Positions 1-64,000 of a stretch of DNA of 64,000 bases are shown here, in pieces. This DNA is from Zopfochytrium polystomum (Eukaryota > Chytridiomycota > Chytridiomycetes > Chytridiales > Chytridiaceae), in the NCBI GenBank assembly GCA_025765615.1, contig JAIVFJ010000092.1, forward strand, positions 186,001 to 250,000. The letters run 5' to 3'. Under the pieces are notes generated by a model, which ran no database searches, was not told the DNA's origin, and worked only from the letters and a program-made list of their open reading frames with translations. The position numbers and the translations under genes are program-made. Position 1 is the stretch's first letter, and each line of letters begins with the position of its first letter.

Positions 1-1545
1 GTGGAGCGAGTCCGCTGGGGTTCGGTACTCTTTTCCTTCCGCTCTCTCTCTCTGTTTTGCTCTTTGCTGGCTGTTGTGTGTGTGTGTGTGCGCGTGTATG
101 TGTGCGTGTGAGCAAGTGGGAAGGCTTGAGCCCACTTTTTTCCCCCCAAAGCGACGGGTGCGATCCGTGTGTGTCCGTGTGTTGTGTCCGTGAGTGCGTG
201 CGTCCGTGCGTGTGCGTGTGTGTGTGTGTGTGATGCGTGCGTGTGTGTGCTATGGTATTGTCAGGAAGTGCAGGAGCGAGTGAGTGAGTGAGTGAGTTGG
301 AGTGAGCGAGAGAGTGTAATGAGTGAAGTGAGGAGTAGGGGAAAGGAGGGGAGGGAGGTGGTTCAGGAAACTGGAGTGGTTCGGACTGGGTGGAGTCGAA
401 GACACAACACGAAGGGGGGGCGCGCGCCCCTCTGCCTGTCTGTCTGTCTGTCTCTCGCCTCCCTTTTCCTCTCCTATCCTCCTCTGTCTCTTCCTCTGGC
501 CATGCCCGCTCGCCTTCTTCAACCACTCGATTATTCGAACCCAAAAACTGCGCCCCAGAACTGGAAGGAAAAAGAAAAATGGAGACAGCGAGAGAGAGAG
601 AGAGAGAATGAGAGAGAGACGGACAGACAGACAGGCAGACAGACAGATCGAGAAAAAAACATCACGAAATGACCCAGCAATTTCAAAGTCCGCACGCAGG
701 ATTCCACTGGGCCAAATCAAGAAAACCAACCCCCAAGCACGCAGCAGACCGCGCGCGCAGGCACGCCTCTCGAATCAATCAATCTATCTGTCGCCTCCGC
801 CTGCCCCACCGACCGACCGACCGACCCACCGATCGACCGTCCGTCGCACTGCATCGTCTCGCACTGAAGGACTCTAGGACCGTGGGACTGTTGCTCCACC
901 CACCAACGCATCCAGGGGAGGGCGGAGAGGAAGATGGGGCGGCGGAAAGGAAAAGAAGGGGGGCAATGCAAACTCAACAGCTAGCGTACCTTGCGTGACA
1001 GGAAAAAGAAGAATGCAGGGGGTTTGCGTACGGAATGCTGGGGTGGGCAGGCGATGAGGTGGAGTGCTTTTGCTCCGATACGCGGGGTGCGTAAGTGCGT
1101 GGGTCGGACAATATATAGCTGGGGGGGGGGGGGGAGGCGGTGGCGGGGGAGTGGGGAGGCGCAAAGGTGCGGGAACGTGGGCAGCGCGTGCAGAGGGAGG
1201 GGGGCGTACTGTAAGGAAAAGAGGGAAGGAAGACGAGGGCTGACTGACTGGGTGGGGGGTGAAAGTCCGCGACGGGTGGCTGCGGGGAGGCTGCCCAGTT
1301 ATATATTTTTATTTTTGGAGAGTGAGGCCGAGTGGTCCGATCTTTCGATTTTTGTTCGTTTTTCTTTTCTTTTCTTTTTTTTCTTCTTTTCCTGCGGTCG
1401 GAAAGAAGGGGCCAAGGTGATGATGTATTATGTATGATACGCTTCCCCACCCTCTCTCCTTCGACTGCATTGATTGCGGGCGCGCGACGATTTGTCGCAT
1501 GTGATTAAGTTGCTCTCTCTCTCTCTGTCTGTCTCTCTCTCTCTC

Positions 1546-1577
<32 letters not shown>

Positions 1578-2720
1578 CCTCTGTCTCCTGCAAACGAACG
1601 TACCACGCTCGATTTCGCAAAATTGCGTTGTTCCACTCCTCCCCCACATATGCAAACTCTTGCATGCATGCTCGTGTCGACCGACTGACTCTCTCTCCCT
1701 CTCTCCCTCTCTTGCCCCCCCAACAATCCCTCGGTTTTTGAGCGCGCTGTTCGCGTCTCTCTCGATCTTGCTCCCATCCAAATTGGGTTGTGGGGGGGCG
1801 ACCCAAAAAACGCGGAGACAAACAACACGCCCCAAAACAGGAAAAAATAAGGAAATTTATCGATGACAAAAAAAAAACAAAAAAAACAAACGAGAATGCC
1901 CAGTTGGGCGGATACAATAACAATATCAACAACAAGAACAACCTGGAAAAAAAAAAATTTATTCATATACGTTTTTGCTTGGCAGCATATTCCGTCGCCG
2001 CCCGGTGGTGGGCCCACAGCCGCAGCCTTCGCGCGCGGACTGTGGAACATTCTTCTTTCCACTCTGCACGTAAAAAAGGGCATTCCACTCCCCACATTTA
2101 TGCACGTGGGGCGAAAAACGAGATTGTCGTTGTCGTTTACTGTCTCTCACTCTCTCTGTCTCTCTCCCCATCCTCTCGTCGGCTTTCCTGCGGGTGAGGT
2201 GTGTTCGAGCGACCGCAAGGCAAGGCGGGGGAACCCGTTGGGCGCGGTGCCGTCGATTTACCGTATCGGCCCGGAAGTGAGGAAAGGAGGGAAGGAAGAC
2301 AGACGATTGGAGGCGTCGCATTTTTTTCGAGTTTTGTGCGATGGCATATTGATTCCTTTCTTTTGGGAGCAACAACAACAACAACAACAAACGAAAAAAA
2401 AAAAGAAGAAAAAAAATTGTTTTAGTGGTGGGGCGTTCAAGGTTGAGGTGTTTTTCGGATTGGTTTTGCTTTGGATATTGCTTCGAGGGGTAAATTGATG
2501 ACCGACTATTTTTTTTCTTTCTTTCATTTTTCTTTTCTCTTTTTTGTTTCCAGGTTTTGGTTTTGGTTTTGCAAACGGACAAAAACAAACCAATCGCAAA
2601 AAGCGATGCAAAAGGCCATGCAAAAGGCCCGTTTATCAAAGAACTTTTGTTTACTCTTTGTTCGTTCCACCAATCCAAATCAATGAAGGGCAAGATGTAG
2701 AGAAAGAGAGAGAGAGAGAA

Positions 2721-2809
<89 letters not shown>

Positions 2810-3016
2810 CGGAAGCTGCGACGGTTCAACGGAAGGGAGAAACACTGAAAGAGGGTTCAAAGAGTGTGAGAGCATAGATGCGCGAGAACAAAAGAAAAGA
2901 AGCGGAATTTCCGATAAACGCCAAAAGGAAAACAAAAACAAAGGATAAAAAAAAAAGAAAGAGGCGAGAAGGAAAAAAAACCTCTCACCCTCTCTCTACT
3001 CTACTCTACTTCTATC
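1..3016. other. Simple-sequence-rich gene-free stretch
   Basis: No convincing gene is seen. The stretch is a patchwork of GT/GTGC tracts (about 76-240), CT tracts (about 1511-1580), A-rich runs and GA tracts. The open frames here are Ser/Leu- or Arg/Glu-rich translations of the simple repeats. It lies beyond the 3' end of the leftward gene that ends at 3017. Confidence 0.6.
2701..2811. repeat. (GA)n microsatellite
   Basis: An almost pure GA dinucleotide tract of about 110 bp with a few interruptions. Similar GA/CT tracts recur near 18998-19090, 37280-37350, 38688-38780 and 42431-42475, usually just outside genes. Confidence 0.9.
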
Positions 3017-5632
3017 TTACACTTTCCGTCGCGCCGCCAAAAGATCAACGCCTACCCCGCCCAGCGACGCCTTGCGCTCCGGCAGCGGCGCCGCAGCGAC
3101 CGCGCCGGCATCTGCTGCTGCGCCGTCCCCGCCGTCGCCTTCGACGCCTCCACTGCCGCCGCCGCCGCCGCCTCCACCTCCTGCTGCTGCTGCCGCTGCT
3201 GCTGCTGCCGCCGCCGCCGCCGCCGCGCTTTGATGTAGCGAGCGAAGAAGCAGCGCAGAGACTGGCACGCCCGATCCGGCCGCCCGCGGACGGCGGGGGG
3301 GCCGCGATGCGTTCTCACGAGCTGCGTTGTCCGCGCCCTCGGACGGCGCTGCTGCGGCCGTCGACGACGACGACGGCGACGGCGACGACAACGTCAAAGA
3401 AGCTGACGAGGATTCTGACTCGGTCGCTGCTGGCGCAGCTGCGGACGGCCGGATAGGGTTGGCTGCTGTAGGTGGCAGTGGTATTGGCGGTGGTGGCGTT
3501 GGCGGTTGCGTTGGCTGCGCGGCGGGACCACCGGGCCCGCTTTCGGCCGCCTCCTCCGGCGGTACCGCCGGCGGCGCACCCACTTCGGCCGAAAGCGATG
3601 ATCGAGTCGGCGCCGTGACAGTGCGCGGCGGGAATGCGCTGCTGCTGCTACTGCTACTGCTTCTGCTACTGACGCTGCTTGTGCGGCTGCTTGTGCTGCT
3701 GCTGCGCTCCAGAGCCTGAGACTGAGACCGCAGCAGCGCGGCGTGGATCTTGGCGCGCAGCTCGTCGGAAGCCGCGCTTGATGCGCCAGCTTTTTGCCTC
3801 GACCGCGCGCTGCTGCCCGCTCTCGAGTTGCTTTGCAGCTGCTGCAGCCGTGGTGCAGAGGAGGGTTCGTTTGGCGGCGGTTGATGGTGCTGTTCTTGTT
3901 GTCCTTGTTGCGGCTGCGGTTGTAGGCCCGTTCGGTCGCTCTGCAGACTTGCCTGGTCAGGGATTGGGAAAGGAACAGTCGAGGCTGCGGGCGATTGAGG
4001 CACAAAACTGAGAGACTTGGAACGATGGAGTGTCGGAGTCAAAGGAGGGTCCGGCTGTTGCGCTTGTGCGGAACCGAAAAGGGCAAACGAAGGGTGCGGC
4101 GAAAGTAGGAGGTCGCTTGCGAGTTGAGCAATCGCGAGCATCGGGTCGTTGGGTTCGACTTCTCCGACGACGTTAGAAGTGCGCGGATGCAAAGAACCGC
4201 CCAGCGCAGCGGTTGCATCTGTGGACAGCAGCGACGATTTGCCCTCGGCGGTCGATTGCGAAGCCTCTCGCGAATCGTGTGCGGCAGGTGGGCTCGCTAG
4301 AAAATCCAGCATGTACAGCGCGGAGCCGATGACGTCAGTGCTTCGGACGTTTGCAAGGGGGTGGGTCGGATCCGCAAAGATAGGATGAAGTGGCTGCGGT
4401 TGCAACTCGCCACTCACGGCAAACCGTGAATTGTTGAGATCGTGGTGCGATCGGGATCGTGAAATCGCTGGTGGCGGCCTCGGCGCAGGTGAGTAGGAGT
4501 ATGAAGGAGGAGGAATCGGCGTTGGCGAGGGTGCTGCGTGTGAACGGAGGGTTTCAAAGTTGTAGGCAAAAGGAACAGGTCCGGGCGGCTTGGCGGCAAT
4601 TGCGCCAAGGGGGCCGATGCCAGCGGCACCGGGTTTCCCTGGCACGGCTTGCAGTGCCTGGAGATGCGCGCTCGTCGCTTGCGTTGTTCGTTTCGGTAAA
4701 TGAGGAATAATGACGGGGTCAAGGGGGTCGTCGGCGACTACGCTGCCACGCGATGACGGAAACGACGTGGTTGAAGTCTGAGACAACAGCGGCACGTCAA
4801 CGTCGTCATCGGGTGGTGCATCCCTATCGTCGACCAGGACCACATTCGTGGTGCCATGGCGATGGAGCGATCGAGAGCGGACCGGCGCGTATGAAGGGGT
4901 CGCCGTGATCCCGCTCCCTGTCACGTGGGTTATCGCTGGCTGCGAGCGCGGCTGTCCAGCGTACGGCGCGGGCGAATCGTCCGGCGTAGGCCAAACCCAC
5001 TGCGCACCGGAGCCGAGGGATTCTGGCGGGGAAAACTGTCGCTGCAGAAGGCGTTGATGCTGGAGGAACTTCTGCTGAACATGCTCCGTCGCGGAGAGTG
5101 CCGGGGGAGGCTTCGGCGCTATGACGCTCGCCGGTTTGCCGAGCTCTGTGGTGGCGATCTCCGAAATAGGAGGCGGAGGAGGAGCAGGACCAGGGCGAAA
5201 AGATGGAAGCTTCGAGGGCGGAGGTCTGGGCTGCTTGGCTGCGTTTTGCGGGTTGGATGACGTTCGGGGAATGTCCAGCGACGCATTCCTTGGCACGATC
5301 GAGGCAGACGAGGAGGAAGCTGAGTGAATTGACTGGGACGAAGCTGACGCATTCGCCGCAGCGGCGGCCAACAACGCCGCAAAGGAGCTGGCCTTTGCGG
5401 AGGAGGATTGTCCGCTGGCATCGACGAGCCGCCTTCGATTGTGGGTCGCGGCTGCAGCAGCAGACGCTGCCGCCGAAGAAGTTCGCGGAGGAGGGGGCAG
5501 TTCCGAAGAGGCTGCAGAAGTATTGGATGAAGGCGAAGCAACGCCTGCCTGAGGAGTGGGTTCCGGCCCGACCGTCATCGCTGCTGCTGCTGCCGCTGCT
5601 CCTGGTGCTGCTGCTTCTGCCGTCAAGTCCAT
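3017..5632 (-). CDS. Ala/Ser/Pro-rich low-complexity protein, 871 aa, unknown function
   Basis: A single open frame of 871 residues on the minus strand with strong G/C third-position bias, like DIP2 further along, which supports real coding. I do not recognise a family. The protein is dominated by Ala, Ser, Pro and Gln tracts. Residues roughly 590-680 are Gln/Ser-rich. Near the C-terminus an Arg/Pro-rich patch is followed by a short leucine-bearing segment (PVSALLLRSLHQS), then a run of about 17 alanines and about 9 glycines. The end reads ERKASLGGVGVDLLAARRKV. No signal peptide, membrane span or enzyme motif is visible, and most of it is probably disordered. The chosen start is the first ATG of the open frame. 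An upstream exon cannot be excluded. A scaffold or transcription-regulatory role would only be a guess. Confidence 0.6.
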   Translation of the reverse strand: MDLTAEAAAPGAAAAAAAMTVGPEPTPQAGVASPSSNTSAASSELPPPPRTSSAAASAAAAATHNRRRLVDASGQSSSAKASSFAALLAAAAANASASSQSIHSASSSSASIVPRNASLDIPRTSSNPQNAAKQPRPPPSKLPSFRPGPAPPPPPISEIATTELGKPASVIAPKPPPALSATEHVQQKFLQHQRLLQRQFSPPESLGSGAQWVWPTPDDSPAPYAGQPRSQPAITHVTGSGITATPSYAPVRSRSLHRHGTTNVVLVDDRDAPPDDDVDVPLLSQTSTTSFPSSRGSVVADDPLDPVIIPHLPKRTTQATSAHLQALQAVPGKPGAAGIGPLGAIAAKPPGPVPFAYNFETLRSHAAPSPTPIPPPSYSYSPAPRPPPAISRSRSHHDLNNSRFAVSGELQPQPLHPIFADPTHPLANVRSTDVIGSALYMLDFLASPPAAHDSREASQSTAEGKSSLLSTDATAALGGSLHPRTSNVVGEVEPNDPMLAIAQLASDLLLSPHPSFALFGSAQAQQPDPPLTPTLHRSKSLSFVPQSPAASTVPFPIPDQASLQSDRTGLQPQPQQGQQEQHHQPPPNEPSSAPRLQQLQSNSRAGSSARSRQKAGASSAASDELRAKIHAALLRSQSQALERSSSTSSRTSSVSSRSSSSSSSSAFPPRTVTAPTRSSLSAEVGAPPAVPPEEAAESGPGGPAAQPTQPPTPPPPIPLPPTAANPIRPSAAAPAATESESSSASLTLSSPSPSSSSTAAAAPSEGADNAARENASRPPRRPRAAGSGVPVSALLLRSLHQSAAAAAAAAAAAAAAAGGGGGGGGGSGGVEGDGGDGAAADAGAVAAAPLPERKASLGGVGVDLLAARRKV

Positions 5633-5639
5633 TGATTGG

Positions 5640-7254
5640 GGAGCCGCCGTCGTTCGATTTCAAGCAGGCACAACTCGAGTGCGAGTATGGGGAGGGTAGG
5701 GGAATACGACGAAGACCAAGGGCGGCTGCTGCCTCCAACTAGGGACGATGGGATCCGATGCGATCGCTGCTTTAGGTGGGAGGATGGATACTCGCGCAGC
5801 AGGCTCGCACCCACTTAGCCCTGCCTGGGCTGAGCGCCGAAAATGAGTGGGGGGGGGGGATGGGGGGGATCCTGTCTCTCTCCTGTCGCTCCCTTGTGGG
5901 CTCTCTCTCTCTCTCCCTCTCTGATGCGCTGCTATGAGCGTAACGTGAAGCGTCGCTGGTGGCGGCGGGCGGCGGCGACGCGATGCGATGGACCAGATTG
6001 GGGAAAGCCTGGAATGGGAGCGGCGGTGGAGCAGGCGTTCTGTGGTGAGGGTTTGGTGCGTAGAGAGCTCGGAACAGGGAGGGAGAGAGAGTGTGTGTGT
6101 GTGGGTGGTGTGTGTGTGTCTGTGAGATACGGAGAAAGCCAGGGAGACAGAGAGATTGGCTGCTCACTCTGTTGCGCACACATCTGTGCCAGTCTGCCAG
6201 TCTGTTTGTCTCTCTGCCTGTCTGTTGCAGTCTGGCTGAAAAAGGAAGGATAGTGGGAAGTCAACCCCTCCCTCCTCACTCACTCATTGGTGGGTGCGTG
6301 ACAAGAGCATTACCAAAAATCGGTCATTTCAAAAGACAAAAAGGAAGAGTGAGACAAACGGAGCCAGAAATCAAAGGGAAGAGGGAAGAAAAAACACAAA
6401 GGGCCGGACTCCATTTGGATTGAACGCCTCAAAAGAAAAAATAAAAAGAAAAAAAGAAAGAAAAAAAAGGAAACGGACAGACGGACGAGATACACCTTTG
6501 GGGAAAAAAACAGTAAAACAACCCCTCAAAAAAAAAAAAAAAAACGAAGGAAAAAAAAAAAAAACCAAAACCTAAGGCGCCTGTGATGTCATGCATATGC
6601 ACGGCCATACGCAGACCACTAGGAATGTGCAATGAAAAATTTAATCCATTTTTATTTCAATTTGCACAGTTGAACCCTCAGTACTGTCCAGTCCAAATGC
6701 CTCCCGCTCCTAGCCCCGCGGCTCTTGTGCAAGTTCTCAACCCTGAAGACAAACCCCTTCCTGTTTTACCACAAGCCACCGTTGCAGATGAAAAGAGAAC
6801 GAATTCACACTCTGACCAGGGCGAGAATTTAATATCTGTCCCAATGAGGGTGGTCTTCCAACGACTTTGGAGTCAGTCTTTGGTCTGTGTATAATGTGAG
6901 CAAGACGTATAAATGTTGTTTTATAGTCTTTTACAGAGTATATGGCGGTACGCAGTATCTGGTGCAGTGCGAAGTGTGTAACTGACTATCGAGCCGGATA
7001 TCTGGTGGATTTGTCTCATGTCGGAATGAAAGTAGCGACGCATGTGGCTAGGTTGTAGACACAGGGCAGTCCCATGAAGGGGCCTTGTTCACAGTGGTGA
7101 TGACTGCGGGCGACAGGCACTCTGCGCCTGTCGCCTGCCCATCTACTGTGCTGCTGGCCCCATGAAGGGATACCCTGTGAGCAACAGAGGTGGTTGGTAA
7201 CTTGCAGGAGACAGACTTGGAGCACCTGTCTCGTGCCTGTTGAAGGTGGAGCAG
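5640..7254. other. Intergenic; A-rich tracts and one hairpin
   Basis: No supported gene. There is a CT-rich patch near 5890-5925, a GT tract near 6093-6120 and A-rich runs at 6420-6570. From about 6580 the composition becomes balanced, and this may be old repeat DNA. A 103-codon frame at 6583-6894 has no recognisable domain and is not called. Confidence 0.5.
7109..7135. other. Perfect 10-bp stem with 7-nt loop
   Basis: GGCGACAGGC is followed by a 7-base loop and its exact reverse complement. It lies just outside the recognisable part of the copia LTR. It could be a transcript hairpin or chance. Confidence 0.45.
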
Positions 7255-7657
7255 TCTGTCTACCGAGGAGTGAGTGGAAGGAGTGAATGAAGTGGGGATG
7301 TGTGTTTGTGGGTCCTTCTCCCCAACTTGGAGAGAAAGAGAAAAAAACTCTGTTATTAATTGTTGATACATAATGATGATATGCACGCTGTAATAGTTGC
7401 TAGGCAAGCATGACTGGCACAGGGTAAAAACCTCTCCTATATTACCTGCTTGAGCAGAGGAGGAGGAAAGCTGTTGACACTGGGTTTCTGTTCCACTTAA
7501 TACTCAGACTATTTGTCATCAGCGCAAGCCAGCGCCCAGGTCTGCATTGGTGGTGGCTAGCTCTCCCATGGGCATTGTGAGAACGATAACTGACAGTCAC
7601 AATAGGTTCAGGTCCGTCTTGTGCCTCTTGCTGCTAACCATTCAATTCCGCCTAACA
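7255..7657 (-). repeat. Copia-type 3' LTR
   Basis: On the minus strand it starts TGTTAGGCGGAATTG directly after a G-rich polypurine tract downstream of the copia RNase H frame. Related copies are at 34305-34541 (minus) and 53526-54096 (plus). They share the start TGTYAGGC and the words GGCACAAGACGGACC and CTCCAAGTTGGGGAGA. The far end near 7255 is where similarity to the 53.5-kb copy fades, so the exact LTR end is uncertain. Confidence 0.75.
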
Positions 7658-7883
7658 CCCCCCTGCACGATGGCCATGGGTGTAGCACCTGTTATGCAAA
7701 GCGTGCGTAAGCGTCTGAGGCTTTGACCGAAAGGGTGTTTGAAAGGTCGGAGCGGGGTCGGAGGCCAAGTAGTGAGGTCAGTCGCTGGTGCTGAGATGTC
7801 GAGAGTAGTTTTGTGAGAATGTCTGCGATCTGGTCGCTGGTTGGTACGTAGCGTACAGTGATCTCTCCAGTGGCTATGCCTTG

Positions 7884-9317
7884 TCAGAGGAAATGAGCTT
7901 GTATGTCAATGTGTTTTGTGCGAGCATGTGTGAGAGGGTTGAGCACTAGTGCGATTGCAAATTGATTTTCCTCGAAGATTGGTAGTGGCCGCTGTGCGGG
8001 GAGTTGCAACTCTGATAATACAGCTAGGAGCCATTGTGCTTCTTGGAAGGCTTCAGAAAGTGAGAAGTATTCTGCTTCCATGGAGGATAGCGATACTTGA
8101 TGTTGTTTGCGTGAGACCCAAGAGACAGTGGTGCCCAAGAGGAAGAAGACATATCCAGTGCGCAATGTGCAGTCTCCAGGTTCACCCCCATAGGATGCAT
8201 CAGCGTATGCAGCTGGTTCAAGGGAGTTGTTTGTGAAGAGCTGTAGCAGCTTGTGGCTTTGCCTGTAGAATATTCTGTAGTCCCAGGTGCCTCGGAGGTA
8301 ACGAAGCAGGCGGGAGAGTGCATTGTGATGGCACTGGCGTGGCTTCAGTTGGAACTGGGAGAGTACATTTGTTGCAAATGCGATATCTGGTCGAGTTTGT
8401 GTTGCAAGATATTGAAATTTCATGAGTGTGGATTGATACCAGCTTGAGTCGCTCTTGCTGAGTTCGACTGATGTTTTGTCATGCATAAAGGTGATAGACA
8501 TTGGAGTTGATGCAATATCAAGGTCGTCCCACATTTTCTCTTCAGTGAGAATTGTCCTGGTGTATTCATCTAGGCCCCATCCAAATGCCTTCAGCATTGC
8601 ACCTGAGGTGGATGTGAATCACTTGGCTGACAGTGGTTTCCTCGAGGGACATGCTCTACTCAGCGCGAAAAGCATCCTCAATTTTTGCAACAAGAGCTGG
8701 GGTGTTGGCCATGACATTGATGTCAACAAAGACAAAGCCGAAGGAGAGCAGGTGGCCGTTGTCGAGAAGCAATACGTGGACGGGGATGACTGGCCACTCA
8801 ACGACGGGACAAGATGATTTCAAACGTTTGCTGCTGAGGGTCTACTTGATAGAAGAGGCAGGCTCAGCACGGGATTGATTGAAGCCAAGTTTCTCGACAA
8901 TGAACTTGTGAAGGGTCAGGAACCAGTCCCAGATTGATGGAGTCCATAGAGGCTCTTGAGGAGTTTGCAGAATAGTTTCTTTCCATCTGGAGTGAATCGC
9001 TTGTGGCCTTTTGGTGGATGCATGTAGATGACTTCTTTGAGGAAAGTGTACAGGGTAGGCTGTGTTGACATCCATGCTGTGGTACTCGAGGTCAAAAGCA
9101 AGTCTGATTGCAATGAGCGGTTGGATGGCCTGGATCCGGACGACAGGAGAAAAGGTGTCTGTGTAGTCGATGCCTTTGCGTTGGGTGTTTCCACATGCGA
9201 CAAGACGGGCTTTCCATTGCTTCAGCCACCTAAAGGGGTCAACCTTGTAGGCATAAACCCATTTGCAGAACATTGCGCGTTTGCCAGGGGGAATGTCAAA
9301 AAATGAGCCACTTGGTC
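7884..9317 (-). pseudogene. Copia pol remnant: reverse transcriptase and RNase H
   Basis: The RNase H half (7884-8597) shows the copia signatures YADASYGG, VSLSSMEAEY and ARTKHIDI in one frame, ending at a stop close to the expected end of pol. The RT half (8619-9293) is broken. KARLVACGNTQRKGIDYTDTF and MDVNTAY are in one frame, YMHPPKGH and KSLYGLHQSG are in another, and the YVDD-like region is reached only after a further shift. The frame continues across the DDE insertion into the N-terminal RT part at 12254 onward. It is inactive. Confidence 0.88.
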
Positions 9318-9374
9318 AAAATTTCATTTTATTGTCAACAGAGATAGGAACAACGTAAAAATGGAGAGAGCAGC

Positions 9375-10585
9375 TCAGCGGCGGTTTTGCCGGTATCGGA
9401 GAACCAATACTTCGCCCAAATAACCATCCTGATCACCCGAGGAATGTACTTCATAGGTATCCCTGACGAGGTGGGGAAGAGGAATGACGAAGGAATATGG
9501 GGAACCTGATAAGGTACGGACCCCCTCCGTAATAATATCGTTCCACTCTTTGTGACCTGGGACAAACCAACGACTGCCCCCTTTGTCCGACAAGCGCTTA
9601 ATTTGAACGATCAAGCTCTGTCGGTCATTCTCAACCTCATGAGTAACCGTGTGTCCTGACATGACGTAGAGAAGGACAAAAATCAGCTTTTGCTCTTCGT
9701 TGTTGATGATGTGATACACGTGCTGAGGAGGGATAACCGCCAAATTCTCCTTTGCTGAAAGGAAGATGTTGGATGCTGAGCACCCTGCGTCCTTTTCCAA
9801 CGAGCTCCCTCCCATTCGAGGTCGCAGAGGAGACTGGAGTACGGGACAGTTCTCGTCAGTCGCATTTGGCCATACATGACCCTGGTTTGTGAGGTCGATG
9901 CCCATTGCTCGGGGTGGAGGGGCGTTGTACCTGATGTCATAGTCATCGATGCTGAATGGTGTGAATTCAGCCCTCTGTCGTTTACGGCTGCTGGAAGTGT
10001 GCACATCCTCGGAGTACATGTTTGACAAGTGTTGCTCTTCTGACGCAATGAAACGTTCGGAATGGGGAAGGCGTGGTTGGTGTTGGGAGGGAAGACACTG
10101 ATGAGCAGGAGTTTTTGGGAGGCTTGACGAGGATGAGCCCGAGCCAAGAGAGGAAGAACTTTTGAGTTGGTCGGTTTTCGCCTGCTCCTTCTTCGATTTG
10201 GACCGTGACTTTCCCAGTGAAGCAGTCAAGGCAGTTTCAAGAGAGCCGAGATACCGCAGCTTCGAGGTCTTAACCTTCCACTCTGCCATTAAATCGCTGA
10301 AGATTAGTTTGACTGGTGTATGAACAAATAGAACGATAACCCACCTGTGATTTTGTTGTTGAGGAAGGGAGTGGAGAAGCGGGTGAACTTCGGAAAGTGT
10401 TTTGCTATGTGGTCGACTCTGAGCTTGTCAGGTGGAAGTTGACTCCAGTCGAGAGCGGCGCAGACCTTGCTCAATTGGTTGGTGTGTTTCTGTTCCCAGC
10501 GGTCGTCGTAATCCTTTTTTCGTGCTCTGCCAGGGAGAATGGACTCGTCGCTTGAGTTGACTTCGTCGGATTCTTCGTTGTCCAT
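9375..10585 (-). CDS. Transposon accessory protein, unknown family
   Basis: There are two frame blocks on the minus strand. The first (10585 to about 10345) begins MDNEESDEVNSSDES, continues with an acidic/basic segment and ends near FLNNKITG, followed by a GTGGGT donor-like site. The second (10289-9375) begins MAEWKVKTSKLRYLG, has a Ser/Lys-rich stretch (KSRSKSKKEQAK), then a conserved-looking C-terminal half with YVMSGHTVTHEVENDRQ and LPHLVRDTYEVHS. They are probably exons of one gene of about 390 residues. The intron would be only 30-50 nt and its exact sites are unresolved. PIF/Harbinger-type elements typically carry a second gene, so an accessory DNA-binding or nuclear-import role is possible. 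No Myb/SANT motif is evident. Confidence 0.55.
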
Positions 10586-11147
10586 CGCGCTGCAGTTTGA
10601 CTTTCAATCCCTATTTATTATGGTGATCACGCCATCCTGTCCAACAAGTGGGCTGGGTGGCAAAAAAGCCCACACCCCAAACAACGGAAGGACGAGCCAA
10701 AGCCCCCAAAACAGGCACTCCAATAAACTAGCACGCGCTCCACATAACTTGCACGCGCTCCAAAATCTTTTGTGCAGCACCACACCGAAATTGCACCATC
10801 TCACGAGCAAAACGCAAAAACACAAGCTCATTTGGCGCATCTGCTGTCATTTTCAATTGACCAGGCGTATATCAAAATGGAGCGCGTGCACTTTTCTTAG
10901 GGCGCGTGCATTTTTTTTGGGGCGCGTGCGTTTATTTTGGAGCGTGTGTACATTTTTTGGGGCGTGTGCCATCGATTTGGTCCATGGACCTGCCCCAATT
11001 CAATTCGGCCGTCTTCTTTGCAAAAGAGGGAAGCTTTTTGATGTTTTGATGTTTTGATGTTTGGAGTCTGTCTGACGTAGTGTGTAAGTAAACCATATGT
11101 AAACGCACAAATGCAAATGGCACCCACCTCGCCATTCATCAGCCACA

Positions 11148-12180
11148 ATGAACGAATGGCAATGGGAGGCCCTTTTCCGCCGAAGGTTCTCCAAATATGA
11201 CGATGGTTTGACGAGCACAGCACCCCCACAGCCCCAAAAAAAGCGATATCGAGCAGCAAATGACGAAGACTTCCGTGGATTTTTTGGTATCAGTCCCTGG
11301 GTCTGCCAGTCGCTGTGGGAACAAATTCAAGCTCGCCACTGCCAGTTCCTGAACCCGCAACCTCTGCACCTTCTTTGTGGCCTTTACCTTTTGAAAGTGT
11401 ACCCAACGCAAACCGTTGCAAGGAATGTACTTGGATGTAGTCACCAATCTTGGCAGACGTGGTCCGACCTTGGGCTGAAGTATCTCGCTTCAATTGTGGA
11501 GGTTAGAAACAATGCCGCCTTTATCTTTTCTAAAATTTTCAAGTTTTCTCTTGAGGATCGGTGGCAGAACTGGACATCAGATGCATTTTCGATGTATGTT
11601 GACGGAATTGACGTGCACGTGCCAGAACAGCAAAAGCGAAAGAAGTCTGACTACTCACACAAATTGAACCACGCTGGCATTCGCTTCCTCGTTGGGACGG
11701 CAATTGGATCAGTTAAGATTGTCTTTGTCAGCAACGGCTTTGCTTGTGGATCCCACCCCGATCTGCGAATCGCTCGTGAAGAACTTGTCCCACTCCTTGG
11801 CGCAGATGAGAAGGTTGTTGCAGACAAAGGGTTTCACGGTGAGCCAGCTTACAAGAGATCTTGTCAACCGGGCCATTCGGCGAATTGGAACGCGCCACGA
11901 AAACGTCAATGCTCTCTTGCACGAATTCCATTGCCTCACAACCATGCAGTTTCGCCACTGCCGGCCGCGCTTGAATGAGTTCTTCAGGATTATATGCTTC
12001 ATTGTGAACGTGAAGCTTCAGTACGAGCCACTCTACGACATTAGGGAGGCCCTCCTGGGACTGATTCAGCAGCGACTTGCGGCGGATATAGTGGGGGCCG
12101 GAGCAGGCAGCAGTGGCTCCGACACATCCGACACAGATGGTTCCCACGAGAGCAGGGGTATTACGTCAGACGTTGAATAA
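11148..12180 (+). pseudogene. DDE transposase (IS5/Harbinger-like), frameshifted
   Basis: The protein starts MNEWQWEALFRRRFSKYDDG. Catalytic-type blocks follow in order. The first Asp is in MYVDGIDVHVPE, the second is in GSHPDLRIAREE, then come VVADKGFHGE and the Glu-bearing RHENVNALLHEFHCL. The C-terminal block (FRHCRPRLNEFFRIICFIVNV) is also typical of DDE_Tnp_4/IS5-like transposases. The frame shifts by one base near 11855, between the GFHGEPAY and RDLVNRAI segments, so this copy is probably inactive unless the shift is a sequencing error. The copia-pol location and the 9-bp duplication define its element. Confidence 0.75.
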
Positions 12181-12253
12181 AATCTCTTCATTTTCTTTCT
12201 TTTTTCAGTCAGTGTGCCTGGTCCAGCTTTGGACAAAAAACAATTTTTTTGAT

Positions 12254-13885
12254 CACTTGGTCGCCCTTTTGAGAACCCCCCAGGAGGAAGAACGGCCCAT
12301 TCCCAGACCTTGCGCTTGTCCATGAGAGAGTGAAGCTCCTCAAACTCAGAGGCAGTCCATTCTTCGTTATAGTCTGATGTGTGGGCTTCCTTGTGGGAAT
12401 GTGGCACTGGTGGGAGTTGTGATTGGTGGATTGGTTCTTTAGGGAAGTGCTTTGGGAAGTGTGGTTCTGGTTTAGCTGATGCAAGGTAGAGTCGCAAGAG
12501 ATGGCGAGTGATTGTTCGATTTGCAAGTAGCTTGCAAAGTCCACTTGGTGCATCTTTGATGTTGACAATGACAGATGGTGGAAGTGGTGATTCCATCACA
12601 GGTTCTGGTTCAGTGTTGATGGATGCTGCGACGTGGTCTGCTGTTGGAGCTAGGCTCTCTTCAGGTTTGTCTTCATCTTCGCCCAGGACAACAGTGAATG
12701 TGTCAGGGTTCCAACCATAGTCGTCATTGTCATTATCGTCTTCCATATCTTGGGGAAGAGTTAAAGGTTGATGTGAGGTGTTTGTTGATGATGATGGCAG
12801 CTGTCCCCCCCCAGAAGCCTGGCGCAGTTGCTGGCGAGTACGAGTGGAGGGAGCACTGTCAGGAGGAGAGTTGGATAATCGATGGTAAGAGTCAAGTGGT
12901 GGCTGGACAGGCTCGAAAGAAGGAGAGTCGTCAGTTTCAGGAAAATCTGTAAAATCATCAGAGAGAGAAGTTAAGAAATCAGAATTAAGAGATTGAAGCT
13001 TAGCGCACTGCAGACAAGGCCAGGAAAGGCATGCTCATGCAAGTTATAGTGGTGTGTCCGAAGAATGGTCTGTGCAGTAAAGTCATAGCTGAGGGCAATA
13101 GACTCGCTGTCTGTGTCGAAACCCAAGAAGAGAACTTGGTCTTGTTTGAGTTTGCAGGTTCTGTATACTCATTGTTGAGTGTGACAATGAGGCAGCCAAA
13201 AATTCCAAGGTGGTGAAGGTTGGGTTTTCGGCCTTGGTAATATTCAAATGGAATTAGACCAGTGCGAGTGTGTTGCACACAATTGCTCAGGAATGAAGCA
13301 TGACGTATTGCGTAGGACCAGAAGAACCGTGGAAGCTGGGCTTCAATCAGGAGACAGGAAGCAATGTGGGTGATGACCTTGATGGCATTTTCTGCAACAC
13401 CATCACCCTCCTTGACATAAGAGACAGAAGGCTGAAAGACAATGGGAGGTTGATGGTTGATACAGTAGGCCTCAAATTGCTGAGTTGTTAAGACGGAGGT
13501 TGTCTGTAACCCTGTACAAATAGTGTTCGACGAGTGCGGAAGAGTTGCTCTTCAAAATCAATGCGATCAATTATCCATTGAGTGATGCCTGCTGTGCGAG
13601 TGACAGTGTTGACCTGTGGCATAGTCGACAATAACTTCAAAGCAGTTGGAACCGTCAAGAGAACGTGTACTGATCTTTCCAGTTTGGTCGGTACACAGCA
13701 TCTGCAGCAGGGCAAAATCAAAACGAGGTTTGGCCATGAGGTGTTGCTGGCGCATCTTTGCCATATCGCAAATGAGGGAAGGCTTGCGTGTTGTTGGTGA
13801 TGGAGCAGGAGCACTGTAGACATCACCAGACTTGAGAGTGTCACATACTTGCTGTCAGTGGATGTGGCCAAATCGTCGGTTAGGA
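12254..13885 (-). pseudogene. Copia pol remnant: integrase and N-terminal RT
   Basis: Reading leftward, the integrase core is recognisable in pieces: GSNCFEVIVDYATGQ, VSYVKEGDGVAENAI, LPRFFWSYAIRHA, then GLIPFEYYQGRKPNLHHLGIF. A spacer follows, then EEWTASEFEELHSLMDKRKVW and LPPGGFSKGRPS. The last piece is cut by the DDE element. Its continuation is GSFFDIPPGKRAMFCKWVYAYKV at 9317 and below, here described only by its boundary. Several frame changes and stops are present. Confidence 0.82.
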
Positions 13886-14040
13886 CCCTGCATCCATGAA
13901 GATCCACCCAGTTTTCCATGTCAGCCTTTTGGAGAAGTTTGTGGCCAATTCCATTCCAGGCAGAGCTGTTCCTCCTCCTCCTCCAGTTGAGGTAGAAGGT
14001 GAAGAGGAATTTGAGGTTGAACAAATCTTGGATGCCAAGT
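13886..14040 (+). pseudogene. Gypsy C-terminal remnant (chromodomain linker)
   Basis: This 155-bp piece encodes the same residues as the full-length gypsy copy at 57.7-60.7 kb ([35 protein letters not shown]), on the opposite strand to the surrounding copia. It stops at GATGCCAAGT, where the LTR begins. About 160 bp of the chromodomain has been lost between here and the LTR. Confidence 0.85.
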
Positions 14041-14348
14041 TGTTATGAATCACCCTCTGGAAACCTCTGGAACCTTCTAGAACATTCCTTCATGGAACCT
14101 TGTGGAACCTTCTGGAACCTTCTTTGCTTTCCTGACTTGTCTTGTTGTCATTGGTATCATTGGTATCATTGTATTACTAATTGCTCTTTCTGGAACTTTC
14201 TTTGAGTCTTGACAAGGAAGACTCTCAAGAGGTATGAAAGGGGGATGGGGGACCTGTCCCATCCCTCAAGTGAATTATTGTTTTCAATACATTCATCACT
14301 CCTCTCACTTCCTTGTCTGCCTTGCCTTGTCCTGCCATGTTCCTGGCA
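14041..14348 (+). repeat. Gypsy LTR, copy 1
   Basis: It starts TGTTATGAATCACC and ends CCATGTTCCTGGCA. It is homologous to the LTRs at 33424-33687, 57678-58030 and 60432-60748. Alternating GAA/TTC pentamers occupy 14070-14087 and 14105-14122. The TATA-like segment here reads GGTATGAAAGGGGG, a substitution relative to the other copies. Confidence 0.9.
14070..14122. promoter_or_regulatory. Heat-shock-element-like pentamer arrays in gypsy LTR
   Basis: There are two blocks of four perfectly spaced units, GAA..TTC..GAA..TTC (14070-14087 and 14105-14122), each five bases apart. This matches the HSF binding pattern nGAAn. Whether it works as a promoter is inference. Confidence 0.6.
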
Positions 14349-14676
14349 GCACCCAGTGCCTTCAACTCTTCCAAGACGTCGATGGATTGACATAGCCTTT
14401 GGCTCCAGTCTATGGGTGACTCCTGGTTTGCGGCGGTCACAACAGTCCCTTTCCATGTGGTGAACGTATGCCTTGTGGTAACCACACCAGTAGCGTGGCC
14501 TATCCCCACGACGAGGTGAGTGAGAGCAGCTGTGGTTGTTGTGGATGTTGCGACCCCTGTTGTCACTGTTCCTGTAGTTGCTTCCTTGGCGATAGTTTCA
14601 TTCTGCTCACTCAAGGTCATTGCGGCCTCCTTGGATGTGGTCACTTCAGTGGCGTCTATCTTCGAGTTCCGCCTAA
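14349..14676 (-). pseudogene. Copia gag remnant with LTR tip
   Basis: On the minus strand this reads a Thr-rich gag segment and a zinc-knuckle-like stretch, RYWCGYHKAYVHHMERDC. Upstream, at 14665-14676, are the first 12 bases of the copia LTR (TGTTAGGCGGAA). The rest of the 5' LTR and the gag start have been deleted. The gypsy LTR abuts the other side. Confidence 0.65.
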
Positions 14677-15820
14677 CACATTACAGAATAGACTGCAAAT
14701 AATTTATTTTCAGTTGGAGAATGCGTCCTCTTTCCCTTCCTCTGACTCTGTGCCCACTGCCATCCCTCAACATCCCCAAAAGAAGATACTCCTCTCAAGA
14801 CTTTCCCCCTTCCCCGGACCCTTTCCACCCTTCAACTTCCTTCTTCCCCTCTGCTGCTGTTACAACTTGTGCCGCCGCTTCTGCTGCTGAAGGAAGCAGC
14901 CCTCTGTAAGTGCGTGGTCCTGCAAAGGAGGGGTGGCTGGGCGTGCCGTGTTAGTCCAGCCAGCTAACATTGGGACAGTGTCATCTACGGGGACAATCGC
15001 TTACTCGTCGCCTCGCTATCCCTGCAAGGCAGGGTTTGTGGTGGTGGCAGTTGGATACAGGTGGCCATTGCTGCCAAAGGTGGCCCCAGGGCCACCACCG
15101 CCAAAGCGGTCGCTGCTGTGGCAGCTGTAGTTGCCTGTGAGCGATTTGGTTCGTAGCAAGGGATTGGGGTGGGGTGATACCAGCTGCTGCGTGCTTCTGT
15201 TTTCGCTCGCACACTCACAGTCACACACAGTCACACACACCCGCGAACGGCTAGACACTTTGTCACATGACTGAACATAAATAGTACGAAAACAATAAAA
15301 AAGTAATGTAAATAAATATTGACGAGAATTATGGAAAAGGAAAGACAAAGAAGGAAAAGAAAAAAGACTCCCAGTGCGTGCGTGTGTGATGGATGGACTG
15401 TCTGCGACCAATCAATCAACCGGGCATGGCCGAAAGAGAGCAGACTTTTTTGTTTTGTTTTGTTTTTTGTTTTGTTTGTCACGTCCGTGTCTTTTTTTGC
15501 CTTTGTTTTTCCGACTTTTTGCCTTTTTCGTGTAAACACATATGCATATCCTTTTGTTTCTCATCCTTTTTGCTCCCTTTTGCTTCCTTTCGTTTGTTTC
15601 GTTGTGTGGTGTGCTATTGGAGGATGGGGCAACGAATAAAAACAAAAAGAATACAAATTTTTTTTTTTTTGGTTGCTTGTCAATAATTATTATTTGTACA
15701 AATTTAGACGAATAGAGAGAGAAGACAGGACGCACTCGCTCACCAGACAGGCAGACAGGCTCACTCACAGGCAAGGCGGATCCGTTCTCAAATGGTGGGC
15801 GACGAGGCGCTGGCGCAGCC

Positions 15821-15856
<36 letters not shown>

Positions 15857-16013
15857 CCGCACGGCGCACACGCTCCGTTATTACCGCAGCACCGGCAGCA
15901 GGGTGAGCACCTCCATGCCTCGGCAGCGCCGCCGCACTGCGATGAAGAAGGCGGCGACGAAGACGGCACCGACGATGACGACGACGACGACGGCGACAAA
16001 AACCACCAGCTCT
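14677..16013. other. Intergenic between copia cluster and WSC gene
   Basis: No supported gene. It contains pyrimidine-rich DNA, T/G-rich runs (15440-15680) and a (CAG)n tract at about 15821-15856. That tract lies in a frame open to the WSC gene and would add a poly-Gln leader if translation began at 15792. Confidence 0.5.
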
Positions 16014-16303
16014 ATGCGCAGGGCCGTCGCCATCGCCCTTGCAGTAGCAGTGGCATGCACGGCCGTAGGCAAGGTCGAGGCCGACTGGGTAGGCGTTTAC
16101 AAAGGTTGTGTCTGCGATTCCAAACGGGACCCGTTCGACCCCAACAACGTACAAACCCCTCAACCCCTTGACCAACCATCAAGGCGCACACCACACACAC
16201 ATCACATCACATCATATCCTCTGCTCTTCCTTCTCAAAATCGACGCAGATCCTGACCCTTTACTTTACTTTCCACTTCAACTAACTGGCCCTGACCTCCC
16301 TCA

Positions 16304-16348
<45 letters not shown>

Positions 16349-18057
16349 CTGCCGCGGCATCAACCATCAATATGGCCCGTTCGACTTCCGCACGCCGACG
16401 CTGCACACAAAGTACACCGTCGCGGCCAGCGCGACGACGACCCGAGACTGCGCGCAGCTGTGCTCGAGCTACTACTACTTTCTGATGTTCCCGCCGTCCG
16501 GGACGTCCGGCCCGAACGTGGTGTGCGCGTGCGTGGACCAGAACGACGCGGCCATGGTCAAGGACATGTCGCTGGCGGGCCTGGCGGACGGGGACTGCAC
16601 GCAGCACTGCGCCGACGGCGCGAGCTGCGGCGGGTACGACGGGTATACGCACTACACGACGTACGAGGCCCACAACTACAATCCGGCTGTCAAGGACTCG
16701 GACCTGAGCCCCGCCGTGAAGAGCGCGATTAGCGGCAGCGGCGGCGGTGGTGGTGGTGGGGGAGCGGCGACGAGCACGGCCAGCACGAAAAAGACGACGA
16801 CCACCACCGCCGCGCAGCCGCAGACGACGACCACCCAGCAGTCAGGTGGTGATGGCGGAAGCGGCGGTGGCAGTGGGGGTAGCGGCGGCTCTGGCGGCAG
16901 CTCTGGCGGCGACACCGGCTCCGGCTCCGGCTCCGGCTCCGGGTCGGGGTCGGAGTCGGGGTCAGATCCTGGCTCTGGGTCGTCCGGCAGCGGCGGCGTG
17001 GTGGAGGACACGACGGTGGTGGTATTCAGCACGGCGACGACAGACGCGAACGGCAACAGCATCGACCCGACGATCGTTGCGATCACGTCGACGGGGCAGA
17101 TCACCATCAAACCGCAGACGTCGTCGCCGATCACGATCGCCGCCGGCGGCGTCGGGTCGGCGCCACAGGACACCAGCGGCGGCGGGGGGAGCAGCACCAG
17201 CGGCGGGGGCAGTAACGGCAGCGGCGGCGGCAGCAACAACAGCGGCAACGGACCGCTCAAGTCGTCGAGCGGCGCGGCGGGCCTGTCGGCCGGGCTGATT
17301 GCGGCGATCGTGATTGGCGCGACGGCGCTGCTCGCGTCGGGGCTGTTTGCGGCGTGGGTGCGGCGGCAGCAGCGCGAGAGGCGCAACGGCGGCGGCGACT
17401 TTGTCAAGTTTGCGCCGTCGTCGCCCGGCGCGGCGGCGGGCGCGGCGGCGGGGGGCGGGGCGGTACGGCGCCAACGGCGCGGGAATGGACGGAACGGACG
17501 GGAGGGCGCCGGCGTACTACTACGGCAGCGGCGGTGGCGCGCGAAACACGCCGCCGCCGCCCGCGCCGCTGATTGGTGGAAGCGGCGGGGGCGTGGGGAT
17601 GGTGTCGCAGACGGGGTCGATCTCTGCGTTCCGCGAGGCGTCGCGGCCGGTGGAGCGGTCGTTCACGCCGCAGTCGCAGACGGGCGGGCTGGGGTTGTCG
17701 CTGGGTCGGCCGATCGTGACGCCGCAGACGCTCGCGCGGCTCGCGACGGCGTCGTCGATGGCGTCGTCCATGCCGCGGTCGCCGACGTCGCCGATCGGCG
17801 GCGACGACGACGAGCGGCCGTGGAGCGGCGGTGGTGGTGGGGGGTTCTCGCAGCCGCCGTCGTCGTCCATGTACCAGAACGCGACGGCGGCGCTGGCGTA
17901 CGCGGGCGGGCCGCCGCTCTCGGCGGGAACCGGGAGCGGGTCGGGCGGCGGCGGATCGGTGTCGCCGGCGTATCCGCCGCCGGCGGGGGCGGTGGCGGGC
18001 GGGTACGGAGGGGGAGGCGGTGGCGGGGGGACCAGGTTTGCGCACAACGGATGGTGA
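16014..18057 (+). CDS. WSC-domain cell-wall sensor-like membrane protein
   Basis: WSC proteins are single-pass surface sensors that report wall stress to Rho1/PKC signalling. The start at 16014 puts a clean signal peptide first (MRRAVAIALAVAVACTAVG). A Cys-rich WSC domain follows, with YKGCVCDSKRDPF and, after an intron-like CA-rich segment (about 16149-16347), CRGINHQYGPFDF, CAQLCSSYYY, CACVDQND, CTQHC and CGGYDGYTHY. Next come a long Gly/Ser/Thr stalk, a membrane span (AGLIAAIVIGATALLASGLF) and a cytoplasmic tail rich in Gly, Pro and Ser ending TRFAHNGW. Two irregularities are present. The obvious intron ends (AAC/GTACAA and CACAG/GC) leave the phase off by one. The tail also needs a one-base shift within the G-run near 17448-17460. 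A longer start at 15792 would add poly-Gln. Confidence 0.8.
16149..16347 (+). other. Probable intron of the WSC gene with (CA)n before the acceptor
   Basis: AT-richer and pyrimidine-rich compared with the flanking exons. A CTAAC branch-like site lies near 16278, and an uninterrupted (CA)n run reaches CACAG at 16347. The frame is open through the segment, so retention would encode a His/Thr run. Confidence 0.55.
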
Positions 18058-19001
18058 TTATTACGGATTATTGGCTCCCTTTTGTTTTCACTTCTGCCCT
18101 CTGTTCTTTCTCTCGCTTTGGTGTGTTTGTGGTGTGAAATCTTGCTCGCAGCTTTTTCCTTCTATTCCTTTTTTTTCACCGCCGCCCTCCTTCCCTCCCT
18201 CCCTCCCTCCCTCCCTCCCTCCCTCCCTCCCTCCCTTCCCTCTCGTCTTGCTTGCTGACGGACTCTTTCTCTTTCGTTTCGTTCTCCGTCTCTCCAGCTA
18301 TCTCTTTTCTCTCACTCCCCACTTGCCTATGCCACCTTGACCCCCAACCCTTCAGTTCTCTTTCTCTCTCTCTCTGTCTCTCTCTCTCTCTTGTTTTTTG
18401 TTTTTTTTTGTTTATCTCTTCTCCCTCTCTTTGTTCTATGTCTCTCTCTGTCGCTGTCTCTGTCTCTTTAGAACGAGTGCCGTGTGGGCAATCGAACAGT
18501 ACGTAGAACGCACACACCTCCCCGTCCCCGGCGCCTTGTTGTTGTTGCGTAACCGAGGTCTCCTTTGTTTTCCCTCCTTCCCCTTCCCGTTTCGGTTACT
18601 GTACTCGTTTTTTTTTTTTTTTTGCCTGCTTGTTCCGCCCTCTGGTCGTTCGAAAGCAAATGTTGTTTTGTTCTCTTTAGGGCGTTTTCTTGTGGGTGTG
18701 TGTGTGTGTGTGCGTGTTTTTTTTTTTTTTCCCTCTGGAAACTGACAGACCCGCAGCAGTGGATGGGATCTCTTCTCAGCTGACTCGCTTCGTGTGTGTG
18801 GGAACTGGAACGAACAGGAGAAAATTTTGAAATAATTTTTTTTTTTTTTTTTTTTTTTTTTTGCTTTTGAAGGATTTGAGGAGGAGCGAGGGAGAGACAG
18901 AGAATTATATTAGTATGTGGAAGAACTGGGGGGGATGAATGAATGCGCACTTGCCTGTTGATTGGTCGATTGGAGTGAGACAAGATCAAACCAGAGCCAG
19001 A

Positions 19002-19035
<34 letters not shown>

Positions 19036-19042
19036 TAGAGAG

Positions 19043-19095
<53 letters not shown>

Positions 19096-19430
19096 CATGA
19101 GAAACCACAAAAAGGGACCGTGAGGGCTGCTGGCTGGCACGACCAATCAATCAATCCACCCGTTCGACCTCGTCAGAAGGAAAAGTCAAAAATAATAATC
19201 ACAAGCGCCTCTTGCAGCGAGCGAGCAGACAGGAAACAACTCGCTTTTTGCTGCTTTTCGTCGTCGTCGTCGCAGTCGTCGTCGCAGTCGTCGCCTTCTT
19301 CGATCTTGACCTCTCTCTCTGTCTCACACTCTCTCTCCAATCCCCCTCCTCTACTCGAAACCCCGATCGCACCCACTATCTCATCCGTCCATCCATCCAT
19401 CAATCAGTGTTGTAGTGAAAGTCAGCCATT
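18058..19430. other. Intergenic simple-sequence stretch
   Basis: No gene seen. It contains (CCCT)n at about 18186-18240, CT tracts (18360-18470), poly-T runs (18610, 18837-18862) and a GA tract (18998-19090). It separates the WSC gene from the next rightward gene. Confidence 0.6.
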
Positions 19431-20931
19431 ATGCCTGCAAAGAAAAGGGTCGACAACAGCAACAGCCCCGCCGGCAAGAAGCCCGCCGCGACGCGCGCCG
19501 CCGCCGCCGCACCACCACCACCAAGCGGCGGCGGCTCGATCCCCGTCTCGAACCTGCTCGTGCTGAGCCCGTCGCGCATCGCGGCGGTCGGGCTGGTAGG
19601 GCTGGTCGCCGCGGCGGCCGCGTCACAGTTCTTTGCCGTCATCGACGGCTGGGACCCCCGAGTTCTACTGCCCGCGCTCCTTCGACGAGGCCGACGCGAT
19701 CGCCCGCACCCACTTTGGCAACGGCACCCGCATCCCCGCAGACAGCCCGGCCTACGCGGCGGACCCGGCCTTCCGCGCCGCCGCGGCGACGCTCGCCGAG
19801 CTCGACCTCAAGGCCTCGGACGCCGGCGGGCTCCGCGGCGGCGACGGCGAAGACGCGCGGCGGCTGTACGCGCTGCCGATGGTGCACTACCTGCACAGCG
19901 GGCTGCACCGCGGGTTCGACTACATGAACTGCGTGCTGACGCAGTTCTTCCGCGACGCGATGACGGGGGCCGGGGCCGGCGAGCTTGGCGTCGTGTTTGG
20001 GTTGCACACGATCTGCCTGTTTGTGGCGTTCCTGCTGCTCGCCGGGTTCGAGCGCACGAGGCTGACGACGCGGTTCCCGGCAAACTCGTTCGCGCTGGTC
20101 GGCGTGCTGGCGCAGTTTATCGGCGCCGGCGTCGCCGTGCCGCGCTGTGGCTGCTGCCGTGGCTGGTCAACTACCCGGCGCGGACCACCGCGCCGGGCGC
20201 GGCGCGGCCGAGCCACCTGGGGTCCGACGCGCAGCTGCACTTGGTCGGCGTCGGCATGCTGTGGTTCGGCGCGCTGGGCGTGGCCATGACGCAGCCGACG
20301 CTGCTCAACTACGCGTTCGTTGCCGTTCCAGTACCTGCCGGGCCTGCTGCCTCTGTTTTTCGCTGCCAGCCGCTGGCTGCGGCGGCCGCGTCCCGCCCAC
20401 CACCGGTCGCTGTCGTCGGCGGTCGCGACGGGGTGGTACAAGTTTGCGCAGTCCGGACTGGCCCTGCCAGACCTGTTTGCGGTGGCGCTGCTGGTCAAGA
20501 CGGTGGTCGAGGCCGGGGCGGCCACGGACTCGGGTCCGTCACTGGCGCCGCTGTGGGACTTTGCGACGACGCCGCTGTCCCTGCGGCCGCAGTCTGCGCT
20601 GCCGGCGTACTTTTTGCTGGTGGACACCGCGGCGCTGACGGCGTGCGCCGCCGTGTGGGTGTGGGCCGAGCTCGGGTGGTTCGAGCTCGCAAAGTTTGCG
20701 GCGTTTGCGGTCGTCGTCGGGCCCGGCGCCGCCCTGATGGGCGCCGCGGCCGCGAGGGAGAAGCTGGTGGAGGAGGTCATGCGCAAGGAGTTTCCCGACG
20801 TGCCTGTCGCGCCGCCGAGGGTGCCGCGCGGCGCCGCCGTGGAGCAGGAGAAGCAGCAGGAGAAGCAGCAGCAAGGGGAGGAGACGAAGCCGGTGGAGGG
20901 AGCGAGCGAGGAGGCGAAAAAGTCAAAGTGA
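19431..20931 (+). CDS. Polytopic membrane protein, unknown, with three small indels
   Basis: The start is ATG CCT GCA AAG with a Lys/Ala/Pro-rich head, then a membrane span (IAAVGLVGLVAAAAASQFFA). The protein then reads EFYCPRSFDEADAIARTHFG, a hydrophilic loop, and further spans (VVFGLHTICLFVAFLLLAGF; ALVGVLAQFIGAGVAVP; GVGMLWFGALGVAMTQP; LLVDTAALTACAAVWVW). It ends in a Gln/Lys/Glu-rich tail. The pattern G-x-L-x-Q-x-x-G-A-G-V-x-x-P resembles uncharacterised fungal seven-span proteins, but I cannot name the family. Three frame breaks interrupt it: an extra C in a C-run near 19665, two extra bases near 20140 and one extra base near 20315. Strong G/C third-position bias continues across all three. 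Either these are assembly indels or the gene is newly broken. Confidence 0.6.
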
Positions 20932-22175
20932 GGAGGGTGGCGGGGGCGTTCTTGTTGATTTGCTTGCTTTAGAGTGGTTTCAGGGGGGGGAACCCCCCCG
21001 ACAATCCCGACGCCCACTGTTGCCTCACTCACTCTTTCTCCCTCTGACTCCCTCTCTCTTTCTCTCCTTCGCCTTTTCCTCTCGCTCTCTCTCTTTCCGG
21101 CTCTTGTTACTTTCCTCTTGCCGGGTGTTTCTCTCTCGCTTCGTTCTCTAGTTTCCCTTTCTTTTTTTTTCTTTTTTTTTGTTGTTGTTTTTTTGTAGCT
21201 TTCGTCTCTTGCCCGCCTTACCTTGCCTTGCCCCCTCACTACCCAACACTCTCACCGTTGCGTGCAGAACACCAAAAAAAAAGGAAATGATCTCGTTATT
21301 TTCCCCCTCTTTATTTCCTCTCCCCGCCTCCCCCTTTTGGTTGAGGTGTTTGCTGCTTCTCTCTCTCTCTTCTCTCTCTCTCTCTGTCTCTCGGTCTCTC
21401 TGTTTCTTGCATCAAGCCCACCGCCTCCCCCTTTCTCTCCTTCTCTCTCTCTCTGTCTCTGTCTCCCCCTCTCTCTCTCCAACCCTCTGCATACGCGGAA
21501 ATGCAACAAATGAATAAAAATACACGAAAAAGTATGTATTTTTGTTTTGGAGTAGATGCTGGAAATGCAGGTTGCAGGCAGGCTGGACGAAAGGGGAGAG
21601 AAAGAGAGACCGAGAGCGAGAGCGAGAGAGAACGAGAGAGAGAGAGAGTGTGTGTGTGTTGTGGGAGAGTTGACGTGTCACAGCTTTCTTTCTTTCTTTT
21701 GTTTCATTGCTTCTTTCTTTCTTTCTTTCCTTTTTCTCTCGTTTTTCTTCGCTTTGCTTCCCTTTCCAAACCAGCACACCACAACAGATCCGCCAGTCTC
21801 GCCCAACCGGTTTGTCGAGTCTCGCTCTCGGACCGCCCGCTCTTTCAACCAAACGCTAACTCCCTACAACTCGCTAAATGTGCTTCCTTCCTTCCTTGCT
21901 GTCCACGTAAAACGCACGACGATCCATCCACTCCGTCGTGTTCGAACCCAGTCGGACCTCGCTGCGGCATACGGGACCGACCGCCCCCCCCGTTCATCAG
22001 TCCCCTACCCCCAGCACCACCACCACCACCACCACTACTACTACTACTACGACAACTATCGCGCGACGCACTCGGTCGAGGGAACCGGAAAGCACACCCC
22101 CCCCTCCCAGCCATCCAGCCATCCAGCCATCCCGCCCGCCAGTAAACCACCACCACCACCACCACCACCACCGCA
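20932..22175. other. Intergenic stretch and DIP2 leader
   Basis: CT-rich and T-rich simple sequence, a GA tract (21595-21650), CTTT repeats (21686-21735) and CCA/CTA trinucleotide runs (22015-22055, 22147-22172) just before the DIP2 start codon. No separate gene is supported. Confidence 0.55.
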
Positions 22176-25100
22176 ATGGTGCGCATCTACCTGCGGTACG
22201 AGCCCGACACCGCGGCCGGCAGCGGGGTGTTTGGCGTGATTGCGTCGTACGCCGGGAACGTGGCGTACGACGCGACGGGGCGGTGCGCGGTCGTGCCCTG
22301 TCTGGAGGACGTGGCCGTGTGGGATTTGCGGCGGGGCGTGCTGGTGAGTTTTTCTTTATTCCCCGCTTTTGTTGTGTTGGGTGTTTAGGTGTGGGCTGTG
22401 TGTGTGCGTGTGTGTTTGCATGCGGTCACTGATTCCTGCGCAAAAAAAAGGTCACTAAATGGCACGACGCGGAGAATCGCGCAGAGGTGACGTGCATCGC
22501 GAGGTCGCCGAATAAGAGGGATTTTGCCGTCGGGTGCGTATTCTTTCTTTCCTCACTTTTTTCACTTTTGTAGTATTGTTGTTCTTCCTCGTTTCATTCT
22601 CTCATTCCCCAACTCTGTTTTCAATCCTCCAATTGAAAAAAAAAACCCCCCAACCACCACCCATTAGCTACTCCGACGGCTCGGTGCGGCTCTGGAACTA
22701 CGAGACGGGCGCGTCGACGACGACCTTTACGGGCCACAAGACGGCCGTGACGGCGCTCGCGTTCGACCGCGCAGGGTACCGCCTGGCGTCCGGCGCGCGC
22801 GACACGGACGTGGTCGTGTGGGACGTGCTGGCCGAGTCCGGATTGTTCCGGCTGCGCGGGCACAAGGACCAGGTGACGGCGCTGCGGTTCTTGGACACGG
22901 TCGTCCCGGCGGTGGTCGGCAGCGGGGAGGAGGAGGACGAAAATGACGAGGAGGAGGACGACGGCGGCGGCGACGAGGAAAAGGACGAAGAGAACCGGGG
23001 CCGGGAGAACGGCGATGGGCGCGGGGGCCGCCGGCGGACGCGACGTCGGCCGCTGGTGGTGGTGGTGGACCACCTGGTGTCGGCGTCCAAGGACACGACG
23101 GTGCGGTTCTGGGACCTGGCGACGCGGCACTGCGTCGAGACGGTGATTGCGCACCGCGGCGAGGTGTGTTCGCTGGAGGTGCTTGGGCGCGAGCCGGGCG
23201 TGGTGCGTAGCGGCGGCGGCGGCGCGCCGGCGGCGGAGCGGGCGGGCCGCGCGGCAACGTTGGTGACGGGCGGGTCGGAGGGTGAGCTGCGTGTGTGGCG
23301 GCTGGATTTGGAGCTGCTGGCGTCGAAGCTGGAGTCGGGGGACGGGTCGGTGCTGAGCGGGTGGAGCTCGGGGAAGGACGTGGACGCCAAGGCCGACGGT
23401 GCGGCGGCGGCGGCGGCGGGATCCGTTGTCCCGCTCCAGCCGCGCGCCATGACTTCGTACGGCGTGCTGGAGAGAGAGCGGACGGACCGGGTCATGCAGA
23501 TCAAGATCCACGAATCGGGCAAGCACATGGTCGTTCAGGTGAAGTGAGCCCCCCCCCCCTTTTTTTTTTGTTCTCATTCAAGTGTTTTAAACAACCAAAA
23601 ATTAACAACAACGACAAACAACAAACTCAATATAAAAACAAACAATAAAAATAATAATACAGGGCAACGACCGGCTGATCGAAGTGTACAAAATCCGCAC
23701 GCCAGAGGAGCTCCGCCGGCGGCTCGCGCGTCTGCGGAACCGGCGGAAGGAGGAGAAAAAAGGAGCAGGCGCCGACGGCTCGGCCGCGCCGGTCGTGCTA
23801 TCCGCGACCGACGAGTTCCCGCGCATCGGCTCGCACCGCTGTGTGACCAAGGTCCGGTCGATCGACCTGTCGCCGGACCTCGGCGGCGGCGCGTCGGACG
23901 CGTTCCAGATCCTTTGCGGGTTGACGTCGAACCAGCTCGAGGTGGCCACGGCCGGCAACAGCGGCAGCGGCGCCGTCGTCGCGGGAGGAGGAGCGGCGGC
24001 GGCGGCGGCGGCGGGGACCGAGGCGGTGGTCCGGCGCACAATGACGTTGGACTACCCCGGCCACCGGCACGACGTGCGCGCGCTCGCGCTCTCGTCCAAC
24101 GACGCGCTCCTCGCGTCCGGGTCGCACGACGCGCTCAAAGTGTGGAGCATGGCGTCGCGGCAGTGCGTGGCGAGCTTCGCGTCCGGGTACGTGCTGTGCG
24201 CGGCGTTTGTGCCGGGCAACAACCACGTCGTGGTCGGCACCAAGGAGGGCGACATTGAGATATTCGACCTGGCCAGCGCCGCGCGGATCGAGACCATCCG
24301 CGGCGCGCACGCCGGGCCCGTCTGGGCGCTGCAGGTTTGGCCCGACCGCAAGGGCGTCACCACCGGGTCGGCCGACCACGACGTCAAGTTTTGGGAGTTT
24401 GCGCTGCGCGAGGTCGCGGACGATGAGGACGGCGACGACGACAACGACGACGAGGGCAAGGGGAAAGGCGCGAGCAAGAAGAAGATCGTCGGCGACGACG
24501 GCGACGGCAACGACGAGGAGAACGACGAGGAGGAGGATGAAGAGGAGGAGCAAAAGCTCGGCAAGCGCGGGGGCGCGCAGCGGCGGGCGGCGACGTCGTC
24601 GTCGACGGCGGGCGGGGCCAAGTCGGCGCGCAAAGCCAGGTCCGCAGCGGCCAAGCGGCGGGTCCTGACGCTGAACCACACGCGCACGCTCAAGCTCGCC
24701 GACGACGTGCTGGCCGTCGCGCACAGCGCGGACTCGAAGCTTTTGGCCGTGTCCCTGCTGGACGCGACGGTCAAGGTGTTTTTCCTGGACACGCTGCAGT
24801 TTTCGCTGTCGCTGTACGGGCACAAGCTGCCGGCGCTGGCGGTCGACTTTTCGACGGACGGCGAGCTGATCGTGACGGCGTCGTCGGACAAGTCGATCAA
24901 GATTTGGGGCACCGAGTTTGGCGACTGCCACCGCAGCTTGCTCGCGCACGCCGACTCGGTCATGGCCGTGCGCTTTGTCGAGGACACGCACTTTTTCGTG
25001 TCGGCCGGCAAGGACGGCGTCGTGAAATACTGGGACGCTGACAAGGTGCTGAGTTTGATATTTCTTTTATTTTCTTTTATTTTCTTTTTTTTCCCTTTTT

Positions 25101-26261
25101 TTGTTCCTTTTTTTTTGTCGGTATGTGGTACTCACCCACACTCCCTCTCCTCGTTTCCCAGTTTGAGCAAATCCTCAAGCTCGAGGGCCATCACGGCGAG
25201 GTGTGGTCGCTCGCCATCGGAAAGCACGGCTCGTTCTTTGTCTCGGGCTCGCACGACCGGTCCATCCGCGTCTGGAGAAAGACGGACGAGCAGGTTTGTT
25301 GTTCAACTTTATTCGTGATGCCCAGGGGGGGGACTTTCCGCCTCCCTTTCGACTCGCCCGCATTCCCACACTCACCCCTTTCACCCTACCTCTTTACGCG
25401 CAGTTTGCCCTGGAAGAAGAAAAGGAGCGGGAGCTGGAGCAACTGTACGACCGCGCCGCGCTGGACGTCTACGACTCCAAATACAACCAGCCGATCGGGT
25501 CCGGCGTCGAGCCGGACCCGAACAAGCCGAACAGCGGCGCCCCCGGCGAGCCGTCCTCGACGACGGCGACGACGGTGCCGACGCTGTCGTCCATGCGGTC
25601 GCACGACCGCGTGCTGTCCGCGCTGTCCGTCTACGAGGAGGACAGCGAGGCGTACGAGCTCCTCCGGACGGGCGCGGACCCGACCGCGACGCGGTCGCCG
25701 TACGTGGTCGCGGCCAACCTATCCTCGCAGCCGCCCGAAGACTACGTCCTCCACGTGCTGTCGCAAGTGCCCGCGGCCGAGCTCGCGACGGCGGTCGCGC
25801 TGCTGCCCTTCGCGTCCGCCATGACGGTGCTCCGGATCGTGGCCGCGCACCTGGAGCGGACGGGCGCGCACGGGTTCCTCGCGGCGCGGGTGGTGCTCGA
25901 GGTCGTCGAGCAGCACCACAAGGCGGTCGTGGCGTCGCGCGCGAGCCGCGAGGTGCTGCAGCGCGTGCGGACGCTGCTGCAGGCGCGGCTGCGGGAGGAG
26001 CGCGAGCGCGTCGGGTTCAATTTGGCCGGGTTGAAGGTCATGAAGCGCGAGTGGGAGGCCGCGCACGCGATGCGGTTCTTCGACGACCAGGTCGCGGGCG
26101 TGCCGGCGCGCGTGGCGGGGTTGAGCGGGAGGGAGCAGGAGGCGCTGAAGAAGAAGGCGGCCGCGTATCGGCGTGCGGAGGCCGTCGGCCCGGGGGTCTT
26201 TGGCGGCAAGAAGAAGGGCGGCGGTGGCAAGCAGACGGCGGAGAAGCGGAAGCGGTCGTGA
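22176..26261 (+). CDS. DIP2: DIP2/UTP12 (WDR3) WD40 protein of the small-subunit processome
   Basis: It acts in the nucleolus as a subunit of the UtpB complex that helps assemble the U3-containing 90S pre-ribosome and process 18S rRNA. Six exons (22176-22343, 22451-22533, 22668-23538, 23663-25045, 25162-25293, 25404-26261) with GT-AG introns join in phase to 1,164 residues, near the usual size. The N-terminus [15 protein letters not shown] then FGVIAS is family-typical. WD40 units fill most of the protein ([54 protein letters not shown]). The C-terminal Utp12 domain, about residues 950-1110, includes [19 protein letters not shown] and [17 protein letters not shown], followed by a basic tail. 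Two acidic inserts (about 170-200 and 626-700) interrupt propeller loops. Codon use is strongly G/C-ending. Confidence 0.96.
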
Positions 26262-27391
26262 AAGCCGACGTTTTTGCTGTTTTTTTTTTCTTCTTTTCTT
26301 TCGTTTCTTCTTTGGCTTGAGGGGCGTTCGCTCGCTCTCTCTCACTCTCTCTCTCGCTCTCTCTCTCATTCGCTGTCTCTCTCCCTCTTTGTTTCTTTCC
26401 GACCATCTTTTTTTTCCTTCAGGTTCTTAAGAGCACGGGTGCTGCTGATGGGGGGATGGGGGAATGCTTGGGGGCCCTTCAATATTAGTGAGGCGCGGGT
26501 GAAGTCGGTAATCTTGTTTGTTTTGTTCGCCGTCGCCCCACCCTGTGCCCGCGGGTGGCTGAGAATTTCAGAAGACTTTCCGAATGGTAAATATTTCTGC
26601 CACTCAAGAAATTCCCCGTCAGAGTGACAGGCAGACAGACAGGCAGACAGACAGACAGACAGACAGGGAACAAAAGCAACCAAAAGACCAACGGACGAAC
26701 GAACGATCGGTGAGCGCAGATGGACCACGCCGACCGAAGTCCTCCCCGTCCCCGCCCCCGCCCCCCCACCCCCAACGCAGGCTCTTTTCGTGAACCCATC
26801 AGGGTGCCGAAGGATCCACCAGCCAGGACAAAGGACGATCACGTCGACCTCGACAGATATGGCAATGGCGGTGTCCGCGGCAGTCGATGCGCCGCAGCGG
26901 CTCCAATCAACGTGGATTATCGCCTGCAACCTGTTCTCCTCGGGAGCGCTGGCCGGCCAGCTTCAATGTTCGTGCCCTGCTGTTTATGGAGGTGTTCTTT
27001 CTCGTGCCTTTCGTAATGATCTGAAATACTGCCCCGCCCAAGACCACGCACTCCACTTCATCCAGAACGACATTCATGTCGTCAATCTTGCGAAAACAGG
27101 CTCCGATGCTGGCCAGTGATGAGACAGCCACCTTCCGCCCTCTCTACCCAGGCGCATTTTGTCTGTGGCTCCAGGCCAGTCCTGTTAACTTTGGTCAATT
27201 TCAACATGCTTAAAAGAAACTTCTGAATATTGGCTGTTCCATTGCTAAAGCTAATGCAAATACTCTCTTTTAAACTGTCTCACTGTCCCAATGCCCTGTT
27301 TTCCAAATCTCCCTCTTCTCTTACTGCCCCCCAATCTAACTTTCATTTTCTTTTTCACAGAATCCGCAATTGATTGTGCCTGTGAAAAACT
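26262..27391. other. Intergenic between DIP2 and the receptor gene
   Basis: A CT tract (26328-26395) follows the DIP2 stop, then a (GACA)n tract (about 26625-26668). From about 27180 the DNA becomes AT-richer. No gene is supported. The composition switches here from the GC-rich to the AT-leaning compartment. Confidence 0.5.
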
Positions 27392-30300
27392 ATGATGAGC
27401 AAAGTGAATTCCTGGACTGTGGTTTTTGAGCTTGGTGATACTGGAAGGAAGATTGAAGTTCCTGCCAGCACCAGCTTTGACGACCTGCACCAGCTTGTGG
27501 CTTCACAATGGAATATCGCTGGTCCCATTGAATTGGTGTATGTGGACTCTGCAACTGGTGGTAAAATGATCCTCGATGTGAAAGATGACCTGGCAAGCCT
27601 GCTTTCTCAGCATTTCAAGTGGAAAGTAAGTTTGCTTCTCATCAGTTGTTCTGCTTTTTTCATTTCTTTCTGAAAAATTATTTTAAGGTGCTTGCTGTTC
27701 CTGTTTCGAACCTACCTGGCATGCCCCACACTGTTCCCACTGCATCTGGAGCAAGCACAACCACAGCTGCTGCTGGTGGTGGTAATGGCACTGTTCCAGT
27801 TGCTAGTGCTCCTGGAGTTACCCACACTACTCCCACTGCTCTGCCTACTGCTGCTGCTGCTGTTGGTGATGGCTTTGATGAGAGCCTTGTGCCGGACAAG
27901 GGTGAGTTGTGCAGTTCAGGAATGATCATCAGAGACTCACCCTTGTTGTTTCAAACTCTCCTTCAGACAAGTGGATGGGGTTGATTCCAAGAGATTGGGA
28001 GTGTGAGACTGGTGTTCAAAGGCATCCTTTCTTTATTAGGTCTGAGCATTGCATGTTTTTTTCCAACAGTCATCTGACCCCTCAAACAGCTACCGCCAGG
28101 CATCAGAAACAGTGTTTGCCAAGGACCTTTTCCATGAAATTGAGAAGGCCTTGTTGAAATCTTTCAGTGGCACTGCTCTTCCCAAAGAGACCAAAATGAG
28201 TGGTCTCCATGCTTTTCGGGATGCAAAGTGCCTTGCTTTTGGCCAGAAGTGGGACATCAACTTCATGTCGGGCTTGTATTACTCTTCAGTTATTATTCTG
28301 CTGTGTTCTGATTCGAGCATGAAGCGGATGCTTGAGGCTGACAAAAAGCTGGACGATTGCTTGTTGGAGGTGAGCTTGTTGATCTGATTTCTGATGTTGC
28401 TAAACGTGGCTGTTAGTGGGAACTTGCACTTCAGATGAAAGAAGAGAGAGGAGTTGACATCCTGCCAGTTCTTCTCTCGGAGCATGTGGCTGCAACTCTT
28501 GACGATGGGAGGAAGGAGTTGTTGGAGAACAAGTTCAGCACTTTTGATTACTCCAAGTTTCCAAAATCACTTCATGCTCATCCTCTGAGCCCTCGGCGCC
28601 ACACTGTATCTGAGACTGTCAAGATGGTGCTGGAGCTGAATGGCCCCTTTGCCCATAGAAAAAGCGATGATGTCCAGAAGTATGCACTTGCATTTTGTGT
28701 TTGTTGTGTTTCTTGAACCTTCCTCACACAACTTTAACTTTGGATGCACAACAGGGTTGTCACCGCTGCAAGGAATGTGTACAGTCGTAGGGAGGCTGAA
28801 AAGAAGACTCTCCATGCAAGTTCAGATATTTCACTCTCCAGATCCAGATTGAATGAATTGGAAACGTGGCTGACTCCCCTGTCTGACATGATGGATGATG
28901 AAAGGCAGGCCCTTCTGAAGAATGTGCTTTCTGGATCCAGGCAGTGGCTCCTCAACAGAGTGTTTCAGTTTCTGTCACCACACAAACCGCCAGCAGCCAG
29001 CACCAATAGGGTGATGTGGTTGAAGGGTGTGGCTGGAGTGGGCAAGTCTGTGATGGCTGCCATGGTCTCCAGAGAGCTGGAGGCTTTTGGAATGCTTGGT
29101 GGCATGTTCTTTTGCAAGCATGACGATGAACGTCGCAACAGTGATCGCAACCTGGTCCTGACCCTGGTTTTCAGTCTTGCAAAGTTCAGCTTTCAGTTTG
29201 GAGAAATTCTTCTTCAAGTCAAGCAAGACAATCCAGATCTTTTGTCCAGACCCGTGTTTGAGATGATGAAGGTGCTGCTTGTTCAGCCACTGCAGAGTGT
29301 TGTTGATGCCAAGCAGCTGGATGTGCCTGTTGTGCTTGTTGTGGATGCCCTGGACGAGTGTGGTGCTGTTGGCAAGAGGAGTGACATTCTGTCGGTGTTT
29401 CTGGAGCTGAACAGGCTGCTTCCTTCAAATGTGAAGATGCTGGTGACTGGACGCCCTGAAGAAGATATATCAAAGGCCTTTGAAGAGATTCCAGTCACTG
29501 AAATTGAGCCAACTGCCGAGGAGAACACTCAAGACCAGATTGAGTACACACAAGCTTTCCTCAAATCCTTGAATGCTGCGCAACCTGTGGTTGATGAGGG
29601 ATCGAAGCTTCTTGTTTCAAAGTCCTCTGGGATTTTTGTCTGGCTTGTGACTGCTTGCACCTACCTGAGGGACTCCCGCACTGAGGTCATCTCTCTTGAC
29701 ACGATCAACGCCCTGCCAGAGGGTGACAAGATGAATGGCCGCATTGATACAATGTATGACAGGATCTTTGCTGGCATTTTAGACTCAGCCAAGTTGAGCC
29801 AGTTGGAGTCTTTGCTTCACACGGTGCTGTCCATCATTGTCCTTTCCTATGAACCGCTCACTGCAGCAGCCATGGTGTCACTACTGGATGGGGAGAGCCC
29901 TGGAAACGTGAAGAGATGCATCCGAATGCTTGATCCTATCCTTGTGATTGATGGCTCCTCCAAGAAGATCAGGATTTTCCACAAGTCTGTGAAGGATTAC
30001 CTAACTGACCCAACGCGATGTGGGCTCTCTGTCAGGATTGAGTTGAGTGATGGTCATGCACGATTTGCAAAACTGTGCATCAGTGCACTGAACAAGAATC
30101 TAAAGTTCAACATGTGTGATCTGCCATTTGACAAATTTCACACTGAGATCCCTGATTTCAATGAAAAAGTCGCAAAAGGGATCCCAGAGCATGTCCAATA
30201 TGCGGTGAAGCACTTCTGGGAGCACTGCTTTGACGCCTCAAGGGAACGCTCCCCAAAGATGATTTCAGTGGAGAATCAGACAACCTCAAACAGTCTCTTG

Positions 30301-32595
30301 GCTGAGTTGCAAGATTTTCTTGAAAATCACGGACATCACTTCATGGAGGCCTGCAGCTTGTTGGACTCACTCAACCTGGTGATTCCTGCCATGACCAAAC
30401 TTCAGACTTTGTTCGATGGTTCTGCAATGAAAAACTTGGAAACGTTGCTGATAGACATGAAAAGAGTTTTGCAAAAGTTTCTCATTCCACTCAAGGCATC
30501 AGCCTTGCAGGTCTATTTCACTGCCATTCCTTTCTCTCCAAGTGGCTGTGAATTTCACAGGAAATTTGGAGGGATGTTGCCAGCGGATTTGCTGTGCCCA
30601 AGAGTTGTCAAGGGGCAGCCGACAGCTTGGTCTGCTTGCATGAATGTCCTTGAGGGACACACTGGTCCTGTCACCTCTGGAGCATTCAGTCCTGATGGGC
30701 AGTTTATTGTGTCTGGAAGTCAGGACGGTACAGTCAGGATTTGGGATGCAACCACTGGCCAGGAGATGCACAAGCTGGAAGGACACTCTCATAATGTCAA
30801 CTCATTCATTGTCGTCTCTGCAGCATTCAGTCCTGATGGGCAGTTTGTTGTGTCTGGAAGTTTTGGCAAGACAGTCAGGATTTGGAATGCATTCACTGGC
30901 CAGGAGATGCACAAGCTGGAGGGACACAATGATATAATCAACTCTGCAGCATTCAGCCCTGATGGGCAGTTTGTTGTGTCTGGAAGTCATGACAAGACAG
31001 TCAGGATTTGGAATGCATCCACTGGCCAGGAGATGCACAAGCTGGAGGGACACAACGAAGTGGTGAATTCTGCAGCATTCAGTCCTGATGGGCAGTTTGT
31101 TGTGTCTGGAAGTTGGGACAAGACAGTCAGGATTTGGAATGCATCCACTGGCCAGGAGATGCACAAGCTGGAGGGACACAATGGTTGGATCAACTCTGCA
31201 GCATTCAGTCCTGATGGGCAGTTTGTTGTGTCTGGAAGTGACGACGGGACAGTCAGGATTTGGAATGCATCCACTGGCGAGGAGATGCACAAGCTGGAAG
31301 GACACACTTATGAGGTCTTCTATGCAGCATTCAGTCCTGATGGGCAGTTTGTTGTGTCTGGAAGTGCTGACAAGACAGTCAGGATTTGGAATGCATCCAC
31401 TGGCCAGGAGATGCACAAGCTGGAGGGACACAACTGTATGGTCCACTCTGCAGCATTCAGTCCTGATGGGCAATTTGTTGTGTCTGGAAGTAAAGACGAT
31501 ACAGTCAGGATTTGGAATGCATCCAGTGGCCAGGAGGTGCACAAGCTGGAGGTACACAACGATGTGGTGAATTCTGCAGCATTCAGTCCTGATGGGCAGT
31601 TTGTTGTGTCTGGAAGTTGGGACAATACAGTCAGGATTTGGAATGCATCCACTGGCCAGGAGATGCACAAGCTGGAAGGACACACTTCTTGGGTCTCCCG
31701 CACAGCATTCAGTCCTGATGGGCAGTTTGTTGTGTCTGGAAGTGCTGACATGACAGTCAGGATTTGGAATGCAACCACTGGCCAGGAGATGAACAATCTG
31801 GTGGGACACAACAATGAGGTGAGGTCTGCAGCATTCAGTCCTGATGGACAGTTTGTTGTGTCTGGAAGTGGCGACAATACAGTCAGGATTTGGAATACAT
31901 CCACTGGCCAGGAGATGCACAAGCTGGAAGGACACACTTCTTGGGTCTTCTGCACAGCATTCAGTCCTGATGGGCAATTTGTTGTGTCTGGAAGTGGCGA
32001 CAAGACAGTCAGAATTTGGAATGCATCCACTGGCCAGGAGATGCACAAGTTGGTGGGACACACCAACTCAGTCCTCTCTGCATCATTCAGTCCTGATGGG
32101 CAATTTGTTGTGTCTGGATGTCGAGACAAGACAGTCTGGATTTGGAAGGCATCCACTGACAGAGCTGATTTAAGCTGGTCTAAGAAGGCAACCAAGGCCC
32201 ACTGGCAGTTGATGCACAAGATTGATGGTTTCTCTTTCACAGTATCTAATGGTTTCAGTGCTGATGGGCAGTCTGTTGTTTTGAGGGACAAGGTTGGAAC
32301 AGCAATTTGGATCGAAATTGCAACTGCTCTCCAATTACAAGAGAATGCTGGTCTTTCTGGAACTGTTTCTTGCAACCAGCAATCGAGTTTTTGTGTTCGT
32401 GATGTGTCAGGGAAGAAACTGCAGGATGGTAAAACTACCTCTGTGTCTATTATGAACAATGGTGTTTGGTTCTCTCCCACCAGCACCAAAGTCCTTTGCT
32501 GGCTTCCTCCTGAATTTCGAGGTGACCAGCAACTCCTCAGCAAACATTCAATTCTTCTCCTTGGTAGTGGCATTTCTACTGTGATTCAGTTTTGA
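27392..32595 (+). CDS. PB1-like/TIR/NACHT/WD40 NLR-type receptor, 1,634 aa
   Basis: Six exons (27392-27625, 27688-27901, 27967-28039, 28090-28369, 28417-28679, 28755-32595) with GT-AG introns of 46-75 nt join without phase conflict. Residues 1-95 form a PB1/ubiquitin-like fold (ELVYVDSATGGK, DVKDDLASLL). A Thr/Ala/Val-rich linker follows. Residues about 168-305 are a TIR domain: HPFFISYRQASE, FRDAKCLAFGQKWDINF, IILLCSD, and LLEWELALQ with Glu267/Glu269 as candidate NADase residues, then ILPVLLSE. The NACHT ATPase has Walker A GVAGVGKS (446-453) and Walker B VLVVDALDECG (548-558). An alpha-helical arm follows, then twelve WD40 repeats (984-1490), one decayed repeat and a unique tail ending STVIQF. 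This is a STAND receptor plan: repeats sense a ligand, NACHT oligomerises, TIR signals or depletes NAD. That function is inferred. Codon use is AT-tolerant, unlike DIP2. Confidence 0.85.
30640..32160 (+). repeat. Twelve near-identical 126-bp WD40 repeats
   Basis: Each 42-codon unit reads roughly HKLEGH-x3-V-x2-AAFSPDGQFVVSGS-x-D-x-TVRIWNASTGQEM. The framework is almost invariant at DNA level. Changes cluster in the residues after GH and on either side of the Asp after SGS. The first unit (GPVTSGAF) and second unit (longer loop) are slightly different. A thirteenth, degraded unit follows. Confidence 0.95.
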
Positions 32596-32805
32596 TTTTG
32601 TTTCTGTTATGGAAAGAGTGGTGGTTTTTATTTATGAGACTTTGGAGGTTGTGGTTGTGGTCCCCTTCAGCTTCAGGGAGTGGCTTGATGACTTGGAGGG
32701 CTGGTTGTGACGTGAGACTGGTCCCAAAATTGCTCTGAAAGCATTGGGATTTTCATGCAAGACCATTAACCTTTAGTTCTTTTAGAGCCTCTTCAATAGA
32801 GACTC

Positions 32806-33183
32806 TTTGTTTCTTTCCAGGCTTTTTCCTTCTGTTTTTGCTGTCCCTTGTTGCTTGTGTACTAGAAAGAGTAAAGTTGCAGCACAAAGTAATGAATGGA
32901 GCCCTTGTTGTGTATGGCTGAAATCAAATTTGAAACTGCACTATCTGGAATCTATTCTTCCACCTGGGAGCACAGTTTTCATGCCTGTGAAGTGTCATGG
33001 CAAAAGCTTCAGAACCGGCAGATTGTTGTGGGAGAAGTTTGGAAGTGTGGTGTTTGGTTCACTTCTTCCACCACCAATATTTCTGGCTGTCTTCCACCTG
33101 AATTTCTCTGTGAATGGCAGCTCCTATCTGAACCTCCCCTTTTCCTCCTTGGCACTGGCAATTGCATTCTTATTGACTTTTGA
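32806..33183 (+). pseudogene. Fragment of a second receptor: C-terminal tail copy
   Basis: The frame around 32896-33183 ends with GVWF, CLPPEF, QLLSE, FLLGTGN and a stop. It parallels the tail of the receptor gene just upstream (GVWF, WLPPEF, QLLSK, LLLGSG). Identity is partial, so the duplication is old. No repeats, NACHT or TIR precede it. It may be a relic of a tandem paralogue lost by unequal crossing-over. Confidence 0.7.
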
Positions 33184-33423
33184 CGGGACTCCTTCTTGTT
33201 GTTAGTGTGTGCTTCTGAGACTACTGCACTATGGTTGGGATGGCTGATGGAATTTTGTTCAAAGTGCTCTCTGGTGATGGATGTTGGAAAAGGAGACTGC
33301 TTTGAAGCCAATGATTTTCCTCACCAAAATCCCTTCAGTAGTTGTGAAACAGAAACAGGAGCTCCTTTCTGAAGGCTCAAAGCACTTCCAATACTGGACA
33401 GACAGGCAGTGCAAGACGCTCCA
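33184..33423 (+). other. Short spacer between the receptor relic and solo LTR
   Basis: No gene seen. It ends with CTCCA, the left copy of the solo-LTR target duplication. Confidence 0.5.
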
Positions 33424-33687
33424 TGTTATGAATCACCCTCTGGGAACCTCTGGAACCTTCTGGAACCTTCTTTGCTTTCCTGACTTGTCTTGTTGTCATT
33501 GGTACCATTGGTATCATTGTATTACTAATTGCTCTTTCTGGAACTTTCTTAGAGTCTTGACAAGGAAGACTCTCAAAAGGTATAAAAGGGGGATGGGGGA
33601 TCCCTCAAGTGAATTATTGTTTCCAATAGAATCATCACTCCTTCCAGTTCCTTGTCTGCCTTGTCCTGTCCTGCCATGTTCCTGACA
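33424..33687 (+). repeat. Solo gypsy LTR with CTCCA target duplication
   Basis: It runs from TGTTATGAATCACC to CATGTTCCTGACA, flanked on both sides by CTCCA (33419-33423 and 33688-33692). Internal recombination between two LTRs would leave exactly this. It keeps a GAA/TTC array (33453-33470) and a TATA-like GGTATAAAAGGGGG. Confidence 0.95.
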
Positions 33688-34304
33688 CTCCAGCGGTGGT
33701 TTCCCATCTGTCTGTGCCTGCACATGGATCACCCATGTCAATTGGAAGTGCAAAAAACGGATGGAAAATGGATATTGGAAGCAGGAAGCATCAGTACCAA
33801 AATGACTTTCAAATGAATTTCTCATTCATTGTTGAAAATTGCAACAATTCTGGAAAATCGTTCAGGAAATCAAACCAGCTCGTTTTCGCAAATGCGTGTT
33901 CAAACATCCTTGCAACTGCGAATTTTCGATAAGCTGTGTGAGTTTTTTCGTTTGGAAGCTGAACTCCAAGCCCAGCTCTCTGCTGTCATCCGCCTTGGAA
34001 GCATTGCTCTCTGTCTGGCCCACAGCCGCATGATCACATGGATGCCTTGATTTGACCCAATCCATCCCCATTCCATCCCTGCTTGCCAAGATCACAATGC
34101 CTTGCAGCAATTTCACCACTGCCAGATCTGGACCCATCACTTCGCCAAGGCTTTGCAGCTGCAATCCGTTTCGCTATTTTTGTCGCAATCGCGACCTTTA
34201 ACCGCATACTCAACTTCACAATCACGTCCACCATCAGTTTCACTTCCTTCCAACCACAACCTTCAGTCATGACCTCAGCGCTGGAACAAAAAAAATAAAA
34301 AAAG
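33688..34304. other. Unassigned AT-leaning DNA
   Basis: A few short open frames but no recognised domain and no consistent codon bias. It ends in an A-rich run next to the partial copia LTR. Confidence 0.45.
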
Positions 34305-34541
34305 GGTAAAAACCTCTCCTAAATTGTCTGCTTGAGCAGAGGAGGAGGAAAACTATTAACACCAGGTTTCTGTTCCACTCAATACTTGGAGTATTTGTCA
34401 ACACTGCAAGCCAGCGCCTGGGTCTGCATTGGTGGTGGCTTGCTCTCCCCATGCGCATTGTGAGAACAATAACTTACAGCCACAATAGGTTCAGGTCCGT
34501 CTTGTGCCTCTTGCTGCTAACCAGTCAGCTCTGCCTAACAA
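34305..34541 (-). repeat. Partial copia LTR
   Basis: On the minus strand it starts TGTTAGGCAGAGCTGAC and is alignable over its length with 7423-7657. It stops at GGTTTTTACCC beside an A-rich run, so the distal half of the LTR is missing. No target duplication is evident. Confidence 0.88.
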
Positions 34542-35017
34542 GTCACTTAGGCCATTTTATTTCTTGTCGATGTAAGGAGTAGTACGCAAGTTTTGAAAGA
34601 CTTTGGTGCAGTTTTTACATTGGTCTACTAATAGGAGAAAAAGGGTGCTGCCACTTGCTGTTTTGTTGCAATTACAATTTGTCTTGATTAGGATCAACAA
34701 TGTGAAAGGGTACCAACAGAAAGCCCTTTCAATTATGAGCGTGCTGATACTAGTTTCATCACAAAAGGCGCATTGGTGCAGAAGGGCCTCCCACGCCGCT
34801 CGACACTACCCGCCCTGGCTCGCCGCCGTGCAGGGAGGGTGTCCAGATGACGAAGGTCAAAAGTTCCCAGTCGATTGACAACATCCGCGCTCAAAAGTCC
34901 CACTGCTGATACAACACCACTATACCCTTGAACGGCGGCCAAATCAAAAAAAAAACATCCCACACGACAAAAAAATGAGAACACGCTCAGGCCAACAAGC
35001 TTCCGAAATTTTCTCGC
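34542..35017. other. Intergenic, composition switch back to GC-rich
   Basis: No gene is supported. It lies between the partial LTR and the leftward gene ending at 35018. Confidence 0.45.
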
Positions 35018-36112
35018 TCAAATCCGCGCCTTTTCTGACTCTGCGAGCAGATTCCCCTCGCCAAACAGATCCGGCCGCGCCCTCCCGTCGACCCGCAGAT
35101 GGACGTCCGGACAGAACTTTGCCACGAGCACGATGTCCCAGCCGCCGTCCTCGCAGACGCGCCACGTGTACACCGAAACGGGTGTGACTTCAACTTTTGC
35201 TGCGGGTTCGACAGAAGCGGTGGCGGCGGCGGCGGCGGCGACGACGACGTCGGCGGCGGCGTCGCGGAGCTGGCGGGTGAACTCGCCGAGCGAGTGGCGG
35301 GTGTGGCGGTACCCGACGGGGATGTCGGGGAAGCGCAGGATGAGGAGGACCGGTGTTGCGGAGCGGACGGCGCGGCGGAGGGACGGGGCGAAGTGGGCGA
35401 CGCCGTGGGTGAAGAGGGTTGAGCCGAGGGAGGTGCCGCGGAGGGCCGGGTGGACGCAGGCGGAGCCTTTGTAGCACACCTGTTTTTTTTAGGTTTGTTT
35501 GGGTTGGATCAGTGGTTTGCGGAAGGTTGCCAAACAAATGAAGCGAAACGCACTGACCACAGCTCGATCGGGGTCGATGCGGAGGGGCACTTTCCAGGCT
35601 GGATCAAAGCTGCTACCCGCCGGCAAAAAATCTTTGCCGTGGAAGAAGGAGCACTGGAGGTTCTCGGGCAGGGGCATGGATGGGTCCATGACGACACGGA
35701 AGAGGCCCCGCTGAAGTCCCAAGACGCGATTCACAGCAGGCGCGTCGGTGGCAAAGAGGTAACGACCGGTGGCGAGCACGCGCATGGACTTTCCGGTTCG
35801 CTGCGACATGATTGCGGTCGGGTTAAGGGCGGCCGCGGTGGGGAACGGCTTCCCGGCTACGACAGCTTGGTTGAGCTCGTCATCATCATTGGCTGTGACG
35901 GCGACGGCGAGGAAGACGCAGCGCTGGGAGGCTTCGAGGATGAGGTCTTTGTCCGGGACGGGGAGGATGACGGACCGGGACACTTCGTCGGACGTCCAGA
36001 GGTCTCTGATGTCGGCGAGGAGTGGCTGAATTGAGTCGGAGTCGGGACCACCAGGAAAATCTTGTGGGGAACAAGGGGTAGAATATAAGGAACCTGTCAG
36101 CAGGTCAACCAA
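35018..36112 (-). CDS. Possible GNAT-fold acetyltransferase-like protein
   Basis: Two exons on the minus strand (36112-35558 and 35479-35018) joined by a GTCAGT...ACAG intron keep the frame and total about 339 residues. The second exon begins VCYKGSACVHPALRGTSLGST. This recalls the acetyl-CoA-binding motif A of GNAT enzymes (V-H-P-x-x-R-G-x-x-x-G-x-x-L). ILRFPDIPVGYRH, an Ala/Val run and a C-terminal segment ending LAESEKARI follow. The first exon contains LLADIRDLWTSDEVSRSVI and FHGKDFLPAGSSF. No ATG suits the 5' end. A likely splice acceptor (CACAAG, about 36059-36064) suggests that the true first exon lies upstream and is not identified. The GNAT assignment is tentative. Confidence 0.5.
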
Positions 36113-36710
36113 TTTCGCGACGTGTGTCTGTCAGCCGGTCTGGCCGGCCCGATCACTATTCTTCTTTTTTTTTACTTTTTTTTTTTTTTTCTTCGTCATC
36201 CGCAATCGTGCGACATATGGCGAAATGACGTAGGCTCCTTTTTTGTTTCATTCCAACTACTCTTCCAGCGGAACACGGGAGCTTCGGGCCGAAAGTGAGG
36301 CCGGGGGGGGACCAATCGCGGTGCGTCGCGAAATCCTGAAAAAAAAGGGGAAAAAAATTGGGAAAGAAACGCGAAAATAAGAAAAACAAAAAAGAGAAAC
36401 CCAATTGGACGGCCCCCACCAAAAAAAAGAAGAAAAAAAAACGAAACTATCGATTGATTCCAAAGCAACGGAGAGTTCTGCAAAGGTCTTCGTGCCTGTA
36501 TGCTTCGTCACTCTGTCTCGCTTCAGTCGCCCTGAGATATCTCTCTCTCGCTCTCTCTCGGAAAAAAAAAGAAGAGAAAGCGGCTTGGGCACCACTTGAT
36601 ATTCATAGCCAGATCTAAAACGCCACAACCCACGAAAAAAAAAAAAAAAAAAAAAGGGTTAGGGTTAAAGTGAAAGTTTAACAAAGCAAAACGCAACACA
36701 CAAAGAGCCC
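36113..36710. other. Intergenic; A/T runs and a short telomere-like motif
   Basis: Poly-T (36163-36191) and A-rich runs. AGGGTTAGGGTTA at about 36655-36667 follows a 20-base A-run. Two TTAGGG-type units are not enough to call an interstitial telomere. No gene seen. Confidence 0.5.
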
Positions 36711-37280
36711 ATGATCCCGTCATCCCTCTTCTCGTCGCGAGCAGTTCAAGTTCCACTGGGCCGCGGCTCCGCTGCTCCGCCGCCCCCGCAACCAACGACG
36801 ACGCTCCATGCCCCTCCTCCTCCTCCTCCCCCTGCCCCTCCCCCTCCTCTTCCTCCCCAGCAGGGTCCTCCTCCCCCTCCACCTCCTCACCACCACCGAG
36901 ACCACCACCGTTTTGTGGACGGAGCCGGCGGCAGCTACCACCACCATCACTACCACCACCGACTCCGCCCCGCCCACCACCACCACCACCAACACCATGC
37001 CGCCGCCGCCGCGCGAGGAGCAGCTTCGGCGGCTACGGCTGCGGCTGGGGCCTACAGCTCACTTGCCACGCGACCACCGCCTCCACGGCCGTCGTCGTCG
37101 TTGTCGTCGAGGTGCGTGATGTGCGACAGGCGCGCGGCGCAGGTGCGGCCGGCGGTGCCTTTGATGTCGTGCGCGGGGTTTGTCGGCGGCGGCGGCGGCG
37201 GCTTGAGCGGGAACGTTGAAGGTAAAGGAGTGTGAGAGGGCGTGTGCAAAGCAGACGAGACGCAGAGAGAGCGAGAGAGA

Positions 37281-37325
<45 letters not shown>

Positions 37326-38485
37326 GAGAGTGAGAGAGAGAGAGAGAGGCAAGAGACAGAGAGCAAGACAGAGACAGCGAGACAGACGGGTCGAACCGCA
37401 GATATTCCACCCTCCCAATCCTTCGATCCCCCCCTGTCGATCCATTCTCGTTTTTCCCCCCCCGTTTTTTCGACTCCAATTCGAAGCAAAAGCTATGCTT
37501 ATTCAAATACCATAAAAAACACTACTCCCCCTACTACACTTCCCAATACTACTCCACACACACACGCCGACGCCGCCGGCCGCCCCCGTCATCGCGCGTC
37601 ACTCGGCGCGACCCACGTCGCCGTTCGTTCGTCGCCGGCAGGCACAGCGCGCACTACCACGGCAGCAGCGGCGGCAGCAGCAGCAAAGCAACAGCGGCGG
37701 CAGGAGATACAGCACCAGCGGACGGCGGCGGCGGCTCGCACAGCACCAGCAGCAGCAGCAGTAGCGGCAGCGGCAGCGTCCGACGCCGTGTCGTCGTCTT
37801 CGGCGACGGCGACGAGGACGATGGCGGTGCGCGACGCGGCGGTGCTCCTCGAGGCCCTGGCGAGCGACAGAGGCGGCCGCGAACTAGGTGCGTGCGTGCG
37901 TGTGTGTTTGAAGCGCGCTTTTTGCCCCCCCCCCCCCTGCCCGCCACCTCCCCGCCCCCCGTTTCCTTCCCTCCCATACCTCGATCCCAACACCCGCTCT
38001 TGCCCTGGCCCCCACCTTCCCGCTCCTCGTGGACAACCTTCTCCTTTCTCGCCCGCTTCATTTTTCCTCCCCGCGCGGGCCCAGCCGTCTGTCTGTCTGT
38101 CCGTCTGTCTGTCTGCCTGTCTGTCTGTCTGTCTGTCTGTCTGCCTTGGGGCAAGGTGGTCAGGCGTCGCGCGATCGGGTGGGTCGTGGGCGTGGTGGGG
38201 CGGGGGCGGCGCGGCGGGGGAATGGGGCGGGAAACAAGTCGAAGAAAAAGCTCCGCGCCGACCAGCGAGTGACAGAGGGGGAGACGGAAGTTGGCCCAAT
38301 CCGTTTGGGCTTTTTGTCTTCGGCAGACGCGTTGGCGGGGGGGGTCTTCGCGATTGGTTTCTTGCGAATGTTTTGGTGATTCCAATTGGTCCCCTCTCTG
38401 TCTGTCTGTCTGTCTCTCTGTCGGCCGCGTCTGTCCTTCTGCTAAACTCTAACAACAACAAAAATTTTTTGCTCGCCACCAAACC

Positions 38486-38516
<31 letters not shown>

Positions 38517-39204
38517 CATGACCAAAAAAAAAAAAAAAAAGAGCGCCTCCAAGCCCAAGCCCGCATGGCGTTCGAGTCACGCGTGAGGCAGGCACGGCAG
38601 TTCCATTTCAATTTATCCATTGCTTTTTTTGCCTAACCCTTGTGGCGTGACCCGACTGACCGAATCGTCCTGTCCCATTCTCGCTCTCTGTCTCTCTCTC
38701 TCTCTCTCGCTCTCTCTCTCTCTCTCCCTTCTCTCTCTCACTCTCTCACTCACTCTCTCACTCTCTCTCTCTCTCTCACACACACCAGGCAAAAGCAACC
38801 GCCTCGACCCTACTCTCGACCCTCACCTCCACCTTCCCCCGCGCCCCACCGCCACCACCGCAACCACTGCCACCACCACTACCACCACCTTACGCCTCCG
38901 CCGCCGTCGCCGTCGCCGTCGCGGCGACCCAGCCGCAGCAGCAGCCACCGGACTCTCCACGCGCCCCGTCAGCCGCCGCACCGCACGGCGCCGACGCAGC
39001 GGGTGGTGCGGGCGCGGGTGCACAGCAGCAGCAGCAGCAGCAGCAGCAGGGACGGGAGGGGCCGGCACGTCGACGGCAGGGGCAGGGACAGCAGCAGCAG
39101 CGGCTGGTCGTGGCGCTGGAGGTGCTGGTGGAGAAGGTGGTGCGGGACCTGGACGCGCTGGGCGAGCGGTGGGCGGCGATGCAGATTGTGCGGCAGCAGC
39201 TGGG

Positions 39205-39238
<34 letters not shown>

Positions 39239-39592
39239 ACGAGTAGTAGTACGGGTAGTACGGATTTGGGTACGTCTGCGGCGGCGGCGGGTGCGATTGC
39301 GATTGCGGCGGCAGCGGCGGCGGTGGGGGACGGGTACGAATACGAAAACGGATACGGATGCGAGGTCGACGGCGACGGCGACGGCGACGGAGGAAGAGGC
39401 GGGGAGGGGCGCGGGGTGGTTCTTTGGCGCGACGGCGGCGGCGGCGGCGGGTGTGCGTGTGGATGCTGCGCGCCAGAGGACGCGACGGAGGATCCCCCCT
39501 CGGCGGCGACGGCGGCGGATGGAGGGTCCCGCGTGGCGCGGGGTGATTTGATGCGACTGGAATGGGAAGGGAAGATGGATTTTGATGGATGA
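36711..39592 (+). CDS. Pro/His/Ala/Gln-rich protein, four exons, 533 aa, unknown
   Basis: The exons 36711-37221, 37642-37887, 38542-38582 and 38789-39592 have GT donors and AG acceptors and join in phase to 533 residues with G/C-ending codons. The first exon is Pro- then His-rich and ends with a small Cys-bearing patch (SRCVMCDRR, LMSCAGF). The second and third give a charged, probably helical segment (KQQRRQEIQHQR; AVRDAAVLLEALASDR; RLQAQARMAFESR). The fourth has Pro and Gln runs, then an amphipathic stretch (VLVEKVVRDLDALGERWAAM), poly-Ala and acidic/Gly repeats, ending KMDFDG. I recognise no family. The composition suits a transcription-associated or condensate-forming protein, but that is speculation. 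The 41-nt exon is the least certain. Confidence 0.55.
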
Positions 39593-40583
39593 GGACTCTT
39601 CCACTTCTTTGCGCCCCGCCGCTGCTGTAACCGAAACGAAAAGTCGAGGGGAGGGTTGCTTTTGCCACCGCCAAAACTTAACGCACTGCTCTGTTGATAA
39701 TAAAATAATTGGTTTGATTTTTTCTTTTGTTTTTTTTTTGTTTTTGTTTTCCCCTCGTTGGTTGCTGTCGTTTCGTTGTTTGAAAGCACTTGTTCGTTTC
39801 CTTTCTCGTTTTCTTTTCCTTCTGTTTTTCTTTCTTTATTTGGGGTTGGCCATTGTTTTTATATGTAATACTTGGGAGTGTTCTCCCTTTTTCGCGAGAG
39901 AGCACACTTTGGGTTTCCTCTCCTACGACACACACACACACACACACACCACACACACAACTCGCGCAGCGATGTTTGCCGTTGGGGGGTAGGTAGTAGG
40001 ACGAGGAGGAGGAGGGATGAAGAGAGATATTCGGGCGCACCCGCGTCGCACTGCGTCGTTCGCGTGTCGGCCACTTCGAGTAGGGAAAAAGGTAAAAAAA
40101 GGGGGAGCAAAGGAAATGGGAGTTGAAACGAAAGAAGAAAAGAAAGAAGGAGAAAACACTCATGGACAGTGCGAGATGACACAGGCGAACGAAAAGGAGG
40201 AAAGAAAAGGAGAAAGGGGCGGCGACAAAGGTTTTCGAATAACCAGCCCCTTCCTTTTGACAGACGGCAGCGAAAAGCGTGTAAAAAAACATAAAAAAAA
40301 ATAGGGACAAGAACAAAAACATGACATGATGACAGGAGAGAGAGCGGTGCCTGCACTCGCAAGAACGAAAAAGGGCTTGTCTTTAATGACACCAACAGGG
40401 AACAAAAGAGGACACAGCGATAGAAACGGGAGAGGGGGCCAAGAGACCCCCCGCTAACCTCGACCAGCGATAGAAAGAGCCCGGGAACTTACATATGGCA
40501 TCCCACTCAAAAAAAATTCATACAAAACTTCCCTCCTCCGCACGGATTGTTACAAAATCAACACAATGGTCGACCGCAGCTCG
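39593..40583. other. Intergenic, between convergent genes
   Basis: T-rich then A-rich DNA with a (CA)n tract at about 39929-39950. It lies between the ends of a rightward and a leftward gene. No gene is supported. Confidence 0.55.
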
Positions 40584-41714
40584 TCAGTATGTGGCCGCCA
40601 CGGGGACTGCGGCGTTGATGCTCGAAGCGCCAGTGACCTGTGCCAATGTGACGCCGGTGGTGCCAGCCGCGCCGGCGCTGGACGACGACGACGACGACGT
40701 GGTTTTCGTCGCGGTAGTGGTGCTCGTTGTGGTCTTTGCGGCGGTCGTGGTCGCGGCGGAGCTCGACGACGAGCTGCTTGTCGCCTTGTTGGTCGTCGTC
40801 GTCGAGGCGGAGGAGGAAGACGAGGTGGTAGTCTTGACTGCGGAGGACGACGACGAGGACGACGACGCCGCCGTCGTCGTGGTCTTGACGGCGGACGATG
40901 AAGACGACGACGACGAGGAGGACGTCGTGGTCTTGACTGCGGACGATGACGATGACGATGACGATGACGAGGACGTTGACGTGGCCTTGGCGGAGGATGA
41001 CGACGAGGACGACGACGACGACGACGACGTGGCCTTCGCTGAGGACGACGACGACGAGGAAGAGGATGTCATGGTCACCGTAGACGTGGAGGTCACCTTT
41101 GCGGCCATCGAGGACGTGCTGGCGCCGTTGACGGTGACAATGACGACGGAAACGGTCGGGGCGACCGTAATGGTCACGGTGGTGACCGTCGGGTTTGCTG
41201 ACGCCGACGCCGTGGTTGTTTTAGCCACAGAGGCCGACGACACCGAGGAGGAGGATGATGATGAAGTAGACTTTGCGGCGGAGGAGGAGGAGGAGGAGGA
41301 GGAGGAGGAGGAGGACGAGGAGGAAGAAGTTGCTTTCGCCGCAGAGGTTGTTGTTGTTGTCACTGTCGTGGTAGAGGTGGTTGTGGCTTTCGCCGCACTG
41401 CTGCTACTAGCGGCGGCCGAGGAGCTGGCAGATGACGACGAAGAGGAGGAGGAGGAGGCCGCGGCCGCAGCGTTTCCCGCGGCCCGCCGCGGTCGGGCGT
41501 GGGACGGGACCGCAGATAGGCTGGCAAGGGCGACGCACAAGGCGAGAGCCAGGACGAGAATGCGAGCGGCGGCGGCAAGCGGCGATGACGTGGCAGAAGG
41601 GTTTCTCCACGGTCGTTGGTTGTTGTTGCGGGTGCTGCGACCGTTGCTGCTGCTAGTGCGCATGCTGGTGCGGCAGGTCGGGAAGCGAGCGTTGGGGGCG
41701 TGCGGTGCTGGCAT
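40584..41714 (-). CDS. Secreted Ser/Thr-rich mucin-like protein
   Basis: The start is chosen at 41714 (MPAPHAPNARFPTCRTS). The frame is open further upstream, but this is the last Met before a basic N-terminal region and a signal-anchor-like segment (ILVLALALCVALASL). The mature part is built of runs of 7-16 serines alternating with AVKTTT/AKATS blocks, plus one less repetitive island (TVTTVTITVAPTVSVVIVTV) and the end AAVPVAATY. It is probably heavily O-glycosylated and exported to the wall or surface. No clear GPI signal or enzyme domain is seen. At DNA level the Ser runs are GAC/GAG-rich trinucleotide arrays on the plus strand and may vary in length between strains. Confidence 0.7.
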   Translation of the reverse strand: MPAPHAPNARFPTCRTSMRTSSSNGRSTRNNNQRPWRNPSATSSPLAAAARILVLALALCVALASLSAVPSHARPRRAAGNAAAAASSSSSSSSSASSSAAASSSSAAKATTTSTTTVTTTTTSAAKATSSSSSSSSSSSSSSSSAAKSTSSSSSSSVSSASVAKTTTASASANPTVTTVTITVAPTVSVVIVTVNGASTSSMAAKVTSTSTVTMTSSSSSSSSSAKATSSSSSSSSSSSSAKATSTSSSSSSSSSSSAVKTTTSSSSSSSSSSAVKTTTTAASSSSSSSSAVKTTTSSSSSASTTTTNKATSSSSSSSAATTTAAKTTTSTTTATKTTSSSSSSSAGAAGTTGVTLAQVTGASSINAAVPVAATY

Positions 41715-42430
41715 GGCTTTCCTTTTTGGATTGAGTGGGCGAGTGAGTACTCGGTTTTGCAGGAGGTGGGGTTGAAGTGGGGGTAGGTTCAAGAAGGAGG
41801 AGAAGAAGGAGGGAGGAGCGCGCGGTTGACGGTGGAAATTCGGAGCGACTTAAATATAAAATGTGGCGGGGGCGGTGCTTGATTGATGATGCGGTCGAAC
41901 CCCGCCCGCTTTCCTTTTCTGGCTGGCTCATTTTTTTTTTTTTTTAATTTGCACGCCGCCGCCGCCGCCGCCGCCGCTGCCGTTCGTGATTTGGTGCGGA
42001 ATGGAAAATAGCCGTGCGTGCGTGCATTGCACACAATGAAGCGACCGTTGATCTCCCTCCGTCTGTCTGCCTGTCTATCTGACTGTCTGTCTGTCTGTTT
42101 GTCGCTCCTTTTTGTCTCTCCCGCTCGCACACACAGCAAAATCTCTTTTGACAGGTTTGCAAGACGGCAGCTTCGATACCGCAAGCAAACTCCCCCCATC
42201 GGCCCAATTTGACGAAAGATTCGGATTGCAAGTAAAGAGAGTGTTTGCCGTGATTGCACACCCCCCAACAAAACACCCCTAACCAGGAAAAAAAGTGTCC
42301 GAATAGAAAGTAGACAAAAAAAGAAAAACGAGAAAATTCAAGAAGAACAAAAAAGATAAAAACAAATTTGGGCCAAACGAGTTCTTTCCACCCCCCAAAT
42401 TTGTCCCTGCAAAAAGGCTTTGATGATTAA

Positions 42431-42477
<47 letters not shown>

Positions 42478-42901
42478 TGTGTGTGTGTGTGTGTGAGACA
42501 GACAATTAAGAGACAGACAGACGTCATAAGTCCAGCTGATCTTCCCAAAAAGAGATAAAAGTACGAAAAAATTTCCGAGTATTAATATTCAAATCCGATT
42601 CCTTTTTGATTTCCCTCCACAAATATCGATCGATGGGGTGATCGAGTCAGACTTGGTCATACTGTTTTTGACAATCAACGAACCTAAACAGAAAGGAACG
42701 ACTTGCAAGCAATCCTTGCCAAAAAAAAAAAAAAAAAAAAAAAGGAAGAAGAGAAAAAAGGATTAAAGACGAAGCCTTCAATGGATAACTAGGGGTACCT
42801 GTTGACTTATAAACAGTCCTTGCAAAAAAAAAAGAAAGAGGGAAGAAAATTTATTAAGTAGCAAGGTCACATAGAGAGCTTGAGAAGCTGCACAGAATGA
42901 A
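41715..42901. other. Intergenic; microsatellites, then Helitron 3' flank
   Basis: Includes (GCC)n at about 41955-41978, a GTCT tract (42061-42098), a GA then GT tract (42431-42495) and a poly-A run (42721-42743). The Helitron 3' terminus should fall between about 42700 and 42901. A CTAG at 42789-42792 is a candidate but no convincing 3' hairpin was seen. Confidence 0.45.
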
Positions 42902-44845
42902 TTAAACCCTAAGATGATCCACCAACTCCTTGTAAACCACATTTCTAATAGTTGGTCCACCTTTTTCTTGATTGTGTTTTGCAGTTATTATAAGATCTGC
43001 TGGGGATGTCACTCTTGAAAAAGCAACATAGGACTGTCCAAGTGCAAACACATCCTCCCACATATCCAGTCCAACCTTTTTCAAAGTCTGGCCTTGGGAC
43101 TTGTTGATGGACATTGCAAACGCAGGTCTAACAGGAAATTGCTTTCTGGTGAACTCAAAGGGAAATCCTGAATCACTGGGTTGCAGAGAGATTCTGGGAA
43201 GGAGGACTTTCTCTCCTTTCCTGCTGCCCACAACAACTTCACAGAGCAGCACATTGGGGCAGACCTCACATAGGATGAGGCGTGTCCCATTGCAGAGTCC
43301 ATCTGTCAGGTTGCGAAGGAGGATGAGAGGCATTCCCACTTTGACAATTAGCCTGTGGGGAGGCAGGCTGGAAGGGCTAAGGGTCTTGAGGAACTCGGGG
43401 CTAATGAGAAGGCTGTTGCCTTCGTTGTCTCCAACTGGGGAGTCAGCAGAAAGTAGCTCCTGGGTATCTCCTGGAAGCTGCTGCACAGCATACTCATTGA
43501 ACAGATGAACCACATCATTCCTTGCAGCCAAAATACACCTGTCTGCGAGGTAGGATGCAAAAGCTTCCCCTGGCTGCTGAACTGCTGCACCAAAATCATC
43601 ATAGACTGCCTCAAACAGTTGCCTCACGCGAGGACTGCCATCTTTTGCAGGAAAGGTGAGGGTGCTGATGTAGTCTGGGACAATGACATGATTGGATGCT
43701 CCATTTGGAGTGTCAAACTGCTGCAGGCCACCCCTGCCAAGGCAACCCAACCATCCAGCAAAGTCAACGGCATTCTGATTTGCTGTTCCCTGCGCAAGCC
43801 TCATGTTGGTTCTCAGCTCAAGCATCCTGACATGCCTCCAAAGGTTTGAGAACTTGCAGGAAGCCTTCAGGATCATGGTCTTTGTGGCGTTGGACACAAC
43901 AGGTGCAGTCTGCTTAAAGTCGCCCCCAAGAAGCACTACTTTCCTCCAAATGGGGTTTCAGCCATCTGAGGATCCGAGGGCCTGACAACATCCCGCAGGA
44001 CTCTGTCAATTACATCCAGAGCCAAGGAGTTGAGCATGGATATCTCATCCAATGCAATGAGATCAGCCAAGTACAGCTCCAGTGCACAGTCAGTGGACAT
44101 TTTGATGCCAGACTGAGAGTCAGCATCGAGCTCTATGGGGATGGCAAATCGAGAGTGGGCAGTTGTCCCGCCAGCCAGCAGCAGCACAGCTATTCCTGAA
44201 GAAGCTACAGCATGGGCAATCCTGCCCTGACCAAAGCGGCCTTGACTGCTGCGGACTTTTGCCAAGATGGCATTGTAGACAAAGGTCTTGCCGCATCCTC
44301 CCACTCCCTGAAGATAAAAGATTCGACCTTCTGGGGGAGGCAACACTCCAGGTTGTCCACATTGCTCAACAGCATCCACCACTGCCCTGTAAGCAAAGGC
44401 CTGCTCCTGGTTGAAGCTCCTTTCAGCATTTGCCACAACGGCCTCCAGCTGCTGCTGGTTGTAGTCCGAGTTTAGCCTTTGAAAAATCAGCTCGAGCCGG
44501 CCTTCCAGCGCCAGCACAGGCTCAGGCTGGAACTCTTCCAGCTGTGGCAGGGTGGGGAAGTTGCACAGTGAGGTTGACAAACTCTGCAGGGACGCGTCCA
44601 GCAGCCTCAACACAGTGCAGTACATGTGGTCTGTAGGGGCAAGATCCAGATTCCCATGCTCCAGCTGAGCTGTGCGAAGCTGGTCAGCGACCATCTCATT
44701 CCTGAAATCATTGTAGAGAGCCCTTGGATCTGCTGGAGCATTGAAAGCGAGGAGCAGTGCAAACAGCCTGATAAACTCTCTTGAGCTTGTCATCACGCAC
44801 ACGCCCTGCTGCAAGCACCGAACTGCCTCACGATCATCAGCAGTC
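42902..44845 (-). pseudogene. Helitron Pif1-like helicase part
   Basis: The order of motifs matches SF1B helicases. Walker A is GVGGCGKT (about 44283-44306), then AVASSGIAVLLLAGG, Walker B ALDEISML, GGDFKQTAPVV, and near the end AFAMSINKSQGQT and SYVAFSRVTSPADL. The frame ends VVYKELVDHLRV. Two single-base losses break it, at about 44847 (the junction with the Rep part) and about 43936 (between PFGGK and the next segment). Confidence 0.9.
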
Positions 44846-45904
44846 AACCACGTCGCACACAGGCCTCCTGAAACGTTCCAAAGGTGGTTCCTTCCACAGT
44901 CCAGAGCTGCTCAAAAGATGTAGGGCCTCGGACGTTGGCCAGAAGAACGCGGAGGAAATATCTCTCAGAGTCCCAAGGGCTTGCCGCATACATCCTACCA
45001 ATTGTTGCTGCAGCCTGCTGCCTCTGACGCTTTGCCCACCTCGCCTGCCTCTGGTTCCACGTGTAGTGCTCAGGAACTTCAAAGTACAACAGCCTCCTTG
45101 CATTTTCATCACGCTCGTTCAGTCTGAAGAAAGCAAGAAGCTTGGAGTCCCTCTGAAGGGCAGCGACTTCCTCAAGGTCAGCATCCTCGTCAAAGTACAC
45201 TGGCTGCTGGTCAGGGAGATGCACAGCCAATCTTGTGACTGACGGTATCTGGCCTTGCATGTGGAACTGGAAGATCCTCCAGCAGGCCTCCTGAGCAGAC
45301 ACGTAGCGGGCATCAAGGAACTCATTGATCTCATCCAAGCAGACAGCCACCTCTCCAGAGCTCACGGTCACCCTTGCCATGTCATGGCCCTTGTGCAAGT
45401 ATTTCATGAGGTACTTGATGGCCCTCATGGTGGCGCAAATCTCCACATTGATGTGCGCCTGGTACTTTTTGGACAGATACCGGTTGAATGCAACCACCCA
45501 ATGGTTGTCCACTTCAAAGCCACGTGGGAGGGTGAAATGCCGTCCATTATTTCTGCGACGGTACTTGATGCCACCTTCAGGAGACACCTCTGTCTGATTG
45601 ACCCACGGCTTGGGAAACCCTTTTGTGCACTTGGTGGTGCCAGCAGGTTTGCAACGGTCAGAGCAAGAGTGAATCATGGTCTCCTTGATAATCCTGTAAA
45701 GCTCTGGATCCTCCTGAGGGTCAGGCAGCTCTGCACTCACAAATCGATCATAGTCGTCTGGGGTCTGGGGTGTGTCACTGGGGTCCAGCCAGGAGGCGAT
45801 ATGGGCATGGGGCAAGCCATGCTTTTGAAACTCCACCACCCAAACCACTGCAACCTGCTTGCCAAAGCAGATTTTCAAATCCTCCAGCAGGCTCTTTAGC
45901 TTCA
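44846..45904 (-). pseudogene. Helitron Rep (HUH) part
   Basis: Contains the HUH-type motif KHGLPHAHI (45798-45824) and the downstream two-Tyr motif KYLMKYLHKG (about 45385-45416). These are the catalytic centres for rolling-circle nicking in Helitrons. It also carries HSCSDRCKPAGTTKCTKGFPK. Its upstream continuation is cut off at 45905 by the 2.1-kb insertion. Confidence 0.9.
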
Positions 45905-46905
45905 TGTGAGACTGTGCTCTCTAACTCCTCACCTAGGGCTATAGGTGGAAACTAGAGCATGGACCTAAATACCAATCCTGACTAATGAAAAGGGGCAAAA
46001 GGTGGGTGTCTAGGGGCACTAGACAGGAAAGTGTATTTGGAGTCTTAAAAAGCCCAAGAAAAACACAAATAAATCTCTAACACAAAAGAGGGGTTTCTCA
46101 CACCAAAGCATGAAACAGACACAATCACAAAAGAAAGCATAATCCTCTGGTGCAAGACACAGAAGGGTTTCATCTGGGGCACAAGGCCAAAGCCAAGTTA
46201 GACCAGAGACAGAACCGACTGGATCGGTAAGACTGACTGAATCGGTAAGGGGAGTGACAAGCCACTACAACCCATCAAAAGAAACAACAAAAGAAATAAA
46301 CAACAAGTCAAACCCTGAGTTGGAGGGGGTTGGAGAGACAAAGGGCAGACACAAGGAACAGTTTGTGTGCAGAGGTGCCTGTTGAACCAAATCAGAACTG
46401 TTTTCCACTTAACAGAACGAGACACAACTTGTCTCACTCCAAGGAGAGTGTTCCAACTCAATCCAAGGAAGAGGGTGCAACCAGGGTGGGAGACAGTGGG
46501 ACTCTTCTTGTTTCATCCTACCAGGAGACAGACCTCTGCCTCGCCAAGCCAGAGAGAATAACCTGTCTTAGAAGCAAGGAAGGTCAATACCCACTCCCAC
46601 ACACAAGGAAGACACCAAAGACAACCACAGGTATTAGCATGAAAGGAAGAGGGTCTGAACCCAGTGAACCAGGCCCACCAAAGGCCAAAGAAACCATCAC
46701 CAGGGACAGGGAGGAATACCAGAGAGACCATACCACCACATAATACCTGACCAGCCAACTCATTCATATCACCTTGAGAGACCTGGATTTGAAGCGATGT
46801 ATTGACAGGAACCAGCGAGGCACTACCACAGTTTTACCCTCCCACCATCCATCATCAAGTAGCTCCTACCCCAGACCAGCCTAAACAGTATGTGCAGAGT
46901 GGTGA

Positions 46906-46975
46906 GGTGCACTGGGACTTGAACCCAGCACACTGCCATAGATGGCCAAGAGAACCAATTCTCCTGTCACACACC
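46906..46975 (-). pseudogene. tRNA-like segment
   Basis: A good T-arm (CTGGGTTCAAGTCCCAG) and a pairing acceptor (GGTGTG/TGCACC) are visible, but no proper anticodon arm. It is probably a tRNA relic or a SINE-type head. Confidence 0.4.
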
Positions 46976-47698
46976 AGGGGACTGCCACCCCCAGCTCATA
47001 CACACAGTCAGAGAAGGAATAAGGGCAGGCAAGAAGACTTCAGGTACAGGTTCTAAGGGGCAACAAGAATGGGGGGTGGGCTGCTTAAATAGGAGAGGGT
47101 TGGAATCAGCAGGGTGAAGGAAGAAGAAGGAAGGGAAAAAAGGGAAAAACATATACAAAAGAACAAAACAATAAATAAAACAACAAAGAAGAGAGAGGAG
47201 GAGTGAGTCACCAAACAATGGGGCTGAGCCATCAAACAAGGAAGACAGCTCAGAAAATCATGGAGCATTTCTTGGCATCAGCTGCCAAGAAAGATGGAGG
47301 AGATGGAGAGAGCTGGTTGGTGCAAAGAGGAAGACAGTCACTTACAGCCACAAAAGAAAAGAGAGACACACACAGAGACAACAAACAAACAAATAAATAA
47401 AAGATAAAACAGTAAAAACAGGAAAAACAGGATAAACTACTAATTGAAAAAATAAGTAAAAATCATCAATAAAGAAAGGAGAAAAAACCCTATGATCTCA
47501 TACCCTTTCATGAGGCCTTTCATCATGGTAGCTTATGTAGCAGCTCTGTGTTAGGTCTGTGTACACCTGGACTCTGTACTTCTACCCACTGAAGCACATC
47601 ATCCTAATCAAATTTCCAAAAGTGAGGGGGGCAAGGCTTAGTCATTGTGCAGAACTGAGCATTTCTGCATCATTCAGTTAGTGACTGCCAGCATGTGT

Positions 47699-47756
47699 CA
47701 AATTTAGCACCTTTCCCATTGAAGGGAGCGCTCTACACCACTGAGCTAGAGGGCCT
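47699..47756 (-). pseudogene. tRNA-like segment with A-box
   Basis: CTAGCTCAGTGGTGTAGAGC gives a D-arm and Pol III A-box. CTCCCTTCAATGGGAA resembles an anticodon arm with a shortened loop. The T-arm is lost. Confidence 0.4.
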
Positions 47757-48050
47757 CTGGCCAGTAGTGCAGAGTGGCCTGAGCCATTTGGCCTGCAACT
47801 TAGTGCGTAATAATAACATGAATAATATACATGGCCGCGGCTAAGAGACAGTCCAAATCTCAGTGGTTCGGCTTGCAGGGACAATAACAACCCATGAAAA
47901 TAATAAGAAATGGGTCCAGCCGTGTTACATCACTTTTGTGAAATGTTGTTTGGTCGAGTCAAATTGATAATCCTCACAAGTTATCAGTTAAAAAGCGGGG
48001 TATACTCTTTTTATTTGAGGTCGCAGGCTCAACAGCCTGTCGTCCTCACA

Positions 48051-49888
48051 TTCAGGTTAAACACACATGACACCAAGTCAGGCCTGTCAACAGCACTCTG
48101 CCCAGGAAGCAGGTTGCTTGTGATCTCTGCCCACATTGGATTGCAGGTGAAGGTAATGAAGAGAGTTGGCTTCCCATACTTTTGTGCAATGCTCATTGCA
48201 TCCTGGTACTGCTGCTGCATGAAGCGTGGGGACCCAGGGAAGCTGGATGGAAGGACTACCCGCTTCCCCACCTGAAGAGGGTTTGTCACATCCGACCTGA
48301 CAGCATCGTGCAGTCCATTATAATCTGCAGCCCTCAACTTTTTCTGGTTGTGGTGGATGAAATTCAGTCGGTTTGACTCCACACAAACATAGAGGTCCAC
48401 AATCAGCTGCTGAAAGAGTTTCCTGTACAGGTGTAAGTGAGAGCCCTCCCTGTACATGAGCCGGTAGCGGTAGTACTGGGACATTGTAACAGTGGTCTGC
48501 CTCCTAACCCTTCTCTCACCACCATTGCTGCCAGCATCGTCACCATCTGTCCCCAAATCAAAATCCTCCTCAGGATCTGCATCATCAGCTGCAGCACCAT
48601 AAGCATCCTCTGGAACGTCATCGTCAGAGTCAACATTGCTGTCACCCGCCAGGAACGTGACCACCCAGTCCATCCAGATCCTGTCCTGTCCTGTCCTGAT
48701 CCTGTCCAGTCTGTGGTGCAATTTTCGCAATGCCAAGCATCCAGCCTTGGTCACCGCAGGGAAAGATCAAAGGGTAGGCCAGTGGGAGGTAGCAGGGGTG
48801 TTCTGGAGGAATGTGAACCAATTTGCCATCCTGCCCCTGTACAACAATGCTTTGATAAGCACCTTCCTCCACTTCAGGGTCTGAAGGCAGGATTGCAGCA
48901 ATGACATCGCCAGTTGGAGCATTGTAGGTTGTCCTGGTAATGACTCCAGTGTGAGCAGAGGGTGAGCAAAACTGGATGCAAAAGCTTTCTGATGGATTGC
49001 GATGCAGACACTCTCCAGCCGTCTGATAAAGCCTGGCATATGGGTTGAACTGTGGCGGGGAAAGAGCAAAGAAGAAAAAAAGGGAGTCAACATCAGACTG
49101 TTGAAGAACCACAAACAGAAGAGGGAGAAACGTACCTCCAGCAATTCAGCCTGCAGCATCTCCACTATTTCTGGCATTGGGCGTAAGGAGCCAAATCCTC
49201 CACCAGCAACCGTCATTCTGGCGTTGAACTGCTGGGCAGAGTCATAAATGTACATCTGAGAGAACTTGGGGTGATCCTGGGGGTCGTTGCAAAAGTTGGA
49301 GATGCTGTGGTGAAGCTGTCCACTGATGGTGAAGACTGGAACACCTTGGCCGTGGCTGGTGATGTTTGCACCAACAGATGCAAACGCCATGAGGCTGTTG
49401 TAGTTGCGTGTGTTGGACAGGAACTCTTTGGACAGGCAGTCATTGCCCAGGAGAAGCTCACTGATGAAGGGAGTTGGGCCAGCCAACGGCAGCAGGGAGA
49501 CTTGACCACAACTGCAGCAGAGAGAAAACTTGGGGTTTTTTTTCGATGATCCGCTGGTCTGGTCTTGAATGAAAATGATCGCGTTACAGAGTGGACAGGC
49601 TGTCTGCATTGGACCAAGGAAGTGGCAGCGATGGTCCTTGTCAACATCTTTGCCCCGGATCTGAAGGTCAAAAATGCAAAAATTGGGGGTGTGTGATCAG
49701 GAGGGCATCACCAATACTGCAAGGCAAAAGAAAATGGACCTCACCTGATCAGCACAAAACTCCTGAGCCACTGTGGTCCCAAGCTGAGCAATTGTCTTTG
49801 GGCATCGACGGTCCCGCCTCGTTTGGTGGGTTCTTTGGCTGCAGGCAGGGCAGGGGATGTGGCCAGGACAATCTTCGCTCTGGTGGTC
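48051..49888 (-). pseudogene. Helitron N-terminal region
   Basis: The last zinc knuckles (CPGHIPCPACSQRTH, 49745-49888) are followed by an intron (49660-49744, GTGAGG...TTCAG), then CPLCNAIIF, CCSCGQVSLLPL, YNSLMAFASVGANI and MYIYDSAQQFNARM. A second intron (49053-49136, GTACGT...CACAG) precedes FNPYARLYQTAGECLHR. A CCTGT pentamer repeat (48681-48710) coincides with a frame change. The Helitron-like N domain follows (MSQYYRYRLMYREGSHLHL; PSSFPGSPRFMQQQYQDAM; LFITFTCNPMWAEI) up to the 2.1-kb insertion. Confidence 0.85.
48678..48713. repeat. (CCTGT)n pentamer repeat at a frame break
   Basis: A short CCTGT/ATCCTGTCC array inside the Helitron gene. The reading frame differs on its two sides, consistent with repeat-length slippage. 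Confidence 0.6.
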
Positions 49889-49890
49889 AA

Positions 49891-52393
49891 TTTTTTTTTT
49901 TTTATTTTTTTTTATTGTTCCAGCCCCAGAGGGGCTGGCGGGAAGAGAAAGAGCCATCAACGGTGAACCGTAATGGACTACGTCCAGGTATCACCTCAGC
50001 AAACCCACCCCATGCGCTACGGACTTACAGGGTCGTCAGGCATCTCCACCGCACATAAAGCCACAATGATCAAAGGAGAAGGGGAAAACACAGAATCAAG
50101 AAAATAGAGAAGTGAGTCTGAAGGATGTCAGTGTAAGAGAGGGGAGCATCTGTGAAAGATCGGAGGGTTGGGATAAGTCAGATTAGGCCGCAGCCCGTGT
50201 CAAGATTGAGAAGGGCAACAGTGGCTCAGTGAACGTCAGGGGGCTCAGCAGGAGATGGGTGACGAGTGGCTCTTGCTTGTTGGCGTGAGGGGAGTTGCAT
50301 TGTGTGGTGAAGCCAGATAATGCCTGCAACAAGTTTTATGCGGCCGAGGTAGTGGTCAATCCATCTGGAGGAAGCCTTGGTGCGCAAAAGCCAGATGCCT
50401 GGGCAAGTGTCAGTGGAGTGCCGGCGACTACACGTGGTGCAGTGAGGTTGAGAGGGTTGTGAGGAGCTGTTACGAGTTCTGTGGGATGATGGAGTGGGAG
50501 GGAGGGAAGAGTTGATGTTTGGAGAAGACAGTGGGTGAGAGGCTGTGGAACGAGGGTGAGAGGCCTGGGAATTTGGTGGAGGGGATCTGCGGGGCTTGGA
50601 GCGCTTGTCAGAGGGCTTGATGGACTTTGATTTCTCCCAAGAGATAGTGTCGTCACAGCGGGGGATCCAAATAAGTCGATGGGCGTCAAGAAGGAGCTGA
50701 TGGAAAGCGGTGACAAGGGTTTTAAGGACAGAGGCAGCAGGGTTATCACGTGAGAATAAGGTGTCATAAAAGGATTGAGGGATGAAGCCACGAAGGAGGG
50801 AGGAAAAATTGATACAAGATTGATCATCAAAGAGAAATTCAGGGCGGGAGAGCCAGTAAATGGGATGGGCTTGGGGAGGAGAGCGACCATGAGGTGCAGG
50901 AGGAACAGAGGAGGAAAGAGTTTCAGCAAAGGTGTTGCGAATCATGGCAATGGCGTCAGCAGCTGCAGGGCATTGCCAGACATGCTCTGTGGTTTCCAGA
51001 GCGTGGTGGCATCGACGGCAGAGCCCATCAGGGTAGACTTGAGGGTGTCGTTGGTGTAGAACTTTTTGGGTGGGCAAAGTGTTGCTGAGGATTTGAAGTC
51101 GATACTTGCGACGAGCAGAGCCAGGGAGGGTGCCAAAGAGGGAAGAGGGTTTAATTCCAGAGTGGAGAACAAGAAATGTGGCTTCCCAATGAACTAGGTC
51201 AGGGTTGTGGGTGATGTGGGCAAAGGCTGAGGTGTTCAGAAGTGCAAAATGGTGAGAGAGACCTGTGAGGAGTCGCAGTTGTCGTCGAAGTTGGCCCAAG
51301 ATGGGGGTATTTGAGATGAAGGCAGTGGCTGGGAGGATCTGTTGTGAGAGGATTGGTAACAAAGTTGGGTCGGAAGTCAAGGGTACAGATGATGCCAGCT
51401 TGTCTGCTCGTTCGTTGCCAGCGTCGCCGTTGTGTCCACGAACCCAGGAAACTTGTGGAGGGGGGCCAATCCAAGACTGTAGAGTGGCTGCAACACATGC
51501 CCAAAGGGTGGGGTGGGAAGTGGTGTGCAAAAGACGATGGAGGGAATCAGAGAGAGGAGGTGTGTTGAGCTCGCTGTGTGGATGGGGACTAAAGGAGTTT
51601 GAGGGAAAGAGTTTCTCAAAGGTGTGAACCACTCCAAGATTGTCAAGTCGAAAAGTGAGGGGCAGGGAAAGCTTTGCAGTGATGGTGAGGGCAGCAAGGA
51701 GAGCAGCAATTTCAGCAGTTGTGGAAGAGGCAGAGAGTGGGGGGAGGGCAAAAGAAAATTCAAAGTTAAGCTCAAGGCAAACAACAGAGCCAGCCATGAA
51801 GCCCTCCTCGCGAAGGGAGCCATCGGTGTCAAAGGTCAAGGATGGGTGAGTATGGGCAAGGTCAGCAGGGAGAAGGGGCACGTCCATTGGTTGATAGCAG
51901 GGATTTGTGAAGGGAGCTGGATTGAAAGTGGAGTGGCGGGAGGTGAGGAGTGGGAAAGGTGTGGGTGTGAAAACGGTGGTGGGGGAAGGTGAGTTAACAA
52001 AGAAGATGGGCTGGGAGGGTCGAGTTGCAGTAGCAGTTGTGCGGCTGCTGATGGGGACTGTGTAGGTGGAGTGTGCAAGGGAAGTTGGATTGTAGGGAGA
52101 GATGTGCTTGCTGCAGGGGTAAGAGAATGGGGGGGAGCCAATGGGGCAGCCAAGGCATTGAACCAAGTGGAAATTGTGGGAGGAAGGGTGAAGGCGTTCA
52201 GGGAGCCTGGAGTAGTGATGAGAAAGGAGTTGGGGGTTTGGGAGTGTGTGAGTCCAGTTAACAATGCGGAAGAATTCCACTTGTGGTGGGGTCATCAGAC
52301 GGAAAAAACTGCCACGAGCAAGGGGGGGATGGTGAAGGGGATCCAAAGAAGATGGGTAAAAGGGATTGTAAAGAGGACCATCAGGAGGGCTGT
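49891..52393 (-). mobile_element. 5'-truncated LINE with 17-bp target duplication
   Basis: A non-LTR element on the minus strand with its A-rich tail at the left end (T-runs from 49891). The 17-bp direct repeat TTCGCTCTGGTGGTCAA flanks it (49874-49890 and 52394-52410). It encodes only the C-terminal part of ORF2, so it is truncated at its 5' end. Without it the Helitron zinc-knuckle frame is continuous. Confidence 0.95.
50226..52346 (-). CDS. LINE ORF2 C-terminal part with RNase H, about 706 aa
   Basis: After a Pro/Ser/Thr-rich segment, an RNase HI domain is complete by motif: FDTDGSL (Asp), AEIAALLAAL (Glu), RLDNLGVV (Asp) and RGHNGDAGNERADKLA (His/Asp). A Cys/His box typical of LINE C-termini follows (CRRCHHALETTEHVWQC), then a Ser/Pro-rich tail with THCTTC-like cysteines. 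The reverse transcriptase and endonuclease are absent because of 5' truncation, and no ATG is expected. The frame itself is intact, which suggests a recent insertion. Confidence 0.88.
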   Translation of the reverse strand: MDPLHHPPLARGSFFRLMTPPQVEFFRIVNWTHTLPNPQLLSHHYSRLPERLHPSSHNFHLVQCLGCPIGSPPFSYPCSKHISPYNPTSLAHSTYTVPISSRTTATATRPSQPIFFVNSPSPTTVFTPTPFPLLTSRHSTFNPAPFTNPCYQPMDVPLLPADLAHTHPSLTFDTDGSLREEGFMAGSVVCLELNFEFSFALPPLSASSTTAEIAALLAALTITAKLSLPLTFRLDNLGVVHTFEKLFPSNSFSPHPHSELNTPPLSDSLHRLLHTTSHPTLWACVAATLQSWIGPPPQVSWVRGHNGDAGNERADKLASSVPLTSDPTLLPILSQQILPATAFISNTPILGQLRRQLRLLTGLSHHFALLNTSAFAHITHNPDLVHWEATFLVLHSGIKPSSLFGTLPGSARRKYRLQILSNTLPTQKVLHQRHPQVYPDGLCRRCHHALETTEHVWQCPAAADAIAMIRNTFAETLSSSVPPAPHGRSPPQAHPIYWLSRPEFLFDDQSCINFSSLLRGFIPQSFYDTLFSRDNPAASVLKTLVTAFHQLLLDAHRLIWIPRCDDTISWEKSKSIKPSDKRSKPRRSPPPNSQASHPRSTASHPLSSPNINSSLPPTPSSHRTRNSSSQPSQPHCTTCSRRHSTDTCPGIWLLRTKASSRWIDHYLGRIKLVAGIIWLHHTMQLPSRQQARATRHPSPAEPPDVH

Positions 52394-52410
52394 TTCGCTC
52401 TGGTGGTCAA

Positions 52411-52920
52411 GGTGATCCATGCTACCACAGGCATCACACGGAAGGCGGTGGGGACAGTCAAGTGAATTGACAGACTCGTGGGATTCGGCAATGTCATCAG
52501 GCTCGTCATTGCCCACACAAGTGAGGCAAGGTCAAGGGCAAAGCCTTGAGCGCTCATGTAGGTGATTCCGAAGGCCGCATCTTGGGCATGGCTGGCGGTT
52601 CAGGCATTGAAGAGAGTTTGGGCCATGGTGACTGCAGCGTCCACAGGAGGTGCAGCCAGCAAAGTTAAGGCAGAGGGGGGAAGTTTGGTCAATATGATTG
52701 GTGAGTCCACACTCAGAGCAGCCAGGAAATTGGGGACAGAGCAGTGAGCCTTGATTTGCATGGTTCAACTGCCCACACGCCAAGCAGCCAGTGAAGTGGG
52801 GACAAAGAAGGGAATCTTGGTTTGCATGGTCCAACTGCCCACACACAGAGCAGCCAGGAAATTGGGGACAGTGAATCGAGTCTTGGTTTGCATGGGTGAC
52901 GAACCAACCCCCTGCTCCAC
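52411..52920 (-). pseudogene. Helitron zinc-knuckle array
   Basis: At least six CX2CX4HX6-7C units lie on the minus strand, spaced about 22 residues apart: CGQLDHANQDSLLC, CGQLNHANQGSLLC, CGLTNHIDQTSPLC, CGRCSHHGPNSLQC, CGLRNHLHERSRLC and CGSMDHLDHQSE at the LINE junction. The first ones are near-identical at DNA level (66-bp period). The gene's start is not visible. Confidence 0.8.
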
Positions 52921-53525
52921 TAATTGCAATTAGAAAATCAGTTTAGCCGCAAATCCTTGTTTTATTTATTATATAGATGGTAGTCCCACACACAGGCAAT
53001 CTGTCCCTGGATTGAAGGGAAAGTGGCATTCCACAATGAACATTGCGTGGCAGGCCATGTGGAGAGTGACCAATAAAGCTCATGGTGTTAGCCCCAAGCC
53101 ATTGACACACTGACAGACAAAGAAAGGACAGAAAGAGAGAAGTTGCAGTCTTTCAGCACAGCCGCACTGTCAAACCTGGAACCTCCAACAAACTGAGTGC
53201 TGCCCTTGCAGCATTTGGCTGCTCATGCAGCAACCCATTTGACTCTGGCACTGGCACTGCTTTTCCATGATTGGATACACTGTCTATCCTGGCACCTTCC
53301 TGTTGTTGCGTTGAGTTGCTTGAAGCTGCCTTGTCAGATGGGTTGGTCTGCCTCCAATGAGATGGTCTGAGTCACCCCACCCAAGCGAGAAAATAACCAA
53401 GGACTGCAGAGAGAGAGGGAGAGACAGAGACAGAGACAGAGAAACAGATAGAGAGATAAGGCAAGAGACAGTGCAACAGAGGGGAATATTTTGGCTCCTG
53501 TCCCCTGAGCCCCCCCTCAACCCCT
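52921..53525. other. Intergenic; Helitron 5' flank
   Basis: No gene seen. A GA-rich microsatellite lies at about 53408-53460. The Helitron 5' end may be in this stretch. Confidence 0.45.
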
Positions 53526-54096
53526 GTGTCAGGCAGAACTGACTGGCAAGCAGCAACAGGCACAAGACGGACCCGAACCTATTGTGACTGTCAGTTATTG
53601 TTCTCACAATGCTCTATGGGGAAAAATTGCCACAGGATTGAATTCAAAATGTCCAAAAATTAGTGGAAAGAATAGGAACAACTGCCACTTAGCTGCTTGC
53701 TTTGGGAAAGCAAACACCTTTGGCCCAACGGTGACAAGTGTTCCACACCCATTGAACAAGATATTTAAACATCTGCCTTTGTAGTCTGGACCACTGCAGA
53801 AATCTCCCAGGCGTGAGAGGGTGGAATCTTAACTATTAGACGACCTAGGATCTACGCAAAGCTCTTTCGTTTTAATCTTTGACCCTCCAAAATGACAAAC
53901 GCCCTGACTTTTTGATGATGTGGGTGTGGCAGGAATGTGTGGCAGAAAAAAGAGGTTACTAGTTTTTCTCTTTCTCTCCAAGTTGGGGAGATTATCCATT
54001 ACAGAGTTTTCTCTTTTCTCTCCAAGTTGGGGAGAAGGACTACCAACAAGCACACATCTCCACTTCATTCACTCCTTCCACTTGCCACTCAGAGTA
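53526..54096 (+). repeat. Diverged copia LTR copy
   Basis: It starts TGTCAGGCAGAACTGACTGG and matches the first 95 bp of the copia LTR. It matches again from about 53965 to 54096, where TCTCCAAGTTGGGGAGA occurs twice. The middle is unrelated or very diverged and includes a tRNA-Glu half. Confidence 0.75.
53804..53850 (-). pseudogene. tRNA-Glu 5'-half pseudogene (anticodon CTC)
   Basis: The acceptor 5' strand, D-arm and anticodon arm of a tRNA-Glu are recognisable (GTCGTCTAATAGTTAAGATTC, loop CTCTCAC), but the T-arm and 3' acceptor are missing. Compare the intact gene at 56205-56276. Confidence 0.6.
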
Positions 54097-54363
54097 AACT
54101 GTTTACACATGTGATAAAGCCTGTTGGTCAAGTCAAGTGGATGTGGCTGTGGGCGGTTGGGTTTGGTGCATTCTCGATTGCTTGTGTTTCCATGCACAAG
54201 TTCCCAGCTGGTGACCTTCCAATCCCTTCATGGTCTGCTCACTTCTCTCATTACCCCCCCTTGTCACTGGCAACAACAACTAGTGATTGCAGCAGTCTAT
54301 CAAGATTCTCCGCCTGAGTGGCTTCACACCATCCAAGTCCACAAGGTGGAATAAGATGCACAG

Positions 54364-54434
54364 GGGGCTTCCGGGACTTGAACCCGGGACCTCCTCCACC
54401 CTAAGAAGGAATCATACCCCTAGACCAAAGCCCC
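54364..54434 (-). tRNA. tRNA-Pro (AGG)
   Basis: 71 nt. Acceptor GGGGCTT/AAGCCCC pairs fully. The anticodon loop is TTAGGGT and the T-arm is CCCGGGTTCAAGTCCCGG. Confidence 0.93.
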
Positions 54435-54566
54435 ATGCTTTTTTCAGAAGTGCCTCAACCTCTCCGCTGCAACCTAGAAACTGGGTACTTGACTGTCAAT
54501 TAAGGCTGACACCATACCCACAGGCCATGAAAAGTCTACGATCTGCCCATTGCAGACGGACTGACA

Positions 54567-54639
54567 CGAGCGTGCCAGGGGTCGAACATGGAATCTCTTG
54601 ATTCGTAGTCAAGCGCGCTAACCATTTTGCCACACGCCC
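54567..54639 (-). tRNA. tRNA-Arg (ACG)
   Basis: 73 nt. Acceptor GGGCGTG/CACGCTC. Anticodon arm CTTGA-CTACGAA-TCAAG. The T-stem has one mismatch, so it may be slightly decayed. Confidence 0.88.
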
Positions 54640-55173
54640 ACATTAGTGCCTTTGGCTCGTATGATTGCATCACTATCTTAGGACTTCCAAACCCTATCAA
54701 CCTCTCAGCAATAAAATGCAATCACAGTTACCCCAATCCCATTCCCAAGATCTTCCGCAGTATAAAATACAGAGCCCCTGCTGCATCAGGGCCAGAGAAG
54801 CATAATCCAAGATCCTGATCAAGGGGGAATATCTGCATCCTCTTTAAAACACAGGCACATACAGATGAGGCAGATATGAGCTTGTTTTTTTTTTTTTTTT
54901 TTTTTTTTTGCTCAGATATGGGAGGATTCCCAGGCAAAATGGATATCCAGTACGTATGTTTTATTGCTGCACGCGTGGCATACAAGCTAACTTTGGCCAG
55001 GCCTCCCACATCTGCAAGGGCAGCTGCATTCTGGTGCTTTGGGGCTAACTGCACCCAACTAGCTGCATCCAAAAAGAGCAGATCTAACCTGCCACCCACA
55101 CAACTTTGATGCGCAACTAAGGCAATAACTGCAACAGAGGAGCCGAGCAAGGCTGGTTGCGCAACACTCTGTC

Positions 55174-55255
55174 CGACAACGGCAGGACTCGAACCTGCGC
55201 ACGGAAACCGTAACAGATTTCTAGTCTGTCGCCTTAACCGCTCGGCCACGTTGTC
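55174..55255 (-). tRNA. tRNA-Ser (AGA)
   Basis: 82 nt with a class II variable arm. Acceptor GACAACG/CGTTGTC. Anticodon loop CTAGAAA. T-arm GCAGGTTCGAGTCCTGC. Confidence 0.95.
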
Positions 55256-56204
55256 TGTGCCTCCTGGCCAATAGGCCACTTTCAATTGGTACTTACCAGT
55301 GCCCACTTGCAGGCAGCTCCAAACCTGGATGTGCAGCAGCAGCCTGATATTGCACTGATCCACAGACAACTTCAGTCCCTGGCTTTGGCTTGCCAATGGC
55401 CCAACACAAAATTTAAATCATCCAAAAAGGTGATTCTCCTGGTTTGTTTTCATGAAAAGAAATGGTGCCAAGTTGGAAAGCAGCCAGCTTGCCTAAGTGT
55501 GCTTGTGCTTTTTGTCAGTTTGGGAATTTTTAAGTGGCAGAGGAGAAAGGGGCGTCCAAAAATTTGAGCTCATAGAGAGCAGTCCCTGTCAGCTCAAGGA
55601 GGATTTCTGTTGCTGCATCACTGCTGCTTTGCCATTGCAGTTGCCACAACACTATTGCATCCTGCTTGATTGCCGCCCGCACACAGTGCTGCTTCCTCAC
55701 AGCCCAGCTGTCAATGCCCCACACTTTGTCCTCGACCTGTTCTCCAGAGGGATTGTCCTGGAGCGCCACGCTCCATGGTCTGCCAGGAGAAGTAGGAGAT
55801 TCTCACACCTATGCCAGAGAGTGCATGCAACAGGTCCAGATGAGACTGATTCAGAGGTGGCTTTACATTTCCTGCTTCTAAAGCAGGCACCTGAGTAAGG
55901 ATCCATGGGGCGTGCCTGGTGAAATACTGCAGAGGTGGGTTGATTGTGGGATGGACAGGGTCTGAAACCTTGCACCCAACAATCACTTTTCCTGTTTGTT
56001 CATTCACGTCAACTGGCTTGCGTGATGGAGTATTCAATTTCTAACAAAATCAGATCCTAGGAAAAAAGCACAGAAACAATTTGAAGTGACTTAGCAGAAA
56101 AAAAGGCAGCCAGTGGCAGTCAAGTGAAAGCCAAGCCAGTCCAGGACTGGAGTCTGAGCCTGGAAGTGGAAGCTCCTGTCCAGCAAGTGAAGTCCAACTG
56201 ATGG
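55256..56204. other. Spacer in the tRNA-rich stretch
   Basis: No gene or repeat was recognised. The short frames have no domain. Confidence 0.45.
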
Positions 56205-56276
56205 CTCCCAGACGGGGAATCGAACCCCGATCGCCGCCGTGAAAGGGCGGAATCTTGACCGTTAGACGATCTGGGA
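56205..56276 (-). tRNA. tRNA-Glu (TTC)
   Basis: 72 nt. Acceptor TCCCAGA/TCTGGGA, anticodon loop CTTTCAC, T-arm CGGGGTTCGATTCCCCG. Confidence 0.95.
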
Positions 56277-56409
56277 ATAGCAAAAGCTAACAAAACTTGC
56301 ATGCTGATTGCGTGGCATGAGGAGAATCCTCCAGCCATGTTCCACTAAAACAAGTGAGAAAACTGGTAGGCACACAGACAACACATGCAGTGCACCCACT
56401 TGTTTGAGG

Positions 56410-56524
56410 GCTCTGGTGGCTTAGTTGGTTAAAGCGTCGGTCTCATACATGACACACCTGGTTGCACAGGTGCTCCTCCACACAGTCATCCGAAGGTCGT
56501 GAGTTTCGACTCTCACCCAGAGCA
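56410..56524 (+). tRNA. tRNA-Met elongator (CAT) with 40-nt intron
   Basis: Exons 56410-56447 and 56488-56524. The intron (56448-56487) interrupts after position 37, the canonical site. Acceptor GCTCTGG/CCAGAGC. The anticodon loop is CTCATA plus A. The T-loop appears to have eight bases (TTTCGACT) instead of seven. Confidence 0.9.
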
Positions 56525-57065
56525 CCCCACTCCCTTGCACTGGCTGGTCGGAGCACTTTCTCCTTCAAAGGAGAAATGGCAATTCTGTACAGACATATGG
56601 CATGGAAGATTGTTCTCCTTGGTGAGGCACACTGGGGAGCACAGGGGAAGGTGCTCACACTGGCTGCTCCTCTGCTGGGCTCTGGGTCAGCGCACAGATT
56701 CAGGCTGTGCCATCACCACTGAGCTACTACACAACTCAATACCGTTAAGGCCCTTTTTGTCACAAATAGCGAAATTGTATTGATTTTGGAGCCTGAGCTG
56801 CTCCACCTCCATCCTCAGTAGAGCTCCTCATTCTGCCTCCAAGGACCTTCTGTTGATTCCAGTTTGTTGTTTGCACGACTTTGGCACTGGTGGCATTGGC
56901 CATTTGTCAAACCTGTATGAACAAGTGCTTTTGAGCTCCTAACTATGGGTGAGATGGCTGGCTAAAGTGCTGCCAATGGTGGCAAACATTGGAAGGAACG
57001 TGATGCTTGGCATTGGTTGGCAACAGGATGGGTACTGGAACGACAACCCCAAGTGACATAAAAAG
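56525..57065. other. Spacer between tRNA genes
   Basis: No gene or repeat recognised. Confidence 0.45.
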
Positions 57066-57149
57066 GCGCTGGTAGTTTAGTGGTAAAATAGACGCCTTCC
57101 ACCCGTAGGGAGATAGCATCAGCCCCGGGTTCAATTCCCGGTCAGCGCA
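57066..57149 (+). tRNA. tRNA-Gly (TCC) with 13-nt intron
   Basis: Acceptor GCGCTGG/TCAGCGC, D-arm TAGTTTAGTGGTAAAA, T-arm CCGGGTTCAATTCCCGG. A 13-nt intron (57102-57114) after position 37 restores the anticodon arm, with one mismatch left in the stem. Confidence 0.85.
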
Positions 57150-57568
57150 ATGGTTAGTCAAAGCTGCTTTTACTCATTGCGCTCACAATTGGATTTTGAA
57201 GATCTTCATGAGGTTGGTGTTACTGTGCTGACAGTGATTGTTGTGTCTGATCACATAGTTTGCCTTTGTTTACGCACCTGTGTTGTTTGCTTATTCCTTC
57301 AGTCAAGCTGCTTTTAAATATTCTTGTGGCTGGTAGAGTTTGATGCATGATTGGCTGCAGCCATCTTGCAGAGATGCGTTGCGCAAGTGCTGCAACTGAT
57401 CCACACACCAATCAAATTTCTTGTAAGCAAAGGACACTAGTGGGTCCATGGAATGAGGGCTCTTTCTGGGACCCTGGTGTTCTTCCAGCAACACTGCAAA
57501 GAAACTTTTTCTCCAGTACCTATAAGTAGATTAGTGATCAATGTAAAACGACATCAATAACATCCAGA
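57150..57568. other. Spacer between tRNA genes
   Basis: No gene or repeat recognised. Confidence 0.45.
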
Positions 57569-57639
57569 GCAACAGTGGTTCAGTGGTAGAATTATCGCCT
57601 GCCACGCGGTAGACCTGGGTCCGATTCCCGGCTGTTGCA
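57569..57639 (+). tRNA. tRNA-Gly (GCC)
   Basis: 71 nt, no intron. Acceptor GCAACAG/CTGTTGC, anticodon loop CTGCCAC, T-arm CTGGGTCCGATTCCCGG. It lies 38 bp from the gypsy element. Confidence 0.96.
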
Positions 57640-57786
57640 AGGCGGTGCTGCAGCCTCCTGCGGTAGCTGTAAACTGTTGTCAGGAACAGGGCAGGACAGG
57701 ACAAGGCAGACAAGGAACTGAGAGGAGTGATGATTGTATTGGAAACAATAATTCACTTGAGGGATGGGACAGGTCCCCCATCCCCC

Positions 57787-57793
57787 TTTTATA
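57787..57793 (-). promoter_or_regulatory. TATA box of the gypsy LTR
   Basis: On the minus strand it reads TATAAAA within AAAAGGTATAAAAGGGGG. It is placed 110-210 bp downstream of the GAA/TTC arrays, as expected of a U3 promoter. Confidence 0.7.
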
Positions 57794-57903
57794 CCTTTTG
57801 AGAGCCTTCCTTGTCAAGACTCAAAGAAAGTTCCAGAAAGAGCAATTAGTAATACAATGATACCAATGATACCAATGACAACAAGACAAGTCAGGAAAGC
57901 AAA

Positions 57904-58001
57904 GAAGGTTCCAGAAGATTCCACAAGGTTCCATGAAGGAATGTTCTAGAAGGTTCCAGAAGGTTCCAGAAGGTTCCATGAAGGAATGTTCTAGAATGTT
58001 C
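57904..58001 (-). promoter_or_regulatory. Heat-shock-element array, 16 pentamer units
   Basis: Three clusters of alternating GAA and TTC at exact 5-bp spacing: 57904-57921 (4 units), 57939-57976 (8 units) and 57984-58001 (4 units). This is the binding pattern of heat-shock factor. Function is inferred. Confidence 0.7.
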
Positions 58002-58030
58002 CAGAGGTTTCCAGAGGGTGATTCATAACA

Positions 58031-60391
58031 TCATCTCCCCCTTTTAGGCCTCTTCTGCAACTTGGTGGGGTACCTGGTCTTGAACTTGAGCAGAAGGTCT
58101 TGGCAGTGAGTGAGGTTTGACTCAGGTTCCCAGGTGTTGTCAGCATCTGAGTAACCCTTCCACTTAACAAGGAACTTGAGTGTCCTTCCAAACCACTTGG
58201 CATCCAAGATTTGTTCAACCTCAAATTCCTCTTCACCTTCTACCTCAACTGGAGGAGGAGGAGGAACAACTCTGCCTGGAATGGAATTGGCCACAAACTT
58301 CTCCAAAAGGCTGACATGGAAAACTGGGTGGATCTTCATGGATGCAGGGAGATCCAGCTTGAAGGTGACTGGATTGATTTGCTCCAAGATCTTGAAAGGT
58401 CCCAACCTGAGGTTGTCTAGCTTGGGACTTGGTCTTTTGGTCTGCAAGTTCTTCCTCATGCCCGGCCAGTAAAAGTCTCTGGAAACAAGCTCATATGTCT
58501 TGTGCTCTCCTGGGTGTCCAGCTGTTGCTGCATCATACGTTGTCTTGAGTATCTCAAGTTTTTCCTCTTCTTGGCTGATTTGAATCTTGTGAGGCTTGGG
58601 GTCCTTGGAAATAGCATGGGCCCACACACTGTCAGGAAGCAGTGAAAAGTGTGTCTTGGATTGTGGGGTGAAACCATCTCCCCCTTCAGGTGCAAGATCT
58701 GTCCTTCTGTGCTCATCAGCAGTGGGGCTTGAATTGTTGACTGGGAACTGTGATTCTTGAATCTTTGACTGAGGGTTCTGTTCTTGGCAAAGACTGTGAG
58801 CTGTAGAACTTGAATCTTGAATGTGGACAATGAACTGTGGTACTTGAATCTTTGACTGTGGGTTCTGTGAACTAGAGTTTTGGCCATGACTGTGAGCTCT
58901 ATGAGCTCTACTTGAATCTTGACTGTGAACTGTGAACTGTGGAACTTGAGTCTTGGCTGGCTGTGAATCTTGAATCAAGGGCTTGAGAGCATGAGACTTG
59001 GTGGCTTGACTTGAGTTTTGGGTGACTGTTCCAATTGGTGGAGGTTGGACTTGACCAGTGACCCAATCAATGGCAGGGTTCTGGGCTTGCAGCCATGGTA
59101 ATCCCAGGATGACAGAGAATGTGGGTGAGCCAAGATCCAATACTTCCAGGTTGACCATGGATGGTGGTAAGTCTTGGATGTGGAGGTTTTGCTTGGTTTC
59201 ATGGCTGATTTCCTTGAACAGAGCATGATTGGCAAAGTGGACCTTGAGGGGTGTGGATTTCTTGATGGTGGGAATGGCACAAGACTTGGCAAGGGTGGCA
59301 TCAATGATGTTGCAGGATGATCCAGAGTCGATAAGGGCCTTGGTTGTGATGGTTGACTTGGGTGAGAGTTGAATCTTGACATCCATGGTGAGTTGGTGGG
59401 GCTTGGAATCTGAGGTGTTTGTGGTGCTGGTGGTGGTGATGAAACAGGGGCAGCTTGGAGGAGGGTCCAGGGAATTGCCCCTCAGTGAGCCTGGACCTGG
59501 GAGTTTGGGTGCTTCTTCCTTGGGCAGTCCTTGACAGCGTGTTCCTTGGAGCCACAGTAGAAACACAGTCCCTGCTGGGCCCCCTTGGCTCAGAGGACCC
59601 TTAGGAAGTGTCTCAACTGCATCCACTTGCATGGGTTCAGGAACTGTGAGAGCTTGAGGGACTGGGGTAGGTCTTGATGTAGTTCCTACTTGTCTTTGCT
59701 TCAGCCTCTTGGAGTAGAGTCTGTTGTCAATCTTGATGGCAAGGAGAATGTACTCTTCCAAGGTCTCAGGGATGTGCAGAGACTGGGAGAGCATGTCTTG
59801 GATAGACTCATGGAGACCATCATGGTACAGCTCCATCAGAGCTGCATCATTGTATCCAGAGTCTCTGGCTAGTTGCTTGAATTGGTTGGTGTAGGCCACA
59901 CAAGATTGCTTTCCTTGCTTGATATGCTTGAGCTTGGATCTTGCTGTCCAAGATGCGTAGGGGTCACCAAAGGTAGCTTCCAGCCCCTCCCAGAGCTCTT
60001 GCAGGGTGGTGGGTGTGCTTGGGAGAGATCTGTACCATGATTGAGCTTGACCAGACAGGAGGGTGCTTGTGAAAAGAACCTTGACTTGCTCACTGGGAAA
60101 TCTTGAAGGTTGGAGAAGGATGACATTCTCCACAGTGGCCATAAAGTTCCTAAGGTCTTTGGCCAGCCCAGTGAACTTGTCAGGGCTGGGAACCTTGGGC
60201 TCTCTTGCTTGGTTGGGTTGGGGCAGGGGAAGAGCTTGATGTTCTTGTTGGTGAAGTTGTTGTTGAAGCTGGTGCTGCTGGTAAAGGACTTGTTCTTGAA
60301 GTTGGTGTGTCTGTCTTGAAAGGGCTTGTAATTGGTCCATCAAGGCTTGGAAGGCAGTTGCATCAGGGAAGGTGTTGTTTGGGTCAGACAT
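58031..60391 (-). CDS. Gag-protease-chromodomain polyprotein, 786 aa
   Basis: It starts MSDPNNTFPDATAFQALMDQL. A Gln-rich segment precedes a retrotransposon Gag domain (KFTGLAKDLRNFMATVENV; AQSWYRSLPSTPTTLQELW). An aspartic protease follows (TTKALIDSGSSCNIID; VILGLPWLQAQNPAIDW), then a Gln/Ser-rich spacer with three related QNPQSKIQ-type units. The frame next enters the integrase zinc-binding end (AGHPGEHKTYELVSRDFYWPG), jumps to the GPY/F region (LRLGPFKILEQINPVTF) and ends in a chromodomain ([21 protein letters not shown]). RT, RNase H and the integrase core are absent with no frame loss. The Gag zinc knuckle is present in the DNA but out of frame (near 59545-59590). A fusion that packages or targets without polymerase would depend on an autonomous relative. 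Confidence 0.88.
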   Translation of the reverse strand: MSDPNNTFPDATAFQALMDQLQALSRQTHQLQEQVLYQQHQLQQQLHQQEHQALPLPQPNQAREPKVPSPDKFTGLAKDLRNFMATVENVILLQPSRFPSEQVKVLFTSTLLSGQAQSWYRSLPSTPTTLQELWEGLEATFGDPYASWTARSKLKHIKQGKQSCVAYTNQFKQLARDSGYNDAALMELYHDGLHESIQDMLSQSLHIPETLEEYILLAIKIDNRLYSKRLKQRQVGTTSRPTPVPQALTVPEPMQVDAVETLPKGPLSQGGPAGTVFLLWLQGTRCQGLPKEEAPKLPGPGSLRGNSLDPPPSCPCFITTTSTTNTSDSKPHQLTMDVKIQLSPKSTITTKALIDSGSSCNIIDATLAKSCAIPTIKKSTPLKVHFANHALFKEISHETKQNLHIQDLPPSMVNLEVLDLGSPTFSVILGLPWLQAQNPAIDWVTGQVQPPPIGTVTQNSSQATKSHALKPLIQDSQPAKTQVPQFTVHSQDSSRAHRAHSHGQNSSSQNPQSKIQVPQFIVHIQDSSSTAHSLCQEQNPQSKIQESQFPVNNSSPTADEHRRTDLAPEGGDGFTPQSKTHFSLLPDSVWAHAISKDPKPHKIQISQEEEKLEILKTTYDAATAGHPGEHKTYELVSRDFYWPGMRKNLQTKRPSPKLDNLRLGPFKILEQINPVTFKLDLPASMKIHPVFHVSLLEKFVANSIPGRVVPPPPPVEVEGEEEFEVEQILDAKWFGRTLKFLVKWKGYSDADNTWEPESNLTHCQDLLLKFKTRYPTKLQKRPKRGR

Positions 60392-60431
60392 GATGGCAGA
60401 GAGTAGTGGGAGAGGGTGAAGTGAATTATGA

Positions 60432-60748
60432 TGTCAGGAACAGGGCAGGACAGGACAAGGCAGACAAGGAACTGAGAGGAGTGATGATTGTATTGGAAAC
60501 AATAATTCACTTGAGGGATGGGACAGGTCCCCCATCCCCCTTTTATACCTTTTGAGAGCCTTCCTTGTCAAGACTCAAAGAAAGTTCCAGAAAGAGCAAT
60601 TAGTAATACAATGATACCAATGATACCAATGATACCAATGGCAACAAGACAAGTCAGGAAAGCAAAGAAGGTTCCAGAAGGTTCCACAAGGTTCCATGAA
60701 GGAATGTTCTAGAAGGTTCCAGAAGGTTCCAGAGGGTGATTCATAACA
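60432..60748 (-). repeat. Gypsy 5' LTR (317 bp)
   Basis: Same ends as the 3' LTR. It has fewer pentamer units and an additional ATACCA unit (three in a row against two). Confidence 0.95.
60667..60729 (-). promoter_or_regulatory. Heat-shock-element array in the 5' LTR
   Basis: Six perfect alternating GAA/TTC units at 60702-60729, and four at 60667-60684 upstream of a broken unit. Confidence 0.7.
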
Positions 60749-60753
60749 ACTGT

Positions 60754-62401
60754 GAATTACATTGGACATGTCCTTGCAAATTTTTCTCGCTTTTTTATTT
60801 CTCCACTCCTCTCACGTTTCCATCAAAAGCAAGAAAAGGACCACTCACCAAAGAAGTCCAACACGTGACTCCCTTGTCCTCCCTGGTGTTTGGTGCAGTG
60901 TGGTGCCACTGCTGCTGTGCTATATTTGTTGGGTCTCTGAAGGAAGGGTCAAGGGAAAAGAGAATCAGTGACCCCACTCCATTTGCTTTTTACGGCTGGT
61001 GCGCACTGTGCAGTGGGAACCCCAATTCACTCATGTTTCACAGCAGCCTCTCCTCCCCAAAGGTGTGGGTGCCTGGGCAAAGTGTGACTGTGTCTTGGCT
61101 ACAGAACAACAATGTGGCAGTCGAGAAACTGTGAGAGATTGGCTTAGCAGGCAACTGGCAGACTGGCCTGCAGGAGCTGCCACAGCGTTGATGCAGAAGG
61201 AGCCAAAGCGGCAAGGTTTCTGATACCATGAGATCTTTTCTATTTCTCATTGTTGATGAAAAAGGTTGCAGTGTTGGGGAAAAAAAATGGAAAGCAAAAG
61301 CATTTGTAAGGACAAAAAAGGAAGTACAATCCTCTTCTACAGCAGGGGAATTTGCTCAGCCATACCATTGTTCTGAATCGCAGGAATTGTGCCTGCATGA
61401 CTTAATCTCCCTCTTTTACAAAGGCTTCAGCATGGGGCACAGCTCAAATACTCTTACAACTACTGGGGCTTGGCAGTGTTCTATGTTGCAATTGTTTCCC
61501 ACTTTTTGGTCTCCTTCAAGTAGCTGAGGCCAGTTTCCTGTTGGAAACATAACTGGCGCTGGTCAGTGGTACTAGAAGTCAAAAGACTGCTTGTTTATTG
61601 ATCCAGTTTCCTACCTTCACATTCTGCATCCAACTGTGACAAAATTTGATGAGAGGATTGCAAACTGTTGCCCCAAAGACTCAGTGCCAATAGAGAGGGC
61701 AGCCTCACCCAAACTAAGTCTCCACTCTCCTGTACACGCTTGGATTGCTGTTCAAACAAAATGGGAAAAGTTTTTCTGGACAAACCAACAGACCCCCCAC
61801 TTTTTTTTTTTTTTGCGCAGTGTCAATTACAATCTGTGCACAGCAACACTTTTAAACAAAGCAGCAATATTTGTCCCTTTTTTCTGGCCATGGGGAGGAC
61901 GCAATTACACCTGAGTTGCATCATGTTGGAGCCTCACTTGGGAATGATCAGGCTTTCTCTCCTTGAATTTGCCCCCCACCAGGTGGGCTCTTGAAAACAA
62001 AGACCAGAGTGTATATAATGGAACTTTTTGGAACAAAGTTCTAGTCATGTAATGCTGCAGGTGTGGTCCACTCTGAGCACACTCACCAACTTTGCTGTTC
62101 TTGCTGGAAAATGCGTTGGAGAAGGCGAGGTACTAGTCAACAGAGTAGCACTGGGTATTTGCCATATTCATAGGCACTGCCCAACAGTGGATTCAGTGGT
62201 AGAATTATTGCCTGACGCACAGTAGGCCTGTTGCCCTCAACACACTGTCTGTCCAATACCTTTTTAGGGCTCTGGAGTCACCTTCCTGATTTGGGAACTG
62301 AAACCCACACAAAACCCCTTCACCAGCCCAGCCCCCATCTTTTGCCAACAGCACAAACACCACAAACAGACAGTTGAGCTGGAACAAGAAAGAGGAGAAT
62401 T
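60754..62401. other. Unassigned DNA
   Basis: No gene with a recognisable domain. Short frames only. The composition is AT-leaning. It includes the tRNA-Gly relic described separately. Confidence 0.45.
62182..62234 (+). pseudogene. tRNA-Gly pseudogene
   Basis: AACAGTGG then TTCAGTGGTAGAATTATTG matches the first half of tRNA-Gly(GCC) at 57569. An extra A, a damaged anticodon loop and no T-arm show it is dead. Confidence 0.7.
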
Positions 62402-62475
62402 TGGTCACATCCAGACTCGAACTGGAGACCGTCTGTGTGTTAGACAGACGTGATAACCAACTACACCATGTGACC
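62402..62475 (-). tRNA. tRNA-Val (AAC)
   Basis: 74 nt. Acceptor GGTCACA/TGTGACC, anticodon arm GTCTGT-CTAACAC-ACAGAC, T-arm CCAGTTCGAGTCTGG. Confidence 0.95.
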
Positions 62476-63210
62476 AGTGCAAAGATTTCGTGGGGTTTGC
62501 AAAATCTTGTGGGAAGAACAACAACAACCAGTTTAGCCAAGTAAACAAATAGGCTAGCATGCCTGACTCTTCTACCGTGCTGAGACTTTGCCTTTTGTCA
62601 AATGTGTCTCACTTAGGAACATCATACAATTATAAAGAGGCTGGGTGCAGATTTGTGCCTCACTGTAAATGAAAGGGGCGAAAAAGAAAAAAACCAAACC
62701 AGCTTTCCTGATTAAGTGCAAGTGGTATGACTTGAACACAGTTCTGGAGTATGCACACAATCAATGGGCAGTGCTGGAGAACAGCTTCCTTCAAGGCTGG
62801 CATCTGAGAAAGTGGAGACTGGACTTCTGCCGGATCTCTGCCGGATCTGCTCCAAACCTCTGGCGGATATGGTGGACAGATATGGTTACTGCCCACATCT
62901 GCCTCACAGATGATTCCCAGTCACTGATATGCAAAAAGACCAAATATCTGCCCAATCTGCTGACAAAGTCCAGACATCCGCCCTCCACCAGATATCCGGG
63001 TCTTTAAACAGATATGAGAACACCATGCCTGTGTGTATTCTTGGATACGGAACTCTTAGTATCTGGTCTGAATCCAGCCAGCCTTAGCCTCCTTCCTGGC
63101 TGGTTTCAGATTGATTGGAAAATAACCCAGAAATGCAGATCAACGCGGAAAGCGCTCCCTGCCAGTAAGGCTCAATAAAGGGATAGAACAGGCCCACCTC
63201 CTGCCAGCCA
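62476..63210. other. Spacer between tRNA genes
   Basis: No gene is supported. The words GATATGG, CAGATAT and CCAGATATCCGG recur between 62840 and 63010. The sequence CCGGATATCTGGTGGA also occurs near 6994. Confidence 0.45.
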
Positions 63211-63304
63211 TGCCTTCTACCAGAATCGAACTGGTGACCTTCTCCTGCCGTCAGGGTTCACTCCTGGTACTAGGGAGACGCTCTGCCAACTGAGCCAAGA
63301 AGGC
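63211..63304 (-). tRNA. tRNA-Thr (AGT) with 21-nt intron
   Basis: Acceptor GCCTTCT/AGAAGGC pairs fully. Anticodon arm TCTCC-CTAGTA-(intron 63247-63267)-A-GGAGA. T-arm ACCAGTTCGATTCTGGT. Confidence 0.92.
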
Positions 63305-64000
63305 TGTATTCCTTCAGGATATCTCTGTTAATAATTTTGCCCTCATGTCTCTGTTGGATGTCACCATTGGTGTCAAGCCGCTTCAGATCAAAAAGTCTGC
63401 GCAATTTGAAGGCTTTTGTAAGTTTATTACTTATGGTTTGCTCAATGCCACTGTGTTGTCTGTCACACCCTGGAGCCTGATGTAGAACCAGTGGGTTTGT
63501 TTGTCTGTCATGTCCACAAATGCAGCACTGCTGACATTTGCAGTTTCACACTACATTTTGTCACTGAGCTCAAACTGACCCTAAATGGGAGTAGTTACTT
63601 TTGCCTCAAGGTTTCTGGCCTTCCACAACCAGCTGCAATCTTTGAATCCAAAATTGTCTGCTGGACCAGCTCTTTCCCAGTCGCCAGGGACTGTTCCAGG
63701 GTGAGATCTTTGGTCGAATCCAGCTATAGTGTCGAGCAGAGGGGAACTACAGCATAGATCCAACTATCGTAATCACAGGGTTTGTCATGGCAGAGGCTAG
63801 CTGTGAATCCAGTGATGAATATAGCCGTCATCCAAAAAACCACATATTGTTGGCAGACGGTGACGGCACTGGTGCTGAGGTAAAGCAATTTGGTCAGAGG
63901 GATACTGGGCCTGTTAGGGATGCAGGCTTGCCACTTTGGACACTGGGGAACATCCCAGGACCCAATGCATTAGGTGATGTAATGGCGGTATTAGGCACCC
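63305..64000. other. Unassigned DNA at the window end
   Basis: Short frames without a recognised domain. No repeat family seen elsewhere in the window. Confidence 0.4.

Follow-up and report, generated by a model that had tools for sequence, protein, structure and literature searches.

A chytrid NLR gene with PB1-type, TIR, NACHT and WD40 parts and its large family in Zopfochytrium polystomum

A gene of the chytrid Zopfochytrium polystomum, located at positions 27392-32595 of the window (the whole stretch of 64,000 nucleotides analysed here), consists of six exons and encodes a protein of 1634 amino acids (aa) in which a PB1-type head, a linker, a TIR domain, a NACHT-type NTPase (NPHP3_N) and WD40 repeats follow one another. 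The product is probably a tripartite intracellular non-self receptor (NLR), whose TIR domain would cleave NAD+ or signal once the receptor has oligomerised; we give this reading a probability of about 0.68.

The six exons, all on the forward strand, are spliced in phase into one reading frame with a single terminal stop, as an earlier note on this DNA had proposed, and all five introns run from GT to AG. Exon 1 (27392-27625) encodes the PB1-type head (residues 1-78), with basic R19/K20 and acidic D52, D62, D65 and D66, and exon 2 (27688-27901) a linker rich in Ala, Thr and Pro (residues 79-149 and part of codon 150), the conservation of which varies among paralogues. Three exons make up the TIR region: exon 3 (27967-28039) carries a DKWxxLIPxxW lead and the first strand, HPFFI; exon 4 (28090-28369) the core, from SYRQASE to E267, including FRDAKCL with D218, W228 and LLCS; and exon 5 (28417-28679) WELALQM with E269, the remainder of the domain and a conserved HxHxxSP block. 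NACHT, a pre-repeat region, the WD40 array, a C-terminal tail and the stop codon all lie in exon 6 (28755-32595). The FISYR-type TIR box 1 that the note expected from a splice join does arise at the exon 3/4 junction, which yields HPFFISYRQASE; the box 2 motif FRDAKCLAFGQKW (from residue 216), the LLEWELAL motif supplying E267 and E269, and Walker A and B are likewise present as claimed. Aligned across 20 paralogous loci, the five introns show GT..AG borders in 17, 17, 20, 20 and 18 of 20, and this retention confirms, at the level of sequence comparison, that the predicted gene model is more than chance. Public models of paralogues, compared by eye, are divided: P0034 agrees with the window gene at every join between exon 1 and exon 5, and P0037 does so at the exon 5/6 join, whereas P0035 appears to run on beyond the exon 4 donor, P0033 is without the exon 3 strand HPFFI and P0032 is headless. 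Z. polystomum strain WB228 was the subject of a dsRNA screen and has also had its total RNA sequenced (PMC7482067), so the splice junctions could be checked there, although the genome of the window may come from another strain. Transposon-type open reading frames (ORFs) are also present in the window.

The description of the protein as a fungal NLR with a TIR effector, a NACHT domain and twelve WD40 repeats is borne out by the gene model and by Pfam scores. NPHP3_N matches residues 415-588 (28933-29454) at 85.9 bits (cut-off 24.8) and NACHT reaches 28.3 bits (cut-off 26.7), with Walker A GVAGVGKS (29026-29049) starting at residue 446 and Walker B VVLVVDALDE (29329-29358) at residue 547. The twelve WD40 repeats (30649-32175) are tandem units of 126 bases, eleven of 42 codons and the second of 47, and the WD40 profile exceeds its cut-off in 12 stretches. 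Variation among the repeats is concentrated at few codons: 25, 7, 9, 6 and 27 are the five most variable in the window gene (11 of 12 repeats, as the pattern used takes 42-codon repeats only and excludes the one of 47), and 7, 25, 6, 9, 5 and 27 the six most variable among 146 repeats of 17 genes. This 17-gene set contains L032, which nearly duplicates L031 and was omitted from the pN/pS and repeat-exchange analyses; no repeats were recovered with the 42-codon pattern from L028, L029, L037 and L038. The pattern demands set residues at positions 1, 13, 22, 23, 26, 28 and 32, so the low variation there arises partly by construction. At codons 7, 9, 25 and 27, pN exceeds the gene-wide pS in 16/16 genes, and at the remaining 36 codons, with 5 and 6 counted apart, it amounts to 0.21-0.54 of pS. 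When repeats were compared for exchange within and between genes, framework differences were 14.5 of 108 within genes and 15.6 between genes; the nearest repeat lies in the same gene at a frequency of 0.13, against 0.07 after shuffling, the highest of 200 shuffles giving 0.15.

The same four codons, 7, 9, 25 and 27, are described as being under positive selection in the HET-D/HET-E family of Podospora in the accessible part of the source (PMC1805685), and all four are among the top five of the window gene, with the numbering presumably equivalent, matched through conserved positions 8 and 26. This resemblance to HET-D/HET-E would fit a receptor whose cue is another strain of the same species (incompatibility) and not a virus or microbe, a proposal compatible with the main explanation. 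We nevertheless consider it somewhat unlikely: the number of family members points to a broader repertoire, the prevailing view is that most fungal NLRs have no part in allorecognition (PMC12881547), and Zopfochytrium is listed with a dsRNA mycovirus (PMC10224137). The variation at these codons was compared among receptor genes alone and may have structural causes.

Assignment of the TIR domain is based on the Pfam profile TIR_2, with 31.0 bits over the first 355 aa and 33.3 bits over the TIR piece (cut-off 28). Among 56 aligned copies of the exon 4/5 region, D218 and W228 are kept in all, E267 and E269 in 55 each and S174 in 54; we take S174, D218 and E267 to be TIR box 1, the box 2 aspartate and the helix-C glutamate, respectively. 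These counts leave out 5 of 61 sequences with an incomplete or misplaced join (L030, L061, L066, L070 and L072, the last of which has no AG and contains a stop) and retain L048, which has a stop, as X; in 56 of the 61 loci, LLEWE is formed across the junction of exons 4 and 5. Exon 4 is under purifying selection, with a median dN/dS of 0.23 and no value above 1 among 161 pairs with dS of 0.05-0.8. The window TIR is a distant member of its class. No PDB relative was found by phmmer at E up to 10, and the best PDB match of the family profile is Cat1, at E 0.15. Against ordinary TIRs encoded in this genome, the profile gives a probability of 88.6 and E 2.7e-6, with the glutamates, counted by hand, one position out of register. 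The predicted structure of the related protein P0032, of modest confidence (pLDDT 62.7, pTM 0.66), has alternating helices and strands. Elsewhere in this genome TIR exons adjoin protein-kinase exons. As for a bacterial or viral source of the TIR, profile A1 gave seven stretches in genome contigs and five in viral contigs, none of them confirmed; one short peptide pattern was used in each scan, so that absence is weakly supported.

E267, conserved among the copies, is the candidate glutamate for a putative depletion of NAD+ by this TIR. The domain might instead be a scaffold devoid of enzymatic activity, recruiting a separate effector by TIR-TIR contacts like adaptors of the MyD88 type, with the glutamates having a structural role. 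Its sequence is far from solved TIRs, the products of the adjoining kinase exons are potential partners, and W268 and E269 equal E267 in conservation, so conservation by itself does not pick out a catalytic residue. Yet the profile alignment pairs E267 with the glutamate in the helix of Cat1 (at E 0.15 only), and the window protein unites sensor, switch and TIR in one chain, as enzymatic TIR-NLRs do. We regard a scaffold as unlikely, at perhaps one chance in five.

The earlier note had also predicted a PB1-like head and proposed a Pfam check of the spliced protein. TIR_2, NACHT and WD40 passed that check and PB1 did not, the window's own head scoring 12.9-13.1 bits (cut-off 23.6). The prediction holds for the family, since the head of the paralogue L031 exceeds the cut-off (27.6 bits; that of P0034, at 19.1 bits, falls below it) and a profile of four heads matches NBR1 chains (6tgs) at E 2.3e-5. 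The head model folds as strand-strand-helix-strand-strand-helix (pLDDT 76.8). In 24 heads (from 23 of 26 searched loci plus the window), R19, D52, D62 and D65 are invariant, position 20 is always K or R, and D66 occurs in 21; these residues presumably form the basic and acidic faces of a PB1 domain. Judged by these profile matches, the head can be regarded as homologous to PB1 at the family level.

The TIR exon of the window gene has 124 merged loci in the Z. polystomum genome, 99 of them with a head upstream. Among 144 merged NACHT loci, tallied with 85 TIR_2 matches after merging of split pieces, 90 have head and TIR, 11 a window-type TIR without a head, 26 another TIR_2, seven a head only and ten none of these; one head-only locus, C15 (L083), retains exon 3, exon 5 and part of exon 4. 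The rarity of TIR in fungal NLRs stated by the note is true at large, where one review describes a small group (PMC10197012), but in this genome TIR is the commonest partner of the window-type NACHT (90/144, plus the 11). Allelic duplication explains little of the copy number in the 61 loci sampled, which form 53 clusters at 98% exon-4 identity; the sample is non-random (the window copy, the 20 matches ranked next to it and another 40 picked from the total of 127). L031 and L032, which match across nearly the whole 10 kb, could be alleles. Some copies are broken, with NACHT spread over several frames in L029, L037 and L038.

These frame-split copies, together with the dispersal of some 90-100 copies, transposon-type ORFs in the window, open frames below 900 aa in 26/90 head+TIR+NACHT loci, and a homology that in 16 loci does not reach further than 0.77 kb before the ATG and in most cases stops no more than 0.34 kb downstream (five loci having short extra pieces), might indicate a spreading gene-like repeat of little function, most copies of which decay, but such an origin is very improbable given purifying selection on exon 4, open frames of at least 900 aa in 64/90 loci, conserved splice sites, the pattern of change within WD40 repeats and the similar architecture in other chytrids.

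Among the closest known systems is the HNWD family of Podospora anserina (HET-E, HET-D and HET-R; PMC1805685), which shares an N-terminal effector, NACHT, closely similar C-terminal WD40 repeats, a multigene organization and the focus of repeat variation on the codons listed above. The chytrid family differs in having TIR_2 in place of the HET domain and an added PB1-type head, and its 90 head+TIR+NACHT loci outnumber the 10 NACHT/WD members of Podospora roughly ninefold (PMC1805685). No HET domain was detected in the window protein by Pfam at E up to 1, the 355-aa N-terminus matching TIR_2 and weakly PB1, and the TIR piece TIR_2 only. Fungal NLRs with a TIR or TIR-like N-terminal effector, as here, are described in Chytridiomycota (TIR) and Pezizomycotina (TIR-like, SEFIR-like) in the available text of PMC9815663, which has no occurrence of PB1, no family size and no repeat analysis for those of chytrids; they may or may not be members of the window family. 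We found no literature report of the PB1 head, family size or WD40 pattern of chytrid TIR-NLRs. Within Z. polystomum, P0001 (DFJ73DRAFT_375406) also has a FISYR-type TIR followed by NPHP3_N (37% identity over 75% of residues 150-420), but none of its 11 Pfam families is WD40, and the better of its two TIR_2 stretches lies close to the C-terminus. Proteins of Cladochytrium replicatum (P0010; TIR_2 51.9 bits), Entophlyctis (P0007; part of a window-type TIR ahead of NACHT-WD40) and Nowakowskiella (P0008, P0009) combine a TIR, whole or partial as judged by alignment, with NPHP3_N and WD40 and are 33-38% identical to the window over the NACHT region; unlike in the window family, PB1 is not among the 25 listed of their 52-56 Pfam families each, the first 89 residues of P0008 scoring 18.7 bits, under the cut-off. 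Plant TIR-NB-LRR receptors also place a TIR effector on an NLR switch, but the window protein has NACHT/NPHP3_N instead of NB-ARC (11.9 bits, below the cut-off of 23.5), WD40 instead of LRR (none among the 25 listed of 77 Pfam families) and the PB1-type head.

If the window gene encodes an NLR with TIR output, its propeller of very similar repeats, differing chiefly at few codons, would bind a variable cue. Binding would open the NACHT ATPase and lead to oligomerisation, and the head, with both its basic and acidic faces conserved, may connect adjacent subunits or partner proteins in a front-to-back manner. TIR domains clustered by the receptor would use E267 to split NAD+ or to produce a nucleotide signal, and we infer that the affected cell would die or arrest. 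More speculatively, and with rather low probability, about ninety PB1-TIR-NACHT-WD40 sensors with hypervariable propellers might join through PB1 into mixed signalosomes, with TIR-less PB1-NACHT paralogues (for example L079, L081 and L082) as helpers or brakes. Further TIR proteins encoded in this genome, some of them next to kinase domains, might sense the NAD+-derived output, and the HET-type receptors of Dikarya could then represent the same machine built a second time, around an effector related to TIR.

TIR domains are used as a switch or enzyme in plant and animal immunity too. Some ninety TIR receptors in one chytrid would mean that an early-diverging branch of the fungi has a large TIR-NLR system, and the variable WD40 sites in common with Podospora suggest one recognition design across very distant fungi. 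The Z. polystomum family would offer a setting for testing the proposed kinship of HET and TIR domains and the NADase activity of fungal TIRs.

The gene at 27392–32595 on the plus strand of the window is a single gene of six exons, with a joined frame of 1634 amino acids and GT..AG borders at all five introns, and the six in-phase exons proposed in the earlier note are thereby upheld. A Pfam search of the spliced protein likewise bears out the TIR, NACHT and twelve WD40 repeats read there from the sequence: TIR_2, NPHP3_N and NACHT each exceed their cut-offs, and 12 WD40 stretches are recognized. The finding is real, with stronger support than could be seen from the sequence alone. The gene belongs to a known kind, the fungal NLRs whose effector is a TIR domain; TIR domains in NLRs of Chytridiomycota are stated as reported in a passage of Wojciechowski (2022; PMC9815663), and fungal TIR NLRs form a small group according to an excerpt of a 2023 review (PMC10197012). 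In the Dyrka 2014 survey (PMC4986451), chytrids yielded no NLRs. No description of a PB1-TIR-NACHT(-WD40) architecture, or of its expansion in chytrids, was found in the titles and abstract openings of papers listed by targeted searches of the open-licence PMC literature. Three homology searches returned no protein identical to that of the window (best identities 37%, 60% and 65%), so no public protein of similar length was found for this gene, a check sensitive to similar length only, which proteins of other lengths would escape.

The upstream neighbour (22516–25315) is a WDR3-type WD40 gene, in which the first and second WDR3 propeller models score above cut-off. Transposon-type open reading frames (RVT_2, DDE endonuclease, PIF1/Helitron, RNase H and gag-integrase-chromo) lie at 8845–9315, 11103–11975, 42905–45920, 50229–52406 and 58034–60433, and eight tRNA genes of seven kinds, two of them for Gly, are found inside 9 kb at 54363–63304.

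The PB1-like head also suggested in the earlier note holds for the family, although the window's own first 78 residues, taken alone, score 12.9–13.1 against a PB1 cut-off of 23.6. The head of one paralogue reaches 27.6, above that cut-off, and a profile of four head sequences matches the NBR1 chains 6tgs (E 2.3e-5) and 6tgn (E 6.8e-5), both of which are PB1 domains. The predicted structure has the order strand-strand-helix-strand-strand-helix (pLDDT 76.8), and R19, D52, D62 and D65 are invariant across 24 heads. In a public protein of Nowakowskiella JEL0407 (P0009), a long N-terminus ahead of the TIR contains, by eye, several mutually similar PB1-like stretches; three pieces of it gave no Pfam match.

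The genome of Zopfochytrium polystomum, placed by NCBI in the Chytridiales, holds many such genes, the match counts being lower bounds for large families and taking in allelic copies and broken loci. The TIR exon has 127 matching places (E up to 0.01) and the head 124, the head sitting 183–621 bases upstream in 99 of 124 TIR loci once neighbouring pieces are merged. For NACHT, 150 of 220 candidates scored match at E up to 1e-5, and these merge into 144 loci: 90 lie behind both head and window-type TIR, 11 are preceded by window-type TIR only, 26 by another TIR_2 match, 7 by the head only and 10 by none of these. In 64 of the 90 loci with both head and TIR, the open frame spans 900 amino acids or more. 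In three broken loci (L029, L037 and L038), NACHT is split over several frames, and these are likely decaying copies. Since 84 of 85 TIR_2 matches do not overlap the window-type TIR exon, the total for the genome comes to about 200 TIR matches; some of them contain stops, and some may be fragments of a single gene. Other TIR frames of the genome stand beside ankyrin and protein kinase frames (L003), a protein kinase frame (L005), a frame with a STAND-type NTPase under its cut-off (L008) or a Sel1-repeat frame (L001).

Among relatives lacking a full TIR, three (L079, L081 and L082) run from head to NACHT without a real match to the TIR exons, two (L080 and L084) retain part of exon 5, and L083 retains exons 3 and 5 together with a fragment of exon 4. 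Five public Z. polystomum proteins (P0002–P0006) start at NACHT or shortly before, and on contigs C118, C11, C344, C19 and C60 a TIR exon lies upstream of a NACHT match; on this comparison, by contig rather than gene to gene, the TIR may have been left out of the public annotation. Scoring covered the 7996 candidates with the most shared words, and the best 11 of the 30 NACHT relatives listed were all from named chytrids: six Z. polystomum proteins (33–60% identity), and Entophlyctis, two Nowakowskiella and two Cladochytrium species (33–38%). Among those listed, one protein at 28% comes next, then mostly Dikarya NACHT proteins at 23–27%. A Cladochytrium replicatum protein scores 51.9 bits with TIR_2, and no bacterial or viral relative of the window-type TIR was confirmed with one pattern scanned per collection.

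Intron positions 1–5 are common to 17, 17, 20, 20 and 18 of 20 close paralogues, and for exon 4 the median dN/dS is 0.23, with no pair above 1 (161 pairs, dS 0.05–0.8). The motif LLEWE at the exon 4/5 join occurs in 56 of 61 loci; four of the others (L030, L061, L066 and L070) are incomplete or misjoined there, and only L075 is a true difference. In the aligned sequences, E267 and E269 are each kept in 55/56, D218 and W228 in 56/56. E267 falls opposite the glutamate of the Cat1 helix in a weak match (E 0.15). Against the ordinary TIRs of the same genome, which themselves match Cat1, TLRs, MyD88, RPS4 and AbTIR, hhalign gives a probability of 88.6, and by our count the alignment is shifted by one position at E267. 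E267 is by inference the catalytic candidate.

The WD40 array is a 126-base tandem repeat. Non-synonymous change concentrates at repeat codons 25, 7, 9, 6 and 27 in the window gene, and at codons 7, 25, 6, 9, 5 and 27 across 17 genes and 146 repeats. In 16 of 16 genes pN exceeds pS at codons 7, 9, 25 and 27, compared with 0.21–0.54 of pS at the other 36 codons (codons 5 and 6 counted apart). These four codons are those described as positively selected in Podospora, flanking conserved positions 8 and 26, in a passage of PMC1805685. Their placement within the top five has a probability of 4.5e-5 if positions were random, which WD40 geometry is not. Position 8 is V in 137/146 repeats, and position 26 is D in 146/146, where the search pattern admitted only D, G or N. 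The repeat variation resembles that of Podospora HET-E. Repeats differ by 15.6 per 108 bases between genes versus 14.5 within one gene, and the share whose nearest repeat lies in its own gene (0.13) is inside the shuffle range (mean 0.07, highest 0.15). Such likeness between genes fits a shared repeat pool and is not proof of exchange.

Part of one source tabulates the genus Zopfochytrium with a dsRNA mycovirus (PMC10224137), and part of another describes sequencing of dsRNA and total RNA from Z. polystomum strain WB228 (PMC7482067); a dsRNA mycovirus is a possible cue for the receptors. It is the size of the family, its PB1-type head and its HET-E-like repeat variation that raise the interest of this gene.
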